Source: Polytrichum commune
Lineage: Eukaryota > Streptophyta > Polytrichopsida > Polytrichales > Polytrichaceae
DNA: 64,000 nucleotides
Assembly (NCBI GenBank): GCA_950295325.1
Contig: OX485806.1
Coordinates: 39,244,001-39,308,000 of the forward strand
Reading direction: 5' to 3'
The notes under the pieces are model-generated. The model was not told the DNA's origin, did no database searches, and saw only the letters and a program-made list of their open reading frames with translations. This document shows positions 1 to 64,000 of the stretch, piece after piece (positions within the stretch are counted from its first letter, which is position 1; each line of letters starts with the position of its first letter). A program made the translations under genes and the position numbers.

Positions 1-390
1 CTAGCCTCCCCATACGTTCCTTGGAGTTGCTCCAATTGAACCACGACCATTATGTTTTCTATTTTTCATTTGGTCTATTAAGACCAAATTCGACTCGGGT
101 CCTCCTACCATAGGAGTTCTTGTCAATTTGAACTTCAATTCTTTGCCATTATGACACATCATAATGCACCGCAAGCACACCGGCTTGCACCTCACATCTA
201 TCATGTGAGTTTCAAAGAAGGCGGCCTTCACAATGACATGCATTTCATCTATTTCACATGGTGTGAAATTTTGACAAAATTCCAATGTCCCACATTGAAA
301 GGTTACATTCATCGCGGCCTCCTTTGTCTCATGCGGTTCGCCCTTTCCAAACCGCACCTTGGTGGGCTTCACCACTCTACCAATCGGCAA
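1..390 (-). pseudogene. Retropepsin-like fragment of a retrotransposon polyprotein
   Basis: The 129-codon frame has the spacing of the C-terminal half of a retroelement aspartic protease. A block with CEIDEMHVIVKAAFFETH recalls the usual 'C-L-x-D-V-I-L-G-x-T-F' stretch, followed by VDV-like and GKELKFKLTR-like strands and a GG-x-NLVLI tail. The catalytic D-T/S-G triad is not visible here and the frame is open at the left edge. A related but more decayed copy is at 61490-61660. Assignment rests on pattern memory. Confidence 0.4.
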
Positions 391-529
391 ACCCCAACTC
401 CCTTGTGAGCTTTGGGGTCATGAAAGAGTCCGTTGCCTCTTTGACAACTCATGAGACATGTCTCCCATTCATTTGAGCCTCAAGGTATACATGACTTGGC
501 CTTGGCTTAAGGCTACTAGCCTTGGCCAC

Positions 530-860
530 AAAGCCACCATCTAATTCTCTGTCCACCGCAACAATATGTTTTGGCTCGGTCCGCAAAGCCAACTTTTAAC
601 ATTTCGTCCGTGGGACGAATTGGTTTAGTGCCACAAAAGCAATTTCCAATAATTTGTCCACAAAACAAACATGTTTTCCCTTGATAGCACAAAGCCACCT
701 TCCCACACTCCGTATGCGGCACGAACATGAATTGCCTTGGTAGGACAAACCCACCTTCCAACATTCCGTCCGCGGCATGAGTATGATATGCCTTGGAAGC
801 ATAAAGCCACCTTTCAACATTCTGTTAGCGGCACCAACATATTTTGCCTAAATAAAATGA
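530..860 (-). repeat. Degenerate tandem repeat in the retroelement interior
   Basis: About five to six units of roughly 50-60 bp share the cores 'aaagccacctt-caacattccgtccgcggcac' (split here by a variable base) and 'gaattgccttggtagcac'. On the minus strand several frames give recurring peptide text such as GGFVLPRQFM and KVALCYQGK. The same array recurs at 62030-62360. It may be a repeat-bearing Gag or leader segment; the open frames are too broken to call a protein. Confidence 0.6.
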
Positions 861-1500
861 ACCAAACAATTTGCACTCATTTCTTTGGGACCAACTTTGG
901 CTAAAGCCACTTGTGGTGATGCGCCACCAAACTTTTCTTCGGGACCATCGGATTCAATGATCTTGCAAACTTGATGATCCCCACCATGTCCTCAAGAAGC
1001 CTTGGGGACTTAAACAAGGCATCCACCACCCGTTTTTAAAACCCCACCTAAAACGATGCATTTCTTAGAAAGCTCGTCCGTTTTAGGTGTATCCTTCATT
1101 TGTGCGTTTGAATAGCGCACATAGGCCTTAAGAGGCCCCGGGTGCCTCATTAGCACCAAGTTCATTTCAACATCCATACCTTCCAAGCATTTCGAATTGG
1201 AATTTCAATCCAACATTAATGCCCTCCAAGGTTTTGGGTCCTTTCGGTATTCTAGGCCCCAAATGTTTTTTTGAGGTTTGAGGGAGCCCTTTTCAAAGCA
1301 CTCCTCCATTTTCCTTACCAAATCCACCCTCATGCCCACCATTCTCATTAGAACCAATGGTATGGTCAAATTCCACTTGCACATGATCCTTGTTCCAATT
1401 TGAGCCTCACAACCTTTTGGAAACCCCGGGCTCACCATCATAACCCGCATTTTTGATACCCATGTTTCCCTCAAAGTGCGAGCTCAAAACTTGGAACCCT

Positions 1501-1512
1501 GCTCTGATACCA
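1501..1512 (-). other. Primer-binding site, tRNA-iMet type
   Basis: The minus strand reads TGGTATCAGAGC, the standard 12-nt complement of the 3' end of plant initiator tRNA-Met used by many plant LTR retrotransposons. Two nucleotides separate it from the LTR. Confidence 0.85.
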
Positions 1513-1514
1513 CG

Positions 1515-2490
1515 TGTCGCAACCCTTGCTAGCCCCCCCTTGACCATCTTGCCAATTTTCAATTCTAGCAAAGGTTACGAGCGCTAACCATTCGCATTCC
1601 GCCATGCTAATGGTTAGCTCCTCCTACCCCGGACCTTATAGTTCATAGGAGGGAACCAACCCTCCTACTTTGCTTTCGGGACTCACCCCTTAATCGGTAA
1701 CTCATTTCTTGGATGTGGACTTCCATCCATGGAAGTCCAATCCTATGTTGATCATCGCGTTGCCGGAGCAACACTACAACAACCCGAACCATACTAGGCA
1801 ACTATGGCCTCACAATGGGCCAAAGCCCATGGAGGCCGTGCCGTTCGGCCTCGGGTGGGTGAGGCCACACCACCTCACCCATATAAGCCTCTAGGACTTC
1901 ACGCGGGGCCCCTACCCCACCGTCAACCAACCTCTTGTCTCTCTACCAAGAGTTGGGGCCAAGTGGACATTTTCCTTTAGCTGCTGGGCCTAGAACCCCC
2001 CCAGCAGCTTCAGACCATCATAACTTCCTTGTATGATGTCTGATCATAACAACCAACCACTCCATCTTCATCTACGCTTCACGTAGATGCGGATGGACTC
2101 CTCACTTGCCCCATTCGGACAAGTATTGAGGACGTTATGCCTGTTTGAACCTTTGCAGTCCCGGGAATCACTCCCAGGCACTGCTGTACCAGGGCGCTGT
2201 CCCGGGACAGCGCCCCACTCAAATGGCCATAACTCCTAGCTCACACCTCCGATTGAGGTGTTCTTGAGCTTTCTAGAATCACCACGCCATGAGCTACGCA
2301 TAGCTCATGGCCTTACCCTTGTGCCTCCTAGTCTTCGTGGGTGGGAGGCGTTCCCAACGCCCGGGACCCTCACCCACACTAGGATCACTTGGGCCCTCTC
2401 ACCAACGGCGCCACAAGTCCCGGGTGTCACTCCGGGGTCCCCCTTGTGCCCATGGTGTTTCGGCCACTCCTCATGGAGAGGTGCGCGACA
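1515..2490 (-). repeat. 5' LTR of the left-edge retrotransposon
   Basis: On the plus strand the LTR starts TGTCGCAACC and ends GTGCGCGACA, giving short inverted ends TGTCGC/GCGACA and TG...CA termini. It is 976 bp long. Its inner edge is 2 nt from the tRNA-iMet-type primer-binding site, which fixes its orientation. The outer edge abuts coding sequence of the Mutator-like gene. Confidence 0.7.
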
Positions 2491-5305
2491 ATGTTTGCAA
2501 ATAGAGACTCTATCTTTACACTCACAACACTCAGTGCCCAAATTCACTGCATACCATCGCTCATGTATTGTTTGGCTACGAATGAGAAATTCCATACCAA
2601 CATCATCGATAACTTCAAGGTTTCTTGAATGATCAGCCTTAATCTTTTCTACCATGGCGTTAGCATTCTGCATACGGGCTGTATATTGTCTATCTTTTCC
2701 CCTTGTTGAATACTTTCATGAATCACTTAGTGCATTGACATGCATGTAGTGCTCTATCAGTGTCCCACCACCAACTCTAAGGCCCGTTCTAGGTTGTCCT
2801 ACAGATAAAAGACAATAAAGGTTAATAATAATTATAATATTATGAAAATTAATATTACATATCTATGTTATTATTTAATTGATAATTCATATATTATTCA
2901 AATATTCAAATCAATCACATACCTATAAGTGCCCAAATTAGTTGATCCAATCGTCGATTGACTTTCTTATCGAGCAAAATATATTTTATGAAATGCCATA
3001 ATCTTTCCACAAGATTTGTTGTATTTACAAATCCATGCTCGTATAGACGGTTGAATCGTGGCCACATACCACGCCACTTGCAGTTCCCCGCCCATCCAGT
3101 CGCAACATTGTTCAAAACAAGTTTTTCGCTTGCCCATGTGATTTTGAATTCAGCATATTTTGTATTGAACTGGGTCTCGGTGAGGCATTCCAAAAGGCCG
3201 CACATATCACGATAAAGTTGAGTTCTCTTATCAACAGTCACATGAGACACAAGATGTTCCATCCACGCCTTTTTAACATGAAACCAACACAATAATAATT
3301 TGCATTTGATTTGTTCACCACCTGTGATATTGTTCGCCCAACACCATGGATCCTCATTGATCAATGTTGTGAAAGCGTTAAACTCTGTTGTGCTTTTATC
3401 AATAACTATTGCATTGGGTCTAACAGGTCCCATTCTCTCAAAGACTGCTCGCAAAGTAATCCTCAATGCCGTTGCCTCATGACCTGCTGGATAATCATTA
3501 GAACAAAGCATCAAAAAAATGGGCATACCGTATCCGCGATTATTGGGACACATTGCAGCATACAACAGCAACCCATATTGGTTGGTCTTGAACGTACTGT
3601 CAATTGCCCAAGCCGAGTTTGGAGTAATTTGAATAGCCAGCTCCCGCATCCAATCGTTTTGTATGACTAAAACAAAAGGACGTTTCTCTGGGTCTTCATT
3701 GTCTGGATCGTAAGCTTGAAAATAAATGACTACGCCATTTTCCTTCCAACTATCTAATTGGCTGTGTATGTTGGCCCAATCATCGTCCTTTACTTGTCCA
3801 CCTTTTTGCATAGAGTATGCCAAATTAGAAACCTCTTTTGGTGTAGGAAAAAACCTATAAGAAACTCTTTCATGAGGCTCAACTTGTTCTTGTAAAATAG
3901 GCGCCCTACTTCGAGCTGCAACAACTGCTGAATTCACCTTATTCATGTTATGCAAGTTTTCTTGGAGATGATGAATGGCCAGAGGGTGGAGAGGCAAGAA
4001 GAACACGTCATCAATTGAACCAGGAACATGTCCAGAGTGTCCTTTGTGAAGATGGATCTGTAATATATCTCAACATCAAAACATGCAATAACAATTATTC
4101 AAATTAAAAAGAAATATATAAATTTAGTTATACAAATATGCTTAAAAAATAAAGAATTCAAATGAGGTTAGCAATATTACCTCTACATCTCTGTCGTTAT
4201 TTGTTGGATGCACAATCTTGATGAGGAACTCACATCCAGCATATCTTGTTGTACTATATTGTCGAATTTTTGTGGTGGGTAAAACAAGTGAAGTTTCATT
4301 TGTCCTCCTTTTCTTCCCATCCCGAAAATAGCCGCCCCGACTACACCAATATACAGTAACTCTTGCAGGAAAAGGGGTGGCAGTAATGATATACTCATGA
4401 TTAAGTTTCAAGTGGACCTGATATTCATAACAATGCCAACATATAAGATTATCAATATATTTAAATAAAATACTAATATACTAGAATCAAATACATAAAG
4501 AATCTAACAATGTATTGAATTATGATGAAAAGAATAAATATAATATTACCTTATGCTAAAAAATGAGCTCTTTCAATCTTTCGTCTAGATAATTGGTTGG
4601 CACACGAATGACCTCATCGTAGTGATATTTTTTTCGCTTTATTGGGCTGGGACGTTTCTTTGCAGAGCACATAGAACATTGAAGGCAAATTTCTCTAATG
4701 TATTTGTGCGGGATTCCATAGTGAGAAGATCCTACGAGCCACCCTTTTGAATTGATAATATTTTGGGTAGCATTCATTCCATGATGTGGAATTTTACTTG
4801 TATGGGCTTCAAACACAATATTCTCACACTCTTCAAGAAAAGGAATAACAAGGTGAGAGATGTTAACATTCTTATGAAACAATCTCAAGTGGTTATTGTG
4901 TTGTGCTACACATAGGCTATTCTCTAGTTTCCTCCATTTTTTCAATGCCTCTCGATGGGTAACAACTAATGACAAATTGGGTTTGGCAAATGATGGTTCT
5001 ACACTCAATACCCCCTCACCAGTGGCCTCAATTTCATGTTGAAGACATGAAATCATGTAGCTATATGATCGCTCTGAAAAAATATGAAAAGTTCGTGAAA
5101 CAAATTGTGAAATTTGCAGATGAGTATCACCCTCTGGACTACTGACATCTCCAAGCTCTTGCACATTACCGTCAACTACGTCTTCATCAATGAAGACATC
5201 GTAGTCTATGTCAATATCCTCGTTATCAAGGATATTGTCTTCAATTACCTCGTTCATTTCTACTTCTACGTCTTCAACAACATCGTAACCTTTCGTACCC
5301 TCCAT
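2491..5305 (-). pseudogene. Mutator-like (MULE/FAR1-type) transposase gene, decayed and interrupted
   Basis: Four exons are deducible from splice sites: 5305-about 4552, 4417-4181, 4057-2923 and 2798-2491. Exon 1 has an acidic N-terminus and then a His2Cys2 zinc-binding pattern like that of retroviral-type integrases (PHHGMN...GW...CLQCSMC). Exon 2 has a Cys/GC-containing block like WRKY-GCM1/FAR1 DNA-binding fingers. Exon 3 is the MULE DDE domain, with AIDSTFKTN, CWFHVKKAW and a conserved E in TTNLVERLWHF. Exon 4 carries the SWIM finger (CEC...CKH). Decay is clear: an in-frame TAG just before the exon 1 donor (4556-4558), an in-frame TGA in exon 4 (2716-2718), and truncation by an LTR element at 2490. 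The start chosen is the ATG at 5305, which begins MEGTKG. I did not find its terminal inverted repeats. Confidence 0.8.
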
Positions 5306-5599
5306 TGCAAGAAAATACAATAATTGGACACAAAAAAATCAAATAGTTGGACACAAAACAACGAGAATTCAAAAATAATGATGGAAGTTTGGAATTCTTG
5401 CAAGAATTTAAAGCTTAAGCGGTTATGTAATCAAAATTATTTTTATCATAGCTTTTATTTTTTGTCTTTTATATTTGTATTTTTGAGTTTGCCTATCCTA
5501 AAAGTAAAAGCTACTTAAGTTAACGGTCTAATTAGTTTGTGAAATGATCTCTCACCTTGTTATTCCTTTTCACAATTGGGGTAGACTCGATAATTTCCT

Positions 5600-7640
5600 C
5601 TTAAACTGATCGGTCATTTTCCTGTAGTCTTGAACTTCAACCGGTTATTTCTGAAACCCCTGAAACAGGGGAAATCTGTAATTAACTGCCGGCGCTCCCC
5701 TGTCATTGGTGCCCAAGTGGGGGGTGTCAGCCCCCCCTTCCCCCGTCTCCCTCCGTCTGTGCCCGGGGCCCGCAGCCCTGGCAGGGCCCGCTGCCCGCCC
5801 GAATCCCGGCCGTCCACCGTCCCGGGGCGCATCCATGGCCAGGGTGCACTCTGCCCTTGGTTCTATGGAGCGCCCTAGTGACAGGGCTCACCCTCTTCAC
5901 CTCCGGACTGCCAAATGGTCAGTCCTTTCCGTCCGCCACCTTCAAGAGCGGCCTCCAACAGGGATCCGCGGACTGCTTCGATCTCGGGCGGCCAGAACCC
6001 GAAACAGCATACCGGAAGCGATCATTCTCCGGTCCGGAGCATTCGGAAGGGGAGTACAGTTTCCGGAACCCCAGGGACTGAGAGAACCGCGGACTCGGAG
6101 GATGAGATTGCCCCTTCTCCGAACATGAGGAGGATGCTCACGCGGCTGCAGAAGGCGTCGCCGGGAGGCGGCTCATCCACCGTCAGTGGACTAGGCAACC
6201 ATTCGAAGGAGGGGTCGGCTCCAAAGAAGCCCCGCTCTTCTTAGCTTAGAATGGCAGCTAGATTAATTAGGAAGAATAGAGGTAGGAAGGTAGGGCTTAG
6301 AAGTTTTTGAAGATGAGGGATGAAATTCTCCCTCGAGCTTGTCAGCGGAAAATCCGGATCTTGATCCGGGAAATCCGGGAGAACGGATGTAGTTAGGGTT
6401 TTCCTTAAGGGCGGCCGCCTGAGCCGCCACCCTCAGGTTAGGGATTTTGAGCCTCTACTTAAGGCTGAATAAGGAGTTGGGGAAGGGTTCCTTCTCCATT
6501 GTTGTATTCCGGTTTCTCCTACTCCAATAAATTCCTTGGTTTCTCACTCCTTGACTTTTCTTGATTGATGTTTGTATGAAGGATCCGGAGATCGTTAGAG
6601 GAGGAGAGAGGGCATGAGGGATAGGAGTTCCGGATAGGACATGGGAGAGGAAACCCGAATTTGATTTGGTTATTGCCTTGTAGATCCTCTCTGTGTGTAG
6701 TGGGAGGGAAACCTTACCGACCCGGATGGTTGAGTAACGTCTAGGTGGGATAGCCGCTGGGAGGATTGGGTGAGATCCGGAAGGGATCCGGACTCACGCC
6801 AATCTGATCTTCTGAAGAGGTTCCACCGTCCTTAGATGGACCAATCCGGAAGGTGGTACAGATCGCCCAGTTAGCTCAGATTGAGTAGAATCCAAGGTAG
6901 AGGTATCCGGACAGATCTGTCGGAAGGAGAAGGGAATGACTGGATCAGTAAGGGTTCCGGGTTGGAGGGCACCTCCGGAGTGTAGTGGGAAGAGATCCTC
7001 ATTGTTCCGGATGTCTGGGTAACATCCAGGTGAGATAGCCGTGGGGGAAAATTGGGCAAAAGTCCGGGAGGGACCCGGACTTGCGCCAATCTGATCTTCC
7101 GAAGAGGTCTCATCGCCGGTGGACGGGACAATCCGGAAAGTGGTACGGGTCACCTACTTATTCCGTTGAGTCAGATCTCCGGTTGGAATCCGGACTCCTC
7201 TGGTTACTGTGGTCCTAAGAAATAATCCGGATCTCTCTGCGTGACCTGCCAGGACGGATCTGATCAATCCGGATTGATTGTGAGGGAGTTTCCGGATTCT
7301 AATCTTATAAAGGACGTCTTCGCCGGAAGGAACCACCTATTCTAGAGGGTAGACGTAGAGGGGTGAGTTAGCATTATAATTAGGGCCTAGAGGCACAATC
7401 CGGAAAGGCACACTCTGGAAGAAGACGAAGAGTGTCCCAAAGACCAAAAGCCCAGAAATTAGGGTTTCCGGAAAGTTGGCTAAGGAAGAGGAGATAAGCA
7501 GGAACGGAGAGTTCTAGACCTCCTACACTTCACAGAATCCCTGGACGATACTAAGGTCATCCGGACAAAACCGGATTAGGCACTTAAAAACGCCAATCCG
7601 GATATGTTGGTGTTCACGTGTTCCTACAATAACCTATACC
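5600..7640. repeat. GC-rich unassigned repeat, possibly a retroelement LTR or leader
   Basis: Base composition jumps to GC-rich relative to both sides, and the motif TCCGGA/ATCCGG recurs dozens of times from 6300 to 7640. An AATAAA polyadenylation-type signal near 6525 follows a TATA-poor promoter-like stretch, which would fit an LTR. Open frames at 5706-6244 have no recognisable domain. Sharp ends, TG...CA termini and a partner copy were not found, so the class is left open. Confidence 0.35.
6721..7160. repeat. Degenerate direct repeat, about 287 bp apart
   Basis: 6721-6860 and 7008-7147 share a run containing 'cgccaatctgatctt', 'gaagagg', 'caatccggaa' and 'gtggtac', with substitutions and small indels. 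This is an old local duplication inside the GC-rich block. Confidence 0.6.
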
Positions 7641-9530
7641 CCATCCTCATAGTCCATGCGATAGGAAATTTTGAGATGAATATAGATACACCAAGAATAT
7701 GATTTCAAGAAGCTTGTTTTTGGAGGATAAGTACTCTAGTTCTCATTCATCAACCCAAAAATGAACTTTTCATTTATAACTAACTGCTCATTCTAGTGAA
7801 GGACATTTCCAAGATTATTTTTACGTGTTTTTATCCACGCGGAGGACATTTTGGTTACAACTTGTAGATTACATCCAAAAGCATATTGGTTTTGTCCCAT
7901 AACGGGTAAGAGTCGATGATGTCTCATTGCTATTGGAACTTGTCATGCATTCTCTTCTCGCTTGTTATAAAGTGCATAACAAGCAAGCGTTTTCATCTAT
8001 CTATTTATTTGTTCTAAGGAATGTGGTTTTCTTGTGGCACCTCCAAGTCCACATATAATTTTGACTGTTGGAATGGATCAAGGATTATCTCATCTGATTA
8101 GCAATTGTGAATCATAAAGATTGTCATTTCAAGTTTGAAAATTGAAATTGAGATGTTATTACTCCTCCAAAACATATGCAAACTCTCTTATTTCATTGGT
8201 TATAGATGCCTCAAACTTACTTACTTACTTGCAGCAGCATTCGGGTTCCAACTCTGACCAAAATCGATAATACCCATTCTTCCCAAAATCCTCAACTGAG
8301 CTTATACGACCCATACAGTTCGAAAGCTGAAAAGATATGGCATAAATTCAGATTCTCAAAAAAAAAATACCTTGGGTAAATGTTAGGTTTTGAACTCTTA
8401 ATACTAACTCTAAATTTATGGCTCTGTGAGGAGAAATATGGGGACATTAAACACTCCCACGAACTTTTTGGGGAGGTAGATTCGGGCAGGGGCAACTGCC
8501 AGAGAGAAGTTCAAATTTTTGGGACTCGACTGGAAACTTCTGTTCGTCCGCCCGATTTCGAAAATACCATTGCCCTTGCATTCTCAAAGGCCACTTATTC
8601 ACAAATCCCATATTGAGTGCACTTCATCTTCAAGGTCCAAAATTCAATATACATGTTCACTTCCATTGAGTAAGTGAGCAGTTGCCTGGGATTTCATTAT
8701 CAAAATAAAACCGTCAATAAATCATGTAATCAACTTGGAAGTCAAGAATATTACAAAACCCTCACTAGCACTGAGGTCATGAATTTTGTGACTTGCCATT
8801 GAAAGCGTCTTTGTCATTCTTAAAATGGAACTAAAATTTACTGTTCTATTTTTAGTATGTTAAATATTACAGTCTAGTTAATACCTTCTGCTTTCACAAA
8901 GTATTCATATGCATTTAAATGAATGAAGTGTGGTTGAATGTAATTAAGTCTAATTAATTCTGATTAATCCTAATTGAGCCCAACTAAATCAGAAAGTATG
9001 CTTACCAAATTAATCAAGCCTAATTAATCATAAAATGTACATATTGGATTAATTATGATATGTATCGAATGTGTAAACCCGTACACATTGGAAGCAGCGA
9101 GTGAGCTGCACCCAAAAAACTCAAGTAACTCTTACTTACAAGTTCCAACCTACCGGAGTTCTCCTTCGTCTCTCACCCTGCCACTTGAAGAAAATTTTGG
9201 AGAAATTCGGTAGAGGTGAGTTTCTCCAGAATTTCTCCAGAATTCGGTAGAAATTAAGGTAGTGTCCTTTTTCAGTGAATCTAGGTCAGAATTAACAGAT
9301 ATATACACGCAGACTTCAAGGATTCATGTGATTGAAAGGTCATCTACTAGGGAAATATCCTGCTCCTCTTCTTCCACCTGTTGTGCAGTTTGAAGGAGGT
9401 GATGATTTGCCAAGCTCTGCCGATGCATTAGTTGGCACAAAACACATTTAAAACCAACAAATCTTCCAATCTTAGTCTAGGAGACTCTCCATACAGAAAA
9501 CTTTTGTAGTGGTTCGATGTGACTCAATAT
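7641..9530. other. No supportable gene
   Basis: AT-rich sequence with only short open frames. The stretch 8935-9060 is a run of TAATTAA-like words. I see no domain, RNA gene or element end here. Confidence 0.5.
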
Positions 9531-9805
9531 TTCTCAGTGTATTGCTAAGGATGCCGCACCCGATGGATGAGAGAGGGAGGAGGATTTTGGAGAGGCTTGT
9601 AAGAATTGAAGGCGGGCGTGGCTAAGCCATTGTGGAGAGGCTTGTAAGAATTTTGCATGCCATAGCCAACCAACAATTTCTTTGAACTCGCTCGCCAGGA
9701 ATGAGCGCGGGCAGGATGGAGCGGGCAGCTGGTTCGGGCGGGCGGGCAAAGGCGGGGTCCTTTTGAGGGGCACGCGCTCCGAGTGCCGTTCCTAGTGCCG
9801 TCTAG

Positions 9806-11307
9806 GGAATGCCAAAAGGGCCATACTTTGTAAAACAGGGTACCCGGGGAAGATTCCTTGTACCTTGGGGAAGATTCCATGTACCCGGAGGTATAATAAG
9901 AAAAAATATTAGTAATTAACAAAAAATTGAAATTACATTATTCAATTTTAAAAAAGGCTTAAAATTTTTAAACAATTTTACATTTTAGTTAGATATATTT
10001 TATTTTAATTTAATTTTTAAGTGATACTATCACTTTTTAATGAGACATTTTGAGTTCTTAACTGCTTTAATTTAATTTATTTTATATTAAGAATAAAAAA
10101 GCAATGGAGAATAAATTTTATTAACTTTTCTCAATTTTGGTTAGAGGATATTATAATGAACCCCTTAATTTATGTAATTTATATGTTAATTTATGCTTAA
10201 TTTATGGTTTAAGTTAAGGGGTTCATTATAATATCCTCTAACCAAAATTGAGAAAAGTTAATAAAACTTATTCTCCATTGATTTTTTATTTTTAATATAA
10301 AAGAAATTAAATTAAAGCAGTTAATAACTCAAATATCTCTTTAAAAAGTGATAGTATCACTTAAAAAGAAAAAAGAAAAAAGAAAAAAATTAAAAAATAT
10401 CTCTAACTAAAATGTAAAATTATTTAAAAATTTAATTTTTTTTAAAAATTGAATAATGTAATTTCAATTTTTTTGTTAATTACTAATATTTTTTCATATT
10501 ATACCTCGGGGTACAAGGAATCTTCCCCGGGATACAGGGAATCTTTCCTGGGGCACCGATCATCTTCCCCGGGGTATAGGGAATCTTTCCCGAGGCACCG
10601 GTCATCTTCCCTGGGGTATAGGGAATCTTTCCGGTGGCACTGGACATCTTCCCCAGGGTACAGGGAATCTTCCCCGGGGTATAGGGAATCTTTCCCGGGG
10701 CACTGGACATCTTCCCCGGGTACCCTGTTTTACAAAGTATGGCCCTTTTGGCATTGCATAGTATATTCCTTGTTCATTATAATATCCTCTAACCAAAATT
10801 GAGAAAAGTTAATAAAACTTATTCTCCATTGCTTTTTTATTTTTAATATAAAAGAAATTAAATTAAAGCAGTTAATAACTCAAATATCTCTTTAAAAAGT
10901 GATAGTATCACTTAAAAAGAAAAAATTAAAAATTAAAAATTAAAAATTATATATAACTAAAATGTAAAATTATTTAATTATTTAAAATTATTTAAAAATT
11001 GAATAATGTAATTTCAATTTTTTTTGTTAATTACTAATATTTTTTCGTATTATACCTCGGGGTACAAGGAATCTTTCCCGGGTGCAGGGAATATTTCCAG
11101 GGGCATCGGGCATCTTCCCCGGGATACAGGGAATCTTTCCTGGGGCACCGATCATCTTCCCCGGGGTATAGGGAATCTTTCTCGGGGCACTGTACATATT
11201 CCCCGGGGTATAGGGAATCTTTCCGGTGGCACTGGACATCTTTCCCGGGGCACTGGACATCTTCCCCGGGTACCCTGTTTTACAAAGTATGGCCCTTTTG
11301 GCATTCC
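9806..11307. mobile_element. Foldback-type element with minisatellite arms, one arm duplicated
   Basis: The left arm 9806-10168 is the reverse complement of the right arm 10213-10757 around a 44-nt loop. The outer ends read GGAATGCCAAAAGGGCC on the left and GGCCCTTTTGGCAT on the right. The right arm is then repeated in direct orientation at 10772-11307. Each right arm holds about 42-bp minisatellite units containing CCCCGGGGTATAGGGAATC and GGGGCACTGGACATC; the left arm keeps only about two units. Open frames through the array only reflect the repeat period. No transposase is encoded, so it would be non-autonomous. Confidence 0.7.
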
Positions 11308-11309
11308 AT

Positions 11310-13300
11310 AGTAGGCCTCGCACGCTCCCTTGGCTCTCCGACCTCCCAGGCTCCCAGGGTTCTTCGAACTCCACGCTTCGAGATCGCGTCGAGTGAGATG
11401 GAGCAAAGCGACTCCGATTGACAGCGAACTCCAAGAGCTGCAGTTCGGGTGAGCAACACAGTCTTCTTTTCTCTGAGATCTTTGGCTGCAGATTCGTATG
11501 TGCCTGTGGTTTTTGGGTTCGTTCCGTTTTGAAGTTCCTGCTTTGGTCCATGCGTGGGGATATATGTGAGGTGAACCCACGTCTGGATGCAGACGACCCG
11601 GTTGAGTTCGAGAAACAATTGGATTACAGTTTGAGCTACAGGTTGTGATCGTTAGCCGCTTCCGGATTGTGGGTGGGATCATTTTGCATACTGTCTGGGT
11701 AATCTGTGTTCTTGTGGCAAGTTTCTACCTAGTACCGACTCCACAGGGATTGGATATTTGGATATTTAGATTTTCGTAAGCAAGGAAGGAAGGAAGGAAA
11801 GTAGGCTGTCGGCACTTGGGAGTTGGAGTTGGGGAGCTATCAAACATCTGTGGGTTCTAGTTGAGAAGATCGGCCACCATTACGTTACCAAAAGTCCAAC
11901 GTCTTGTTCGTGACATCGGACTGCTGTAACATGTTTGGTCTTTGCTGTCTTCACCCATTGGATCCTCTTCAGCAGACTCACCTTCACCTTTTTGATCTGC
12001 AAGGGATTTGTGTTCCTTCTGGTGCACCAAACAATTTGCTATTAGACCGCAAGGGGCAAGAACTCGCCACCAATAGCCTTTCCAGGAGCTTGCAATCTTA
12101 GGTTTTTTTCGGAGTTGCGCCTGTGTGGCTGCTCGCTGTGTGCTCAGTGCCGATGGAATTCCATTCCAAACGCACGCACTCTGCTGCAAGCGAACTTGTT
12201 GTCATATCGGCCTGATTCTTGGGTGGTGGATATATATCCGCGTGTGGTGATCGGTTTTGTGGTTGATTTACTGGTGCTTGAAGCGAGCCTGCAGATTTCA
12301 TCCACAAATTCAAGACAAACCAGGTCTTGCTCACGACTTCAGATTGTGCTCACTTGGAAGAACTTTCTCGAATTTTGCTTATATATTAATGTCAGTCCCG
12401 GCTAACTACTCCGCCGAAATCTCGTGCATTTGTTGAGGAAATCGCTGGATTTGCTTTACTTTTTTTTTTCCCTGAATGGGAGTTCATTGGTGTTGTTTGA
12501 GCATGAATGAACCTTCAGATGCTCACCGCCTTGCTGGTTCGCTTTTTGTGAGTTGTTGATTGAGGTTGTTAGTGAACCCTGCATCTAGTTTAGGGTTACA
12601 GAGCATGAGGGGACTTGTTTTACTCTGCCTCCTCTTGCTTCAGTAAGCCCTCCCTTGCTTCTATCTCCGTTTCTTCGTCTGGTAGGGGTTTAAGATTGCT
12701 CGAAGCTTGAGATAGCCGGTGCGGGAGCTAGATTTGGTTTGCTATCGGGGTTTCTTGTTGCCAGAAGGCAAAATCTTGTACACTAGTTTGCAGGAATTGT
12801 TGGATTTGCAGTACTGCCCCTTCTTCTCGATTGAGATTCGTTGTTGCTTTTTGAGCTTCAAAATTCTTCAGATGTTTGCCGCCTTGCTGGTTTGCATTTA
12901 CCGTCAAAGGCGTCTGCGGTGGGAAGTTTCTTGTGCAGTGGCTTTGGAACTCTCAGTTGAGTTCTTGCCAAGGCCCTCACTAAGTAAGGAGGAAAGCTTA
13001 CGAGTCAATCTTCGTGGATTATGGTCCCATGCTCGCCTTCGTGCCACCAACCATGACTGGCACTTGAGAAAAAGGGTGTGGAGGATTTTGGCTCCTTTTC
13101 TGGCAAATCTTGTAAGGATAATGTGTGGAAAAGCTCGGAATACGTCTTCATCTACTTTGTTCGGCGATCTATTTCAAGGTTTTCTCGTGGTCAGCTGCAA
13201 TGTGATGACCGAGACAACAAGGACAGCGAGGATGATAATAAGTAGAGAACAGAGCTTTTAAAGTGGTCGTCACTAGCAATACGTTGGGCCCGCCTTAATC
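11310..13300 (+). other. Possible transcribed leader or decayed gene, unassigned
   Basis: A GC-richer stretch begins right after the foldback element and has exon-like features: splice-donor-like GTGAGC near 11448 and pyrimidine-rich acceptor-like stretches near 12690. The longest frame (12719-13261, 180 codons) has no recognisable domain and no clean exon context. It could be a non-coding transcript or a dead gene. I do not call a product. Confidence 0.2.
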
Positions 13301-13409
13301 ACGGGCAGCTATCTCAATTCGATTCTGCAGCTGCGCAGGCTTGTGGAATTGAGAGAACAACATGGATATATGTTCTGCTGTGTTGAGCCACATCGAGGCC
13401 ACATCCTCA

Positions 13410-13690
13410 TGCATCGGCAGACACCAATGAACACTGAACGGAGCTAGTAATCGTTCTTGCTCAGGCTAGTTTGGGAGTTGCTTGCAGCCATGAGCACCAA
13501 CACACTGGTGCTCTGTAGAATCTGAGGTTTTGTAATATCAACTTCATCGGCAGACACTGATGAACACCGAACGGAGCTGGCAGGTGTTATTCTCGTACCT
13601 CAAGTTAGATTTGGAGGTGCTTGCGATGAGCATCAACGCACCACAGTGGTGCTGATCCGCTGCAGAGTTTTTTGTAACATCTGAAGCCAC
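13410..13690. repeat. Diverged tandem duplication, two units of about 130 bp
   Basis: 13411-13530 and 13544-13675 share 'atcggcagacac', 'atgaacac', 'gaacggagct', 'gcttgc' and 'gtggtgct'-type blocks in the same order. Non-coding as far as I can see. Confidence 0.6.
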
Positions 13691-13699
13691 GGAGCTTCA

Positions 13700-16600
13700 G
13701 TGGCTGCAATGCCTCACAACAAGTTTTAAAGCTTGGTGTGGTGGCATTTTCGTCCTCCGCAAACTTTTTGTCGTTTAAACCTGGAATTAGACGAGCCTTC
13801 TTCTTCTGCTGCTGCTGGGAGAACAGATCTGAACAGATTATGCATCATGGGTTATGCTTGTACGTATGCTATATTTCTTTGATGATAATTTCACTGAATC
13901 TTAATCGGTAGCTTGCAATTTCCTTGTGCACTAGATCTAGATATCATTCAATGACTGCGTACATGTATGAGCTTTGATCTGCCCCATTAGTCCATGAAGG
14001 ATTTTTTTGTTATATCTCATGTACTTCAGAAAGTTTGTTTGACGAGGAATTTCCAATATTCTTTCACACGAGTAATTAGAACACTACTTTCCTTCTGTGT
14101 CGTGACTTCTCTTTCATTTGAAAGAATAATACAATCACGTCATCGTGAAAATAAGTTCAATTCAAGTAGTAAATAAAATGGCTTTTTGAGTGAGCCTTGC
14201 ATGGTTCTCAATCATAAGATGTTTCCGGTGATATGTGCAATGTTATTGAAGCTTAAATTATGTTCAAATTCGGTAACATTTGGAATGTGGAAGGTGTGTC
14301 GGCAGAGCTCTTTGCTGTATGCAGTATTCAAGTGTCAGAAGCCTTCAAAAGGTATTCTTTCAGCAGTTATGAAATAGTTTGTAAGGTTACTGGTTATACA
14401 GGAAAATCTGAAACTAGAAGTTCAATGTCCCCTGTGAATGGTTGATGGAAGATAGCATTTTGGTGCCATTACTCATTGGTGACTGATTCTTCTAAAGCTC
14501 GTCAAACTCATGTTATTGTCATGTTGCATGGAAGTAGTAGCAGGTTCAAAGCATGTGTTTATTGTGTTTTGCGCAAAAATGCATAAGTGAAGACCTTCTA
14601 CTCCTTGCAGGAAACTGATGAAGTCAATGGGGGAGGGATGACAACTTGTAATTGTCAGATTTTGATGGAAGCAAGGGTTGAATACAGTGGTTTGGATTGC
14701 AGTATTTGGCATGTTATCTTAGTCCAAATTTAACTTGCATTGAATCAACTTGCACCTGGCTACCTTTCATTTGGCAATTAGTAGTTTTAAAAATCATGGA
14801 TTTGTTTTTGTATGCACTGGATTCACAGGGAGATTGGCCGTGGTTTTTGTTAGTCTTTTATGTACCTGGTGCATGTGACTTCACTCTGAATTTGGAAGCC
14901 TGTGAGAGGTATTTGCTTGGGAATTCCTGGCTATGGTAAATAAGATCAACTCCTGAGACTTTAAGCATTATGGTTTTTGTGTCGGACCAAACAAGCTAAT
15001 GGCTGGCACACCTTGGGCTGGTTCGTCATTTCTGTATCCGGAATCCGATATTACAGAGGAGAAATAGGCTAAGTGCTAAAAAACACATATCAGATAAGAT
15101 AAAAGACAAGGTACTGCTCCAAATCACACTGAAGTCACTGCAGGGTCTAGGGCTATCAATGCATCATTGGTGTATGGGTCTGTTGTTTGCAGGTGTCCAG
15201 AATTAACTTTCTATATAACTCATGTTTCAGTCATTTCTGAGCTGGTGTGTTTTCCTCTCAACTGGAGGGCAGGGTGTTCTTAATCCAGAGAGTTGGAGTG
15301 AATCACAGGCCCTTGACCCTGTCAGAATTGCATACCTCTATCTTGTTGGAAATTTCAGCTGCTGTATACATTTGTCTAACTTGAGCTATTGGACATTCTA
15401 AGTAATATTTGTATCCCACTCGATTTCTAAATTTCAGGTACCTGTTTTGTGAGCTTTGCTTTGGCACATCATATCTAACTGCACCTCTTATAGCCATCTG
15501 TGGGCTTGCAGGTAATTCATAGAGCAACCGTCATCCATGTGGAAGTCCGTAATTTCATGTTCTGCTTAGCTAGGGTCACATCTCACACAAAATTCTATCA
15601 TGGTGGGGCTGCTAGGAGATTGGTGTGTTGTATACACATCATCTTCCACAATAACTGCACTCGGCTTAAGTATGGTCCTCCCCCCTCCTTCTCGCATCTT
15701 TGTTTGAGAACTGTAACCTTGCATTGAAAAATTTGTCTGCCCCCTTAAGGTGATTGCTACCAGATAAAGCTGGTCACCACCAGTAATACAAAGGCTTTGC
15801 TTCAATACATGAAAAGCAGCTAGATATTGAGGACACCCTAAACCCTAAACCCTAAATCAGCTTCGCCTTTCTGTCATGTGTGACAGCACCGCGGTTGTCT
15901 ATGTCCAATTGCTAGCCCTCCGATCCAATCCGCCATTGCCATCGCCAGCTTGAACGGTGCCACCCCCGCTCTCTGCGTTCCTCTTTCCTCCACCGGCTGA
16001 CTCGCCACCAATCAACCCACTTGGCCCTCTCCGGCATGAAGTAGTACATGCTCCGAAGAGTGTGAATTGCCTAAGGTGACAGATGGTCGTATTGTTTGTT
16101 TGTGCCACAAATACCAAAATCAAATAGTAGAGGAGATGATCGTACCAAAAAAGGAGCAGTCCACGTAAAACTTCACCCAATAAATACCAAATTCTAATCA
16201 ATAAATACCAAACTGCATCTTTGGAAAATGTTTAGGTTCCATATGACTTTTTATTTCTTGAATAAGTCTGTAGCCTCTTTATAGTTTTCATATCTTTGGT
16301 CATTTTAGAATTTATTACACTTATTACACTTGCTCTAAAGGGTCAATTATGTAAATACTTTGCAAATTTATTTTGGTTGCATATTTATTTGAAAACAAAC
16401 TGTAGTCTCTACCTGGTCTATATATATATATTTTAGAAATTCTCCAAGCTATCTGCCATGTATGAAAGTTTGTCTTAGGCTTTTAGTTCTCATTGCTATT
16501 TTAGGCTCTGCAGAGTTGTCATGATTGCGGGTCCAAACATTATGATGTGATTAATTATTGTACAAACTACGAGTTACCCAAAGTTGGAGAAGAGTCTTCT

Positions 16601-19050
16601 GTTGAACGTGTTATTAGTTGATTGATTACTCTTAGTCTTCATCGGTTCCATGAACTTGAGCTTTTGATGTTCAGAGCCTAAGAATTTCTTGACACATCCT
16701 GCAAGGCTCTTTGTAAAAAACTTCAAAGAGTCGTGTGTAGGTTGGAGACTCTTATAAGCGCAGTCAGAAGCATCCCCAGCTTCATGGCATCGAAGCACAA
16801 ATTGCAACAAAAAAACAATTGTTAGAGTAATCCACAGTTCCATAGTCTTTGAGGAGCGTCGGAAAAGATTTCATAATTTCAGAGAGTTGTATGCATGGCA
16901 GAAGCATGACTATCAATGTTATATGTAGTATGCTTCTCACGTAGTCTCCAATATCATCTAGCTAGGGTCTCTTTCCAAGTAGTTGAAGTAGTTGAAGGTT
17001 GCTAAAGATACAACAAGTTATGCAAGTGCAATGTGTTATGTCTTTTTATTGACGATGCTGAATTTCTTTGTGAACTTATCAGGCACATCGACGACGTATG
17101 AGCAACGTTCTTGGAAATTGTAAGTTTTCAAACTTAACATGCTTCCCAAACCCTTTTTGTCCAAATCCTTACTGGTCACTCTTCCGTCACTTGTGCATCA
17201 TAAGAGTGTTGGACATCGGCAACTATGTATTTGCACTCAACATAATATGCATATGTTCTTAATCGGGCCTCCTTTAGCGGTTCTTTTAGTCACACGAGGT
17301 TGAATTTTTATGCTCAAGGGTTCTAGTTGAGGTTTGCATCACGACATAAAATCCCAATTTCGTAAATCTTTTTAGTTTTCCCAAGTCAATCTATGTTTTC
17401 AACTTTGGCTATGGCATATCTTAGTGTCACCCATGAATTCAAACGCATGCCCCAAGTTCATTAGCCTATGTTTCCTAGTTTCTTGTGTTTTCATAGTGAA
17501 TTTGTTCACGGTTTGACAATGGAAAGGAGCATTTGTAGGCATAAAAACATTGTTTGCCACCCCCTCCCATGGAACTTGACCCTTAGTAGATAGTATTCAG
17601 TTCTAGGGTTTTGGGTGGGGGAGCTTTTGGGTGAACTTTGATGTAGGCCCTAATCTATGATCCGCAAGAATGCGAGTGGGTTGGGTTTAGAGTTGATCAG
17701 GTTGACAACTTAAGGGATAGTTCAAGAATTGATCATGATTGAAGACGAGGTGATTATTGCATCTTCTTAATAACACATCATCTATATTTCAAAGAATCAT
17801 GGCACTTCGAAGTTTCAAGACTTTGCATCTCAAATTTTTGCCACATTAGCATTTGAAGATCCTTGATTCCCCATTTGACATCTTGTTGGCCTCGTAACTT
17901 GCACTTCATTGACAATCTTGATTGGAGTAGGGGCTAGTACTATGCATTGAATAGAATTGATAATCTTCAATGGCCTTTTGAAATCAAGTAATTTACATAT
18001 TTATATGGTGGTAGAGAAAGTGATGATCATATTTCCTACTACAATGTACCGATAATGTGAACCTTATGTTTTCTTTTTATATGTTTTGAGGAACTTATTT
18101 TGTGGCAATAACTCTAGTTTTCATGAGCATGAATGCAGTGTGTGCAACTAAAAAGCTTATCAACTTGAATGTGCATCTTTATTTGATCCAAAAAGTGTTT
18201 TGATCTTTAAATTTTGAAGACATTCTATGTAATATCATACCTCTCATCTTCATTGCATCCAAAGTCAATCTCCATTGATCTAACCACAAGGATGTTGATA
18301 TTGGGTTGATGACCAAGACGAAAATAAGAGTCTAATTATCAACTAAAATCATAAATCAACACATTGAGAATTGGAACTTGCAAGAGGTTGCTTTAAGTTT
18401 TTGAAAGGGAGATTGAATGGAGTGTTGCTTTCTAGCACTTGATGACTTGCATTTGAGTGACCACCCATTTTTGCCACCAAGTAGCTTATATTGAGAATGT
18501 TGTCTTAGTTTTCTTTAACTACAAATATTATATAGTATAATTTTTGTTTTTGTATTTAATCTAGAATTGCAATTCTTATCTCGGGGGATCATGGTGTAAT
18601 TATTCATGCAGTGCACTTATTCATGTTATAAAATTTACTACACTTGTGTAGTATTGAGGGTATTGGATTTGTGCTTGTAGGAACGTTATTAAGTGTTACA
18701 TTTTTAGGGATTGGGGAGTGTTGGAGAAATCTTGAATTAAGCATAATAACTCCTATCTAAATACTTAAAACATGCATGTGCATACGAAACATAAGGGAGG
18801 GTGCCCTTGTCGTGTTTCACATGTTGCCAATAAGAGTGCACTTGGGGCCAAACTAACCAAATTTATATGTTTGCGTCTCTTATTGGCTACTTTCATGACA
18901 ATTTGTATGTAGTTGTTTGCATGTATATTTTCATTGGGAGTTGTGAAGTTTTCAGGTGGTTGTCACTATGACTTTATGTTACATGGATGTTTGCAAATGG
19001 AGTGACCAGTTTTATATGCTTGGAATTACGCAGATTGCCCTTTCTTTCGA
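13700..19050. other. Intergenic stretch without a supportable gene
   Basis: Only short unconnected frames occur. One minus-strand frame (16843-16574, 89 codons) starts with a hydrophobic signal-peptide-like run (ITLTIVFLLQFVL) followed by several cysteines, but nothing joins it to other exons. Telomere-like repeats lie at 15832-15855. The 17-19 kb part is AT-rich and featureless to me. Confidence 0.45.
15832..15855. repeat. Interstitial telomere-like repeat (CCCTAAA)n
   Basis: Three tandem CCCTAAA units, the plant telomere motif. Others lie at 45339-45352, 47159-47187 and 59299-59313. They are short and interstitial, not a chromosome end. Confidence 0.8.
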
Positions 19051-19098
19051 CATTTGTTGGTGACAGAGACAGTTTGGATTTCTAACAAATATTTCATC

Positions 19099-22000
19099 AT
19101 GGCGAAGCTTTTACAATTGTTTTTGGAGCAACTATCAAGGTTTTGGAATTTTATTGGCACCTGCTTTATGATGTTTTGGACATATCGGCAAAGAGGAGCC
19201 ATTTACAAATTTGACATTGGAGGTTTACTACAATGGCAGAAGGAAGAAATAAGTAGACTCGAAGAGATTTTGAATGGAAATGAAGTATTGAATAAGAAGC
19301 AATGTAAACTTCTTCTCACTAGGCTCAAGAAAGTCGTCGAATGTGTTGGTAAGATTATCACATTGAGTAGTGAGGTCCAAGATTTTGGTGTTGCACTTGA
19401 GGAGCTATGTTGGATTACACAAAAATTAGGAGTTGTGGTGAGGGAATGTGGAAACCGAAATCGGGGTCAAGCAATTGAATTCCAAATAAATAACAAGGAG
19501 GCTTTTCGTGAACTTGTGTCCGATTTGAGGTGTTGTTGGGATGTGATATATGAGATGCATTTAGAAAGCCATCCAAGGTCACATTCTATAATGTTTACCT
19601 TCGATCTCGACATGCCCATCTTAAATGAAATTGAGGATGACGAAAAATTTCTTCAAGAAAGGCTCAAAGATGGTAGCAGCTATGAATGGAGAGAATATTT
19701 ACGGCGAAGATTGGGGGACTCGCAACTTTTAGGTGGAGAGCTCGATGGTGTGGAGCTTCCAGTTGTCATTGATTCATTCAAGCCAAAACTTGTTAGAAAT
19801 ATTGGGGAAGGAGGATATGGTGCGGTGTATGAATCAACATGGTTGGGATTTCAATGTGCAACAAAGATTTTGCCATTTAAAATTGAGTTCTTGGAGATTT
19901 ACCACAAAGAGGTTGGTATTCTAGCAGGCTTGAGCCATCCGAATCTCATCAAGTTTTTATATTGTGGAGTTGGTGGGAGGATAGACGAGTTTTGTTCTTG
20001 GACTCTCAAAGCTTTACGGATATGGAAAAAAAGAAATGGCCAAAATCTTTCAAATTTGTATTTGGTGATGGAGTTTATGGACATGAGCTTGAGTGACATG
20101 TTGAAGAAACAATCTAAACCTTTGTCATATCTCCTTGCAATTGATATCATGCATCAAGTTGCAAGTGGCATGTGTTGTCTTCATGACATGCATGTTGCCC
20201 ATCTTGATTTAAAGCCGGCCAATGTGCTCATGACACCCAATTCCATTAAAGGAAGAAAATTGATGTCTAGCCGATATTCGATCAAATTGGCCGACTATTG
20301 TACTTCGAAAATTGATGTTGAAAGCAAAGTTTTCAAGAAACAAAAGTGCAATTGTGAGGGTACAATTAATTACACGGCGCCGGAGATAATTCAACGAGAA
20401 TCTCATGCAAGTCTATTGCAAGCTGATGTATGGTCCTTTGCTATGACATGTTCAGAGATCTTGTCACGAACTCCTCCATTTGTGGAAATCAAAGGCATTT
20501 TGCAAAGAATAAAGGAATTTGAGAGGCCAGAATTGCCAATGAATTGTGAAGAGCTTACGAGGTTGATCGAGGAATGTTGGGTGGAGGATCCTTCACAAAG
20601 GCCGAAATTTCTTGAAATTTGTGAAAAATTGATTGCTTTGAAGAAAATGTTTTTGAAAGGAACATACTCAGCAAGTCTATGTCCCGAGTTTGAAAATGAT
20701 GGAGCCTCACTCCAAAAGAACTCAAGAATTAAGAAGGCAGAAGAGGTCAAGGAGAAACATATTATGGAGGTATGAACCATTTTGGTGTTAAAAAATATCT
20801 AATAGTTATTTTCAGATATATAGTTTGTCATTTCTTTTGATTTAGATTAGATGTAGGTCTTTTAGGTTGTAATTTAAAATAAAATTTATATTCGTAATGC
20901 ATGCCTTGTTCATGTAGGTGAATGAAGCAACAATGCAAAAGAAGAACATGGTTGTTGGTCTTGAGCGAAACCTTGCAAAAATCAGGGATTGCCTCAAGGA
21001 AGTGAAGATTTTGGGTCTCATTGGCATGGGTGGAATCAGGAAGACTACATTGGCAAATGTCATATTTCATGAATTGAAGTCCACATACAATGCATCATAT
21101 TTTGCCAAAGACTTGAAGAATAAAAGCAACTCCATTGGAATTTTATGTGAAATGTTGAAAGGCTTTGGACAAGATCCTAAAAGCTTGCCAACAAATTTGG
21201 TGGATGTACAAGACATGTTGAAGCAATTTATGGTTGGTAAGAAGGTTCTCATAATATTGGATGATATAAGGGATCAAGATCAACTAGATGATCTTCTCCA
21301 TGAAAAACAATGCGGGCATCACATTGATTATAACAACCCGCCATTGGGACAAGATTAAAGATCGTGTCGGGGAGAATGGCAAAATAAAGGTGGAGACATT
21401 GGATGGAAATGCAGCAAAGGAGCTTTTTTTCCTCCATTCATGTGGGTTCGGAGGTTCTTTACCAGTTGAATTTTGTGATATAGGAGGAAGAATAGTGGAA
21501 GCTTGCAGTGGCTTGCCTTTAAGCCTAGGAGTATTGGGTGAATTTTTGCGGGATAAAAAAAACGTACGAAGTTGGGAGCGAGCATTAAAAAGAATGAAAA
21601 GGGGAAGATGTTTGGATGATAAGGAAGAAATATTGGAAGACAGGAAGCTATGGAGCACATTGAAGATAAGCTTTGATGGATTGGGAATGCATGAAAAAAA
21701 TATGTTTTTGGACATAGCGTGCTTCTTTTGCAAGGACGTTTGGCCTAAAGGCATGTCAAAAGATAGAGCCTTGCATGTGTGGACTAGTAGTGATCACCCC
21801 CCATTACAGTCATTCAATATGTTGATAGAGCGGTCATTGGTACATGTTGACAAAAATGGACACATAGAAATGCATGACCAACTCCGTGAGATGGGACGAA
21901 TGATTGTGGAAAGGGATGGAGAATACATGGGCACTCGAGTTCGGAATGTTGACTCGATTCCTTCAACTCAATCTTCAAGCAAGGTATGAATTGTAATGAA

Positions 22001-23758
22001 CGATTTGTATGAATTCCAAGTTGTCTTTGTAAAGTGTGTAATTCCATTTAGGTTCTATTGGATTGTTAGTTTCATGTTTACGATGGGCAAAATGCTTATA
22101 ATCAATTAAGATTTTTGCGTGGTCTTTGAAATGATATGTTTTTTTCTATGAGTCTGCAAAAATATTATATGATTCTATTGATATTTTATTTGTAAAACTG
22201 ACATTATTTTGATATAGTTTATACATCTTGCAAAGCATGGCACCAAGAAAGTTGAAGGTGTATTATTCAAAAGATCGTTGTGCCATTTACAAGGTCAAAA
22301 TGATTGTTTAGACTTGGATCTAAGCAATCTTCGACTATTAGTCATTCATGATCATACCCACAATGTATCAAATGACTTCCGACTATTCAAAGTTCCCCAT
22401 TTAGATGATCGACAAAGTTTATGTCAATTGAAGGCCCTATTTATAAATGGCAACTTTCAACAATTGCCTAAGCAACTGTGGGAATTGCATTCTTTGGAAA
22501 GCTTGGATATAGAGGGATTGGAAACGCTCGAATCATTGCATGAAGGACTTGGAAACTTGATTTCCTTGACACACTTGAATTTTACACGATGCAAGAGGTT
22601 GAGAACATTACCGGAGGAACTTGGAAATCTCACTTCTTTGAGGGAGATACACTTGACGGGATGTTCAAGCTTGACAACATTACCCAAAGGACTTGGAAAC
22701 CTCACTTCTTTGAGGGAGATACATTTGACGGAATGTTCAAGCTTGACAACATTACCCAAAGGATTTGGAAACCTTACTTCTTTGACCTGGCTTGATTTGT
22801 CGAATTGTTCAAGCTTGACAACATTACCTGAGGGACTTGGAAACCTCACTTCTTTGATGAAGCTTAATTTGTCAAGTTGTTCAAGCTTGACAACATTACC
22901 CGAGGGACTTGGAAACCTCACTTCTTTGACGGGGCTTGGTTTGTCAAATTGTTCGAGCTTGACAACATTACCCGAGAGACTTGGAAACCTCACTTCTTTG
23001 ATGGGGCTTGATTTGTCAAATTGTTCAAGCTTGACAATATTACCGGAGGGGCTTGAAAACCTCATTTCTTTGACGAAGCTTGATTTGTCAAATTGTTCAA
23101 ACTTGAAAACATTACCCGAGGGACTGGGAAACCTCATTCCTTTGACCTTGCTCAATTTGTCAAATTGTTTGAGCTTGATAATATTACCCAAGGGACTTGG
23201 AAACCTCACTTCTTTGACGAAGCTTAACTTGTCAAATTGCTCGAGGTTGACAACATTACCCGAAGGACTTGGAAACCTCACATCTTTGATGCAACTTAAT
23301 TTGTCAAGTTGTTCAAGCTTGACAACATTACCCAAGGGACTTGGAAACCTCACTTCTTTGATGGGGCTTGGGTTGTCAAGTTGTTCAAGCTTGACAACAT
23401 TACCGGAGGGACTTGGAAACCTCACTTCTTTGACCTGGCTTTATTTGTCAAATTGTTCAAGCTTGACAACATTACCCAAGGGACTTGGAAACCTCACTTC
23501 TTTGACGGGGCTTGATTTGTCAAATTGTTCAAGCTTGACAATATTACCGGAGGGACTTGGAAACCTCACTTCTTTGACGAAGCTTAATTTGTCAAATTGC
23601 TCGAGGTTGACAACATTACCCGAGGGACTTGGAAACCTCACTTCTTTGATGCAATTTAATCTGTCAAGTTGTTCTAGCTTGACAACATTACCCGAGGGAC
23701 TTGGAAACCTCAATTCTTTGATGCAATTTAATTTGTCAAATTGTTCGAGCTGGACAAC
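19099..23758 (+). pseudogene. Kinase-NB-ARC-LRR (PK-NBS-LRR) disease-resistance-type gene, broken
   Basis: Three exons (19099-20769, 20918-21983, 22218-23758) joined by GT-AG introns in matching phase. The first ATG is 19099. Residues 1-230 are helical with no named domain. The kinase follows: Gly-loop GEGGYG near residue 236, Lys near 256, HLDLKPAN with catalytic Asp near 370 (non-RD), DYC replacing DFG near 399, and TAPE near 426. Exon 2 is an NB-ARC: P-loop GMGGIRKTT with Arg in place of the usual Gly, kinase-2 VLIILDD, a TTR motif, GLPL and MHDQL. Exon 3 has a linker and then 17 leucine-rich repeats. In the family this is an intracellular immune receptor; the kinase-first order is the moss class. 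A one-base frameshift near 21299 splits the NB-ARC, and an LTR retrotransposon ends the gene in the 17th repeat, so a working protein is unlikely. Confidence 0.85.
22548..23758 (+). repeat. 17 tandem 72-bp leucine-rich-repeat units
   Basis: Each unit encodes 24 residues of the type LGNLTSL-x-x-L-x-L-S-x-C-SSLTTLPEG. The first two or three units are more diverged; the later ones are nearly identical at DNA level, indicating recent duplication or gene conversion. The final unit lacks its last residues because the retrotransposon begins there. The reverse strand stays open for more than 300 codons only because of the regular period. Confidence 0.92.
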
Positions 23759-25797
23759 TGTGAGGCCAAACCCCCCACCCTTAAGCGTCCGTAGTCCGAG
23801 TAGTGGGTTTGGGCTCACATTCCTCCGCGGTAGTGGATTTGGACTTGGATGAGTCCATAGTGCAAGGTTCACCCTTCAAGTGGTCTTGGATTTAACTGGA
23901 ATTTCACTTTTAACAACTCAATGTACGATTTCAATACGTATGTGGAGAATGCACAAGTTAACTATGTTATTTTAACCTCCTTATGCTCGGGTGCTATTTT
24001 GTCTTTGTTTGCTTCTAACGTCCATCCGGCTGCTTTAGCTACACAAGCCCTTAAGGATATCCCTCTCCTAAATGGAGTCCGTGCCGTTGACTCTATACTA
24101 CCACTTGAACTATCACTTGTGTATTCCGTATCGCTACTATAAGAGGTCTCACTTGGTGTCTCCATACCGTACATAAGCCTTTAAGTATTAAGAAATACTT
24201 ATGTGACTTATGTCAATCTCTCCCTCGCACCTTTGGTCTTTGCTTCCTTTGTCTTGCCATCGCGAGAGTGCTCCACATTCTCCATTAAGTTGTGCACGTG
24301 GTTTATTTTTAAAGAGAGGATGCAAGTGTTAAAAAAACACTATTCTCTATAGTCAATCTCAAATACATTTACTTGTGAAAGCCACACATAACACTAACTA
24401 GCATAATGTAACTAACTACTTGTCTATGAGCTAATTAGGTAGGCTATCTACTAAGCTCCTTCATGAACCCATCTCTTTACTTTCTAATTACATAAACCCA
24501 GGTCCTTCATAAACCCAGCTCTTTACTTTCTAACTAAACAAACCCAGCTCCTTCATAAACCCAGCTCCTTCATGAACCCACAACTTTATAGTTGTAATCC
24601 CCAACTACCTCACTAATTATTCAAGCCCTTAACTAATCTTCCTACCTAATTTCCCTAATTCTACTAACAACCCCTTTCTAATCACACAATTCTTCTCTAA
24701 TCCTAAAATCCTAAAAATCCTAGAGAGGAGAGGGGGAGAGAGAATTTCCTAACTTCACTAAGACTAACTAATCCACACAAGTATATTTTTGTACTCATCA
24801 CAACATCAAGTGCTCAACTCTTAAACATGGAACTTGCAACCACGTGTATTCAAAACATGAACTTAAAGTACCACAAATTGGAATCATGAATTAACTTTAA
24901 AATCCTTCACGTCAACACTAATTCTACCAAGAGGTCAAGCCCTCTTCAAGGCTAACAAGCCTTGGCTCTCAAACTAAAAACTAAGCACACACATGTGCTC
25001 CAATATGGCTTCCCACACCCACACTTATAACTCGTGGGGTGCCTTGGAGTACAAAGGAAAGAGAGGATGAGTGAGGGAAGAATGAGGGATTATATAGTAA
25101 GCTTGAGGGGGTGAGCACCCTCAAGGCTCACGATAAGCCCTTGAGATTTCCTCCTACTTAGTAGGCGCCAATCCTATCTTCTAAGTCTTCCTCCCTCAAA
25201 TGATCAACAAGGATCCTAATTCGAACATTCAACTAGCCTTGGCTTTCTACCTACCACACTTTACCAAACTTGGGATGCTTCAACCCAAACTTAGCCTCCT
25301 TCGCTTTCCGCCGCCATAACTTTCTCCCCTTACTTTCCCAAATCGTCGCTCACCACTTAATTCAAACCACGATGCTTAACTCGTGATTTGATTGGTGCTT
25401 TGAGAATTTGCTTATCCTCCACCTTGCATTCTTCCTTGGGCCTTCCCCATTAAGTGGCCATGATGAGGTGATCCACTTGTGCGCTCCATGTGATCCTCCA
25501 TTCATCCCAATTCGAATGCACTTGCCTCTTGAGTCACTTTGGTTGTCTCCATCCATTTGTACTAGCCTACTCACTAACTACTCAATCCAAGTTCTCCTTA
25601 CCTATCCTCATTCACTCAAATCCTTCCGAAGGTAAAAACACAATAACAACTCACATCCTAGCCTCTTACAACATGGTACTTCTAAGACTAACATTTCACT
25701 CTTTTTATATTTATGTGAAGTAACATGCTACTTCAAAGTGCATCAACTAACGTTTCAAGGGTCTAAGACTAAATGTGGGCACCCTTTTGGGCTCACA
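23759..25797 (-). repeat. 3' LTR of the Ty3/gypsy element
   Basis: 2039 bp, starting TGTGAGGCCAAACC on the plus strand and ending GGGCTCACA. It matches 33008-35218 almost throughout. It is the 3' LTR because the polyprotein reads on the minus strand and stops 62 nt inside it. Confidence 0.93.
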
Positions 25798-25858
25798 TAA
25801 TTGGCGACCATCGGGGGATGAATCCAAACATCTCTTGCTCCAAGGGTAAGTTGCCTAG

Positions 25859-28800
25859 TCAAGCTCGGTAGTCCTTACATCTACTTCCCGATGTACGGGT
25901 AGGAAAGAGCTCACCATTCAACGTTTCCAATTGAATTGAATTATTAGGAAAGACCTCATAGACAAGGTAAGGTCCTAACCATACCGCATTGAATTTCGCC
26001 GGAAATTCAAGCTTTCGTGCGTCTTGAATCATGACCATCATTCCCGGTGTTAGGGCCCTTCTCTTATGTCGTTTGTCGAAAGTAATCTTTCTCCTTCTTT
26101 GGATTGCCTCAATATGTTGAGCCGCCATTCTCCTCCTTTCGTCAAGTGCTTCCAAATCGGTTAGTCGATTTCGTAAGGATTGACTTTCGGTAAGTCTCGT
26201 ACTCACGGCCACCCTAAGTGACTCGACTTCATATTCGATTGGTAGTGTCGCTTCAAGACCATAGACTAAGGAAAATGGTGTAGCACGCGTAGTTACCTTA
26301 TAGGTTGTACGGTATGCCCAAAGTGCCGCCGTTAGTTTCGTATCCCAATCCCGCTTCGAGTCTATAACCGTCTTGCGTAGTATACTCACCAAAATTCCGT
26401 TAATCCTTTCCGTTTGTCCATTGGTTTGTGGGTGGTAGGGAGTAGTCTTCCGGTGATCAATTTTAAATTTCTCTGTCATCTCTCGAATCAAGTCATTCAA
26501 AAAGTGAGTACCCCTATCGCTTACTAGGATCTTCGGCACCCCGAACCGCGAAATTATGTTTTCGTACATAAATGTTGCCGCGTGTTCCGCCGTGTCGGTC
26601 TTCACCGCTTTGGCTTCCGCCCACTTGGTGAGGTACTCGGTTGCCACCACAATATATTTCATTCCTTTTGAAGATTGGGGATGGACCTCACCCACATAGT
26701 CGATGCCCCATTTTTCGAAAGGAATTAAGGGTAATGATACATGTAAAGGCATCTCCATTCTAAGGTCGTTTCGGGCATACCGTTGGCAAGCGTCGCATTT
26801 CCTTACATAGTCATGGGCGTCCTTAAATAGTGTAGGCCAAAAGTAGCCCGCTCTAAGTATTTTTTGCCCGGTGAGTTGACCCGAGAAGTGACCGCCGCAA
26901 GCGCTATCGTGGCAAGCGATTAAAATCGCTTCAACCTCCGTTTTTGACACGCATCGTCGTAAAATACCATCGGACCCCCTTCTAAACAACCTATGGCCCA
27001 CTACAACAAATTGCCTACTATTTACCCTCACCTTCCTTCTCTCTTCTTTTGTCCACTCTTTGGGCAACTTGTGGGTTGTTAGAAATTCCACTATGCCCGC
27101 ATACCACTCCGGTGTAGAAGTGACCACAAAGAGGCTATCATCTACTAACATATCATTTACCGGATTTTTTCCTATCTCCTCCGACAACCTAGACAAGTGG
27201 TCCGCTTGTAAATGCATACGACCCGGTTTATATTCCACCGTGTAGTCGAATTCTTCTAATAACAAAACCCACCTAGCTAACCTACCACTTAACTCCGCCT
27301 TGTTAATTAGATACTTGATAGCCATGTGGTCAACAAAAAATACAACCGGGTTGCACATGAGGTAATGCCTAAACTTTTTAACGGAAAACACCATGGCTAG
27401 GCACTCCCTCTCCGTTGTAGAGTAGTTTCTTTCGGTGGGGGTCAATGGCTTACTCGCATAAGCTATAGGTTGATCCTTCTCTTTTTCTCCCGTTGCTTGA
27501 CAAAGCGCACTCCCTATTGCCACATTACTAGCATCACAATAGACGTGAAAAGGTTTACCCCAATTGGGTGGTATCAACACCGGATAGGTGCTCAACCTAT
27601 CCCGCAATTCCTCAAAGGCTTTTTGACAAGCATCCGTCCACTCGAATTTGACATCCTTTTTGAGCAAATGGGTAATGGGCACCGCTATCTTTGAAAAATT
27701 AGGAATAAGTTCCCGGTACCATCCCACATGTCCTAACAACTTAGAGATCCCCTTGGAATTGGTTGGAGTTGCCAAGTCGCTTATGGCCGCAATCTTATCC
27801 GGATCGGGTTCTCTACCTTTCTCACTAACAACATAACCCAACAACACTCCCTTATTCACTCCCAAAAATGTCTTATCCGGGTTCAATGCTAACCTCATCT
27901 TCCTACACCTAACCAATGCCTCCCTAACACAATGTAGGTGATCATCCACATTACTTTGTGTGCTAAAATCGTCCACAAAGACGGTCATGGATTTGAACAA
28001 CAAGTCGGTGAAGATATACATTACTAATCGTTGGAAAGTAGCCGGGGCATTACATAACCCAAATGGCATCACTACCCACACAAAAGTACCCCAAGGTGTA
28101 GTAAAAGCCGTTTTATGGATATCTTGGAGGGCTATGGAAATTTGATTATAACCCGCATACCCATCCATAAAGGTATATCGCGAATGACCTCCAACCTCCT
28201 CAAGCAACAAGGTGATAAAAGGTAAGGGGAAGTGATCCTTTTGTGTGCACGAATTCAATTTCCTATAGTCGACACAAACCCTTAATTTCCCATTTTTTTT
28301 CTTTACTAAGACCATAGGAGAAACCCAATCCGTGATTTCCACCGGCTTGATAAACCCGGCCTTCAATAACCTTTCCAATTCCGCTTTCACCAACAATTGC
28401 AATTGAGGATTCATCCTCCTCTCCTTTTGTCTAATTGGCCTCGCCCCCGGAATTAAAGGAATCCGGTGCTCTACCATTTCCCTAGGAATTCCCTTAAGCT
28501 CATCGTAGGACCATGCAAAAGTATCACTAAACTCATCCACCAAATTGCTATACTCCATAACCTCTTTCTCCCCCAATTTGGAGCCCATCTTCATTTGTAG
28601 GGTTTTTCCATTCTTTAATTTCACATCCACGTACCGCCAATCCGCTTCCGACACATGTGCTTGCTCCTCTTTGTTCCGATACCAATCGGAAGGCACATTG
28701 GGGTAATCTTTCACATCTTGACCTACAACTATCCCCGTAGACGTGGTCTTGAAATGTAAAGGCTCCTCCAATTTCGATGACTCAATAATCACATCCTCCT

Positions 28801-31800
28801 CTTGAGTCCCATCTACATGAATTAAACTAACCTCACCCTCTTCCACGTCATCTACCCAAGGTGTTAACCCACCGCTAACCCACTCTTCCTCGGTGAGCAC
28901 CTCACATGGCTCCAACAATGAGCCCTCTCCTAAACTAACACTAGGAAATTCACTCCCTAAGCCTACTTGGTGAAATGTAACCATTACATCAACCTCGGAC
29001 TCGGGGTACTCCCTTAGCCATTGGGCATAATCCCCATTATCCCCATAATTGTAAAAATTAGGACCTAGACTTCCCGAGCCCGAATCTATAACAACCCTTT
29101 GACCTTCGGGATGGACGACTCCCACCAATGCCTTGCCAATCTCATTCTCGTTTAAGTCATCAATTTCCTTCTCCAATGGCAAATACATCTCCTTCTTCAT
29201 CCATCCTTCTAATGAACCAATGGACACTATGACCCTATTACCCTCCGGACCATAAGTGATGGATGGTTTAGGTCCACCCCAATTGACCATAGCATTCGCC
29301 ATCCGCAACCAAGGCCTACCTAGCAAAATGGGGAAGGTGTCCTTGTTGGAGTGCATTTTAATGACATGGAAGGTGACCAAGTACTCCTCACCTCCCGTAG
29401 TCATTCTACAATCCTTGATCATCCCCAAAGGCGTAGTCGAACTTTGATTTGCCATATTTATGACCAAAGGTGAAGGCCCCGTGAGTCCAAGTCCCAATTT
29501 TTTCATAGTATCCTCCGGTAGTATATTTAGACTACTCCCTCCGTCGACTAGCACATTAGGAACCACCTTATCTACTATAACAACTTCTATTTCTATAGCT
29601 TTCACGTCTCTTCCACCTTGTGATTGGATCCTAGCGGCTATTTTAGCTTTCACCTTCCTCATCCTCTTGTGTACCGGCATTCCCTCCTTTAATGTTTTCC
29701 TTGCCGTGGGTGAAATTTCCAATAGTTGGCCGAAAGTAATATCCGCCTTGAGTGTACTAAGGTCCGCCCACAAGTCGTACCCGGTAGATCTTTCCACCTT
29801 AGAATTACCCACTACGTCGAATTCGTCTACGGGAACCCCCGGTCCTTCCCATTCACCCACATCGCTATTATCCAAGTCATGTACCGCATTAGTCCTCTCC
29901 CTATCTTGTAAAATTATATTTTCCCTCTCCACATCCTTAGTAGCTCTTCTAGCTACCCTATCCAACTCGGAGAGATTAATCTCTTCATCCGAAGAGTAAT
30001 TTCCTTGCTCTCCTATTCCTACCTCCAACGGGGCATCCCCTCTCCTAGCCCTAGTAGTTACCGCTAGTGCAGGTGCTTCTTCAACCACACCCTTACCCTT
30101 CACTAACTCATATGTAATAGCATTGGTGTGAGGAGGCCATTGACTTTGCTCCTCTCCAATTCTCGTTGGGAGAGGAAGCATGTCATCACATGTGGCCTCC
30201 AACACTCCATCCATGAACCTAACATCTTGGGAGTTAGATGGTCCCGGATCCGTTGGAGGCGCTTGTCTCCCGTTACTACCATTAGGTGGAACTCCTTGTC
30301 TATTTTGTATTGGAATGTAACCGGTTGTAGTTTGCAAGCCCGCCGGTGGATGAAAAGTTTGCCTAGCATTACTATGGTCATAGTATAAGTTAGGTGGCCT
30401 AAGTTCATTGGCCGGTACTCCTTGTGGCCTAGCACCTCGCATATTATCCCTTGCTTGTTGTTGTGGATTAGCCACCGGGTAAGGGACATTAATTATTTTG
30501 TCCGGTTGGCGACACGTATCCGAGGGATGACTTCCTCCACAATTGCTACAATTAAACTCTTGACCTTCGGACCAACATTGTCCTTGAGCGTGCCACCTTC
30601 CACAAAAGGGATGAAATTCCTTCTTCTCTAAATTTTGGCCACCTTGCCCTCTAGGTTGTGGTCCTCTATTGCTTCCATTTCCATAGTGAGGTGGCGCTTG
30701 ACCTCGTTGATTTTGTTGAGGTGGGTTACCGTTTCCTCTTTGGTCACGGTTTTGTCCACTTCTACAAAATTGACGCGTGTGGCCCGGTTGGCCACATTGG
30801 ACACACCATAATCCGGAAGAATGCCTACCCGACTCAACCGGGGGTGGAGGCCCCGGTTGTTGACTCCGGATCATTAATGACATTTGATCCGTGAGGCTTT
30901 GCATTTGTTTTATCATAGCCTCTTGGAATCCTAGTTGGCTAGCACCTAGTCTTCTCTCAACCTCCTCCAAGTGTGGATCCGTTCTAGGGGCCGGTAGTGC
31001 CAAAAGAGGTGCCGGTTCCCTAACCGCTAAAGGTCGGGGACCGGTGTCCACAATGGCATATGGAATTTGGTTCTCATACTTAGCGGGTTCTACCGCTACC
31101 ACCCTAGGGCGTATGGGGATGAATTGTGGGATCAATTCATCCTCCCTTCTCCATAGCCTTTCGTGATCTTTATCCAAGTTTTCAATATCTCTAGCCGCAC
31201 GCTTGGCATCCGCCAAGGTCAAGGGATTCCTTTCTAGAACACCCCTAATAGTTCCGGACTTAAAAAACCCTTGAATGAAAAATTGCTTTAGCGTATCGTC
31301 GTTGAGCATGGTACCCACAAATCTAGTGCACACTAAATCAAACCTCCTAATGTAAGCCGAAATTTCTTCCTCCCTTCCTTGCTTCAATGACGACAATGCC
31401 CTTAATGCGGTACTTTGACCCACTTCCGGCCTAAATTCGTTAAGAAACTCCCTTTGTAATTGTTCCCATCCCCTAAAATGTCCCTCGGCATGATCCCGAT
31501 ACCATTCATAGGCTTCCCCCTCTAGAGTGGTAGGAAACCACACTAACCAATAACCCGGGTCGGTTATGAGGAAGCTAGCCAACCGTTCGATATACCGTTC
31601 CATGTGCCGAGAGGGGTCCTCATCCTTGGTCCCATAAAATTTAGGGAGATGAGATGGCATATCCATCGCCGCTAAATTTTGTGGAACCACAATTGGTAGG
31701 CCTCTTGGCCTAACCAATGGGTCTATTGGAGGTATAGGAGGTATGGGCGGAATTGGGGGTATGGGTGGTGGATCCATCCCCCGTTCCTCGGCCATGGTGA

Positions 31801-32098
31801 CCGGTGAACTATTCAACAATCCCCTATCAACTTCTACCGGGAATTCTTCTCTAAGTGTGTAATTTTCCGAAGAAGTTTCACCACTCAATTTGGAGGGAGT
31901 GATCTCCTCTTCAAGTTGAGCTCCAAGTTCTAAGGTGTCTAGAATTGACCTAGTCCTAGGTTCGACGTTCAAACAACTCTCTATTCTAACATTATCTTGT
32001 TCTAATCTATCACTGATTTTAGAGGACCGCCTTTTTCGAGTAGATTTCTCTAGTCCTACTATCAAACTTGGTTTTTGTGAGCGAGTCCTACCTTGCAT
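25859..32098 (-). CDS. gag-pol: Gag-Pol polyprotein of the Ty3/gypsy element
   Basis: A single uninterrupted 2079-residue frame. Approximate order: a Gag capsid-like region (about 120-350); zinc knuckle CVQCGQPGHTRQFC near 428; a second Cys/His-rich stretch; protease with VLVDGGSS near 844 (Asp-Gly-Gly in place of the usual D-T/S-G); reverse transcriptase with VCVDYRKLN near 1275 and the VDD catalytic motif FVDDF near 1374; RNase H with YCDASN near 1519; integrase with an H2C2 finger (GGHFSGQ...CDACQ) near 1730 and catalytic residues in WGIDYVG, VSDRGTHF and QTERING near 1798, 1859 and 1896. No chromodomain is visible at the C-terminus, which argues against the chromovirus branch; Tat/Athila-like is possible. 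The absence of stops suggests the element could be autonomous. Confidence 0.95.
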   Translation of the reverse strand: MQGRTRSQKPSLIVGLEKSTRKRRSSKISDRLEQDNVRIESCLNVEPRTRSILDTLELGAQLEEEITPSKLSGETSSENYTLREEFPVEVDRGLLNSSPVTMAEERGMDPPPIPPIPPIPPIPPIDPLVRPRGLPIVVPQNLAAMDMPSHLPKFYGTKDEDPSRHMERYIERLASFLITDPGYWLVWFPTTLEGEAYEWYRDHAEGHFRGWEQLQREFLNEFRPEVGQSTALRALSSLKQGREEEISAYIRRFDLVCTRFVGTMLNDDTLKQFFIQGFFKSGTIRGVLERNPLTLADAKRAARDIENLDKDHERLWRREDELIPQFIPIRPRVVAVEPAKYENQIPYAIVDTGPRPLAVREPAPLLALPAPRTDPHLEEVERRLGASQLGFQEAMIKQMQSLTDQMSLMIRSQQPGPPPPVESGRHSSGLWCVQCGQPGHTRQFCRSGQNRDQRGNGNPPQQNQRGQAPPHYGNGSNRGPQPRGQGGQNLEKKEFHPFCGRWHAQGQCWSEGQEFNCSNCGGSHPSDTCRQPDKIINVPYPVANPQQQARDNMRGARPQGVPANELRPPNLYYDHSNARQTFHPPAGLQTTTGYIPIQNRQGVPPNGSNGRQAPPTDPGPSNSQDVRFMDGVLEATCDDMLPLPTRIGEEQSQWPPHTNAITYELVKGKGVVEEAPALAVTTRARRGDAPLEVGIGEQGNYSSDEEINLSELDRVARRATKDVERENIILQDRERTNAVHDLDNSDVGEWEGPGVPVDEFDVVGNSKVERSTGYDLWADLSTLKADITFGQLLEISPTARKTLKEGMPVHKRMRKVKAKIAARIQSQGGRDVKAIEIEVVIVDKVVPNVLVDGGSSLNILPEDTMKKLGLGLTGPSPLVINMANQSSTTPLGMIKDCRMTTGGEEYLVTFHVIKMHSNKDTFPILLGRPWLRMANAMVNWGGPKPSITYGPEGNRVIVSIGSLEGWMKKEMYLPLEKEIDDLNENEIGKALVGVVHPEGQRVVIDSGSGSLGPNFYNYGDNGDYAQWLREYPESEVDVMVTFHQVGLGSEFPSVSLGEGSLLEPCEVLTEEEWVSGGLTPWVDDVEEGEVSLIHVDGTQEEDVIIESSKLEEPLHFKTTSTGIVVGQDVKDYPNVPSDWYRNKEEQAHVSEADWRYVDVKLKNGKTLQMKMGSKLGEKEVMEYSNLVDEFSDTFAWSYDELKGIPREMVEHRIPLIPGARPIRQKERRMNPQLQLLVKAELERLLKAGFIKPVEITDWVSPMVLVKKKNGKLRVCVDYRKLNSCTQKDHFPLPFITLLLEEVGGHSRYTFMDGYAGYNQISIALQDIHKTAFTTPWGTFVWVVMPFGLCNAPATFQRLVMYIFTDLLFKSMTVFVDDFSTQSNVDDHLHCVREALVRCRKMRLALNPDKTFLGVNKGVLLGYVVSEKGREPDPDKIAAISDLATPTNSKGISKLLGHVGWYRELIPNFSKIAVPITHLLKKDVKFEWTDACQKAFEELRDRLSTYPVLIPPNWGKPFHVYCDASNVAIGSALCQATGEKEKDQPIAYASKPLTPTERNYSTTERECLAMVFSVKKFRHYLMCNPVVFFVDHMAIKYLINKAELSGRLARWVLLLEEFDYTVEYKPGRMHLQADHLSRLSEEIGKNPVNDMLVDDSLFVVTSTPEWYAGIVEFLTTHKLPKEWTKEERRKVRVNSRQFVVVGHRLFRRGSDGILRRCVSKTEVEAILIACHDSACGGHFSGQLTGQKILRAGYFWPTLFKDAHDYVRKCDACQRYARNDLRMEMPLHVSLPLIPFEKWGIDYVGEVHPQSSKGMKYIVVATEYLTKWAEAKAVKTDTAEHAATFMYENIISRFGVPKILVSDRGTHFLNDLIREMTEKFKIDHRKTTPYHPQTNGQTERINGILVSILRKTVIDSKRDWDTKLTAALWAYRTTYKVTTRATPFSLVYGLEATLPIEYEVESLRVAVSTRLTESQSLRNRLTDLEALDERRRMAAQHIEAIQRRRKITFDKRHKRRALTPGMMVMIQDARKLEFPAKFNAVWLGPYLVYEVFPNNSIQLETLNGELFPTRTSGSRCKDYRA

Positions 32099-32984
32099 TC
32101 CATAAGAATCGATCGACCCTCACTTGACCACACATAATCCTAGCAATTCCCCTCTTAATATTTTCACTTGTCTTGGTGTGGTTATAATTTTTTTAGGAGG
32201 TGAGGAAAAGAACCTGCAAGCCCACTTAGGTGAAAGAATCCCAATAGGGGATAGGCATGTTCATGTTAATTTTTTGGTTAAGTCGGAGCATCACCTCCGC
32301 ACCTTCCCGCAAATTAACACTCACCACAATACCGATTGTGAGGGGGTGACCTTCCGAGTAGATTATGTTAAAAGTCGAGGCTTCACCCTTCAACTTCTCA
32401 CACCATCCACAATTCGGGAATTACCCTCTACAACGGATAACAACAATCACGAGTACAAAAGGCATTCCTTAATTAGTTAATGAGTTCACTTTGAAGAAAT
32501 AAACATACCTTGAGCAATCGCATCCCCCTGTGAGTTAGCACTCCCCTCAATCGTGACTCAATGTAACAACACCATAAACTTTGTGAAATATTAATTTAAT
32601 CTAGAGCATGAAATGACAACTCCCAAAACTTTGAGACTCACCCCGAGGTGAGTGTCAAAGTTCAATGTCCTAAGGTGAATTTACCCTCTAATGTTTTAAT
32701 GAGCTACTCGGTTATAGGTTCCTTTTAAGTTCTTAGCAAATCCCCAAAAAGGTTGAGGACGTACCTTCGCCGCGCTCCTTCCTCAAAAATGCATTTGCGT
32801 AATTGACAATGCAATTCATTCCAAGGAATAGTTGAAATACAATGAATTCAAATGTAACCCAAAGAGAGAATACTTACCGAGTTTCGGGTGCTCCTTCCCT
32901 TCTCTCAAGTTTGTGTCTCCAATTTTTCCTAGTTGCCTCCAAGTCTCCTAGTCGCCTCCAAGTCTTGTAACTACCTTCCGCTTC

Positions 32985-33004
32985 GCTCCCGGCGGACGCA
33001 CCAA
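32985..33004 (-). other. Primer-binding-site candidate of the Ty3/gypsy element
   Basis: On the minus strand, three bases (TAA) follow the 5' LTR and then TTGGTGCGTCCGCCGGGAGC, with the TGG start usual for a tRNA 3'-CCA complement. I cannot name the tRNA. Confidence 0.45.
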
Positions 33005-33007
33005 TTA

Positions 33008-35218
33008 TGTGAGGCCAAACCCCCCACCCTTAAGCGTCCGTAGTCCGAGTAGTGGGTTTGGGCTCACATTCCTCCGCGGTAGTGGATTTGGACTTGGATG
33101 AGTCCATAGTGCAAGGTTCACCCTTCAAGTGGTCTTGGATTTAACTGGAATTTCACTTTTAACAACTCAATGTACGATTTCAATACGTATGTGGAGAATG
33201 CACAAGTTAACTATGTTATTTTAACCTCCTTATGCTCGGGTGCTATTTTGTCTTTGTTTGCTTCTAACGTCCATCCGGCTGCTTTAGCTACACAAGCCCT
33301 TAAGGATATCCCTCTCCTAAATGGAGTCCGTGCCGTTGACTCTATACTACCACTTGAACTATCACTTGTGTATTCCGTATCGCTACTATAAGAGGTCTCA
33401 CTTGGTGTCTCCATACCGTACATAAGCCTTTAAGTATTAAGAAATACTTATGTGACTTATGTCAATCTCTCCCTCGCACCTTTGGTCTTTGCTTCCTTTG
33501 TCTTGCCATCGCGAGAGTGCTCCACATTCTCCATTAAGTTGTGCACGTGGTTTATTTTTAAAGAGAGGATGCAAGTGTTAAAAAAAACACTATTCTCTAT
33601 AGTCAATCTCAAATACATTTACTTGTGAAAGCCACACATAACACTAACTAGCATAATGTAACTAACTACTTGTCTATGAGCTAATTAGGTAGGCTATCTA
33701 CTAAGCTCCTCCATGAACCCATCTCTTTACTTTCTAATTACATAAACCTAGCTCCTTCATAAACCCAGCTCCTTCATAAACCCAGCTTCTTAGCTTCTAA
33801 CTAAACAAACCCAGCTCCTTCATAAACCCAGCTTCTTAGCTTCTAACTAAACAAACCCAGCTCCTTCATAAACCCAGCTTCTTAGCTTCTAACTAAACAA
33901 ACCCAGCTCCTTCATAAACCCAGGTCCTTCATAAACCCAGCTCTTTACTTTCTAACTAAACAAACCCAGCTCCTTCATAAACCCAGCTCCTTCATAAACC
34001 CACAACTTTATAGTTGTAATCCCCAACTACCTCACTAATTATTCAAGCCCTTAACTAATCTTCCTACCTAATTTCCCTAATTCTACTAACAACCCCTTTC
34101 TAATCACACAATTCTTCTCTAATCCTAAAATCCTAAAATCCTAGAGAGGAGAGGGGGAGAGAGAATTTCCTAACTTCACTAAGACTAACTAATCCACACA
34201 AGTATATTTTTGCACTCATCACAACATCAAGTGCTCAACTCTTAAACATGGAACTTGCAACCACGTGTATTCAAAACATGAACTTTAAGTACCACAAATT
34301 GGAATCATGAATTAATTTTAAAATCCTTCACGTCAACACTAATTCTACCAAGAGGTCAAGCCCTCTTCAAGGCTAACAAGCCTTGGCTCTCAAACTAAAA
34401 ACTAAGCACACACATGTGCTCCAATATGGCTTCCCACACCCACACTTATAACTCGTGGGGTGCCTTGGAGTACAAAGGAAAGAGAGGATGAGTGAGGGAA
34501 GAATGAGGGATTATATAGTAAGCTTGAGGGGGTGAGCACCCTCAAGGCTCACGATAAGCCCTTGAGATTTCCTCCTACTTAGTAGGCGCCAATCCTATCT
34601 TCTAAGTCTTCCTCCCTCAAATGATCAACAAGGATCCTAATTCGAACATTCAACTAGCCTTGGCTTTCTACCTACCACACTTTACCAAACTTGGGATGCT
34701 TCAACCCAAACTTAGCCTCCTTCGCTTTCCGCCGCCATAACTTTCTCCCCTTACTTTCCCAAATCGTCGCTCACCACTTAATTCAAACCACGATGCTTAA
34801 CTCGTGATTTGATTGGTGCTTTGAGAATTTGCTTATCCTCCACCTTGCATTCTTCCTTGGGCCTTCCCCATTAAGTGGCCATGATGAGGTGATCCACTTG
34901 TGCGCTCCATGTGATCCTCCATTCATCCCAATTCGAATGCACTTGCCTCTTGAGTCACTTTGGTTGTCTCCATCCATTTGTACTAGCCTACTCACTAACT
35001 ACTCAATCCAAGTTCTCCTTACCTATCCTCATTCACTCAAATCCTTCCGAAGGTAAAAACACAATAACAACTCACATCCTAGCCTCTTACAACATGGTAC
35101 TTCTAAGACTAACATTTCACTCTTTTTATATTTTTGTGAAGTAACATGCTACTTCAAAGTGCATCAACTAACGTTTCAAGGGTCTAAGACTAAATGTGGG
35201 CACCCTTTTGGGCTCACA
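33008..35218 (-). repeat. 5' LTR of the Ty3/gypsy element
   Basis: 2211 bp. It is about 170 bp longer than its partner, mostly because of extra copies of a tandem unit near 33739-34000. All other differences are scattered single bases or 1-nt indels. Confidence 0.93.
33739..34000. repeat. LTR-internal minisatellite, expanded in the 5' LTR
   Basis: Units combine CTCCTTCATAAACCCAG with CTTCTTAGCTTCTAACTAAA and repeat about every 46-56 bp. Fewer units are present at the matching place in the other LTR (about 24455-24590). This explains the LTR length difference. Confidence 0.75.
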
Positions 35219-36753
35219 CTAGGTCCTTTGTATCTTTACCATTTTGGAATACAAGAGCTTCAAACTCACACCTTCATCTTAGTTATTCAAGGTAGAAACA
35301 AAGTAAAATTTTAGCTTAGACATAGTCAAGTTGAGCGATTACAATTGAGACTTGAGATGATCTATGGCCACTCACATGAGATGAGATAGTTGCGAGAAAT
35401 TTTATAAGGATTCACATGAGGTGAACTTAGACAATTGAGGAAACGAAATCATGATGAAATGTACGATACAAAGGAGTGACTAAACTTGAGAAATTGAGGT
35501 ATGAGTGATTAACCATTGAAAGTGAGTAGTTAAAGATGTGAGGGAATTGTTGTTGACACACAAGACAAATTATAAAGAAAAGAAAGAGAAAGAGAGGTAG
35601 AAGAAGACAAAAATTGTATGTGAAAATAACTAAAACATAACAAATTAACTTTAAAATACTTCTCCACATTCTTTGATCACATAACTTCTTTCACAAAAAG
35701 AAAGATGATTGATTTAACTACATGTTTGAAGTATTTCCATTTCCGAAGCAAGTCAATTATAAGCATATTATTAACTTATGATATGAGTATCTACTACTAA
35801 GTGCTAATGTATACAATATATCTATATTGCTAAAAGAAGTCAATTAATCGTGACTCAAATGCTTTGAAACATAAAAACAGATAATGAATAAGTCTTTGAC
35901 TAACTTTGTTATGACTTTATTATGATATTACTTTAACCTTGATTGATTATATTGTGATTATGCTAAAAATAGGTTGTGGCCAGTTATATTATATTCGTGC
36001 TACAAATAGCATGTTCATAATTGTAGTAGAAATTGATATTATATGAAATATGTCCTAAAAGTATCTTGTGTTAAAATAACATGTGCTAATTATAGGCGAG
36101 ACTGAAATTGAGGTAGAGCATGACTGATCTAAAAATAGACTATACCTAATTAATGACGGAGATTGTAGGATTGATCTAAAATAGACTGTTCTAAATATAG
36201 CTGAGACTGAGTTATAATTTGATTGAGCTAAAAATAGACTAGACCTAATTATAAAGCAATAATCAACTACTCACGGGAAGATTACTTGAAGAAATTGAAG
36301 AGGGTTATGTGGCTACTTGAAGATAGTCACTTAAAGAAGAGTATTCGACTACTTAAAGATTATTTTGGATACGTTGAAGACGTTACTTGATCAAGTAGAA
36401 AGGATTAGTTGACACTCGAAGACGATTACGTGGCCAATTGAAGATAATTACTTGGCCGAATAGAGAAGATCATTTGGGCACTTAAGAAAGTTACTTGGAT
36501 AATTGTAGAAGGTGATTTGGCTACCTTGAAGATGGAGGTTTCTTGTTACTTAGACACTTAGCTACTTGACGAAGATTATGTGAACACTTGAAGAAGATGG
36601 CTTAACCATTGAAGAATGTTACTTTAACATGAGAAGACGGATTGAAGAAAGTTACTTAGTCACTCAAAGAAGGTACTTAGCCTACTAGAATTGAAAATCC
36701 AAAAGAAGCGAGAAGACGATTACGGCACATGAAGACCTTTACAACACGAAGAG
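35219..36753. other. AT-rich stretch without a gene; degenerate short repeats
   Basis: Lies between the retrotransposon and the large DNA transposon. From 36260 to 36720 words such as 'ttgaagaag' and 'attacttgg' recur irregularly about every 30-45 bp. No frame of interest. It does not continue the LRR gene interrupted at 23758. Confidence 0.5.
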
Positions 36754-36793
36754 AAGATTAAAAATAACACTATATTCGGTAATTGGAGACTTT
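36754..36793 (+). repeat. Left terminal inverted repeat plus target-site duplication
   Basis: 36754-36761 is AAGATTAA (TSD copy). 36762-36793 is the terminus, containing AACACTATATTCGG and TAATTGGAGACTTT. It pairs in inverted orientation with 53136-53167. Confidence 0.72.
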
Positions 36794-37075
36794 TTGTTGA
36801 TTTTGAGACTATTTAAGGACGTGGCTTTCACATTTGTAGGAAGGAAAACACTAAAAATATGCTATGTTCCCAATTTTGGAAACAAATAAGAGACTCAAAT
36901 GCATGGAACTACACATTAAAAATAAGAAAATGGGATATATGAAAACATTTGCATATGGAAAATCAATATCATATTTATTGAATAGGGGTTGAAGTACAAA
37001 ATGCAAGTGGAATATCCAATATTAGGCGAAAGTCCTAGAAACATAATTCCACAACTACATGTATGTTAATATAGC

Positions 37076-37965
37076 CTATACGTTCGGATCACGATTACGA
37101 CTCACTACTTTTGCTTTTGCAATACTATTATTAGCATTTACGGCCGTTTCACGTTCTTTTGCTTTCATGGCCTCCATGGCTCTAAAGATCTCGGGTCCGC
37201 GGCTGTAACCTTGTTTATTTGTCGACCCCGAATATGTGTCATTTGCCCATATTTGCCGACCCCCTACCGAATAAGTGGAATACGAATGCGTTTGGGAAAC
37301 CGAACGTCTTGCACTCTTCCGTAGGGCCAAACAACGATCAGACTCGCAAGAAGCAGTCTTCAGTGTTCGCCTATCCAATGACGAAGTCGAGGATGAACGG
37401 CCCACATTCATGTGTATTGGGGTCTGAAACAATGAACATAAATACATATAATGACGTGGGTTAGTATAAGTTACGGATGGAAGTCCGAAAAACCCAAGAA
37501 TATGAAATCCACTAATGCACGGAAATCATGAAGGAAAAACTTGAGAATGCCAATAATTGGGCACCTTGGCTTGCGGGGCGGTGGTTTGAGCTTCTGCGAC
37601 ATCAAGGGGGGCCACAAGCACAACAGGGACGCTCGTAAACGCCGGGACATCAATTTGGGGTTCATCCATACAAAGGCGTCTGGTCGACCGCAGGTTTCGA
37701 ACGTGCTTCTCATTGCGGAGGGGAGATGGAGATGGAGATGGAGCGTAATTGAGTTTTGCAACCTTTGGAGGAGGGCTATCGACAACTCCGTCTTCAAACC
37801 CCGAGTCTTTGGAGTAATCAATAGCAGAGGCGGCATCGACGGCTGAAAATTGAAATAGTGAAGGCATTGAAATGTCGGTCACACCGATGGAAGGGGAGCT
37901 GGGGCCCGGTTTAGATGCACACATGCCATGGACGAGACTTTGGGATGCTTGGTGAGGCAACTAAG
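37076..37965 (-). CDS. Uncharacterised two-exon coding segment near the left end of the large transposon
   Basis: Two open stretches on the minus strand look like exons. The first starts after an acceptor-like CTTAG near 37966 and runs through a Ser/Pro-rich, KVAK-containing sequence to a donor-like AAG/GTGCCC near 37565. The second starts after TTTCAG near 37424 and stops at 37076 with a basic, Ser/Arg-rich sequence. Low-complexity composition, no recognisable domain. They may be 3' exons of a gene or a separate small protein of the element. Confidence 0.35.
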
Positions 37966-38048
37966 ACACAAAAATACATTTACAAAATACGGGGAGAAAT
38001 GTTAGATATAAACATGGAGAGTCCAAGTACAAACCCAAAAAGCAGTTC

Positions 38049-38816
38049 TCATATTAATTTATTGAGTTTGGCATAGCCGTACAACCTCCTAAATTCCTCA
38101 TCTCTTGGGCCTAGAGGCCTATTGCCAATGGGGTTGGAGAGGACAAAATCCGGGACACTTCCGGGGTGATAGGCAAGCCTCCTAATGTAGGGTCCTAGTT
38201 CATTCTCTAGAAAGTTGTCATTTCTATCACTCTCCCAAGGATCCGGGAATATGCAACTGCCCGGGGGATTGAGAATACTCTTTGCCGGGCTGTCGTCAAT
38301 GAGGAGCGTGTTCTCCGGGGTGGGCCAACAACCGTGGGGCACCCCCTCCAACATAGGGACGCCCACCCAAAGGTTCTTCCTCAGTACCTTTAGGAATTGA
38401 GGCCCTCGGCCTCCTCCGACCTTGGGTACAATGTTGCCATTACGGTCATAAAGGTCATCGCAGTGTTCTTGACCGAGAAGCAAGCATGGCATTGCGAGTT
38501 CTCGGAAAAGGAAACCGACGATGGCCTTCGTGTTGTCCATGAGCATAGAGCTCCAGATGATGACATGGGCCAAACCAAGGACATCACGAAGGAAGCACCT
38601 CAACCCCGGCCGGGCCCGTACAACCTTCTTGTTAATGAGAGTATCAAACTGTCCGCCGTAATCCATGTCTTGTGGACTACGGAAGGGACCCTTCGACGCA
38701 CTATTGGAGATATGCATGGAATGACAAAGCACCCCATTGAGGTCAAATATTATGAACGGTTTCCTCATGGGCCGGCTTGGTCTTTCAGCGGGGTTGCGAC
38801 ATATCTCCGACGGACC
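38049..38816 (-). CDS. FCP1/NLI-interacting-factor-like HAD phosphatase, active-site variant
   Basis: An exon begins after an acceptor (CATCACAG) at 38816 and is open to the stop at 38049. The ATG at 38768 gives 239 residues. HAD motif I is IIFDLNGVLC: the nucleophile Asp (residue 9) is present, but the second position of D-x-D is Asn (residue 11). Motif II is VIIWSS with a Ser; motif III is LLIDDSPAKS near residue 155, with both acidic residues. FCP1-like enzymes remove phosphate from Ser/Thr, classically in the RNA polymerase II tail; the D-to-N change makes catalysis uncertain, although I recall plant relatives with DLNG. The frame is open upstream of the ATG, so earlier exons may exist. 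It lies inside the large transposon, on the same strand as the ParB/methylase-like gene. Confidence 0.7.
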   Translation of the reverse strand, partial: GPSEICRNPAERPSRPMRKPFIIFDLNGVLCHSMHISNSASKGPFRSPQDMDYGGQFDTLINKKVVRARPGLRCFLRDVLGLAHVIIWSSMLMDNTKAIVGFLFRELAMPCLLLGQEHCDDLYDRNGNIVPKVGGGRGPQFLKVLRKNLWVGVPMLEGVPHGCWPTPENTLLIDDSPAKSILNPPGSCIFPDPWESDRNDNFLENELGPYIRRLAYHPGSVPDFVLSNPIGNRPLGPRDEEFRRLYGYAKLNKLI

Positions 38817-39218
38817 CTGTGATGGAAAATACTATCTAGGTGAATGGTACTACCCATGAAAACCAATTGACAAGCATGGACAAACTCAACAAACAAATAT
38901 AAGGCAAAAAGAATACGAATACGCAATTCAAAAAATTTGTATTAATGTGATTGGTTTAATACATTTCGCGAATAATTTACATTGTCACAAAAGGTCTCCC
39001 CTAAAACTAACTGAATCTATGCTGGCAAAATTGCATCCACCCGCCGGGCGAAGTCGAGCATCGAACTTGACAATATGCACACGCCACGAAGTTGGCAGAC
39101 AAGGAAGTTTCGGACGCAGGTCCGTAATGTGGGAGGCAAGCTCAAAGGTGGATTATCTCTTCAGCGGAGAGGTCCTCGCCAGCAGTGCCTCCCTCACCAG
39201 GCCCCATCGTGGGCACAG

Positions 39219-39240
39219 GTTCCGGACGCGCGTCCGCAAA
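39219..39240. repeat. Dyad copy inside a coding frame
   Basis: Arms GTTCCGGACG and CGTCCGCAAA with centre CG, lying in the C-terminal part of the ParB/methylase-like gene, where the minus strand encodes NFADARPEP. A weaker copy (TTTCGGACGCAGGTCCGTAA) is at 39108-39127, just past the stop. Confidence 0.6.
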
Positions 39241-40576
39241 ATTGTGCAAGCTATCCTCCACCACCAAGGCGCCTCCAGCTGCTTGCGACCCCTGGGTATC
39301 GACATGAGGTTGATCTTCATCTGTGGTGTCTTGGCTGCCCCGCATATGTTCATCCTCTTGGCTGCCAATGGTTGTGATGTCTTCAATGGCGCCTTTCTCG
39401 TGAGCACCTGCCGTATAACGTGCAGGTCTCTCCTCCTCTCGTACGCTATGAGAGGAGGGCTCTGGGGTGGCGGCAACCTGGGGAGAGGGCGGGACATACA
39501 AGGCGGGGGCTGGATAGGTATGCTCTGGTATGTACACCGTATGGCTACTAGACGGAGGCCGCATGAGAGTGGGAGGCATCGACATGCCGGCTTCGAGAGC
39601 TGCATACATTACTGGGGGTTTTGCTTGCAAGCTCTGCATGAGGCTCATAAATTGTTGGCTCTGGGCCAAGAATTGTTGATTTTGAGCCATGAGATCAGCG
39701 TGCCTTCGAGCAGACTCCAACCTAGCCTTCTCCATCTCAACTTGGATGGCGGCCATCTTTCTGGCGTGCTCCTCGTTAGCTTCTCGAAGCCGTTGGTCAA
39801 GCTGTTCCTTCATTCTCTTCTCCAGTTTCTCGTCCAATTCGGCCACAGACATTGGCTCTTTCTTCACCTTGCCAGGTTCAGAAGGCAAGGCAGAGAGGGC
39901 ATTGTACATCCTAACCTCATCCTCGTCTTCATAACTCGGAGAGTTCCAAGACGGCGCCTTTAGGATACTCGTTGTAAGGAGTCTTCTTCCTCTGTCGACG
40001 ACTCTCACGGTATGAGGCGATATCCGGCCTCAAAATCAACTCCAGCACATCTCTACCCTCCATAGGTGGTAGCTTTGCCTGTTCGGATCCCCCTCCAGAT
40101 GAGGCTGTGCATCCGGCTTCTGTCGCAACGTCCACATCCTTCTCTACCATAAGCCCAGCAGCACGCGATGGACCCGCAGTGGAAGGAAACCCAACTCGAG
40201 AAGTGGGAGTCCCAAAGGGAGAGGAAATAGGGGTAGGATGGACCCTTATTGGAGTGAAGTCTTCCTGCGCCCCCTCTGTATCCATGTGGTCTTCGCCCAA
40301 GACAAATTGATGATGATGAACAGGATCACGAACAAGGCCGGGCACGTGATCTTCTCTGGCTGGCTGCTCTCCTGGGGAGACGGGCTCTTGGTCTCCGTCA
40401 CTGTCCCACTCCGTCGCAGGAGTTCCCTCTTCTCTTGAGGCAAGAGGTACCACAGGATGGGGGGTAAAGACATCGATGATGTCTTCAATATCCATTTTGG
40501 AGGCAAGAGCCCTATGAGTATTCGCCTCATCCATGTCGCGAGCCTCCACAAACGAATTTACCTGCAACCCAAGCAT

Positions 40577-40820
40577 CTGCACCAAAACAAGGAAATTATA
40601 GTCATTCCATTGTTGCGAGCAAGTATGAGGACAAATATAATCATGAAGCACTGCAATTTACAGACGCGCGGCCGTAAATTTGCACTGCATATGTGGTGGA
40701 CAATGTTACGGACGCGCGGCCGTAAAATTGCACTGCATATGTGGTGGGCAATGTTACGGACACACGTCCGTAAATTTCAATTCAGATGGAGCATGGAAAG
40801 AGGTGCATACAAGTACTTAC
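40577..40820 (-). other. Intron of the ParB/methylase-like gene containing three dyads
   Basis: The donor reads GTAAGTACTT and the acceptor GGTGCAG. Both exon edges are in phase 0, so the flanking frames join cleanly across a conserved-looking motif. Three dyad copies sit in the intron; two are within a 65-bp tandem duplication (containing GCACTGCATATGTGGTGG). Confidence 0.75.
40657..40774. repeat. Three 22-bp dyads in an intron
   Basis: Copies at 40657-40678, 40705-40726 and 40753-40774. Consensus arms TTTACGGACG and CGTCCGTAAA; centres CG, CG and CA. Small arm changes (ACAGACG, CGGCCG, GGACA) show moderate decay. Confidence 0.85.
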
Positions 40821-42214
40821 CAATGCCGCGTAAACAAATTTGGTGCCTCCGAAGACGTTGTAGACTGTTTCACTCATCACAGTCACAGCCTTCAAGACTC
40901 CAATATAAAAATCCATTCGGAGCTCGTACGCCGGGTAGAGTGCATACATAGTCTCCGCGACAAGCTCCTTTGGGTGTGGTGGTGGCAATGAGTATACTTT
41001 CTTGAACACGTTCTGCGCTTTGATAGGCATCCGCCCACTTGGTGAAGACTTGTGTGTCAAGAAATAAAGTGCCAAAGCCCCGACCTGCTTCGCCCCTCTT
41101 GCCTCTTCAATAACACTGATCCCTTCCGTCTTCGCGGGGATGTATGTGCTGTGGTAAAGATCGTACTGGAGGTTCATCGTCGATGTGTAAAGCTGGACGA
41201 CCGACGCGGACCTCTCTTGATCTACGATCCAGAGCCACATATTTGGCTCGAAGAGGGCAGGCGACCGATAGCTCTTGAAGGCCTTGAAGAAGTTGTCATA
41301 GAAAGCGGTCCCGCTAGCGTTTTGTCTCCAAGATCCGGGAAATGCACGGAAATCAAAGAGTGCGAACGGACAACCCCGGGGGTCATCTCTCACAGAGGCT
41401 CTTGAAGCATGTGTGTCCCATGTGCCAAACTTCAAGGCCATTGTAACAGTGCAGAATCTTGCGACCCCTCCGAATTTTGCTTTCTTTTTTTTGTCAAGGA
41501 AATGGACGTACAACGTCGTCTCTCTTTCGTCGATAGACCCTTTCTTCTTGTTCCTCCTAGATCTTTGGGCTAGGAAGGGAGATGCGCCTCTTATCAATGA
41601 TCGCATGGAGACCCCATTGATGTGATACTCCTCCTTGAGCGTCCTCCAGTTTACCCACATTATCTCCCCATCTGTATTAGTGAGGTTGTGGGAGGGCAGC
41701 AGCTTGCTTATCTCCCTTATAGCCATGGTCTTCTTCTTCCTGTATTCGCACCATTCCTTAATGTGGTATGTAGAAGGCTTCATGTGCTTCGGTCGCTTCA
41801 GGAAGATTTTAGAGTAGGGCAGTGTCCTCCTCGGAGTCTCCAACAGGATGTGTTCTGCCGCTCTGTAAAGCTCGGAGTCGAGCAATCCTTGGAGGGGACG
41901 AAAGAACTCTCTCAGGATAGGTGGCACTTTAACCTTTAAGTCGTTCTTGTACATGTTTTCAGCATCCGGGTTGATAAGGTCTCCATTGTTGTGAGCATCG
42001 AAAAGGCGCAACCAAATTGCCCATGTCTCTTCTGTGGCAGTGATGAGCTTAAGTTCCCCCTTCAACTCCTGCACCGTCTTCATGCCGCTCGTCTTCATGT
42101 CAATGCTGGAGAACTTTGTCAAGATCGCATTGTTGAATGTTTGCACAGCCATGCATTTCAAGAAGTCAGCAGAGTTTAAATTGAAGGAATTAAAGAATGG
42201 GAAGGAGGAAGAGG

Positions 42215-42236
42215 TTTATGAACGCGCGTTCGTAAA
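42215..42236. repeat. 22-bp dyad in the ParB exon 1/exon 2 intron
   Basis: Arms TTTATGAACG and CGTTCGTAAA, centre CG. The GG to GA change in the left arm is mirrored by CC to TC in the right arm, so pairing is kept. Confidence 0.8.
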
Positions 42237-43594
42237 AATATACAGAGACATACCTGCCATTTGGGATTCTTGATGACTGCATTTTCCCTCTCTTTTGGGG
42301 GACAATCGTGCTCCACCCACAAGGTCCTTCCAGCCACGATGTTGGCAGCCCATGAAGCCTCGAACTGCCTCACTTTATTCCCTTGGTTCATGAAGGCAGA
42401 TATTGCGATGAGCTGGTTCGAGTCTTTGGAATGGACGACAAATACCTTCCAGTATTGGATTGTCTCTTTCAAAGGACTCTTCCACTCATCGTCCTCGAGG
42501 AGAGCTTTTGCAGCCATCACGCTATGTTGGCCGTCGACTATGTAGAACTCTCCATCTTTGAAGATTGGCCAATTTTGCGCTGTGACTTCAACCACAGGAT
42601 CTTTTGGTGTCACACATATCGTTTGCCTATCAAACTTGGGGTTGTTCATAATGTTATTCATTTGCCACCACACCCCGCTCTCTTCTTTGGCACGAGTATT
42701 CATACTCTCCGTGCCCTTGTGGCATTTGTATACATCCACATCAAACGTGAAATACCTTCCAAGTGGTCAGCAGCCCTTTGTCTTCTCGTCGAACTCTTGG
42801 AAAATCTTTGTGGATAGTTCCGCGTCCGGGCGTTGTCCTTTCTTGAGAAGTGGGGCGACTGTAAGAGTAGAACTCACATCTGGACCCTCTGTTAGCCCAG
42901 ACGACTCCATCTGTGAGTGGGAGCGTTTACTGGCCTGCTTGCTCCCTCTTGATGCTCCACTCTGTGAGGGCCTGGAGGCTTCTGGCACGTGTTTAGGAAC
43001 ACGTTTAGGTCATTCAGGAACTTGTTTTTTCTCCTTTCCTTTCTTCGCTTCCAGTAAGGCCCCATTTACTCTTGTCACATTGCTCAAGAGACGACCAAGC
43101 CATTTACCCGTCCAGGGTGCATTGCAAGCATAGTCAGTGAATTCATTCTGTAGATTGAAGCAAGACGCATCTGGGCTGGCATTTTCACATTCATTTTTGT
43201 TGAACGGATGGTACAACTCGTACAAAATGATTGTGATCCTATCATTTTTCTTTTCAAGGTCAATGACAACATAATCGCCTTAGGCTACCGCACACTCTAT
43301 TGTCCAGCTTTTAACCTTCATGCACTTCTCGGATTCATGTATATCTGCTTTTATTTGATAGGCAAATCTAAGGACAAATATATCATTTTCATATTTTTCT
43401 ACAATAACTGTCCAGTTATCTACGATGTCTTCGCGTGGCTTGTAATGGTCGTTGTGGCTTATATCTTTAATTGCTTTTGGAAGCGGAGGATGGACAAGCT
43501 CTGCGAATATATCAATAGCGGGTCTTTTTGTAGATTCCATCTGCAAATGTAAAATATACAAGTCAGTATTAAGGTCTAGGGATGCAGAGCCTAT

Positions 43595-44147
43595 CTTACG
43601 AACGCGCGGTCGTAAACCTTTGCGTACCCTTTCTTATAGAATGGGGTTAAGTATTATTATATAGTACATATTAAGTTTACGGACGGACGTCCGTAAAACT
43701 TGATATATCTTATAAAAAGAAATCTCATTTATGATATATGTGCAGAGTTTACGGACGCGCGTCCGTAAACTCTGCACATATATCATCCAAAAGTCTCTAT
43801 TTCTATATTCCATGAATATAATATGTTTTTTATAATAATATAGCCCTAATTTACAGACGTGCGTCCGTAAATTTTTGGAAAATAAATAAATTTTTGTTGT
43901 GTAGAACTTGTATATTTTGTAGAACTTATTTTGAAAACCCATGACATGTATTATACTCTGAGATTTTCATAGTTTTCTCTGCCTAGTTCACGGACGCGCG
44001 TCCGTAAACTCTGCACATTTGTCATGTATTTGATTTAGTATACTTTTATATCTCAAGTTTACGGACGTGCGTCCGTAAACTTCTCATTCATGTTTTTAAA
44101 TAGTTCTTTTTAAATATATCTACAATTTACGGACGTGCGTCCGTAAA
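43595..44147. repeat. Cluster of seven 22-bp dyads upstream of the ParB/methylase-like gene
   Basis: Copies start at 43595, 43676, 43748, 43850, 43987, 44058 and 44126. Centres in order: CG, GA, CG, TG, CG, TG, TG. They lie just 5' of the first recognisable exon, which begins directly at a splice acceptor, so they are in a leader intron or promoter. Spacing is irregular (68-137 bp) and the sequences between them are unrelated. Confidence 0.88.
43731..43786. repeat. 56-bp perfect palindrome around one dyad
   Basis: The dyad at 43748-43769 is extended on each side by ATGATATATGTGCAGAG and its exact reverse complement. All 28 bases of each half pair, so the strand could extrude as a long hairpin. 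The other dyads have only partial flanking complementarity. Confidence 0.9.
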
Positions 44148-44254
44148 CTGTTCACACCTAGTGCGATGCATATTCCCAGGGTCCGTCAACTTCAGGCCAT
44201 TTTTTAATTACTCTGAATTTAATTAATTTGCTCAATTAATGTGTTTCTGTATAT

Positions 44255-44275
44255 TGTTCCGAAATTTTCGGAACA
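44255..44275. repeat. 21-bp palindrome of a different sequence
   Basis: Arms TGTTCCGAAA and TTTCGGAACA around a single T, about 110 bp beyond the dyad cluster. Arm length matches the dyads but the sequence does not. Confidence 0.7.
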
Positions 44276-47158
44276 GCTTCTTTGTTGCATTCCATTCATG
44301 TGCAATGTTCATCTTAACTTGGAATGCAACATGGATTTGCACTCCAAATTAGACTGAATCGTGTGTTGCATTGCAATAGCAGATTCTACACTCCAAACTA
44401 AGAAGAATGTTCCATTTCAATTTGCAATGTACTAGAAACACTTACCTCTGTACAATGTTTGCTTCTAAACCACAGCTCCAGCTAGGAGAGACTGCAAAAT
44501 AACAATAAATTTGAAGTTAGAAACCTCTGATAATGCAATGTGCACATTCAAGAATCAACTAAACTGTGTGTTGCTCCTCAAATGCATCAAACCCACAAAA
44601 AAACCCCTACTACAAAGATTGCACTGGATTGAACATGGACATCACATTGAAGTGAACAAAGCAAAACACATGATTTCTTAGAACTAGGAAAAAGTGAATT
44701 CAAGTGAAGTGAAGACAATTACAAACTGAAAGGAGGAGCACTCTGAAACAACTGAAAATACTCCAACCCTAAAACCCTTGCAACAACTGAAACTACTCCA
44801 TTAATGTCCTAATGAGACTGCAAGCAAAAAACTACTCAATTTCTGATGTTACTTGCAATTGTGAGTGCAACAAAACATTGCATGCTTACACAATACTCAC
44901 AATCCTCCTCTTGTGCATCAATACATAAACTCACATCACCTAATTAGCACCTGGAACAGCACATCTTTCAAAGAGGGAAAGAAAAAAGCACCTGCCTGGA
45001 GCTCCTGGCGCTCTTATGGAACTAAGAGCAAGGAGGAGGACAAACAACAAGAAGGAGGAGGAGGAGAAGGAGGACCAGCAAGGGAGAAGGACCAACAATA
45101 GTAGCAAGGGAGAAGGAGAAGGAGAAGGAGAAGGAGAAGAAGGAGCAGCAGCAAGGGAGAAGGAGGAGCAACAAAAGTAGCAAGGGAGAAGGAGGAGAAT
45201 ACTCTGGAGCAACAAGGGCGACCAGCAAGGGCGAGGAGCAAGCGCGAGGAGCAAAGGAGCGATGGTGGGCGAGGAGGAAAGGAGCGAAAGGAGCGAAATG
45301 AGAAAAAAGGAGCGAAGAGCAAGGGAGTGTATCGAAACCCTAAACCCTAAACGTCGCATCCACTCCCTACCTAGATGTCCCATCACCCCGCGCCCAAAGG
45401 CCACATGTAACCCTTACGTGGCATATGTCTATTGGTTTTTTTTGTGATTGCTAGAGTCCACCCTCGATAAATGTTACACTTCCACATGTTAACTCATAAT
45501 TGTATTTGTTAACAAATTCGTACTCCTCTCATATTGCTAACTAGAATGTAAACTTTGTTACATGTTAAGAATAATTTATTCCCCTCTTTGTTAATTTGCC
45601 ACTTATAAATGTTAACCTACGAACTACATCCAATATTGTGAGATGACATCCATTACATTGAGTCACAACCTTTCAAAGTGGCAAAAGTCACCAAATTTGA
45701 CTTTTGTGATCAAATTATTAATATGGGTTATATTGTGATTGATACACATATTTTATATTTGATAATTTTACAAAACTCTCCCTCCATAATTGTAATGAAT
45801 CAAATTTGTTAAGCATTCAAAAAGCTCCCTTTATAGTTGTTACAATGTTAACTCACAATAAATGTAAGGAAAATTATATTCCAGAGCATAACATTTATAG
45901 AGGATGGATTGTATGTGGTTTGAGTCAAAAAACGAATACCAAAAACAATTGTTGACCAAAAATAAAGGAATCTCAATGCTCTAATTAAATAACATCAATA
46001 ATAAAAAAGACAAAGCATTTTGTAACTCCAAACAATCAGTGAAACTAAATTATACCATTTCTAGTGTAGCAGGTATGGAGGGGACTTTATATTTTGAGAA
46101 TAGTAATAATATTGAATATAAAGTATGTCTTCTTGATTAAGTTAAGTATAATATTTTTTCCACAAAGGTGGGATTCAAATGCAATTGGGACAATAATATA
46201 CCCATTGGCCAAAAATTCAATTAACCCTAAACCCCTACACCCTTATGAATCCCTCAATTATCGCAATAATTTGTGAAAGGGGATTTTCAACCTAAATTAT
46301 ACTATCAATAGCAACTTGGGGACTTTATTGAAGTTGGACACTTGGGATGCTTTGATGTGAATATCATTATTAATGATATTTAAATTAAGCATGTTTGAAA
46401 CACAATTAACAAAACCAAACATCGAGATAATATGGGTTAAGATCAAATGCTTATAATATCCTAAACAACGTTAGGGGTTAATTCAATCCCTCTGCACATA
46501 TTATGTCTAAGCTTGTATTAGAACAAAAGGAATGGGTAGGTGTTGAATTTACATCCCTCTTGTCCGTTAAACAACCTTCAGGATTCATGCAATCCTTCCA
46601 AACCTAGGCATGAGCTTGTATTATCGCCTATAAGTAGTAGCAAATTGTTGTTTATATTGGAGTTTTGTTTCCATGGCGACATGTATGGTTGTGTTAAGTA
46701 TTCGATTATAGAATACCAATATATGATGTTCAAAACCTATCTTCAAAAGTAAAGGTTTAAATCAAATGGATAAATATGACTTAGAACATAACTTTCATGA
46801 TCTTAAATGTTTTGAAGGCTTAATTGTTTTCATATTGTATCCCATCAAAGAATAACAAGTCTCGGCTAAATCTTGTACTTGCCTCTAAGGGGTGGATTTT
46901 ACCCAGGCAAACATAGATTAAAAAAATGAAAGGTAAGGTTACGCAACCCAAGTACCTTTTTCCTTAGCCAAATTAAGACCACATATCGGATTGCCATTCA
47001 CAATTTGATAAATCTTTGTTCTATGTCACCTACTTTTTCACCACTTACCATGTCTTCAAGAATAATTTGTGAACATAAATTTGCTTGACTTTTGAAATCT
47101 TTATGGTTTTGTTTTAGAGAATTTTAAGCCTTGACATGAGTCGGGAGTCGTTTATACG

Positions 47159-47187
47159 GTTTAGGGTTTAGGGTTTAGGGTTAAGGG
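47159..47187. repeat. Interstitial telomere-like repeat (TTTAGGG)n
   Basis: Three TTTAGGG units followed by a variant GTTAAGGG. A degenerate relative is near 47430. Confidence 0.8.
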
Positions 47188-48563
47188 TATCCCCCTTGTG
47201 TCACCGACTTAATATTGGTTGCCTTATTACTATTTGGATACCCTACCCTCCCATTCTGTCCATTATATTTTATGGGTTAATAGTATTACGTAGAACAACA
47301 ATTGGTATAATTGTTTGCTTGCTTGGTTTGAATTACTTTCCAGTTAAGCCTTGACATGTATCAGGAGTTGTTCCGTTAACCATGCTTGCATCTCTATATC
47401 CACATGTTTGTTTAGGTTTGGGTGGTTATAGGGTTTAGGGTTGAGGGTAATAATGTTACTTCGAGCAACAATTGGTATTGTTTGAGTATTAATTAATGTA
47501 GGTAATGTACATGAGGTACTAAAATATGTTTTTCCTCACGTATAGTACATGAAGAAGGCTAGTATAATTAGTTTTTTTGAAGTAAATGTTGATGTACGGA
47601 AGGGGCCCCTAAGGTTTAGAGAGAAAATTGATAATATTGAATTTAATTAAACCTATGTTACCTAGGACAATAGATGTGCTACTATCATGGCCTTATGGTA
47701 ATCAAAGTTTCTGTATCAGATATGAATACAATTATGTATAGGTGTGTATAGGTGGGTAAATTAAAAATGTTGGATGGTTAGGTGGTGGCCAATGTAATTA
47801 TAATATTAAATGCAAGATGAGAGGAGATAGCATGATATTATGGTCAATACCATTACATTGTATGCAAAACAATAAAGTAGTTGCTGATTTAATTTTGATT
47901 ACATGTATTTTTATACTCCATGTACTATTGTTGTTGTTGTGGTTGATTTTTCACACGATTGTATAATTTTTTGTCTACGTTTTTTAAAATGTACTCTTCA
48001 TATTAGGTACTCCAATATTATTGCTCCAATAAACCACCTCTCAACAATGTTTATTGCTCATATAATATTAGCCAATCTACTTTGTTGTATACCACAAATA
48101 CATAGATGCCTTTTTCTTTGTCATTATGTGGACTCATGGTCTATGCATGTTGTCCACATGAATACACATTCCATTGTAAGGCTGGCACACGGAATGTAGT
48201 AATGCTAGGTTTGTATTTATAGGACATAGTTGGTGGCTGGTATCCTATGTTGGAAAACGGATCCAAGGGAAAGCGATCAGTACTTAAGGGGACACCCCCC
48301 CACCGTCGGGACTCTTTTTGCATCTCAGCTCTGGGTTGCGCTCCTTGGACCCTTGTAGTGTGCTCCTGCTACAGATTTTGTGCAGGTAAAGATCCTATTG
48401 CATGGACCTATTATACACTAAACCCCAAGCCCTGAACCCATTAGGGTAGAGAGTTTGTATTTGGGTTGCACTCTGCGGATCGTTGTAGTGTGCTGGATTT
48501 TTATTTCGGACAGTTATCATTTCTGGTGCAATGTTCCTATTTTAACGCCGCAAATCACGGAGG

Positions 48564-48921
48564 TTTACGGACGCGCGTCCGTAAACCCTTAATCATATTG
48601 GTTCTTTGAACCTTTATTTGTTTGATCCAATACTCATGTACGTTGAGGTTTACGGACGCGCGTCCGTAAACCTCCATACCTTTGGTGCCATATGTCACCT
48701 ACACCACGTGTCGTGTCGAGTCTGTATGTCACCTACACCACGTGTCTTGTCGTGTCTGTATGTCACCTAAACCACGTATCGTGTCGAGTACCACAATGCG
48801 AATATATTGCCATGGAAGTTTACGGACGCGCGTCCGTAAAACGTGAACCCCTTTTCGCGTTATACATCGTATCTAGGCTAGTACAGAGGTCCACAGAGGT
48901 TTACGGACGCGCGTCCGTAAA
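48564..48921. repeat. Four near-perfect 22-bp dyads upstream of the transposase gene
   Basis: Copies at 48564-48585, 48649-48670, 48819-48840 and 48900-48921. All four have the full arms TTTACGGACG and CGTCCGTAAA with centre CG; several keep an outer AGG/CCT extension. Confidence 0.92.
48691..48790. repeat. 34-bp tandem repeat, three units
   Basis: Units start TATGTCACCTA and contain ACCACGTGTC and GTGTCGAGT; period exactly 34 bp. It lies between two dyads. Confidence 0.85.
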
Positions 48922-49185
48922 CCTGGAAACCTTTGTTGCCATGATGTTGTCCATGTGCCATGTAGGGGATTGCACAGAGACTGTACGGTCATGAAGGGTT
49001 GGGAGATCGCATCCCTTAGCCTACATCACCCTATGTATCATAGTATAATATTTGATATTGATAGAACATACTAGGAAGCGCGTATGATAACCTCTTCAAA
49101 TTTCATGTGTCGTCAGGCCTGCGTATACATGGCCGTGTTGCCAGGACCTCTTGCTTGCCTGAACCTCCATGTCTAGGACTGCATT

Positions 49186-49397
49186 TTTACGGACGCGCGT
49201 CCGTATACCTATGTTGTGGTTTAGCATGATACTACACTATGTGCACGAGCCGATTTACGGATGCGCGTCCATAAACCAGTGGTGTTTTGGTTGTCATCAC
49301 CTTTCCGCTGACTATGAACATATAAATGTATCCGTATGCGCGTGTGATTGCGCTGCTAATGTTGTTACATGGAGGTATACGGACGCACGTTCGTATA
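49186..49397. repeat. Three diverged dyads next to the transposase start
   Basis: Copies at 49186-49207 (right arm ending GTATA), 49254-49275 (arms TTTACGGATG and CGTCCATAAA) and 49376-49397 (arms TATACGGACG and CGTTCGTATA, centre CA). The last copy has a changed outer base in both arms, preserving pairing. Confidence 0.82.
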
Positions 49398-49541
49398 CCA
49401 ATGTGTCTTTGTTTCCAAGCCATGATATCAACTATTGTTCACATTGTGTTTCATTGACAATAATAAGCGTTAGGGTTATCCATGACATTTATTGAATGGA
49501 ATATTTTGACATACTCTTCATTGGGCTTTCTTGTAGTGGCC

Positions 49542-52500
49542 ATGGATTCCAACGTCGGTGATAGTGGGGTTGAATTTTTTTCGGAAGCGTCAAGCTATGA
49601 TAGCGAGTTTGAAGTTGTCGTGGAACAAGATACTACAATTGGTGTCGCCAATGTAGAGGATGAATTCCTTCCACCATGTGAGGGTTATTCGCGGGAGCAG
49701 TGGATTGATCTTGATGTTGTCCTAGTCAATGGATGTGGCGTCCCCGTGGCCGATGGTGTTTGTCGGAACTCGAATCCTACGGATTGTATTGATGCAAATC
49801 CCCTTGGGGAAGAAGATGTGGGGGTGTGCATTTTGAATTCCTTACATCCGTTGGAAGTGCCTTATGGTTGGAGATTCTCTCTTCGTCGATGGCCGTTGCG
49901 CAGTGTTCTTCATGATGGTGTCAGCTTGTGGAATCATTCCCGCCGTTTTGATCAAATGCAATCGGCTTTGTCCTCCACAACGCGCCCTAGAATAGGTCGG
50001 CGTAAATATGATTCCTTTCGTTTGCCTCGTGAACCCACGCAACGTCGTCGAGATCAAACATTGGGAGATGCATCTATTAGGTCCGTAGCAACAAAGGATT
50101 GTTGTGCAAAGAGATGTTGCCAACTATTTCCCCGTGACAAGATCAAATTTTTGAGACAAGAGATGTGGCTCGCGGACTTTCGTATGCGATCTGCAAAGAA
50201 ACTTGAAGTCCATCGCAACATGCACCTTGATGTCGAAGGTCGTAAGGTTGTGACCTTGGAAAATGTAGAGATATGTTGCAAGGCATGGTACATTATACAT
50301 GCAGTTTCAAAGGCAGATTTTTATAGGTTCCGGAACTACTCGATGCAAGGACGCCGTTCTCGGTTCCATGGCAACTCTGGCACAAAGAAGCCCAGGGAGG
50401 CAACACTCCAAGCGGCCGCAACACTATCAACCATCATTATGCCATTGGCAGATGCGATGCCACACAAGACGCGGACTCTGCCGTCAGGGGAAAAGGTTGT
50501 TCAGATGGTTTTGCCTACAGGGACAAAATGGAAGAACATACTTATGGATGTTAATGAAGTTGGCGAAAAGGCTGGATGTGGGCCGATTTCGTTGTCAAAA
50601 TTAAGTGTGATCAAGAATCAACAATTCGCAGAATACATTACGAAGAGACCTGGGGATAAGTTTGCCAGGTGTTCTGCTTGTGAGAAATATAAAGGCCTTC
50701 GAGATGCACATCCCATTGGGACTGAGTCCCACAACCGACATCAACTGAAATACATTGAACATGTCAACAACCAGGAGGCACACCATCAAGACTATTACAA
50801 GAATCGCACATTATCGATAATGAGGCCGAATGAGGTTTTGACAATCATTCATGACAAAATGGACCATGCAAAGACGGCGTGCCCTTGTTATGCGCGGAAA
50901 ATAAAGGCTACAGATGGATATTTCAAGCTTCCAATATCTGTCACAGGTTTCTTGGTTTTCACATTTATTTTTTGCGCGCCCACATACTCATTGTTAAGAT
51001 TTACGGATGTACGTCCGTAAGTGTACATTTTTTTACTTGCTTGGGGAAATTTTTGAATTTCATTCATATATACGATTTGTGTGGCTAAATGCAGGTATGA
51101 TCGCACATGGTCATGTGGACGTGAAATATGCACATTATGGCTTGGATTTCTATCCTGGCGACGCCAATCATACCGTAGGGTCTTTTGCAAAACTTCTACG
51201 AGATCTTGAGAGTCCACCCACATCATCCTCTCGTGATTTTTTTGTTGGATGTGGAACAACACCGATTTATAAGGCTGTGCTAGAGGGGAAGGAGGTTTGC
51301 CTATCTTCATTGCAAGAACCGCCTGAACAACCCGTTTTTGCTAAACCTTTGCCTCCAACTATACACGTGCAACTTGATAATTGTGCCAAGGACAACAAAT
51401 GTCGATACGTATTTTGTTTTTGGTCATTGCTCGTAGCCAAGGGCATTTTCAAAGAAGTGTTTGTGTCTTTTTTGATGGTTGGCCACACGCACGATGACAT
51501 TGACACTTCATTCGGACGTTGGAGTATGAAGTTGCACGAGGAGGATTTTCCCACAATTCCTCTTCTCATGAAATCGTACATGGATTTGGATAATGTGCCA
51601 GTCATCCCGCATTTGATTGAAGAAGTGTCCAATTTCAAATCGTTTATCAAACCATTAATTCTTAAGGGAGGTGACCGCTTAGTGGGCCATACCAAGGCTC
51701 AACAATTCCGATTCTATATGCGTGATGATGGTCTGCCGGCCATGCAATTCAAAGTTTTGTGTACCTCCCCGAATTGGGGCCCAGAGGAAGGGATACTCGT
51801 ATGGCGCCAAAACGAAGATGGCAAATGTATGCTACCTGATGGGGAGCCGAAGCCCTACAAACCCAACCCCATGAGGAATGGACTAGAAATCATCAAAGGT
51901 ATATCTGGATTCATCGAGTACTGGAAAGATTTGTGCGAGGAAGACATCACAAGACGTGTTCGGGATACCCACGAACCATTGATTGCGTATTGGGATCGCA
52001 TCCGCTCAGCGTTGCTAGCACCCGAAGACGATAGACCATCATGTTTGACACAAGGTTTTTGGCCACTAAGCCGAGTGACAATCGTGGAATCTGAGGCCAT
52101 GTTCTTCAACAATGGGGACGTCCGTGAAGAGTTCGCGGCGGACGACCATTATGTTGGCCCTGCTCGTAATCGCCCGGCTCCATCATTTCGTGTGGCTATT
52201 GATTGCTACGAAGGTTATATGGTCCTCGTACGTCCTGGAGATGAGGAACATCCTAAACCGATTTGGTTGGTGAAAGCATTGTCATCACCAAATTTTGTTC
52301 CAACTAACCCAAATTTTCGTCAAATTGAGGTGGAATATTGCCGTCCAAACACCAAAGATCAAAATGTGCTCCGCACATATTTAGGGTGGGACACGAAAAA
52401 AGGTTTCAAATGGACAATGGACTCAGCATACGAACCAATATGGATAAATACGGATACCATACTTTGTGCTTGGAAACCACGCAAAGGTTCCAAAACTGAA

Positions 52501-52617
52501 ACAATGACCATCCCCCAAAAACATATAGATTTTGCCAAAGACAACTTGGCACGTATTGTTGCTGCAGAAAACAATGTCGAGAATGGAAATGAAGCAGAAG
52601 ATGAAGATGGTGAATGA
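49542..52617 (+). CDS. DDE-like transposase of the large transposon (DUF7869-like), apparently intact
   Basis: Two exons, 49542-50946 and 51095-52617, joined in phase 1 by a 148-nt intron (GTTTCT...GCAG), give about 975 residues. The start is the ATG directly after an acceptor-like TTCTTGTAG; the related gene at 57633 begins the same way. An acidic N-terminus is followed by a Cys-rich KDCCAKRCC near 185, C-x2-C (CSACEKYKG) near 376, then three conserved acidic blocks: KMDHAKT near 438, QLDNCAKDNK near 562 and VGHTHDDIDTSFGRWS near 598. These resemble the RNase-H-fold catalytic core of the eukaryotic family annotated as DUF7869, as I remember it. Its 3' end lies 550 bp from the right TIR. Neither exon contains a stop. 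Transposase function is inferred from the motifs, the TIR context and the second copy. Confidence 0.72.
51000..51021. repeat. Dyad in the transposase intron
   Basis: Arms TTTACGGATG and CGTCCGTAAG with centre TA, inside intron 50947-51094. The matching intron of the second element (56052-56189) has no clear dyad. Confidence 0.75.
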
Positions 52618-52734
52618 TATTGACGTAGGTTTGGACCAAAGATATTTGAATGTGTATTGGTTTTTCATAAAATATATGACATTGGGGTCGAATACTATAT
52701 TAGACACATTTTATAGCAATTTTGTAGATTACAA

Positions 52735-52925
52735 TTATATTGCATGGATGCATTGATTTACGGATGTGGAATCCAAATGTTTTTTATGTTTGTGTTATTA
52801 CGGATGTGGACCCTAAACTATATAATTATATTGCATGGATGCATTGATTTACGGATGTGGAATCCAAATGTTTTTTATGTCTGTGTTTTTACGGATGTGG
52901 ACCCTAAACTATATAATTATATTGC
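52735..52925. repeat. 91-bp subterminal tandem repeat with dyad half-sites
   Basis: Two copies (TGCATGGATG at 52741 and 52832) plus a partial third start. Each unit has two half-sites, TTTACGGATGTGGA and TTACGGATGTGGAC, so four half-arms lie in the last 450 bp before the right TIR. Confidence 0.85.
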
Positions 52926-53135
52926 AGATGCTAATTTGCAATTTTGTGTCATTGGAATCTTGTGTTGGCATAGTTTTGATTATCAACTGAATAATTACTA
53001 TATTTAGAAACATATATTCATCACATATGGATCTTTAAAACATTATGTTGCCATTGTTTCCCATGTTCCCCATGTTCGCTACGTTCACAATATTCGCATC
53101 CGAAACTACGGGTCCAATTTATTTTGAGACTTTCC

Positions 53136-53175
53136 AAAGTCTCCAATTAACGAATATAGTGTTAAATAAGATTAA
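53136..53175 (-). repeat. Right terminal inverted repeat plus target-site duplication
   Basis: 53136-53167 read on the minus strand gives the same terminus as the left end, with mismatches only at positions 2, 3 and one inner G/T. 53168-53175 is AAGATTAA. Just inside, 53126-53143 forms a perfect hairpin with arms GAGACTTT and AAAGTCTC and a 2-nt centre. Confidence 0.72.
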
Positions 53176-54029
53176 ATAGAAAGAACCACTTGGAGAGAGC
53201 TTTACATCTCCCTCATCTATGTCTGAAACAAAATTTTATATCTTGAAAAGAGTTGGTCTCTGTTAGACCAAAAAATTAGTCCTAGACACCTCATCGCATC
53301 TTCTCTTTCAATACAAAAGTTCCTATCCAAAGAACGTCAGATCGACTAACAATCATCTATGCCGAACTGGGATGAAAGGCCTCATCGGGTACTATCACTG
53401 ATTCAACGTTTGAAAGATCAAAGAATCGACCTTATGTTGCTCTTGGAGGTGAGAAACTATAATCTTGGCTCCGCGTTGTACCCATAAACCCACAATGAGT
53501 CCAGTCACTAGAGCCAACAACCTTCACTAATATGGTGTCAAGATAAAGGGGTAAAATGTGAAAGATAACATGCACCTTCAACCACAACTAACCTTATGGT
53601 TTGTTGGTCATTAATCCAGCCTCACCATGAAAGAATACAAAAACCGCCCACTTGGTACACATATAAGCATTTTATCGGTCATCAGTCCAACCTCACTCCC
53701 ATGATACATTATCCCACGTTAACATATTACATAATGGGGCAATACTAGTAATTTCCAACAACACAACCTGTTATAGGGGAAGGTATCACAAAGAAATACA
53801 AAAAATAATGCAATGTCAACACATAAACCTCTTCCCAAAACAACACTTAAACAAAAATTAAAATTGACCGCGTACAACCGGCACTCGCCTGCGGTTGGTG
53901 GTCATGCGTGAGATATCTCTGTTGTTGTGTATGGTGATAATTATTACTTCAAACGAAATAACAACCCATGAGATTGGCCGGATGGATGTACTACTCTAAT
54001 ACTTCTAAGCAATAACCTTCTAATTCCTA
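53176..54029. other. Spacer between the two transposons, no gene seen
   Basis: About 850 bp between the right end of the large transposon and the terminus of the second element. No open frame of note, no dyads. Confidence 0.5.
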
Positions 54030-54032
54030 TAA

Positions 54033-54082
54033 TAACACTATATTCGTTAAATTGAGATTTTTTCTAGTCTCAAATTAATATA
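54033..54082 (+). repeat. Terminus of the second transposon with internal hairpin
   Basis: Begins TAACACTATATTCGTTAA like the large transposon's TIR. TTGAGA and TCTCAA then form a short stem, followed by ATTAATATATGGA. A similar run recurs at about 60824-60872. Confidence 0.65.
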
Positions 54083-54564
54083 TGGATCAAACAACATTCC
54101 GTGTTCCGAAACTATATTGAGAACAATCTCAAATATATTATATGTTCTAATATCCCAAATCTATGATGTGTGGACATAAGCACATATGGTAGAGCACTCA
54201 ACACCAACTTCATCAACAAAAACACTTTGGGTAGAGCACTCCAAACTAGTTTCACCCAAAAAACATATAAAATGATTTCTATTATTAGCATGGTCAATAA
54301 AATATAAACATTGCAACATACAAAGTGCATGTAATAAATGCATATTTCTTCAATGGACAATTTAGTCCCAAACTTAATAAAAAAATGAACTTCACATTTG
54401 TATTGAAATATAGTAAACGGATATTCATCCAACCCCAAACAATATAGCATTCGCAAGTTCTACCCAAACTTTGCCCCAATTTTGAAGAACACACATATGA
54501 ATAATATATATTCGTAGAATTACATATTACACTATAATCATGCTAACACAATCCTACCAACTTC

Positions 54565-57500
54565 TCATTCAACGTGGGTTGCTTCTTCTGCGATCCGAGC
54601 AAGGTTGTCTTTTGCAAAAGTTATGTACTTTTGAGGGATGGACACTGATCCACTATGATTTTTCCGTGGTTTCCATGCTATGAATATGGAATCTATATCT
54701 ACCCAAGAAGGACTGTGCTCAGAATCCACCTTCCACCAAAAGTGTTGGTTTGTATCCCAGCCTGTATAATGCCGAACAACATCTTCATTCCGTGTTGTCG
54801 GTTGGTAGTACTCTACTTGTATTTGTCGAAAATGAGGGCTGGAAGTTACAAAATTTGGTTTGGACAAAGCTTTTGCCACCCACACTGGCTTTGCATATGT
54901 CTCATCTCCAGGATGCAAAATGAGCATATAACCTTCATGACAATCCATTGCAATGCGGAAAGATGGTGGGGGACGACTACTAGCAGCCCCACGTAATGGT
55001 CGTCCACATCAAACTCCTCTCGAACCTCTCCATTTCCCAAAAGACTAGCCTCCGAAGGTTGTACATTGACACGTGTTTGTGGCCAAAACCCATGCCTTTA
55101 AGTAAGGGGTGTATTTTGATGAAGGTTTGCCAAAACGCCACGAACACGTGTCCAATATTGTATCCAACTTCTGCAACGAAGCCAACACGATCCACCAACA
55201 TCCGCTACCCTCAAACTCTCCCAATATTGTATGAAGTCTGATATGCCTTTACCAATATCCTCCAAATTCTTCATTGGTATTGGTTTGCAAGGCTTAGGCT
55301 CTCCGTCTGGCAACATCGTCCTTCCCTCCCCATCAACACGCCATACAAGGAGACCCTCCGGCGAGCTCCAGTCTTGTGACGTGCACAACAACTTGTATTG
55401 CATGGCCGGGACACCATCGTCACGCACGTAGAACCGAAATTGTTGTGCCTTCGTATGCCCGATCAATCGGTGAGCTCCACTTCGAATATACGGTTCTATA
55501 AATGCCTTGAAGTCGGGAACCTTCCTCGATCATATGGGGGATGACGGGAATGTTCTCCAAATCCATGTACGACTGCATCAACAATGGGATTGTTGGAAAA
55601 TCCTCCTCGCGCAACTTCATGCTCCACCGCCCAAAAGATGCATCAATATCATCGTGCGTGTGGCCTACCAATAGAAAGGACACAAAAACCTCTTTGAAAA
55701 TGGCTTTCGCAACCAACAACGACCAAATTGCAAAAACATATCTACTTTTATTGTCCTTGGCACAATTGTCCAATTGGACACGCAGAGTTTGGGGCAAATT
55801 TTTGGCAATCACATCCTCACTTGGTGGCTCCGGCAACGAGTGCAGGCATACATCGCTTCCATCCAAGACCGCTTCATATAGAGGTGTTGATCCCGAGTTT
55901 TCAAATAACAATCTTGATGAATAGGACGACGGTTTCTCCAAATCATGTAAAAGCTTTGAAAATGACCCTATCGCGTGGTTTGAATCCGCCGGATACAAAT
56001 CAAGAGCATAATGAGCATACTTAACATCACCATGTCTATGTGCAATCATTCCTGCAATGCCAACCCAATGGTTTAATATTCAACTATAATACAAAAAAAT
56101 TCACATGGTATACATCTATGGCCCCAAGTACAAACCTAAAAGTACAAAATTGTGTTTAGGTAATGCAATGCAATTGTTTTCAAAATCACCTGTAACCGAT
56201 ACAGGAAGCTTAAAAAAGCCGTCCGTGGTTTTTATTCGATTTGCAAAACATGGTGAGGTTGTTTTGGCATGGTCCATTTTGTCATGGATGATTGTAAGGA
56301 CCTCCAAAGGCCTAGAGATGGACAAAGCTCTATTTGTGTAGTAATCATTACGATGTGCCTCTTGCATGTTTACATGCTTGAAATAGTTCATTTGATGTGT
56401 TGCATAGGACTCTGTCCCCATCGTGTGTGCATCTCGAAGGCGTTTCAACTTCTTGCATTTGGAACAACGGACAAATTTGTCGCCTCGTCTTTTTGTGATG
56501 TATTCGCTAAAGTTTGATTTTTTTATTGCACTTAGTTTTGACAACGAAATTGGGTCCAACCCAGCCTTCTCGCCAACTGCATTTACGTCCAACAATATGT
56601 CTTTCCATTTCGTGTCTGTAGGAAGAACCTTCTCCACAACCTTTTCACCGGTTGCGAGTGTGCATGTTTTGTGCAGCATTGCATCGGCAAGGGGGACAAT
56701 GATGGTTGCCAGAGTGGATGTTGCTTGTCTCGTTGCTTCCTTTGGTTTCTTTAAGCCCGTGTTCCTATGGTGACGGGAACGGCGGCCTTCCTTGGCATAA
56801 GCGGCTTGTCTATAAAATTCCGCTTTTGACACACCGTGAATGGTGTACCATGCCGTACAACACACGTCTATGCTCTAAAGGGTTATGACCTTGCGACCCA
56901 CTCCGTTCACATGTATCGCCCTATGGACATCAAGTTTTTTGGTGGATCTTAGACGGAAATTTCCAAGCCACATTTCCTCGCAAATGGCCTTCAATTTATC
57001 CCTTGGGAACAATTGGCAACAACGACGTACACAACAATCCTTTGTGGCAACTTCTCTAATAGACTCCTCACAGAGCAACCTTTGACGTTTACACTCATTT
57101 GCAGACGGAGTAGGACGTGCCAATGTATTGTACTTCCGTAGGCTTTTGCATGGCCGAATATTTGCTTGGAGCTCCTGTTGGATTTGGATGTGTCGTCGCT
57201 CATGGTTATGCAAGCTAACCCCCTCAATTGTCACATTCTTCAACAGCCACCTTCGCAACGAGAACCTATGAGTTGGATTCACTTCGGAATGTATGAGTGA
57301 TTCCAATATAACAACTCCAACGTCCTCGGTGCCAAGGGGATTTTCATCAATGCAATCTTGTGGATGTGTGTTACGACAAATACCCTCCGCCACAGCAACT
57401 CCACTGTCATTAACAAGTACCACATCCAAATTCACCCATGAAGTTCGTGAAAGCCCCGCACATTCCACAATGGGGCAAAAAGGGGCAGATGGCGAAGGAC

Positions 57501-57633
57501 TCCCCAAATGACCTTCATCTGCACTGTCATCAAAACTATCCTCCCCGACAATGTCTAGCTCATCCCCAGACGAAGATTGGGTGTTGCCCATGTCTTCAGA
57601 GAAGGGATCCCCTCTTGCACCAACTCCCTCCAT
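54565..57633 (-). pseudogene. Transposase pseudogene of the second element
   Basis: Clearly homologous to the 49542-52617 gene over its length: N-terminal block (SWVNLDVVLVNDSG), KDCCVRRCC, the C-x2-C block CSKCKK, KMDHAKTT, QLDNCAKDNK and VGHTHDDIDASFGRWS are all present in order. The intron position is conserved (56189-56052, phase 1). It is broken by an in-frame TAG at 56875, where the intact copy has Glu, and by frame changes near 55510-55460 and 55100-54980. The start ATG 57633 follows an acceptor-like GTGTGTAG, as in the intact gene. Not expected to make a full protein. Confidence 0.8.
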
Positions 57634-57833
57634 TGCGCCTACACACATGCACATGAAACCTCAACAAACATGGACACAATGTAAGGGTCCAAAAGAATCA
57701 AATATTGAAAAATGCAAGACATCATGATGAATGGGGACACCAAGGATAACGACATTTGTAACACAACTACAATGTGAACTCCCAATACTGTGCGCAAGTC
57801 CAAAAAAAGTGCCAGAAAATATTTTGGGAGGGG

Positions 57834-58248
57834 GTTTGGGTCGACCGACCTAAACCCTATGGCACCATGGATTGAGGGCCATCCACAGCTTGCCCATGGG
57901 ATGGGGTCGGGTTTCGGTCGACCGACTCAAAGCTTGTACAATGATGGGTTCAGGGCCATTCAGAATTCGATCACGCTGTGGGAAAAAGTTTGGGTCGACC
58001 GAACCAAACCTTCTCATGGTCAAACTACAGCCGCCCAAGTTGGGGTAGAGGTTTGGGTCGACCGACCCAAACTTTCTCAGGATAAATCCACCCACACTGG
58101 GTAGGGGTTTGGGTCGGTCGATCCAAACATTGGATGTGATGTGTTATGGTTCGTACTCTGTCCGTCCAAACCTTCTGAATATATTGGTTAAGGGCCATTA
58201 ACAATTCGTTGACGGTCTGCAAAAAAGTTTGGGTCGACCGACCCAAAC
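57834..58248. repeat. Six dispersed dyads of the second family
   Basis: Copies at 57834-57855, 57911-57932, 57988-58009, 58051-58072, 58107-58128 and 58227-58248. Consensus arms GTTTGGGTCG and CGACCCAAAC with centre AC. The 58107 copy has centre GT, i.e. the opposite orientation. All lie upstream of the transposase pseudogene. Confidence 0.9.
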
Positions 58249-58290
58249 CTTCTGAAAGGTCATACTGAAACCGCCCACACTGGGGGAGGG

Positions 58291-58620
58291 GTTTGGGTCG
58301 ACTGACCCAAACCTCATAAGGGTCAGACTAAAACCCTAAATACTAGTGGAGGGGTTTGGGTCGACCGATCCAAACCTCATAAAGGTCAGACTAAAACCCT
58401 AAACACTAGTGGAGGGGTTTGGGTCGACCGACCCAAACCTCATAAGGGTCAGACTAAAACCCTAAACACTAGTGGAGGGGTTTGGGTCGACCGACCCAAA
58501 CCTCATAAGGGTCAGACAAAAATCCTAAACACTAGTGCAGGGGTTTGGGTCGACCGACCCAAACCTCATAAGGGTCAGACTCAAAACCCCCCAACACTAG
58601 TGGAAAGGTTTAGGTCGCCC
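58291..58620. repeat. 63-bp tandem array, each unit with one dyad
   Basis: Dyads start at 58291, 58354, 58417, 58480 and 58543, exactly 63 bp apart. Between them is a shared text with CTCATAAGGGTCAGACTAAA and CCCTAAACACTAGTGGAGG. A decayed half-dyad follows near 58606. Recent tandem amplification of a single dyad unit. Confidence 0.93.
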
Positions 58621-59470
58621 AATTACACCACAAAATCCGGCGTATAATGCGGCGGATATTGCGAGGTGTGTTGAATTTGAGCTCATTGCAAAATTCACGG
58701 TGGGCTTGCATGCTGTGGATAGGTGCTCATGAACTTGCATGCTATGGATAAGTGCTCATGAACGGCAGCATGCACGAACCTTGAAGTACAGCTCCGACTA
58801 AGAGTTCTCTCTACGAATTCAGGAGTGGGAGAAGAGAAAAAAAAAACCGACTTTTGGGGGGTGCGCCCCTTTATACTATCCACCTCCGCTTCCCCGACTT
58901 CCTCATTGGATGCATTTCCCGCCTTGTTCTCTTGCAGAGGTTATTTCAAACCTCCTGACATAATTCCCCGTTTTCTGTTTATTGTAGAAAATGCGCATCT
59001 ATCAATGCCCCTCTGATACCCCAGCTGTCATACGACTTAGTCTATGATGTTTTATTTTTATTTTTTTTGTGGATATGACATACGCCATTGGGAGGAAGGG
59101 TGGCGGCCACATTAATTTTTTCAAGTGTCATGACGGTATATTTTAACCAATATGTAGACCCAAACACAACTCCATTCAATGTTTTCAAGTGTAAACCTAT
59201 TTAGGTGGGGTTTGGGCCATTTGGAGGCTACAATTATGAGAGAGTTTCCAAGGCTTGAGGCCATTGTCATGATGAATAAAATTATTTATTTGTCTCCCTT
59301 AAACCCTAAACCCTAGAATATTACTCTATTATCTCGCATGCAAGTTTGTGGCAATGACGAACATATGTGGACGTTGTTAAGGGGATACTAACTACCAATG
59401 TTCCTTTTTAGTTCAATCTTTTAATGTTACTTGAATCCATCCTCAAGTTCACTTCAAGTTTACTAATGTG
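58621..59470. other. No supportable gene
   Basis: Short frames only. Includes CCCTAAA units at 59299-59313. Confidence 0.45.
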
Positions 59471-59471
59471 T

Positions 59472-60310
59472 GTGACCAAAACATCCAAAATTGGACCCTA
59501 AACCCTTATAACATCCACATAGTGAAATACATATTGACTAAATACCAAACCAATTAGGATATCATGTTTAAACGTCCCATATAACATATTAACATGATCA
59601 AGATTGTATTTACTATGACCTTCCGATTAGACTCTTCTTCATATTATGCAAACAATATCTATTATATCTTCCTCCATTATCTAATACACGTGGAGAGAAC
59701 AATGAATAACAACATGATTGCTTGAATGGCTTCATTTGATGTTGTGCTTCTCCGATTTTTTTTTACATCACATTCCATATATTAAATACATCATGAACCA
59801 TGGTTTATTAGCGACTATGTGATTCCCTAAAGTGAGCAAAACATCCAAAGTTGGACCCCTAACCCCTAATAACATTCACAACATTTCATGTTATTTGAAT
59901 AAACACAAGACCAATCAATATATCGCGTTTAAACGTCTCAAATAACAAATTAACATAATCAAGATCGTCTTTACTATAACCTTCTTTACTATAAGACTCT
60001 TCTCACCAGTAAGACAATGTTATACATTGACATTGGATAGATTAATATGTTATAACCCTGTCTCCTAAACCCTGTCTCCTTAAACCCTAAACACCAAATG
60101 TAGTAGTGGTTCACTGATGCCCCCATATACAAACAACATCTATTTTATCTTGCGCCATCATCTAATATACATGGAGGGAACATTGAATAACAACATGATT
60201 GCTTGAATGGCTTCATTTGATGTTGTGCTTCTCCGATTTACTCTTATATCACAATCTATATATTAAATATATCATGAACCATGGTTTATTGGCGACTATG
60301 TGATTCGTCA
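59472..60310. repeat. Large direct duplication, two diverged units
   Basis: 59472-59836 and about 59837-60310 share, in order, 'aacatccaaa-ttggacccctaa', 'gtttaaacgtc', 'aacatgattgcttgaatgg', 'cttctccgattt' and 'atcatgaaccatggttta'. The second unit carries an extra ~110 bp insertion (about 59990-60120). Confidence 0.75.
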
Positions 60311-60819
60311 AAGTCACGATCTAAGGGATGTACTTAAAACTTGAGCATGTTAGCATTTTGAAATAATGATCATGCATTTCAAAACCCTTACAAAATGCAG
60401 TTGGGGAAGGTATTCATTTAATAGGCTCCACACTCAAGTATTCTAAATTGTTCCACATGTTGGGGGGTGTGGGTAATCTTTTTTTTTCATTCAATATCGT
60501 GTGAGTTGTTGGCATCATTGGTAAAGTCTAAATGTCAATGATTACATCGTTAAATATCACGCAATTATATGGTTTTTCTAACATGCTCAAACAAAAGAGA
60601 AACCAATGCCTTCAATGATTTTGGAAAATTTAGGGTATGGTGTCATGTAAGTAGGGGTTAAGTATTAGTTTAGCATAAAGTTTTGTTGTAAGAATGCATT
60701 GGCTATATAAATGGTTAGTTTTGTAGAATAACACATTTTATGTAGCACCTTAGGGTACTCCAGAGTTCTTTGAAAAAACTAATAAGGGTTTAGAGCAGCA
60801 TCCGGCAAGAACCTAAACC

Positions 60820-60911
60820 CTAAAATTCGCTAATTTGAGATTTTCTCTTCTCTCAAATTAATATATGGACCACAACAACATAGTGTAATGTTTGGGTCGT
60901 CCTACCTAAAC
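60820..60911 (+). mobile_element. Third terminus-like sequence with one dyad
   Basis: 60826-60872 repeats the 54050-54082 terminus (ATTCG-TAATTTGAGATTTT, TCTCAAATTAATATATGGA) in the same orientation. It is followed at 60890-60911 by a dyad of the second family with arms GTTTGGGTCG and CTACCTAAAC. Either a truncated third element or a rearranged end of the second. Confidence 0.5.
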
Positions 60912-61259
60912 CATCTCTAAGTGATACGACAGCTGTCACGCCATTTGGTGGCGGGTTAGTTAAATAGTCTTCTCAAGTCCTAATAAGGACGAAAGTTTAT
61001 GTAACTTAGTCAATATGGCCATCTAATGACCATAGGGGGGCTAAAGTGATGTTTTTGAGGAGTTTGAGTGTGAAAATGGTCATTTCGGGGCTACTTGGAG
61101 GTGGTTATCTTCCAAATCAGCACACTCTTCCCTCATTCTCTTCAAGTTTTGTTGTTGATAGGTGTTTGTTGGAGTTTAGGAGATGATGCCTTGAAGGCTT
61201 GATGTATTGATGGCGGTTTGCCACATACTAGTCTATGAAGGATTTCCCCTTGGAGACTC
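60912..61259. other. No gene seen
   Basis: Short stretch between the terminus-like repeat and the retroelement fragment, without recognisable features. Confidence 0.4.
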
Positions 61260-62760
61260 TTAATACTTTGTAGCAACACTAGTCCAATTGAGATAAAGTA
61301 GAAGCTTGCTTGAAAAAAAGTGAAGCTTATTATTGTGTGTCTTGAATGTCAAGTTGTTTTGTATTGAAAGTTCTTTAAGGTATGAGCGAGACGTAACTAC
61401 ACGACAGATTGTGGTAACGATATGTAGTGATACGATATCTTTGTACCTCACCAACATCCCACGCATGTGGTTTGGGGAAGGCCCATCTTTCCTAGCCTCC
61501 CCATGAGTTCCTTGGAGTTGCTCTAATTGAAATACGACCATTATTTGTTCATTGTTCATTTGGTCCAGTGAGACCAAATTCAACTTGGGTCCACCTACCA
61601 TAAGAGTCCTTGTCAATTTGAAATTCAACTTTTTACCACCATGGCACATTACAAGCACACAGCAAGCTCACCGGCTTGCGCCTCACATCTATCATGTGAG
61701 TTTCAAAGAAGGTGATCTTTACAATGATATGCACCTTATTTATTTTACATAGTGTGAAATCTTGACAAAAATCCAATGTCCCACATTAAAAGGTTACATG
61801 CATCGCCGCCTCCTTTGCCTCATGTAGTTCGCCCTTTGCAAACCGCACATTGGTGGGCTTGCTTGCTCTACCGGTCGGCAAACCCCAACTCCCTTGTGAG
61901 CTTTGGGCTCATGAAGGAGTACTAGCCTCTTTGTCAACCTATGAGACATTTCTCCCATTCATTTGAGCCTCAAGGTACAAAATACTTGGCCTCGGCTTAA
62001 GGCTACTAGCCTTGGCCACAAAGCCATCGTCTAACATTTGGTCCTCGGCAACCACATGATTTTGGCTTGGTTCGCAAAGCCAACTTTTAACATTTCCTCC
62101 GCGGCACAAATATGATTTGGCTTAGTACCATAAAACCAACTTCTAACATTCCGCTCATGGCACAAATACGATTTGGCTTGATACCACAAATCCACCTTCT
62201 AATACTCCGTCCGCGGCACAAACACGTTTTGCTTTGGTAGCACAAAGCCACCTTTTAACATTCCGTCCACGGCACGAGCATGAATTGCCTTGGTAGCATA
62301 AAGCCACCTTTCAACATTCCATGCACGGCACAAGCATGTATTGTCTTGGTATAATGGGCCAAACTACTTGCGCTTATTTCCTTGGGACCTATTTCGGCTA
62401 AAGCCACTTTGTGGTGATGTGCCGCCCAACTTCTTTTTGGGACCATCCGGCTTCAATGCTCTTCAAATCTTCAATGCTCCCCAATACATCCTCAAGAAGC
62501 TTTGGGGACTTGAACATGGTAATCACCACCCGCTTTTGAAACCCACCTAAAACGATGCATTTCTTAGAAAGCTCGTCCATCTAAGATGTACGATTCATTT
62601 GGATGTAAAATTCGCACATTTACGCTTTAAGAAACCCGCATGCCTCATTTGCATCAAGTTCATTTCAACATTCCCACCTTCTAAGCATTTCAACATACCC
62701 ATCATTGTCATTAGAATTAATGGTATGGTCAAAATCCACTTGCACATGATCCTTGTCAAA
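61260..62760 (-). mobile_element. Retroelement interior fragment, second copy of the left-edge element
   Basis: 61493-62755 matches 1-1400 in the same orientation with many substitutions, including the protease-like segment, the CAAACCGCAC/CTCTACC-type blocks and the tandem repeat (62030-62360). Similarity stops near 62755; no LTR or primer-binding site follows, so this copy is truncated. 61260-61492 extends the internal sequence beyond what is visible at the left edge. Confidence 0.75.
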
Positions 62761-62792
62761 TTGTTCAAGGTTGAAAACCTTAGTAGAGGGCT

Positions 62793-62816
62793 GTGAGCCC
62801 AATATCGCGCTCACAC
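62793..62816. repeat. LTR-end-like inverted repeat
   Basis: TGTGAGC and GCTCACA face each other across ten bases. They equal the outer ends of the TGTGAG...CTCACA LTR family in this window, and the first eleven bases equal the start at 63817. May be an LTR start or a collapsed LTR. Confidence 0.35.
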
Positions 62817-63816
62817 GGGTTTTAATTCCTAAAAATTGTTAGAACTTTGACTTAGGGAATTGCTCAAGTCAATTGAAAAGATAAAAAGAGTGATGTTGGT
62901 TAGCATTGATTGGAGTTATGTTAAGTTTGATTTCAGGTTAATTAGGAGGCTTTGATTTTAGTTGAACTAGGCTTAAGATTAGCGAGGATTGGGCGGTGCT
63001 TAAGGCAAGGTTCAAGGATGGGTTTTAGAGTCGGATTAGGATCCCTCCTGCCCATTTTAGGAAGGGGCGGGGTTTAGAGGATAAACCCTGAATTCAAAGG
63101 CTAGGAGAGCGCGGAAAAGGAGCTCTGCTCCAGCTCTCTCGCTCTCGGTAGGAGAAGCCTCATGGGCCGAGAATGACACTCTCTATGTGACCGAATTCGG
63201 GAGGATAGCTAGCGTGAGCGTTCCCAGATGGTGGCTAGGATCGGAGAAGGATGAGGTACATGCTCCTTGGGCCTCGCCAAATGGGAGTTTTCAAGGACAG
63301 AAGGAGGCGGCAGGCTGATGGTTGAGGAGAGATTTGGCTGAGCTAGGCACTGGGCCAAGATGAGACGAGGAATCCTCTGGGGCGGCAAATGGTAGGAAGG
63401 CGAGCTGGATGTTCTGAGAGGAATGAAGGAGGAGTGAGGGGATCAAAGCTCGAATGCGGCTCTTGTATCAGATTCACACTGAAGGCAGGAATCCGGGAAT
63501 GAGGTCGCGGAATTATGGACATTGCAACAGTGGCTAACAGGGAGGGGGATGAACCAGGGGTAGCTGCGACAGAGTGTTGTGCTCTGGGTGCTGAGACAAC
63601 ATAGGTCCCGATTTTGTCGGGGACGAAGCAAAGTGCCTGCTCCCCTCAAAAATTCCATTGATTCCCGAACTGAGACAGATGCGGTTGGGTGCCTGCACAC
63701 ACTGGCTGGTTGCAAGGAGACAGTTTCCAGCAGCTCACCAGCGGAAGCCCTGGTGCTTCACTACAGGCCAAGGGGGAGGGAGGTTACCTCCTGGAGTTGC
63801 ATTCGGTACTGGCTGG
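62817..63816. other. GC-richer sequence without a supportable gene
   Basis: Composition rises from about 63000 on. A purine run (AAGGGGGAGGGAGG, near 63770) lies some 35 bp before the LTR-like start. The frames present have no recognisable domain. Confidence 0.35.
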
Positions 63817-64000
63817 TGTGAGCCCAAATCCCCCACCCTTAAGTGCGTCGGTGTCCTGGTGGGATCATTGGGTTCACTCATCTTAACTCTACCCCCTTAA
63901 ACCTCAAGAGGTTTGGATGCAACTGTTAGGGAAGTAATGTGCACACATGCTTTATTATGAGAATAAGAACTTCTTATGGTATCTGTACATTGGTGCCCCT
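63817..64000 (+). repeat. LTR-like start running off the right edge
   Basis: Begins TGTGAGCCCAAATCCCCC followed by ACCCTTAAG, close to the first ~30 bases of the LTRs at 23759 and 33008, then diverges. Probably a related but distinct LTR family. Confidence 0.55.

Follow-up and report, generated by a model that had tools for sequence, protein, structure and literature searches.

Lineage-specific 22-bp dyads in the introns of a moss transposon: candidate recognition sites of an element-encoded protein

Why should a transposon carry many copies of a 22-bp dyad, and why in its introns? This question is raised by an element of ~16.4 kb in Polytrichum commune, which is located in a 64,000-nucleotide stretch of contig OX485806.1 (in the following the window, to which all coordinates refer). 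The element housing the dyads, element 1, is delimited by a left TIR (AACACTATATTCG...) at 36766-36793 on the plus strand and a right TIR at 53136-53163 on the minus strand, with the 4-bp TSD AAAT preceding the former (36762-36765) and following the latter (53164-53167). TSDs of 4 bp were also found at other copies, reading CACT in E07, TAAA in E11, and ATGG in E13. The transposase-like gene TP (49541-52617, plus strand), with exon 1 at 49541-50946, an intron at 50947-51094, and exon 2 at 51095-52617, matches PF25273 (DUF7869; E 5e-41), and a Pfam search of the transposase up to E 1 returned DUF7869 alone and no Mutator-like (MULE) transposase. A second gene, ORF2 (39270-43540, minus strand), is predicted to combine PH-like, ParB-type, and DPPY-less methyltransferase folds. 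Its exon 1 (43540-42254) has three in-frame stops in the window copy, exon 2 extends from ~42150 to 40821, and exon 3 runs down from ~40576.

With up to three mismatches, TTTACGGACGNNCGTCCGTAAA was matched 19 times between 39219 and 51021, every time between the TIRs of element 1, and not once in 100 dinucleotide shuffles of the window. A looser scan (≤6 mismatches) yielded 22 sites of this dyad A between 37470 and 51021, all of which actually have ≤4 mismatches, and none in the part of the window outside element 1. Thus, the dyads are real and confined between the TIRs, as a preliminary description had claimed. Their assignment to leaders and introns holds for the introns, while the leaders are predicted 5'UTR introns with splice sites kept in seven or eight of eight elements (TP: donor 8/8, acceptor 7/8; ORF2: donor 7/8, acceptor 8/8). 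The 5'UTR intron of TP (48386-49536, plus strand) contains seven dyads, of which those at 48564-48585, 48649-48670, 48819-48840, and 48900-48921 have perfect arms, and those at 49186-49207, 49254-49275, and 49376-49397 have one, two, and three mismatches, respectively. In the last of these, the TATACG..CGTATA ends are altered on both sides; this form recurs in E05 and E09 and is nearly the same in E13. The 5'UTR intron of ORF2 (43541-44445, minus strand) also contains seven: perfect arms at 43676-43697, 43748-43769, 44058-44079, and 44126-44147, one mismatch at 43850-43871 and 43987-44008, and four at 43595-43616. The copy at 43676-43697 is the only perfect-arm copy with a GA centre found genome-wide. 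Further dyads lie in the TP intron (51000-51021, two mismatches), in an ORF2 intron after the donor at 42253 (42215-42236, three mismatches), and in the ORF2 intron 40820-40577 (40657-40678, 40705-40726, and 40753-40774, two mismatches each). The copy at the 3' end of ORF2 (39219-39240, three mismatches) had been placed inside a coding frame; it does lie in an open frame, which makes it a putative coding site, but 3' of the exon-3 part used as a landmark. Two weak sites with four mismatches complete the set, one 3' of ORF2 at 39107-39128 and one at 37470-37491, which recurs in six other elements at a distance of 1800-1821 bp on the 3' side of that landmark.

The dyads had further been described as anything but a simple tandem repeat. 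This fits the leader copies in the window, which have no regular tandem arrangement, but not the three copies in the ORF2 intron 40820-40577, which belong to a tandem array (40654-40774; 48-bp unit, 2.5 copies, 90% matches), nor other element copies, in which regular spacings of 95, 135, 97, or 53 bp occur. For the suggested role as a recombination site there is no positive support, given the variable centre and copies that are arrayed in tandem along with their flanking text. Across seven A elements, 140 of 157 dyads are located in predicted introns, and 48 kb of mapped exons hold none. Dyads are absent from 9 of 36 intron-2 tails and 1 of 21 intron-1 tails, which is weak evidence because these tails are short.

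Three dyad families share the architecture of a 10-bp arm, a 2-bp centre, and a 10-bp arm. At ≤1 mismatch, the genome contains 1,778 sites of family A (TTTACGGACG), 5,060 of family B (TTTACGAACG), and 11,977 of family E2 (GTTTGGGTCG), and the reversed-pattern control of this search returned 0 sites. In the genome-wide search for the arms, as proposed earlier, the 50 perfect sites of family A among the matches listed (of 1,778 at ≤1 mismatch) are all in copies of the transposon of element 1. Conserved arms around a variable centre, as first described, are seen among the listed B and E2 sites, in which perfect arms surround widely varying centres; family A is mostly CG, as 74 perfect-arm copies in eight elements have the centres CG (56), TG (10), CA (7), and TC (1). 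Each of the three element lineages examined has its own main arm sequence, and the dyad type tracks the ORF2 lineage, to the extent that an element retrieved solely by its B dyads turned out to encode a B-lineage ORF2. A match to the ORF2 lineage is also a match to the element lineage, and lineage specificity is expected equally for any element gene, transposase included. The specificity of A versus B is not absolute: eight A elements contain 105 A-type dyads and six B-type dyads at ≤1 mismatch, one of them perfect. E2 dyads were never mixed with A or B dyads in the elements examined.

The reading we prefer, with a probability of roughly 60%, is that the dyads are recognition sites of a dimeric DNA-binding protein encoded by the element, probably ORF2, with an anti-silencing role like that of VANC in VANDAL elements. 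The dyad would be the DNA site of a sequence-specific, probably homodimeric protein, which would contact two 10-bp half-sites and leave the 2 bp between them unread. Introns may house the dyads as sequence that is free to carry them, and the copies there would multiply through tandem duplication. ORF2, with its predicted PH-like domain, ParB-type domain, and DPPY-less DNA-methyltransferase fold, is the best candidate reader. A joint divergence of site and reader may have left each lineage marking chiefly copies of its own. As for VANC, the purpose would most likely be to draw the reader along the element's own genes and to keep or reset an unsilenced state. The sequences themselves show the sites and their architecture, where they lie with respect to mapped exons and predicted introns, the lineage specificity, the symmetric arm change, a slower change in older pairs, and the folds predicted for ORF2, whereas dyad binding, ORF2 as reader, and anti-silencing are our inference.

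An unlikely alternative is that the dyads act in the intronic pre-mRNA as hairpins with 9-bp stems, controlling splicing or export via an element-encoded RNA-binding protein. Their location in predicted introns and their absence from central intergenic DNA would suit such hairpins, as would the symmetric change of the two arms with covarying stem positions. Among one-sided changes on the sense strand, A>G also outnumbers T>C by 14 to 1, which is the direction that preserves G-U pairs. However, C>T and G>A are equally frequent on this strand (26 vs 25), although only C>T would preserve pairing, and positions 10 and 13, expected to be unpaired as part of the loop, are each conserved in 20 of 21 window copies, the same as other positions. 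Up to 17 copies within one leader, as in E22, also argue against hairpins.

It is improbable, too, that the dyads are subterminal repeats bound by the transposase and aid synapsis and excision. The model for this would be the TnpA sites of maize En/Spm, which are subterminal and repeated, bind protein, are specific to their element, and are linked to the control of methylation. The moss dyads are likewise repeated, tied to their element, and lineage-specific, but they shun the element ends and do not cluster beside the TIRs. In seven A elements, the 5,154 bp from the TP gene to the right end contain 0 dyads, and the stretch from the left TIR to the ORF2 3' region has a single weak site (four mismatches) per element, ~0.7 kb from the TIR. 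In the window, all dyads at ≤2 mismatches are >2 kb away from both TIRs.

Still less probable is a palindromic satellite, whose dyads would have no function and would owe their spread to slippage and gene conversion. In line with this are tandem arrays built from many different units and a 56-bp perfect palindrome (43731-43786) surrounding the copy at 43748-43769, and in the three youngest element pairs the dyads do not diverge more slowly than the spacers (1.8 vs 1.4%, 0.9 vs 0.2%, and 1.8 vs 1.2%). In four of seven pairs, by contrast, dyad divergence is below spacer divergence, above all at CpG, where the WIN-E09 pair differs by 3.0% in dyads and 12.8% in spacers. A satellite would also leave unexplained why dyads occur in introns of relatives with exons only ~43% identical, why 33 kb of non-coding central intergenic DNA in seven A elements (3.9-6.6 kb per element) have none, and why one architecture comes with three arm sequences. 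The slower divergence, the symmetric arm change, the main arm specific to each lineage, and the restriction of the listed perfect A sites to element copies support the earlier view of a site maintained by the element. Dyad CpGs decay too: across 21 copies in the window, CpG positions have undergone 18 substitutions, of which 16 are C>T or G>A, so that protection is incomplete. The least probable explanation, host transcription factor sites captured by the element, would account for an enhancer-like position in introns but not for three arm sequences that share a nucleus and each predominate in one lineage (E2 is unmixed with A or B in the elements examined, while A elements have a few B-type copies), nor for the 50 listed perfect A sites, which are all in elements.

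The folds of the candidate reader were predicted by modelling the structures of relatives as well as that of the exon-2 ORF. According to these models, ORF2 has a ParB N-terminal (Srx-type) fold, although Pfam gave no ParB family match for ORF2 and the best Pfam match among all ORF2 members has E 0.012. Bacterial ParB proteins have an arginine box. In 27 ParB-type domain sequences of the element proteins, no GERR-type arginine-rich CTP box is present, and the motif is DGQHS in 25, DGQHN in one, and GGQHS in one. In the structure model, pLDDT is <50 at residues 389-425 and 429-443, and HTH and CTP binding are putative at most. Unlike in the beta-class DNA N6-adenine methyltransferases M.BceJIV and CcrM, the catalytic motif DPPY is found in none of 42 sequences, with mostly DFR in its place; the methyltransferase-like domain therefore probably has no methylation activity. 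An HTH domain reads the palindromic parS in ParB-parS, and palindromes are present in the moss element. ParB-parS, Noc-NBS, and KorB-operator are bacterial systems, whereas here a eukaryotic transposon joins a ParB-type to a methyltransferase-like domain. It is possible, if rather doubtful, that a ParB-type protein and a dead DNA methyltransferase were recruited, that parS-like intronic palindromes load the protein, which would then extend over the genes of its element and keep silencing out, and that each lineage within the one moss nucleus maintains a site/protein pair of its own. Several observations were counted against the preferred reading of the dyads as protein-binding sites: the three youngest pairs, the dyad-free central intergenic region, which is unlike the VANC21 motif, a lineage specificity to be expected of any element gene, A/B mixing, CpG decay, the DGQHS motif, and dyad-free intron tails.

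VANDAL elements are Mutator-like. VANC of Arabidopsis VANDAL21 is reported to be a motif-binding companion protein that induces methylation loss, and the VANC21 motif, YAGTATTAY, has nine bases and is arrayed in a single orientation (PMC5735166, PMC10398659); it is found in intergenic and terminal DNA as well (PMC5735166). The moss element resembles VANDAL21 in carrying a short motif that is concentrated in introns and non-coding parts and multiplied by tandem repeats, and the VANDAL families in a motif that differs among related families in one genome. It differs in its site, a 22-bp dyad, and in the lack of dyads in central intergenic DNA. It also differs in its moss host, its DUF7869 transposase, and a candidate protein with predicted ParB-type and methyltransferase folds. 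To our knowledge, the Arabidopsis VANDAL elements are the only transposons with sequence-specific anti-silencing. If the preferred reading is true, the moss would provide an independent case from a different type of transposon, one whose long dyad exists in three sequence versions within a single genome. Marking one's own introns would then be a recurrent route of escape from host control, and the protein/DNA pairs would form natural sets for studying recognition co-evolution, with the predicted ParB-type and dead-methyltransferase protein as a concrete candidate reader.

A second dyad family, unmentioned in the preliminary description, is found in a neighbouring inverted element, where GTTTGGGTCGNNCGACCCAAAC is matched 12 times between 57834 and 60911 with up to three mismatches. 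Eleven of these are located in the leader of transposase 2 (57834-58564), and the remaining one (60890-60911, two mismatches) falls within a third end at 60817 that resembles a TIR but differs in 7 of 28 letters.

The element in the window is bounded by the TIR AACACTATATTCG at positions 36766 and 53163 and by the 4-bp target duplication AAAT; three further copies, fetched complete with both of their TIRs, show the 4-bp duplications CACT, TAAA, and ATGG. It carries a transposase-like gene, which matches DUF7869 (E 5e-41) and has its nearest named relatives in Ceratodon and Physcomitrium, both mosses, the divergent gene ORF2 with predicted PH-like, ParB-type, and DPPY-less methyltransferase folds, and a NIF-like phosphatase gene. 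These relatives and the kinase-NBS-LRR type genes near 19-24 kb are the grounds for taking the host to be a moss. The A dyad TTTACGGACGNNCGTCCGTAAA, a 22-bp palindromic site of two 10-bp arms around a 2-bp centre, has 19 matches in the window at ≤3 mismatches and 0 in 100 shuffles. At ≤6 mismatches 22 sites were found, all within 37470-51021, which confirms the preliminary description of 19 or more copies lying only between both TIRs. A second related element, inverted, occupies 54034-58600 and has its own dyad, E2 (GTTTGGGTCGNNCGACCCAAAC), of which 11 copies lie in the leader of its transposase and a twelfth at 60890; 6 of 10 letters are identical between the arms of TTTACGGACGNNCGTCCGTAAA and GTTTGGGTCGNNCGACCCAAAC. 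A third TIR-like end, differing at 7 of 28 letters, is located at 60817, and the second-family dyad at 60890 lies about 45 bp inward of it.

In the genome (407.8 Mb, 64 contigs), the counts at ≤1 mismatch were 1,778 for A, 11,977 for E2, and 5,060 for B (TTTACGAACG), a third dyad type, and the reversed-pattern controls of all three gave 0 matches each in the same search. Among the matches listed, 50 of 50 distinct perfect A sites fall into copies of the window's element, at seven places that include the internally deleted copy L019; these 50 of the 1,778 sites stem from a single contig in coordinate order and were not hand-picked. L019, in which transposase residues 3-135 are directly followed by residues 853-995, still keeps 10 dyads at ≤3 mismatches.

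The placement of dyads was counted in seven A elements (the window's and the genomic copies E05, E07, E09, E11, E13, and E17), which contain 157 dyads at ≤4 mismatches. Predicted 5'UTR introns (15,693 bp) hold 107 of these and internal introns (3,784 bp) another 33, while 11 lie ≤200 bp 3' of the ORF2 exon-3 landmark and 6 are accounted for by one conserved weak left-side site. No dyads at this threshold were found in the mapped exon intervals of the seven elements (48,031 bp, with exon 3 of E05 only partial and its second transposase exon interval including an insertion), in their central intergenic DNA (32,755 bp), or in the DNA from the transposase to the right end (5,154 bp, the right end of E17 being the end of the stretch as its right TIR was not found). 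The 5'UTR introns are predictions from splice signals, which are kept at the transposase donor in 8/8, the transposase acceptor in 7/8, the ORF2 donor in 7/8, and the ORF2 acceptor in 8/8 elements; the ORF2 donor was not found in E17, and the intron edge was set by hand. At ≤3 mismatches, mapped exons are overlapped by 0 of 40 dyads in one E2 element and 0 of 30 in one B element, for which no transposase exon was mapped. The donor of the ORF2 intron at 42150-42253, in which a dyad lies at 42215, is good, and a simple scan found no acceptor.

Database relatives of ORF2 often continue beyond the splice donor, their tails being translated intron. Among tails of at least 7 residues, 20 of 21 for intron 1 and 27 of 36 for intron 2 fit one of four dyad motif types within 2 letters, one of the 27 through the E2 motif with 2 mismatches. 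When the junction was defined more strictly and three motif types were used, the fits are 20/21 and 17/25, compared to 0.09 (intron 1) and 0.07 (intron 2) for shuffled tails and to 2/21 and 1/25 for residues 1-200 of these proteins. The tails of P0171, P0172, and P0173 share a recurring peptide, SF[SG]R[TP]PE[TS], which fits a possible fourth dyad, GTTTCGGGCGNNCGCCCGAAAC, without reaching significance by itself.

Dyad type follows ORF2 lineage. A-only tails (n=12, variant TTTACGGCCG counted) come from relatives at 63-100% identity and B-only tails (n=13) from relatives at 43-54%, with P0175 as reference for intron 1 and the window's ORF for intron 2; the remaining dyad tails are ambiguous. Since tail type tracks identity, genomic B dyads were predicted to belong to B-lineage ORF2. 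The ORF2 exons of E26, an element chosen solely for its B dyads, indeed have 95% and 84% identity to the B-lineage relatives P0199 and P0149. At ≤1 mismatch E26 contains 25 B dyads and none of A type; three E2 dyads in its stretch fall outside its TIR. In the E2-type element E22, which has 36 perfect E2 dyads, A dyads are absent at ≤4 mismatches and B dyads at ≤1; the ORF2 of E22 shares 75% identity with P0206 and 66% with P0172, both outgroup proteins, and about 35% with A-type. Lineage purity for B and E2 thus represents single cases, with one element read each. Eight A elements contain, at ≤1 mismatch, 105 A-type dyads and 6 of B type, of which one is perfect (E13); E2 dyads are absent from them at ≤4 mismatches. 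The elements read from the A, E2, and B lineages share a NIF/FCP1-like phosphatase gene (window 38049-38768; E22 14672-15379; E26 15795-16505), the copies of E22 and E26 having 41% and 64% identity to the window's.

In intron alignments of older element pairs, dyads change more slowly than spacers (WIN-E09, 3.7 vs 8.7%; WIN-E05, 5.2 vs 11.6%; E05-E09, 5.3 vs 9.2%; E11-E13, 13.6 vs 21.0%; WIN, the window's element), in a comparison whose pairs are not independent, having elements in common, and in which dyads were picked by similarity, a bias towards slow copies. In young pairs dyads are not slower (E07-E13, 1.8 vs 1.4%; E13-E15, 0.9 vs 0.2%; E07-E15, 1.8 vs 1.2%). Both arms also change symmetrically, with 23 two-sided changes in 74 distinct dyads vs 6.87 on average and at most 16 after shuffling, a procedure that leaves relatedness in. 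Of the 35 CpGs possible in the dyads of the window's ORF2 5'UTR intron, 30 are kept, and 752 bp of spacer there contain 6. The dyads seem to have undergone methylation at times, because 16 of 18 CpG-position substitutions in 21 window dyads are C>T or G>A. Among one-sided changes on the sense strand of eight A elements, A>G exceeds T>C by 14 to 1, which may reflect shared ancestry, and C>T equals G>A.

A dimeric element-encoded protein would read the two half-sites over a free 2-bp centre, ORF2 being the likelier reader, and the effect may be anti-silencing, as in the parallel of VANC. VANC of VANDAL21 sits on YAGTATTAY motifs in introns and in other non-coding DNA, both intergenic and terminal, and VANC targets are frequently tandem repeats that differ from family to family (PMC5735166, PMC10398659). 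What sets the present system apart is its dyad form, its placement in introns only, its host, and its protein folds. Mainly because the dyads are intron-only, an action as hairpins in pre-mRNA introns stays a live alternative to such a protein reader.

Several further features were observed in the window. Three in-frame stops, at 43282, 43012, and 42769, interrupt ORF2 exon 1 (42254-43540), where database relatives are intact. A perfect 56-bp palindrome at 43731-43786 has a dyad at its centre, and its right-flank text turns up again next to the dyad at 43987, suggestive of gene conversion or template switching taking place at dyads. A 91-bp tandem repeat of 2.1 copies 3' of the transposase (52733-52926) carries half-dyads TTTACGGATGTGG and no full dyads. 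A long gypsy-type LTR polyprotein (25859-32098) and kinase and NBS-LRR type ORFs (19054-23852) were assigned by eye; mosses have kinase-NBS-LRR genes of the kind seen in the latter region.
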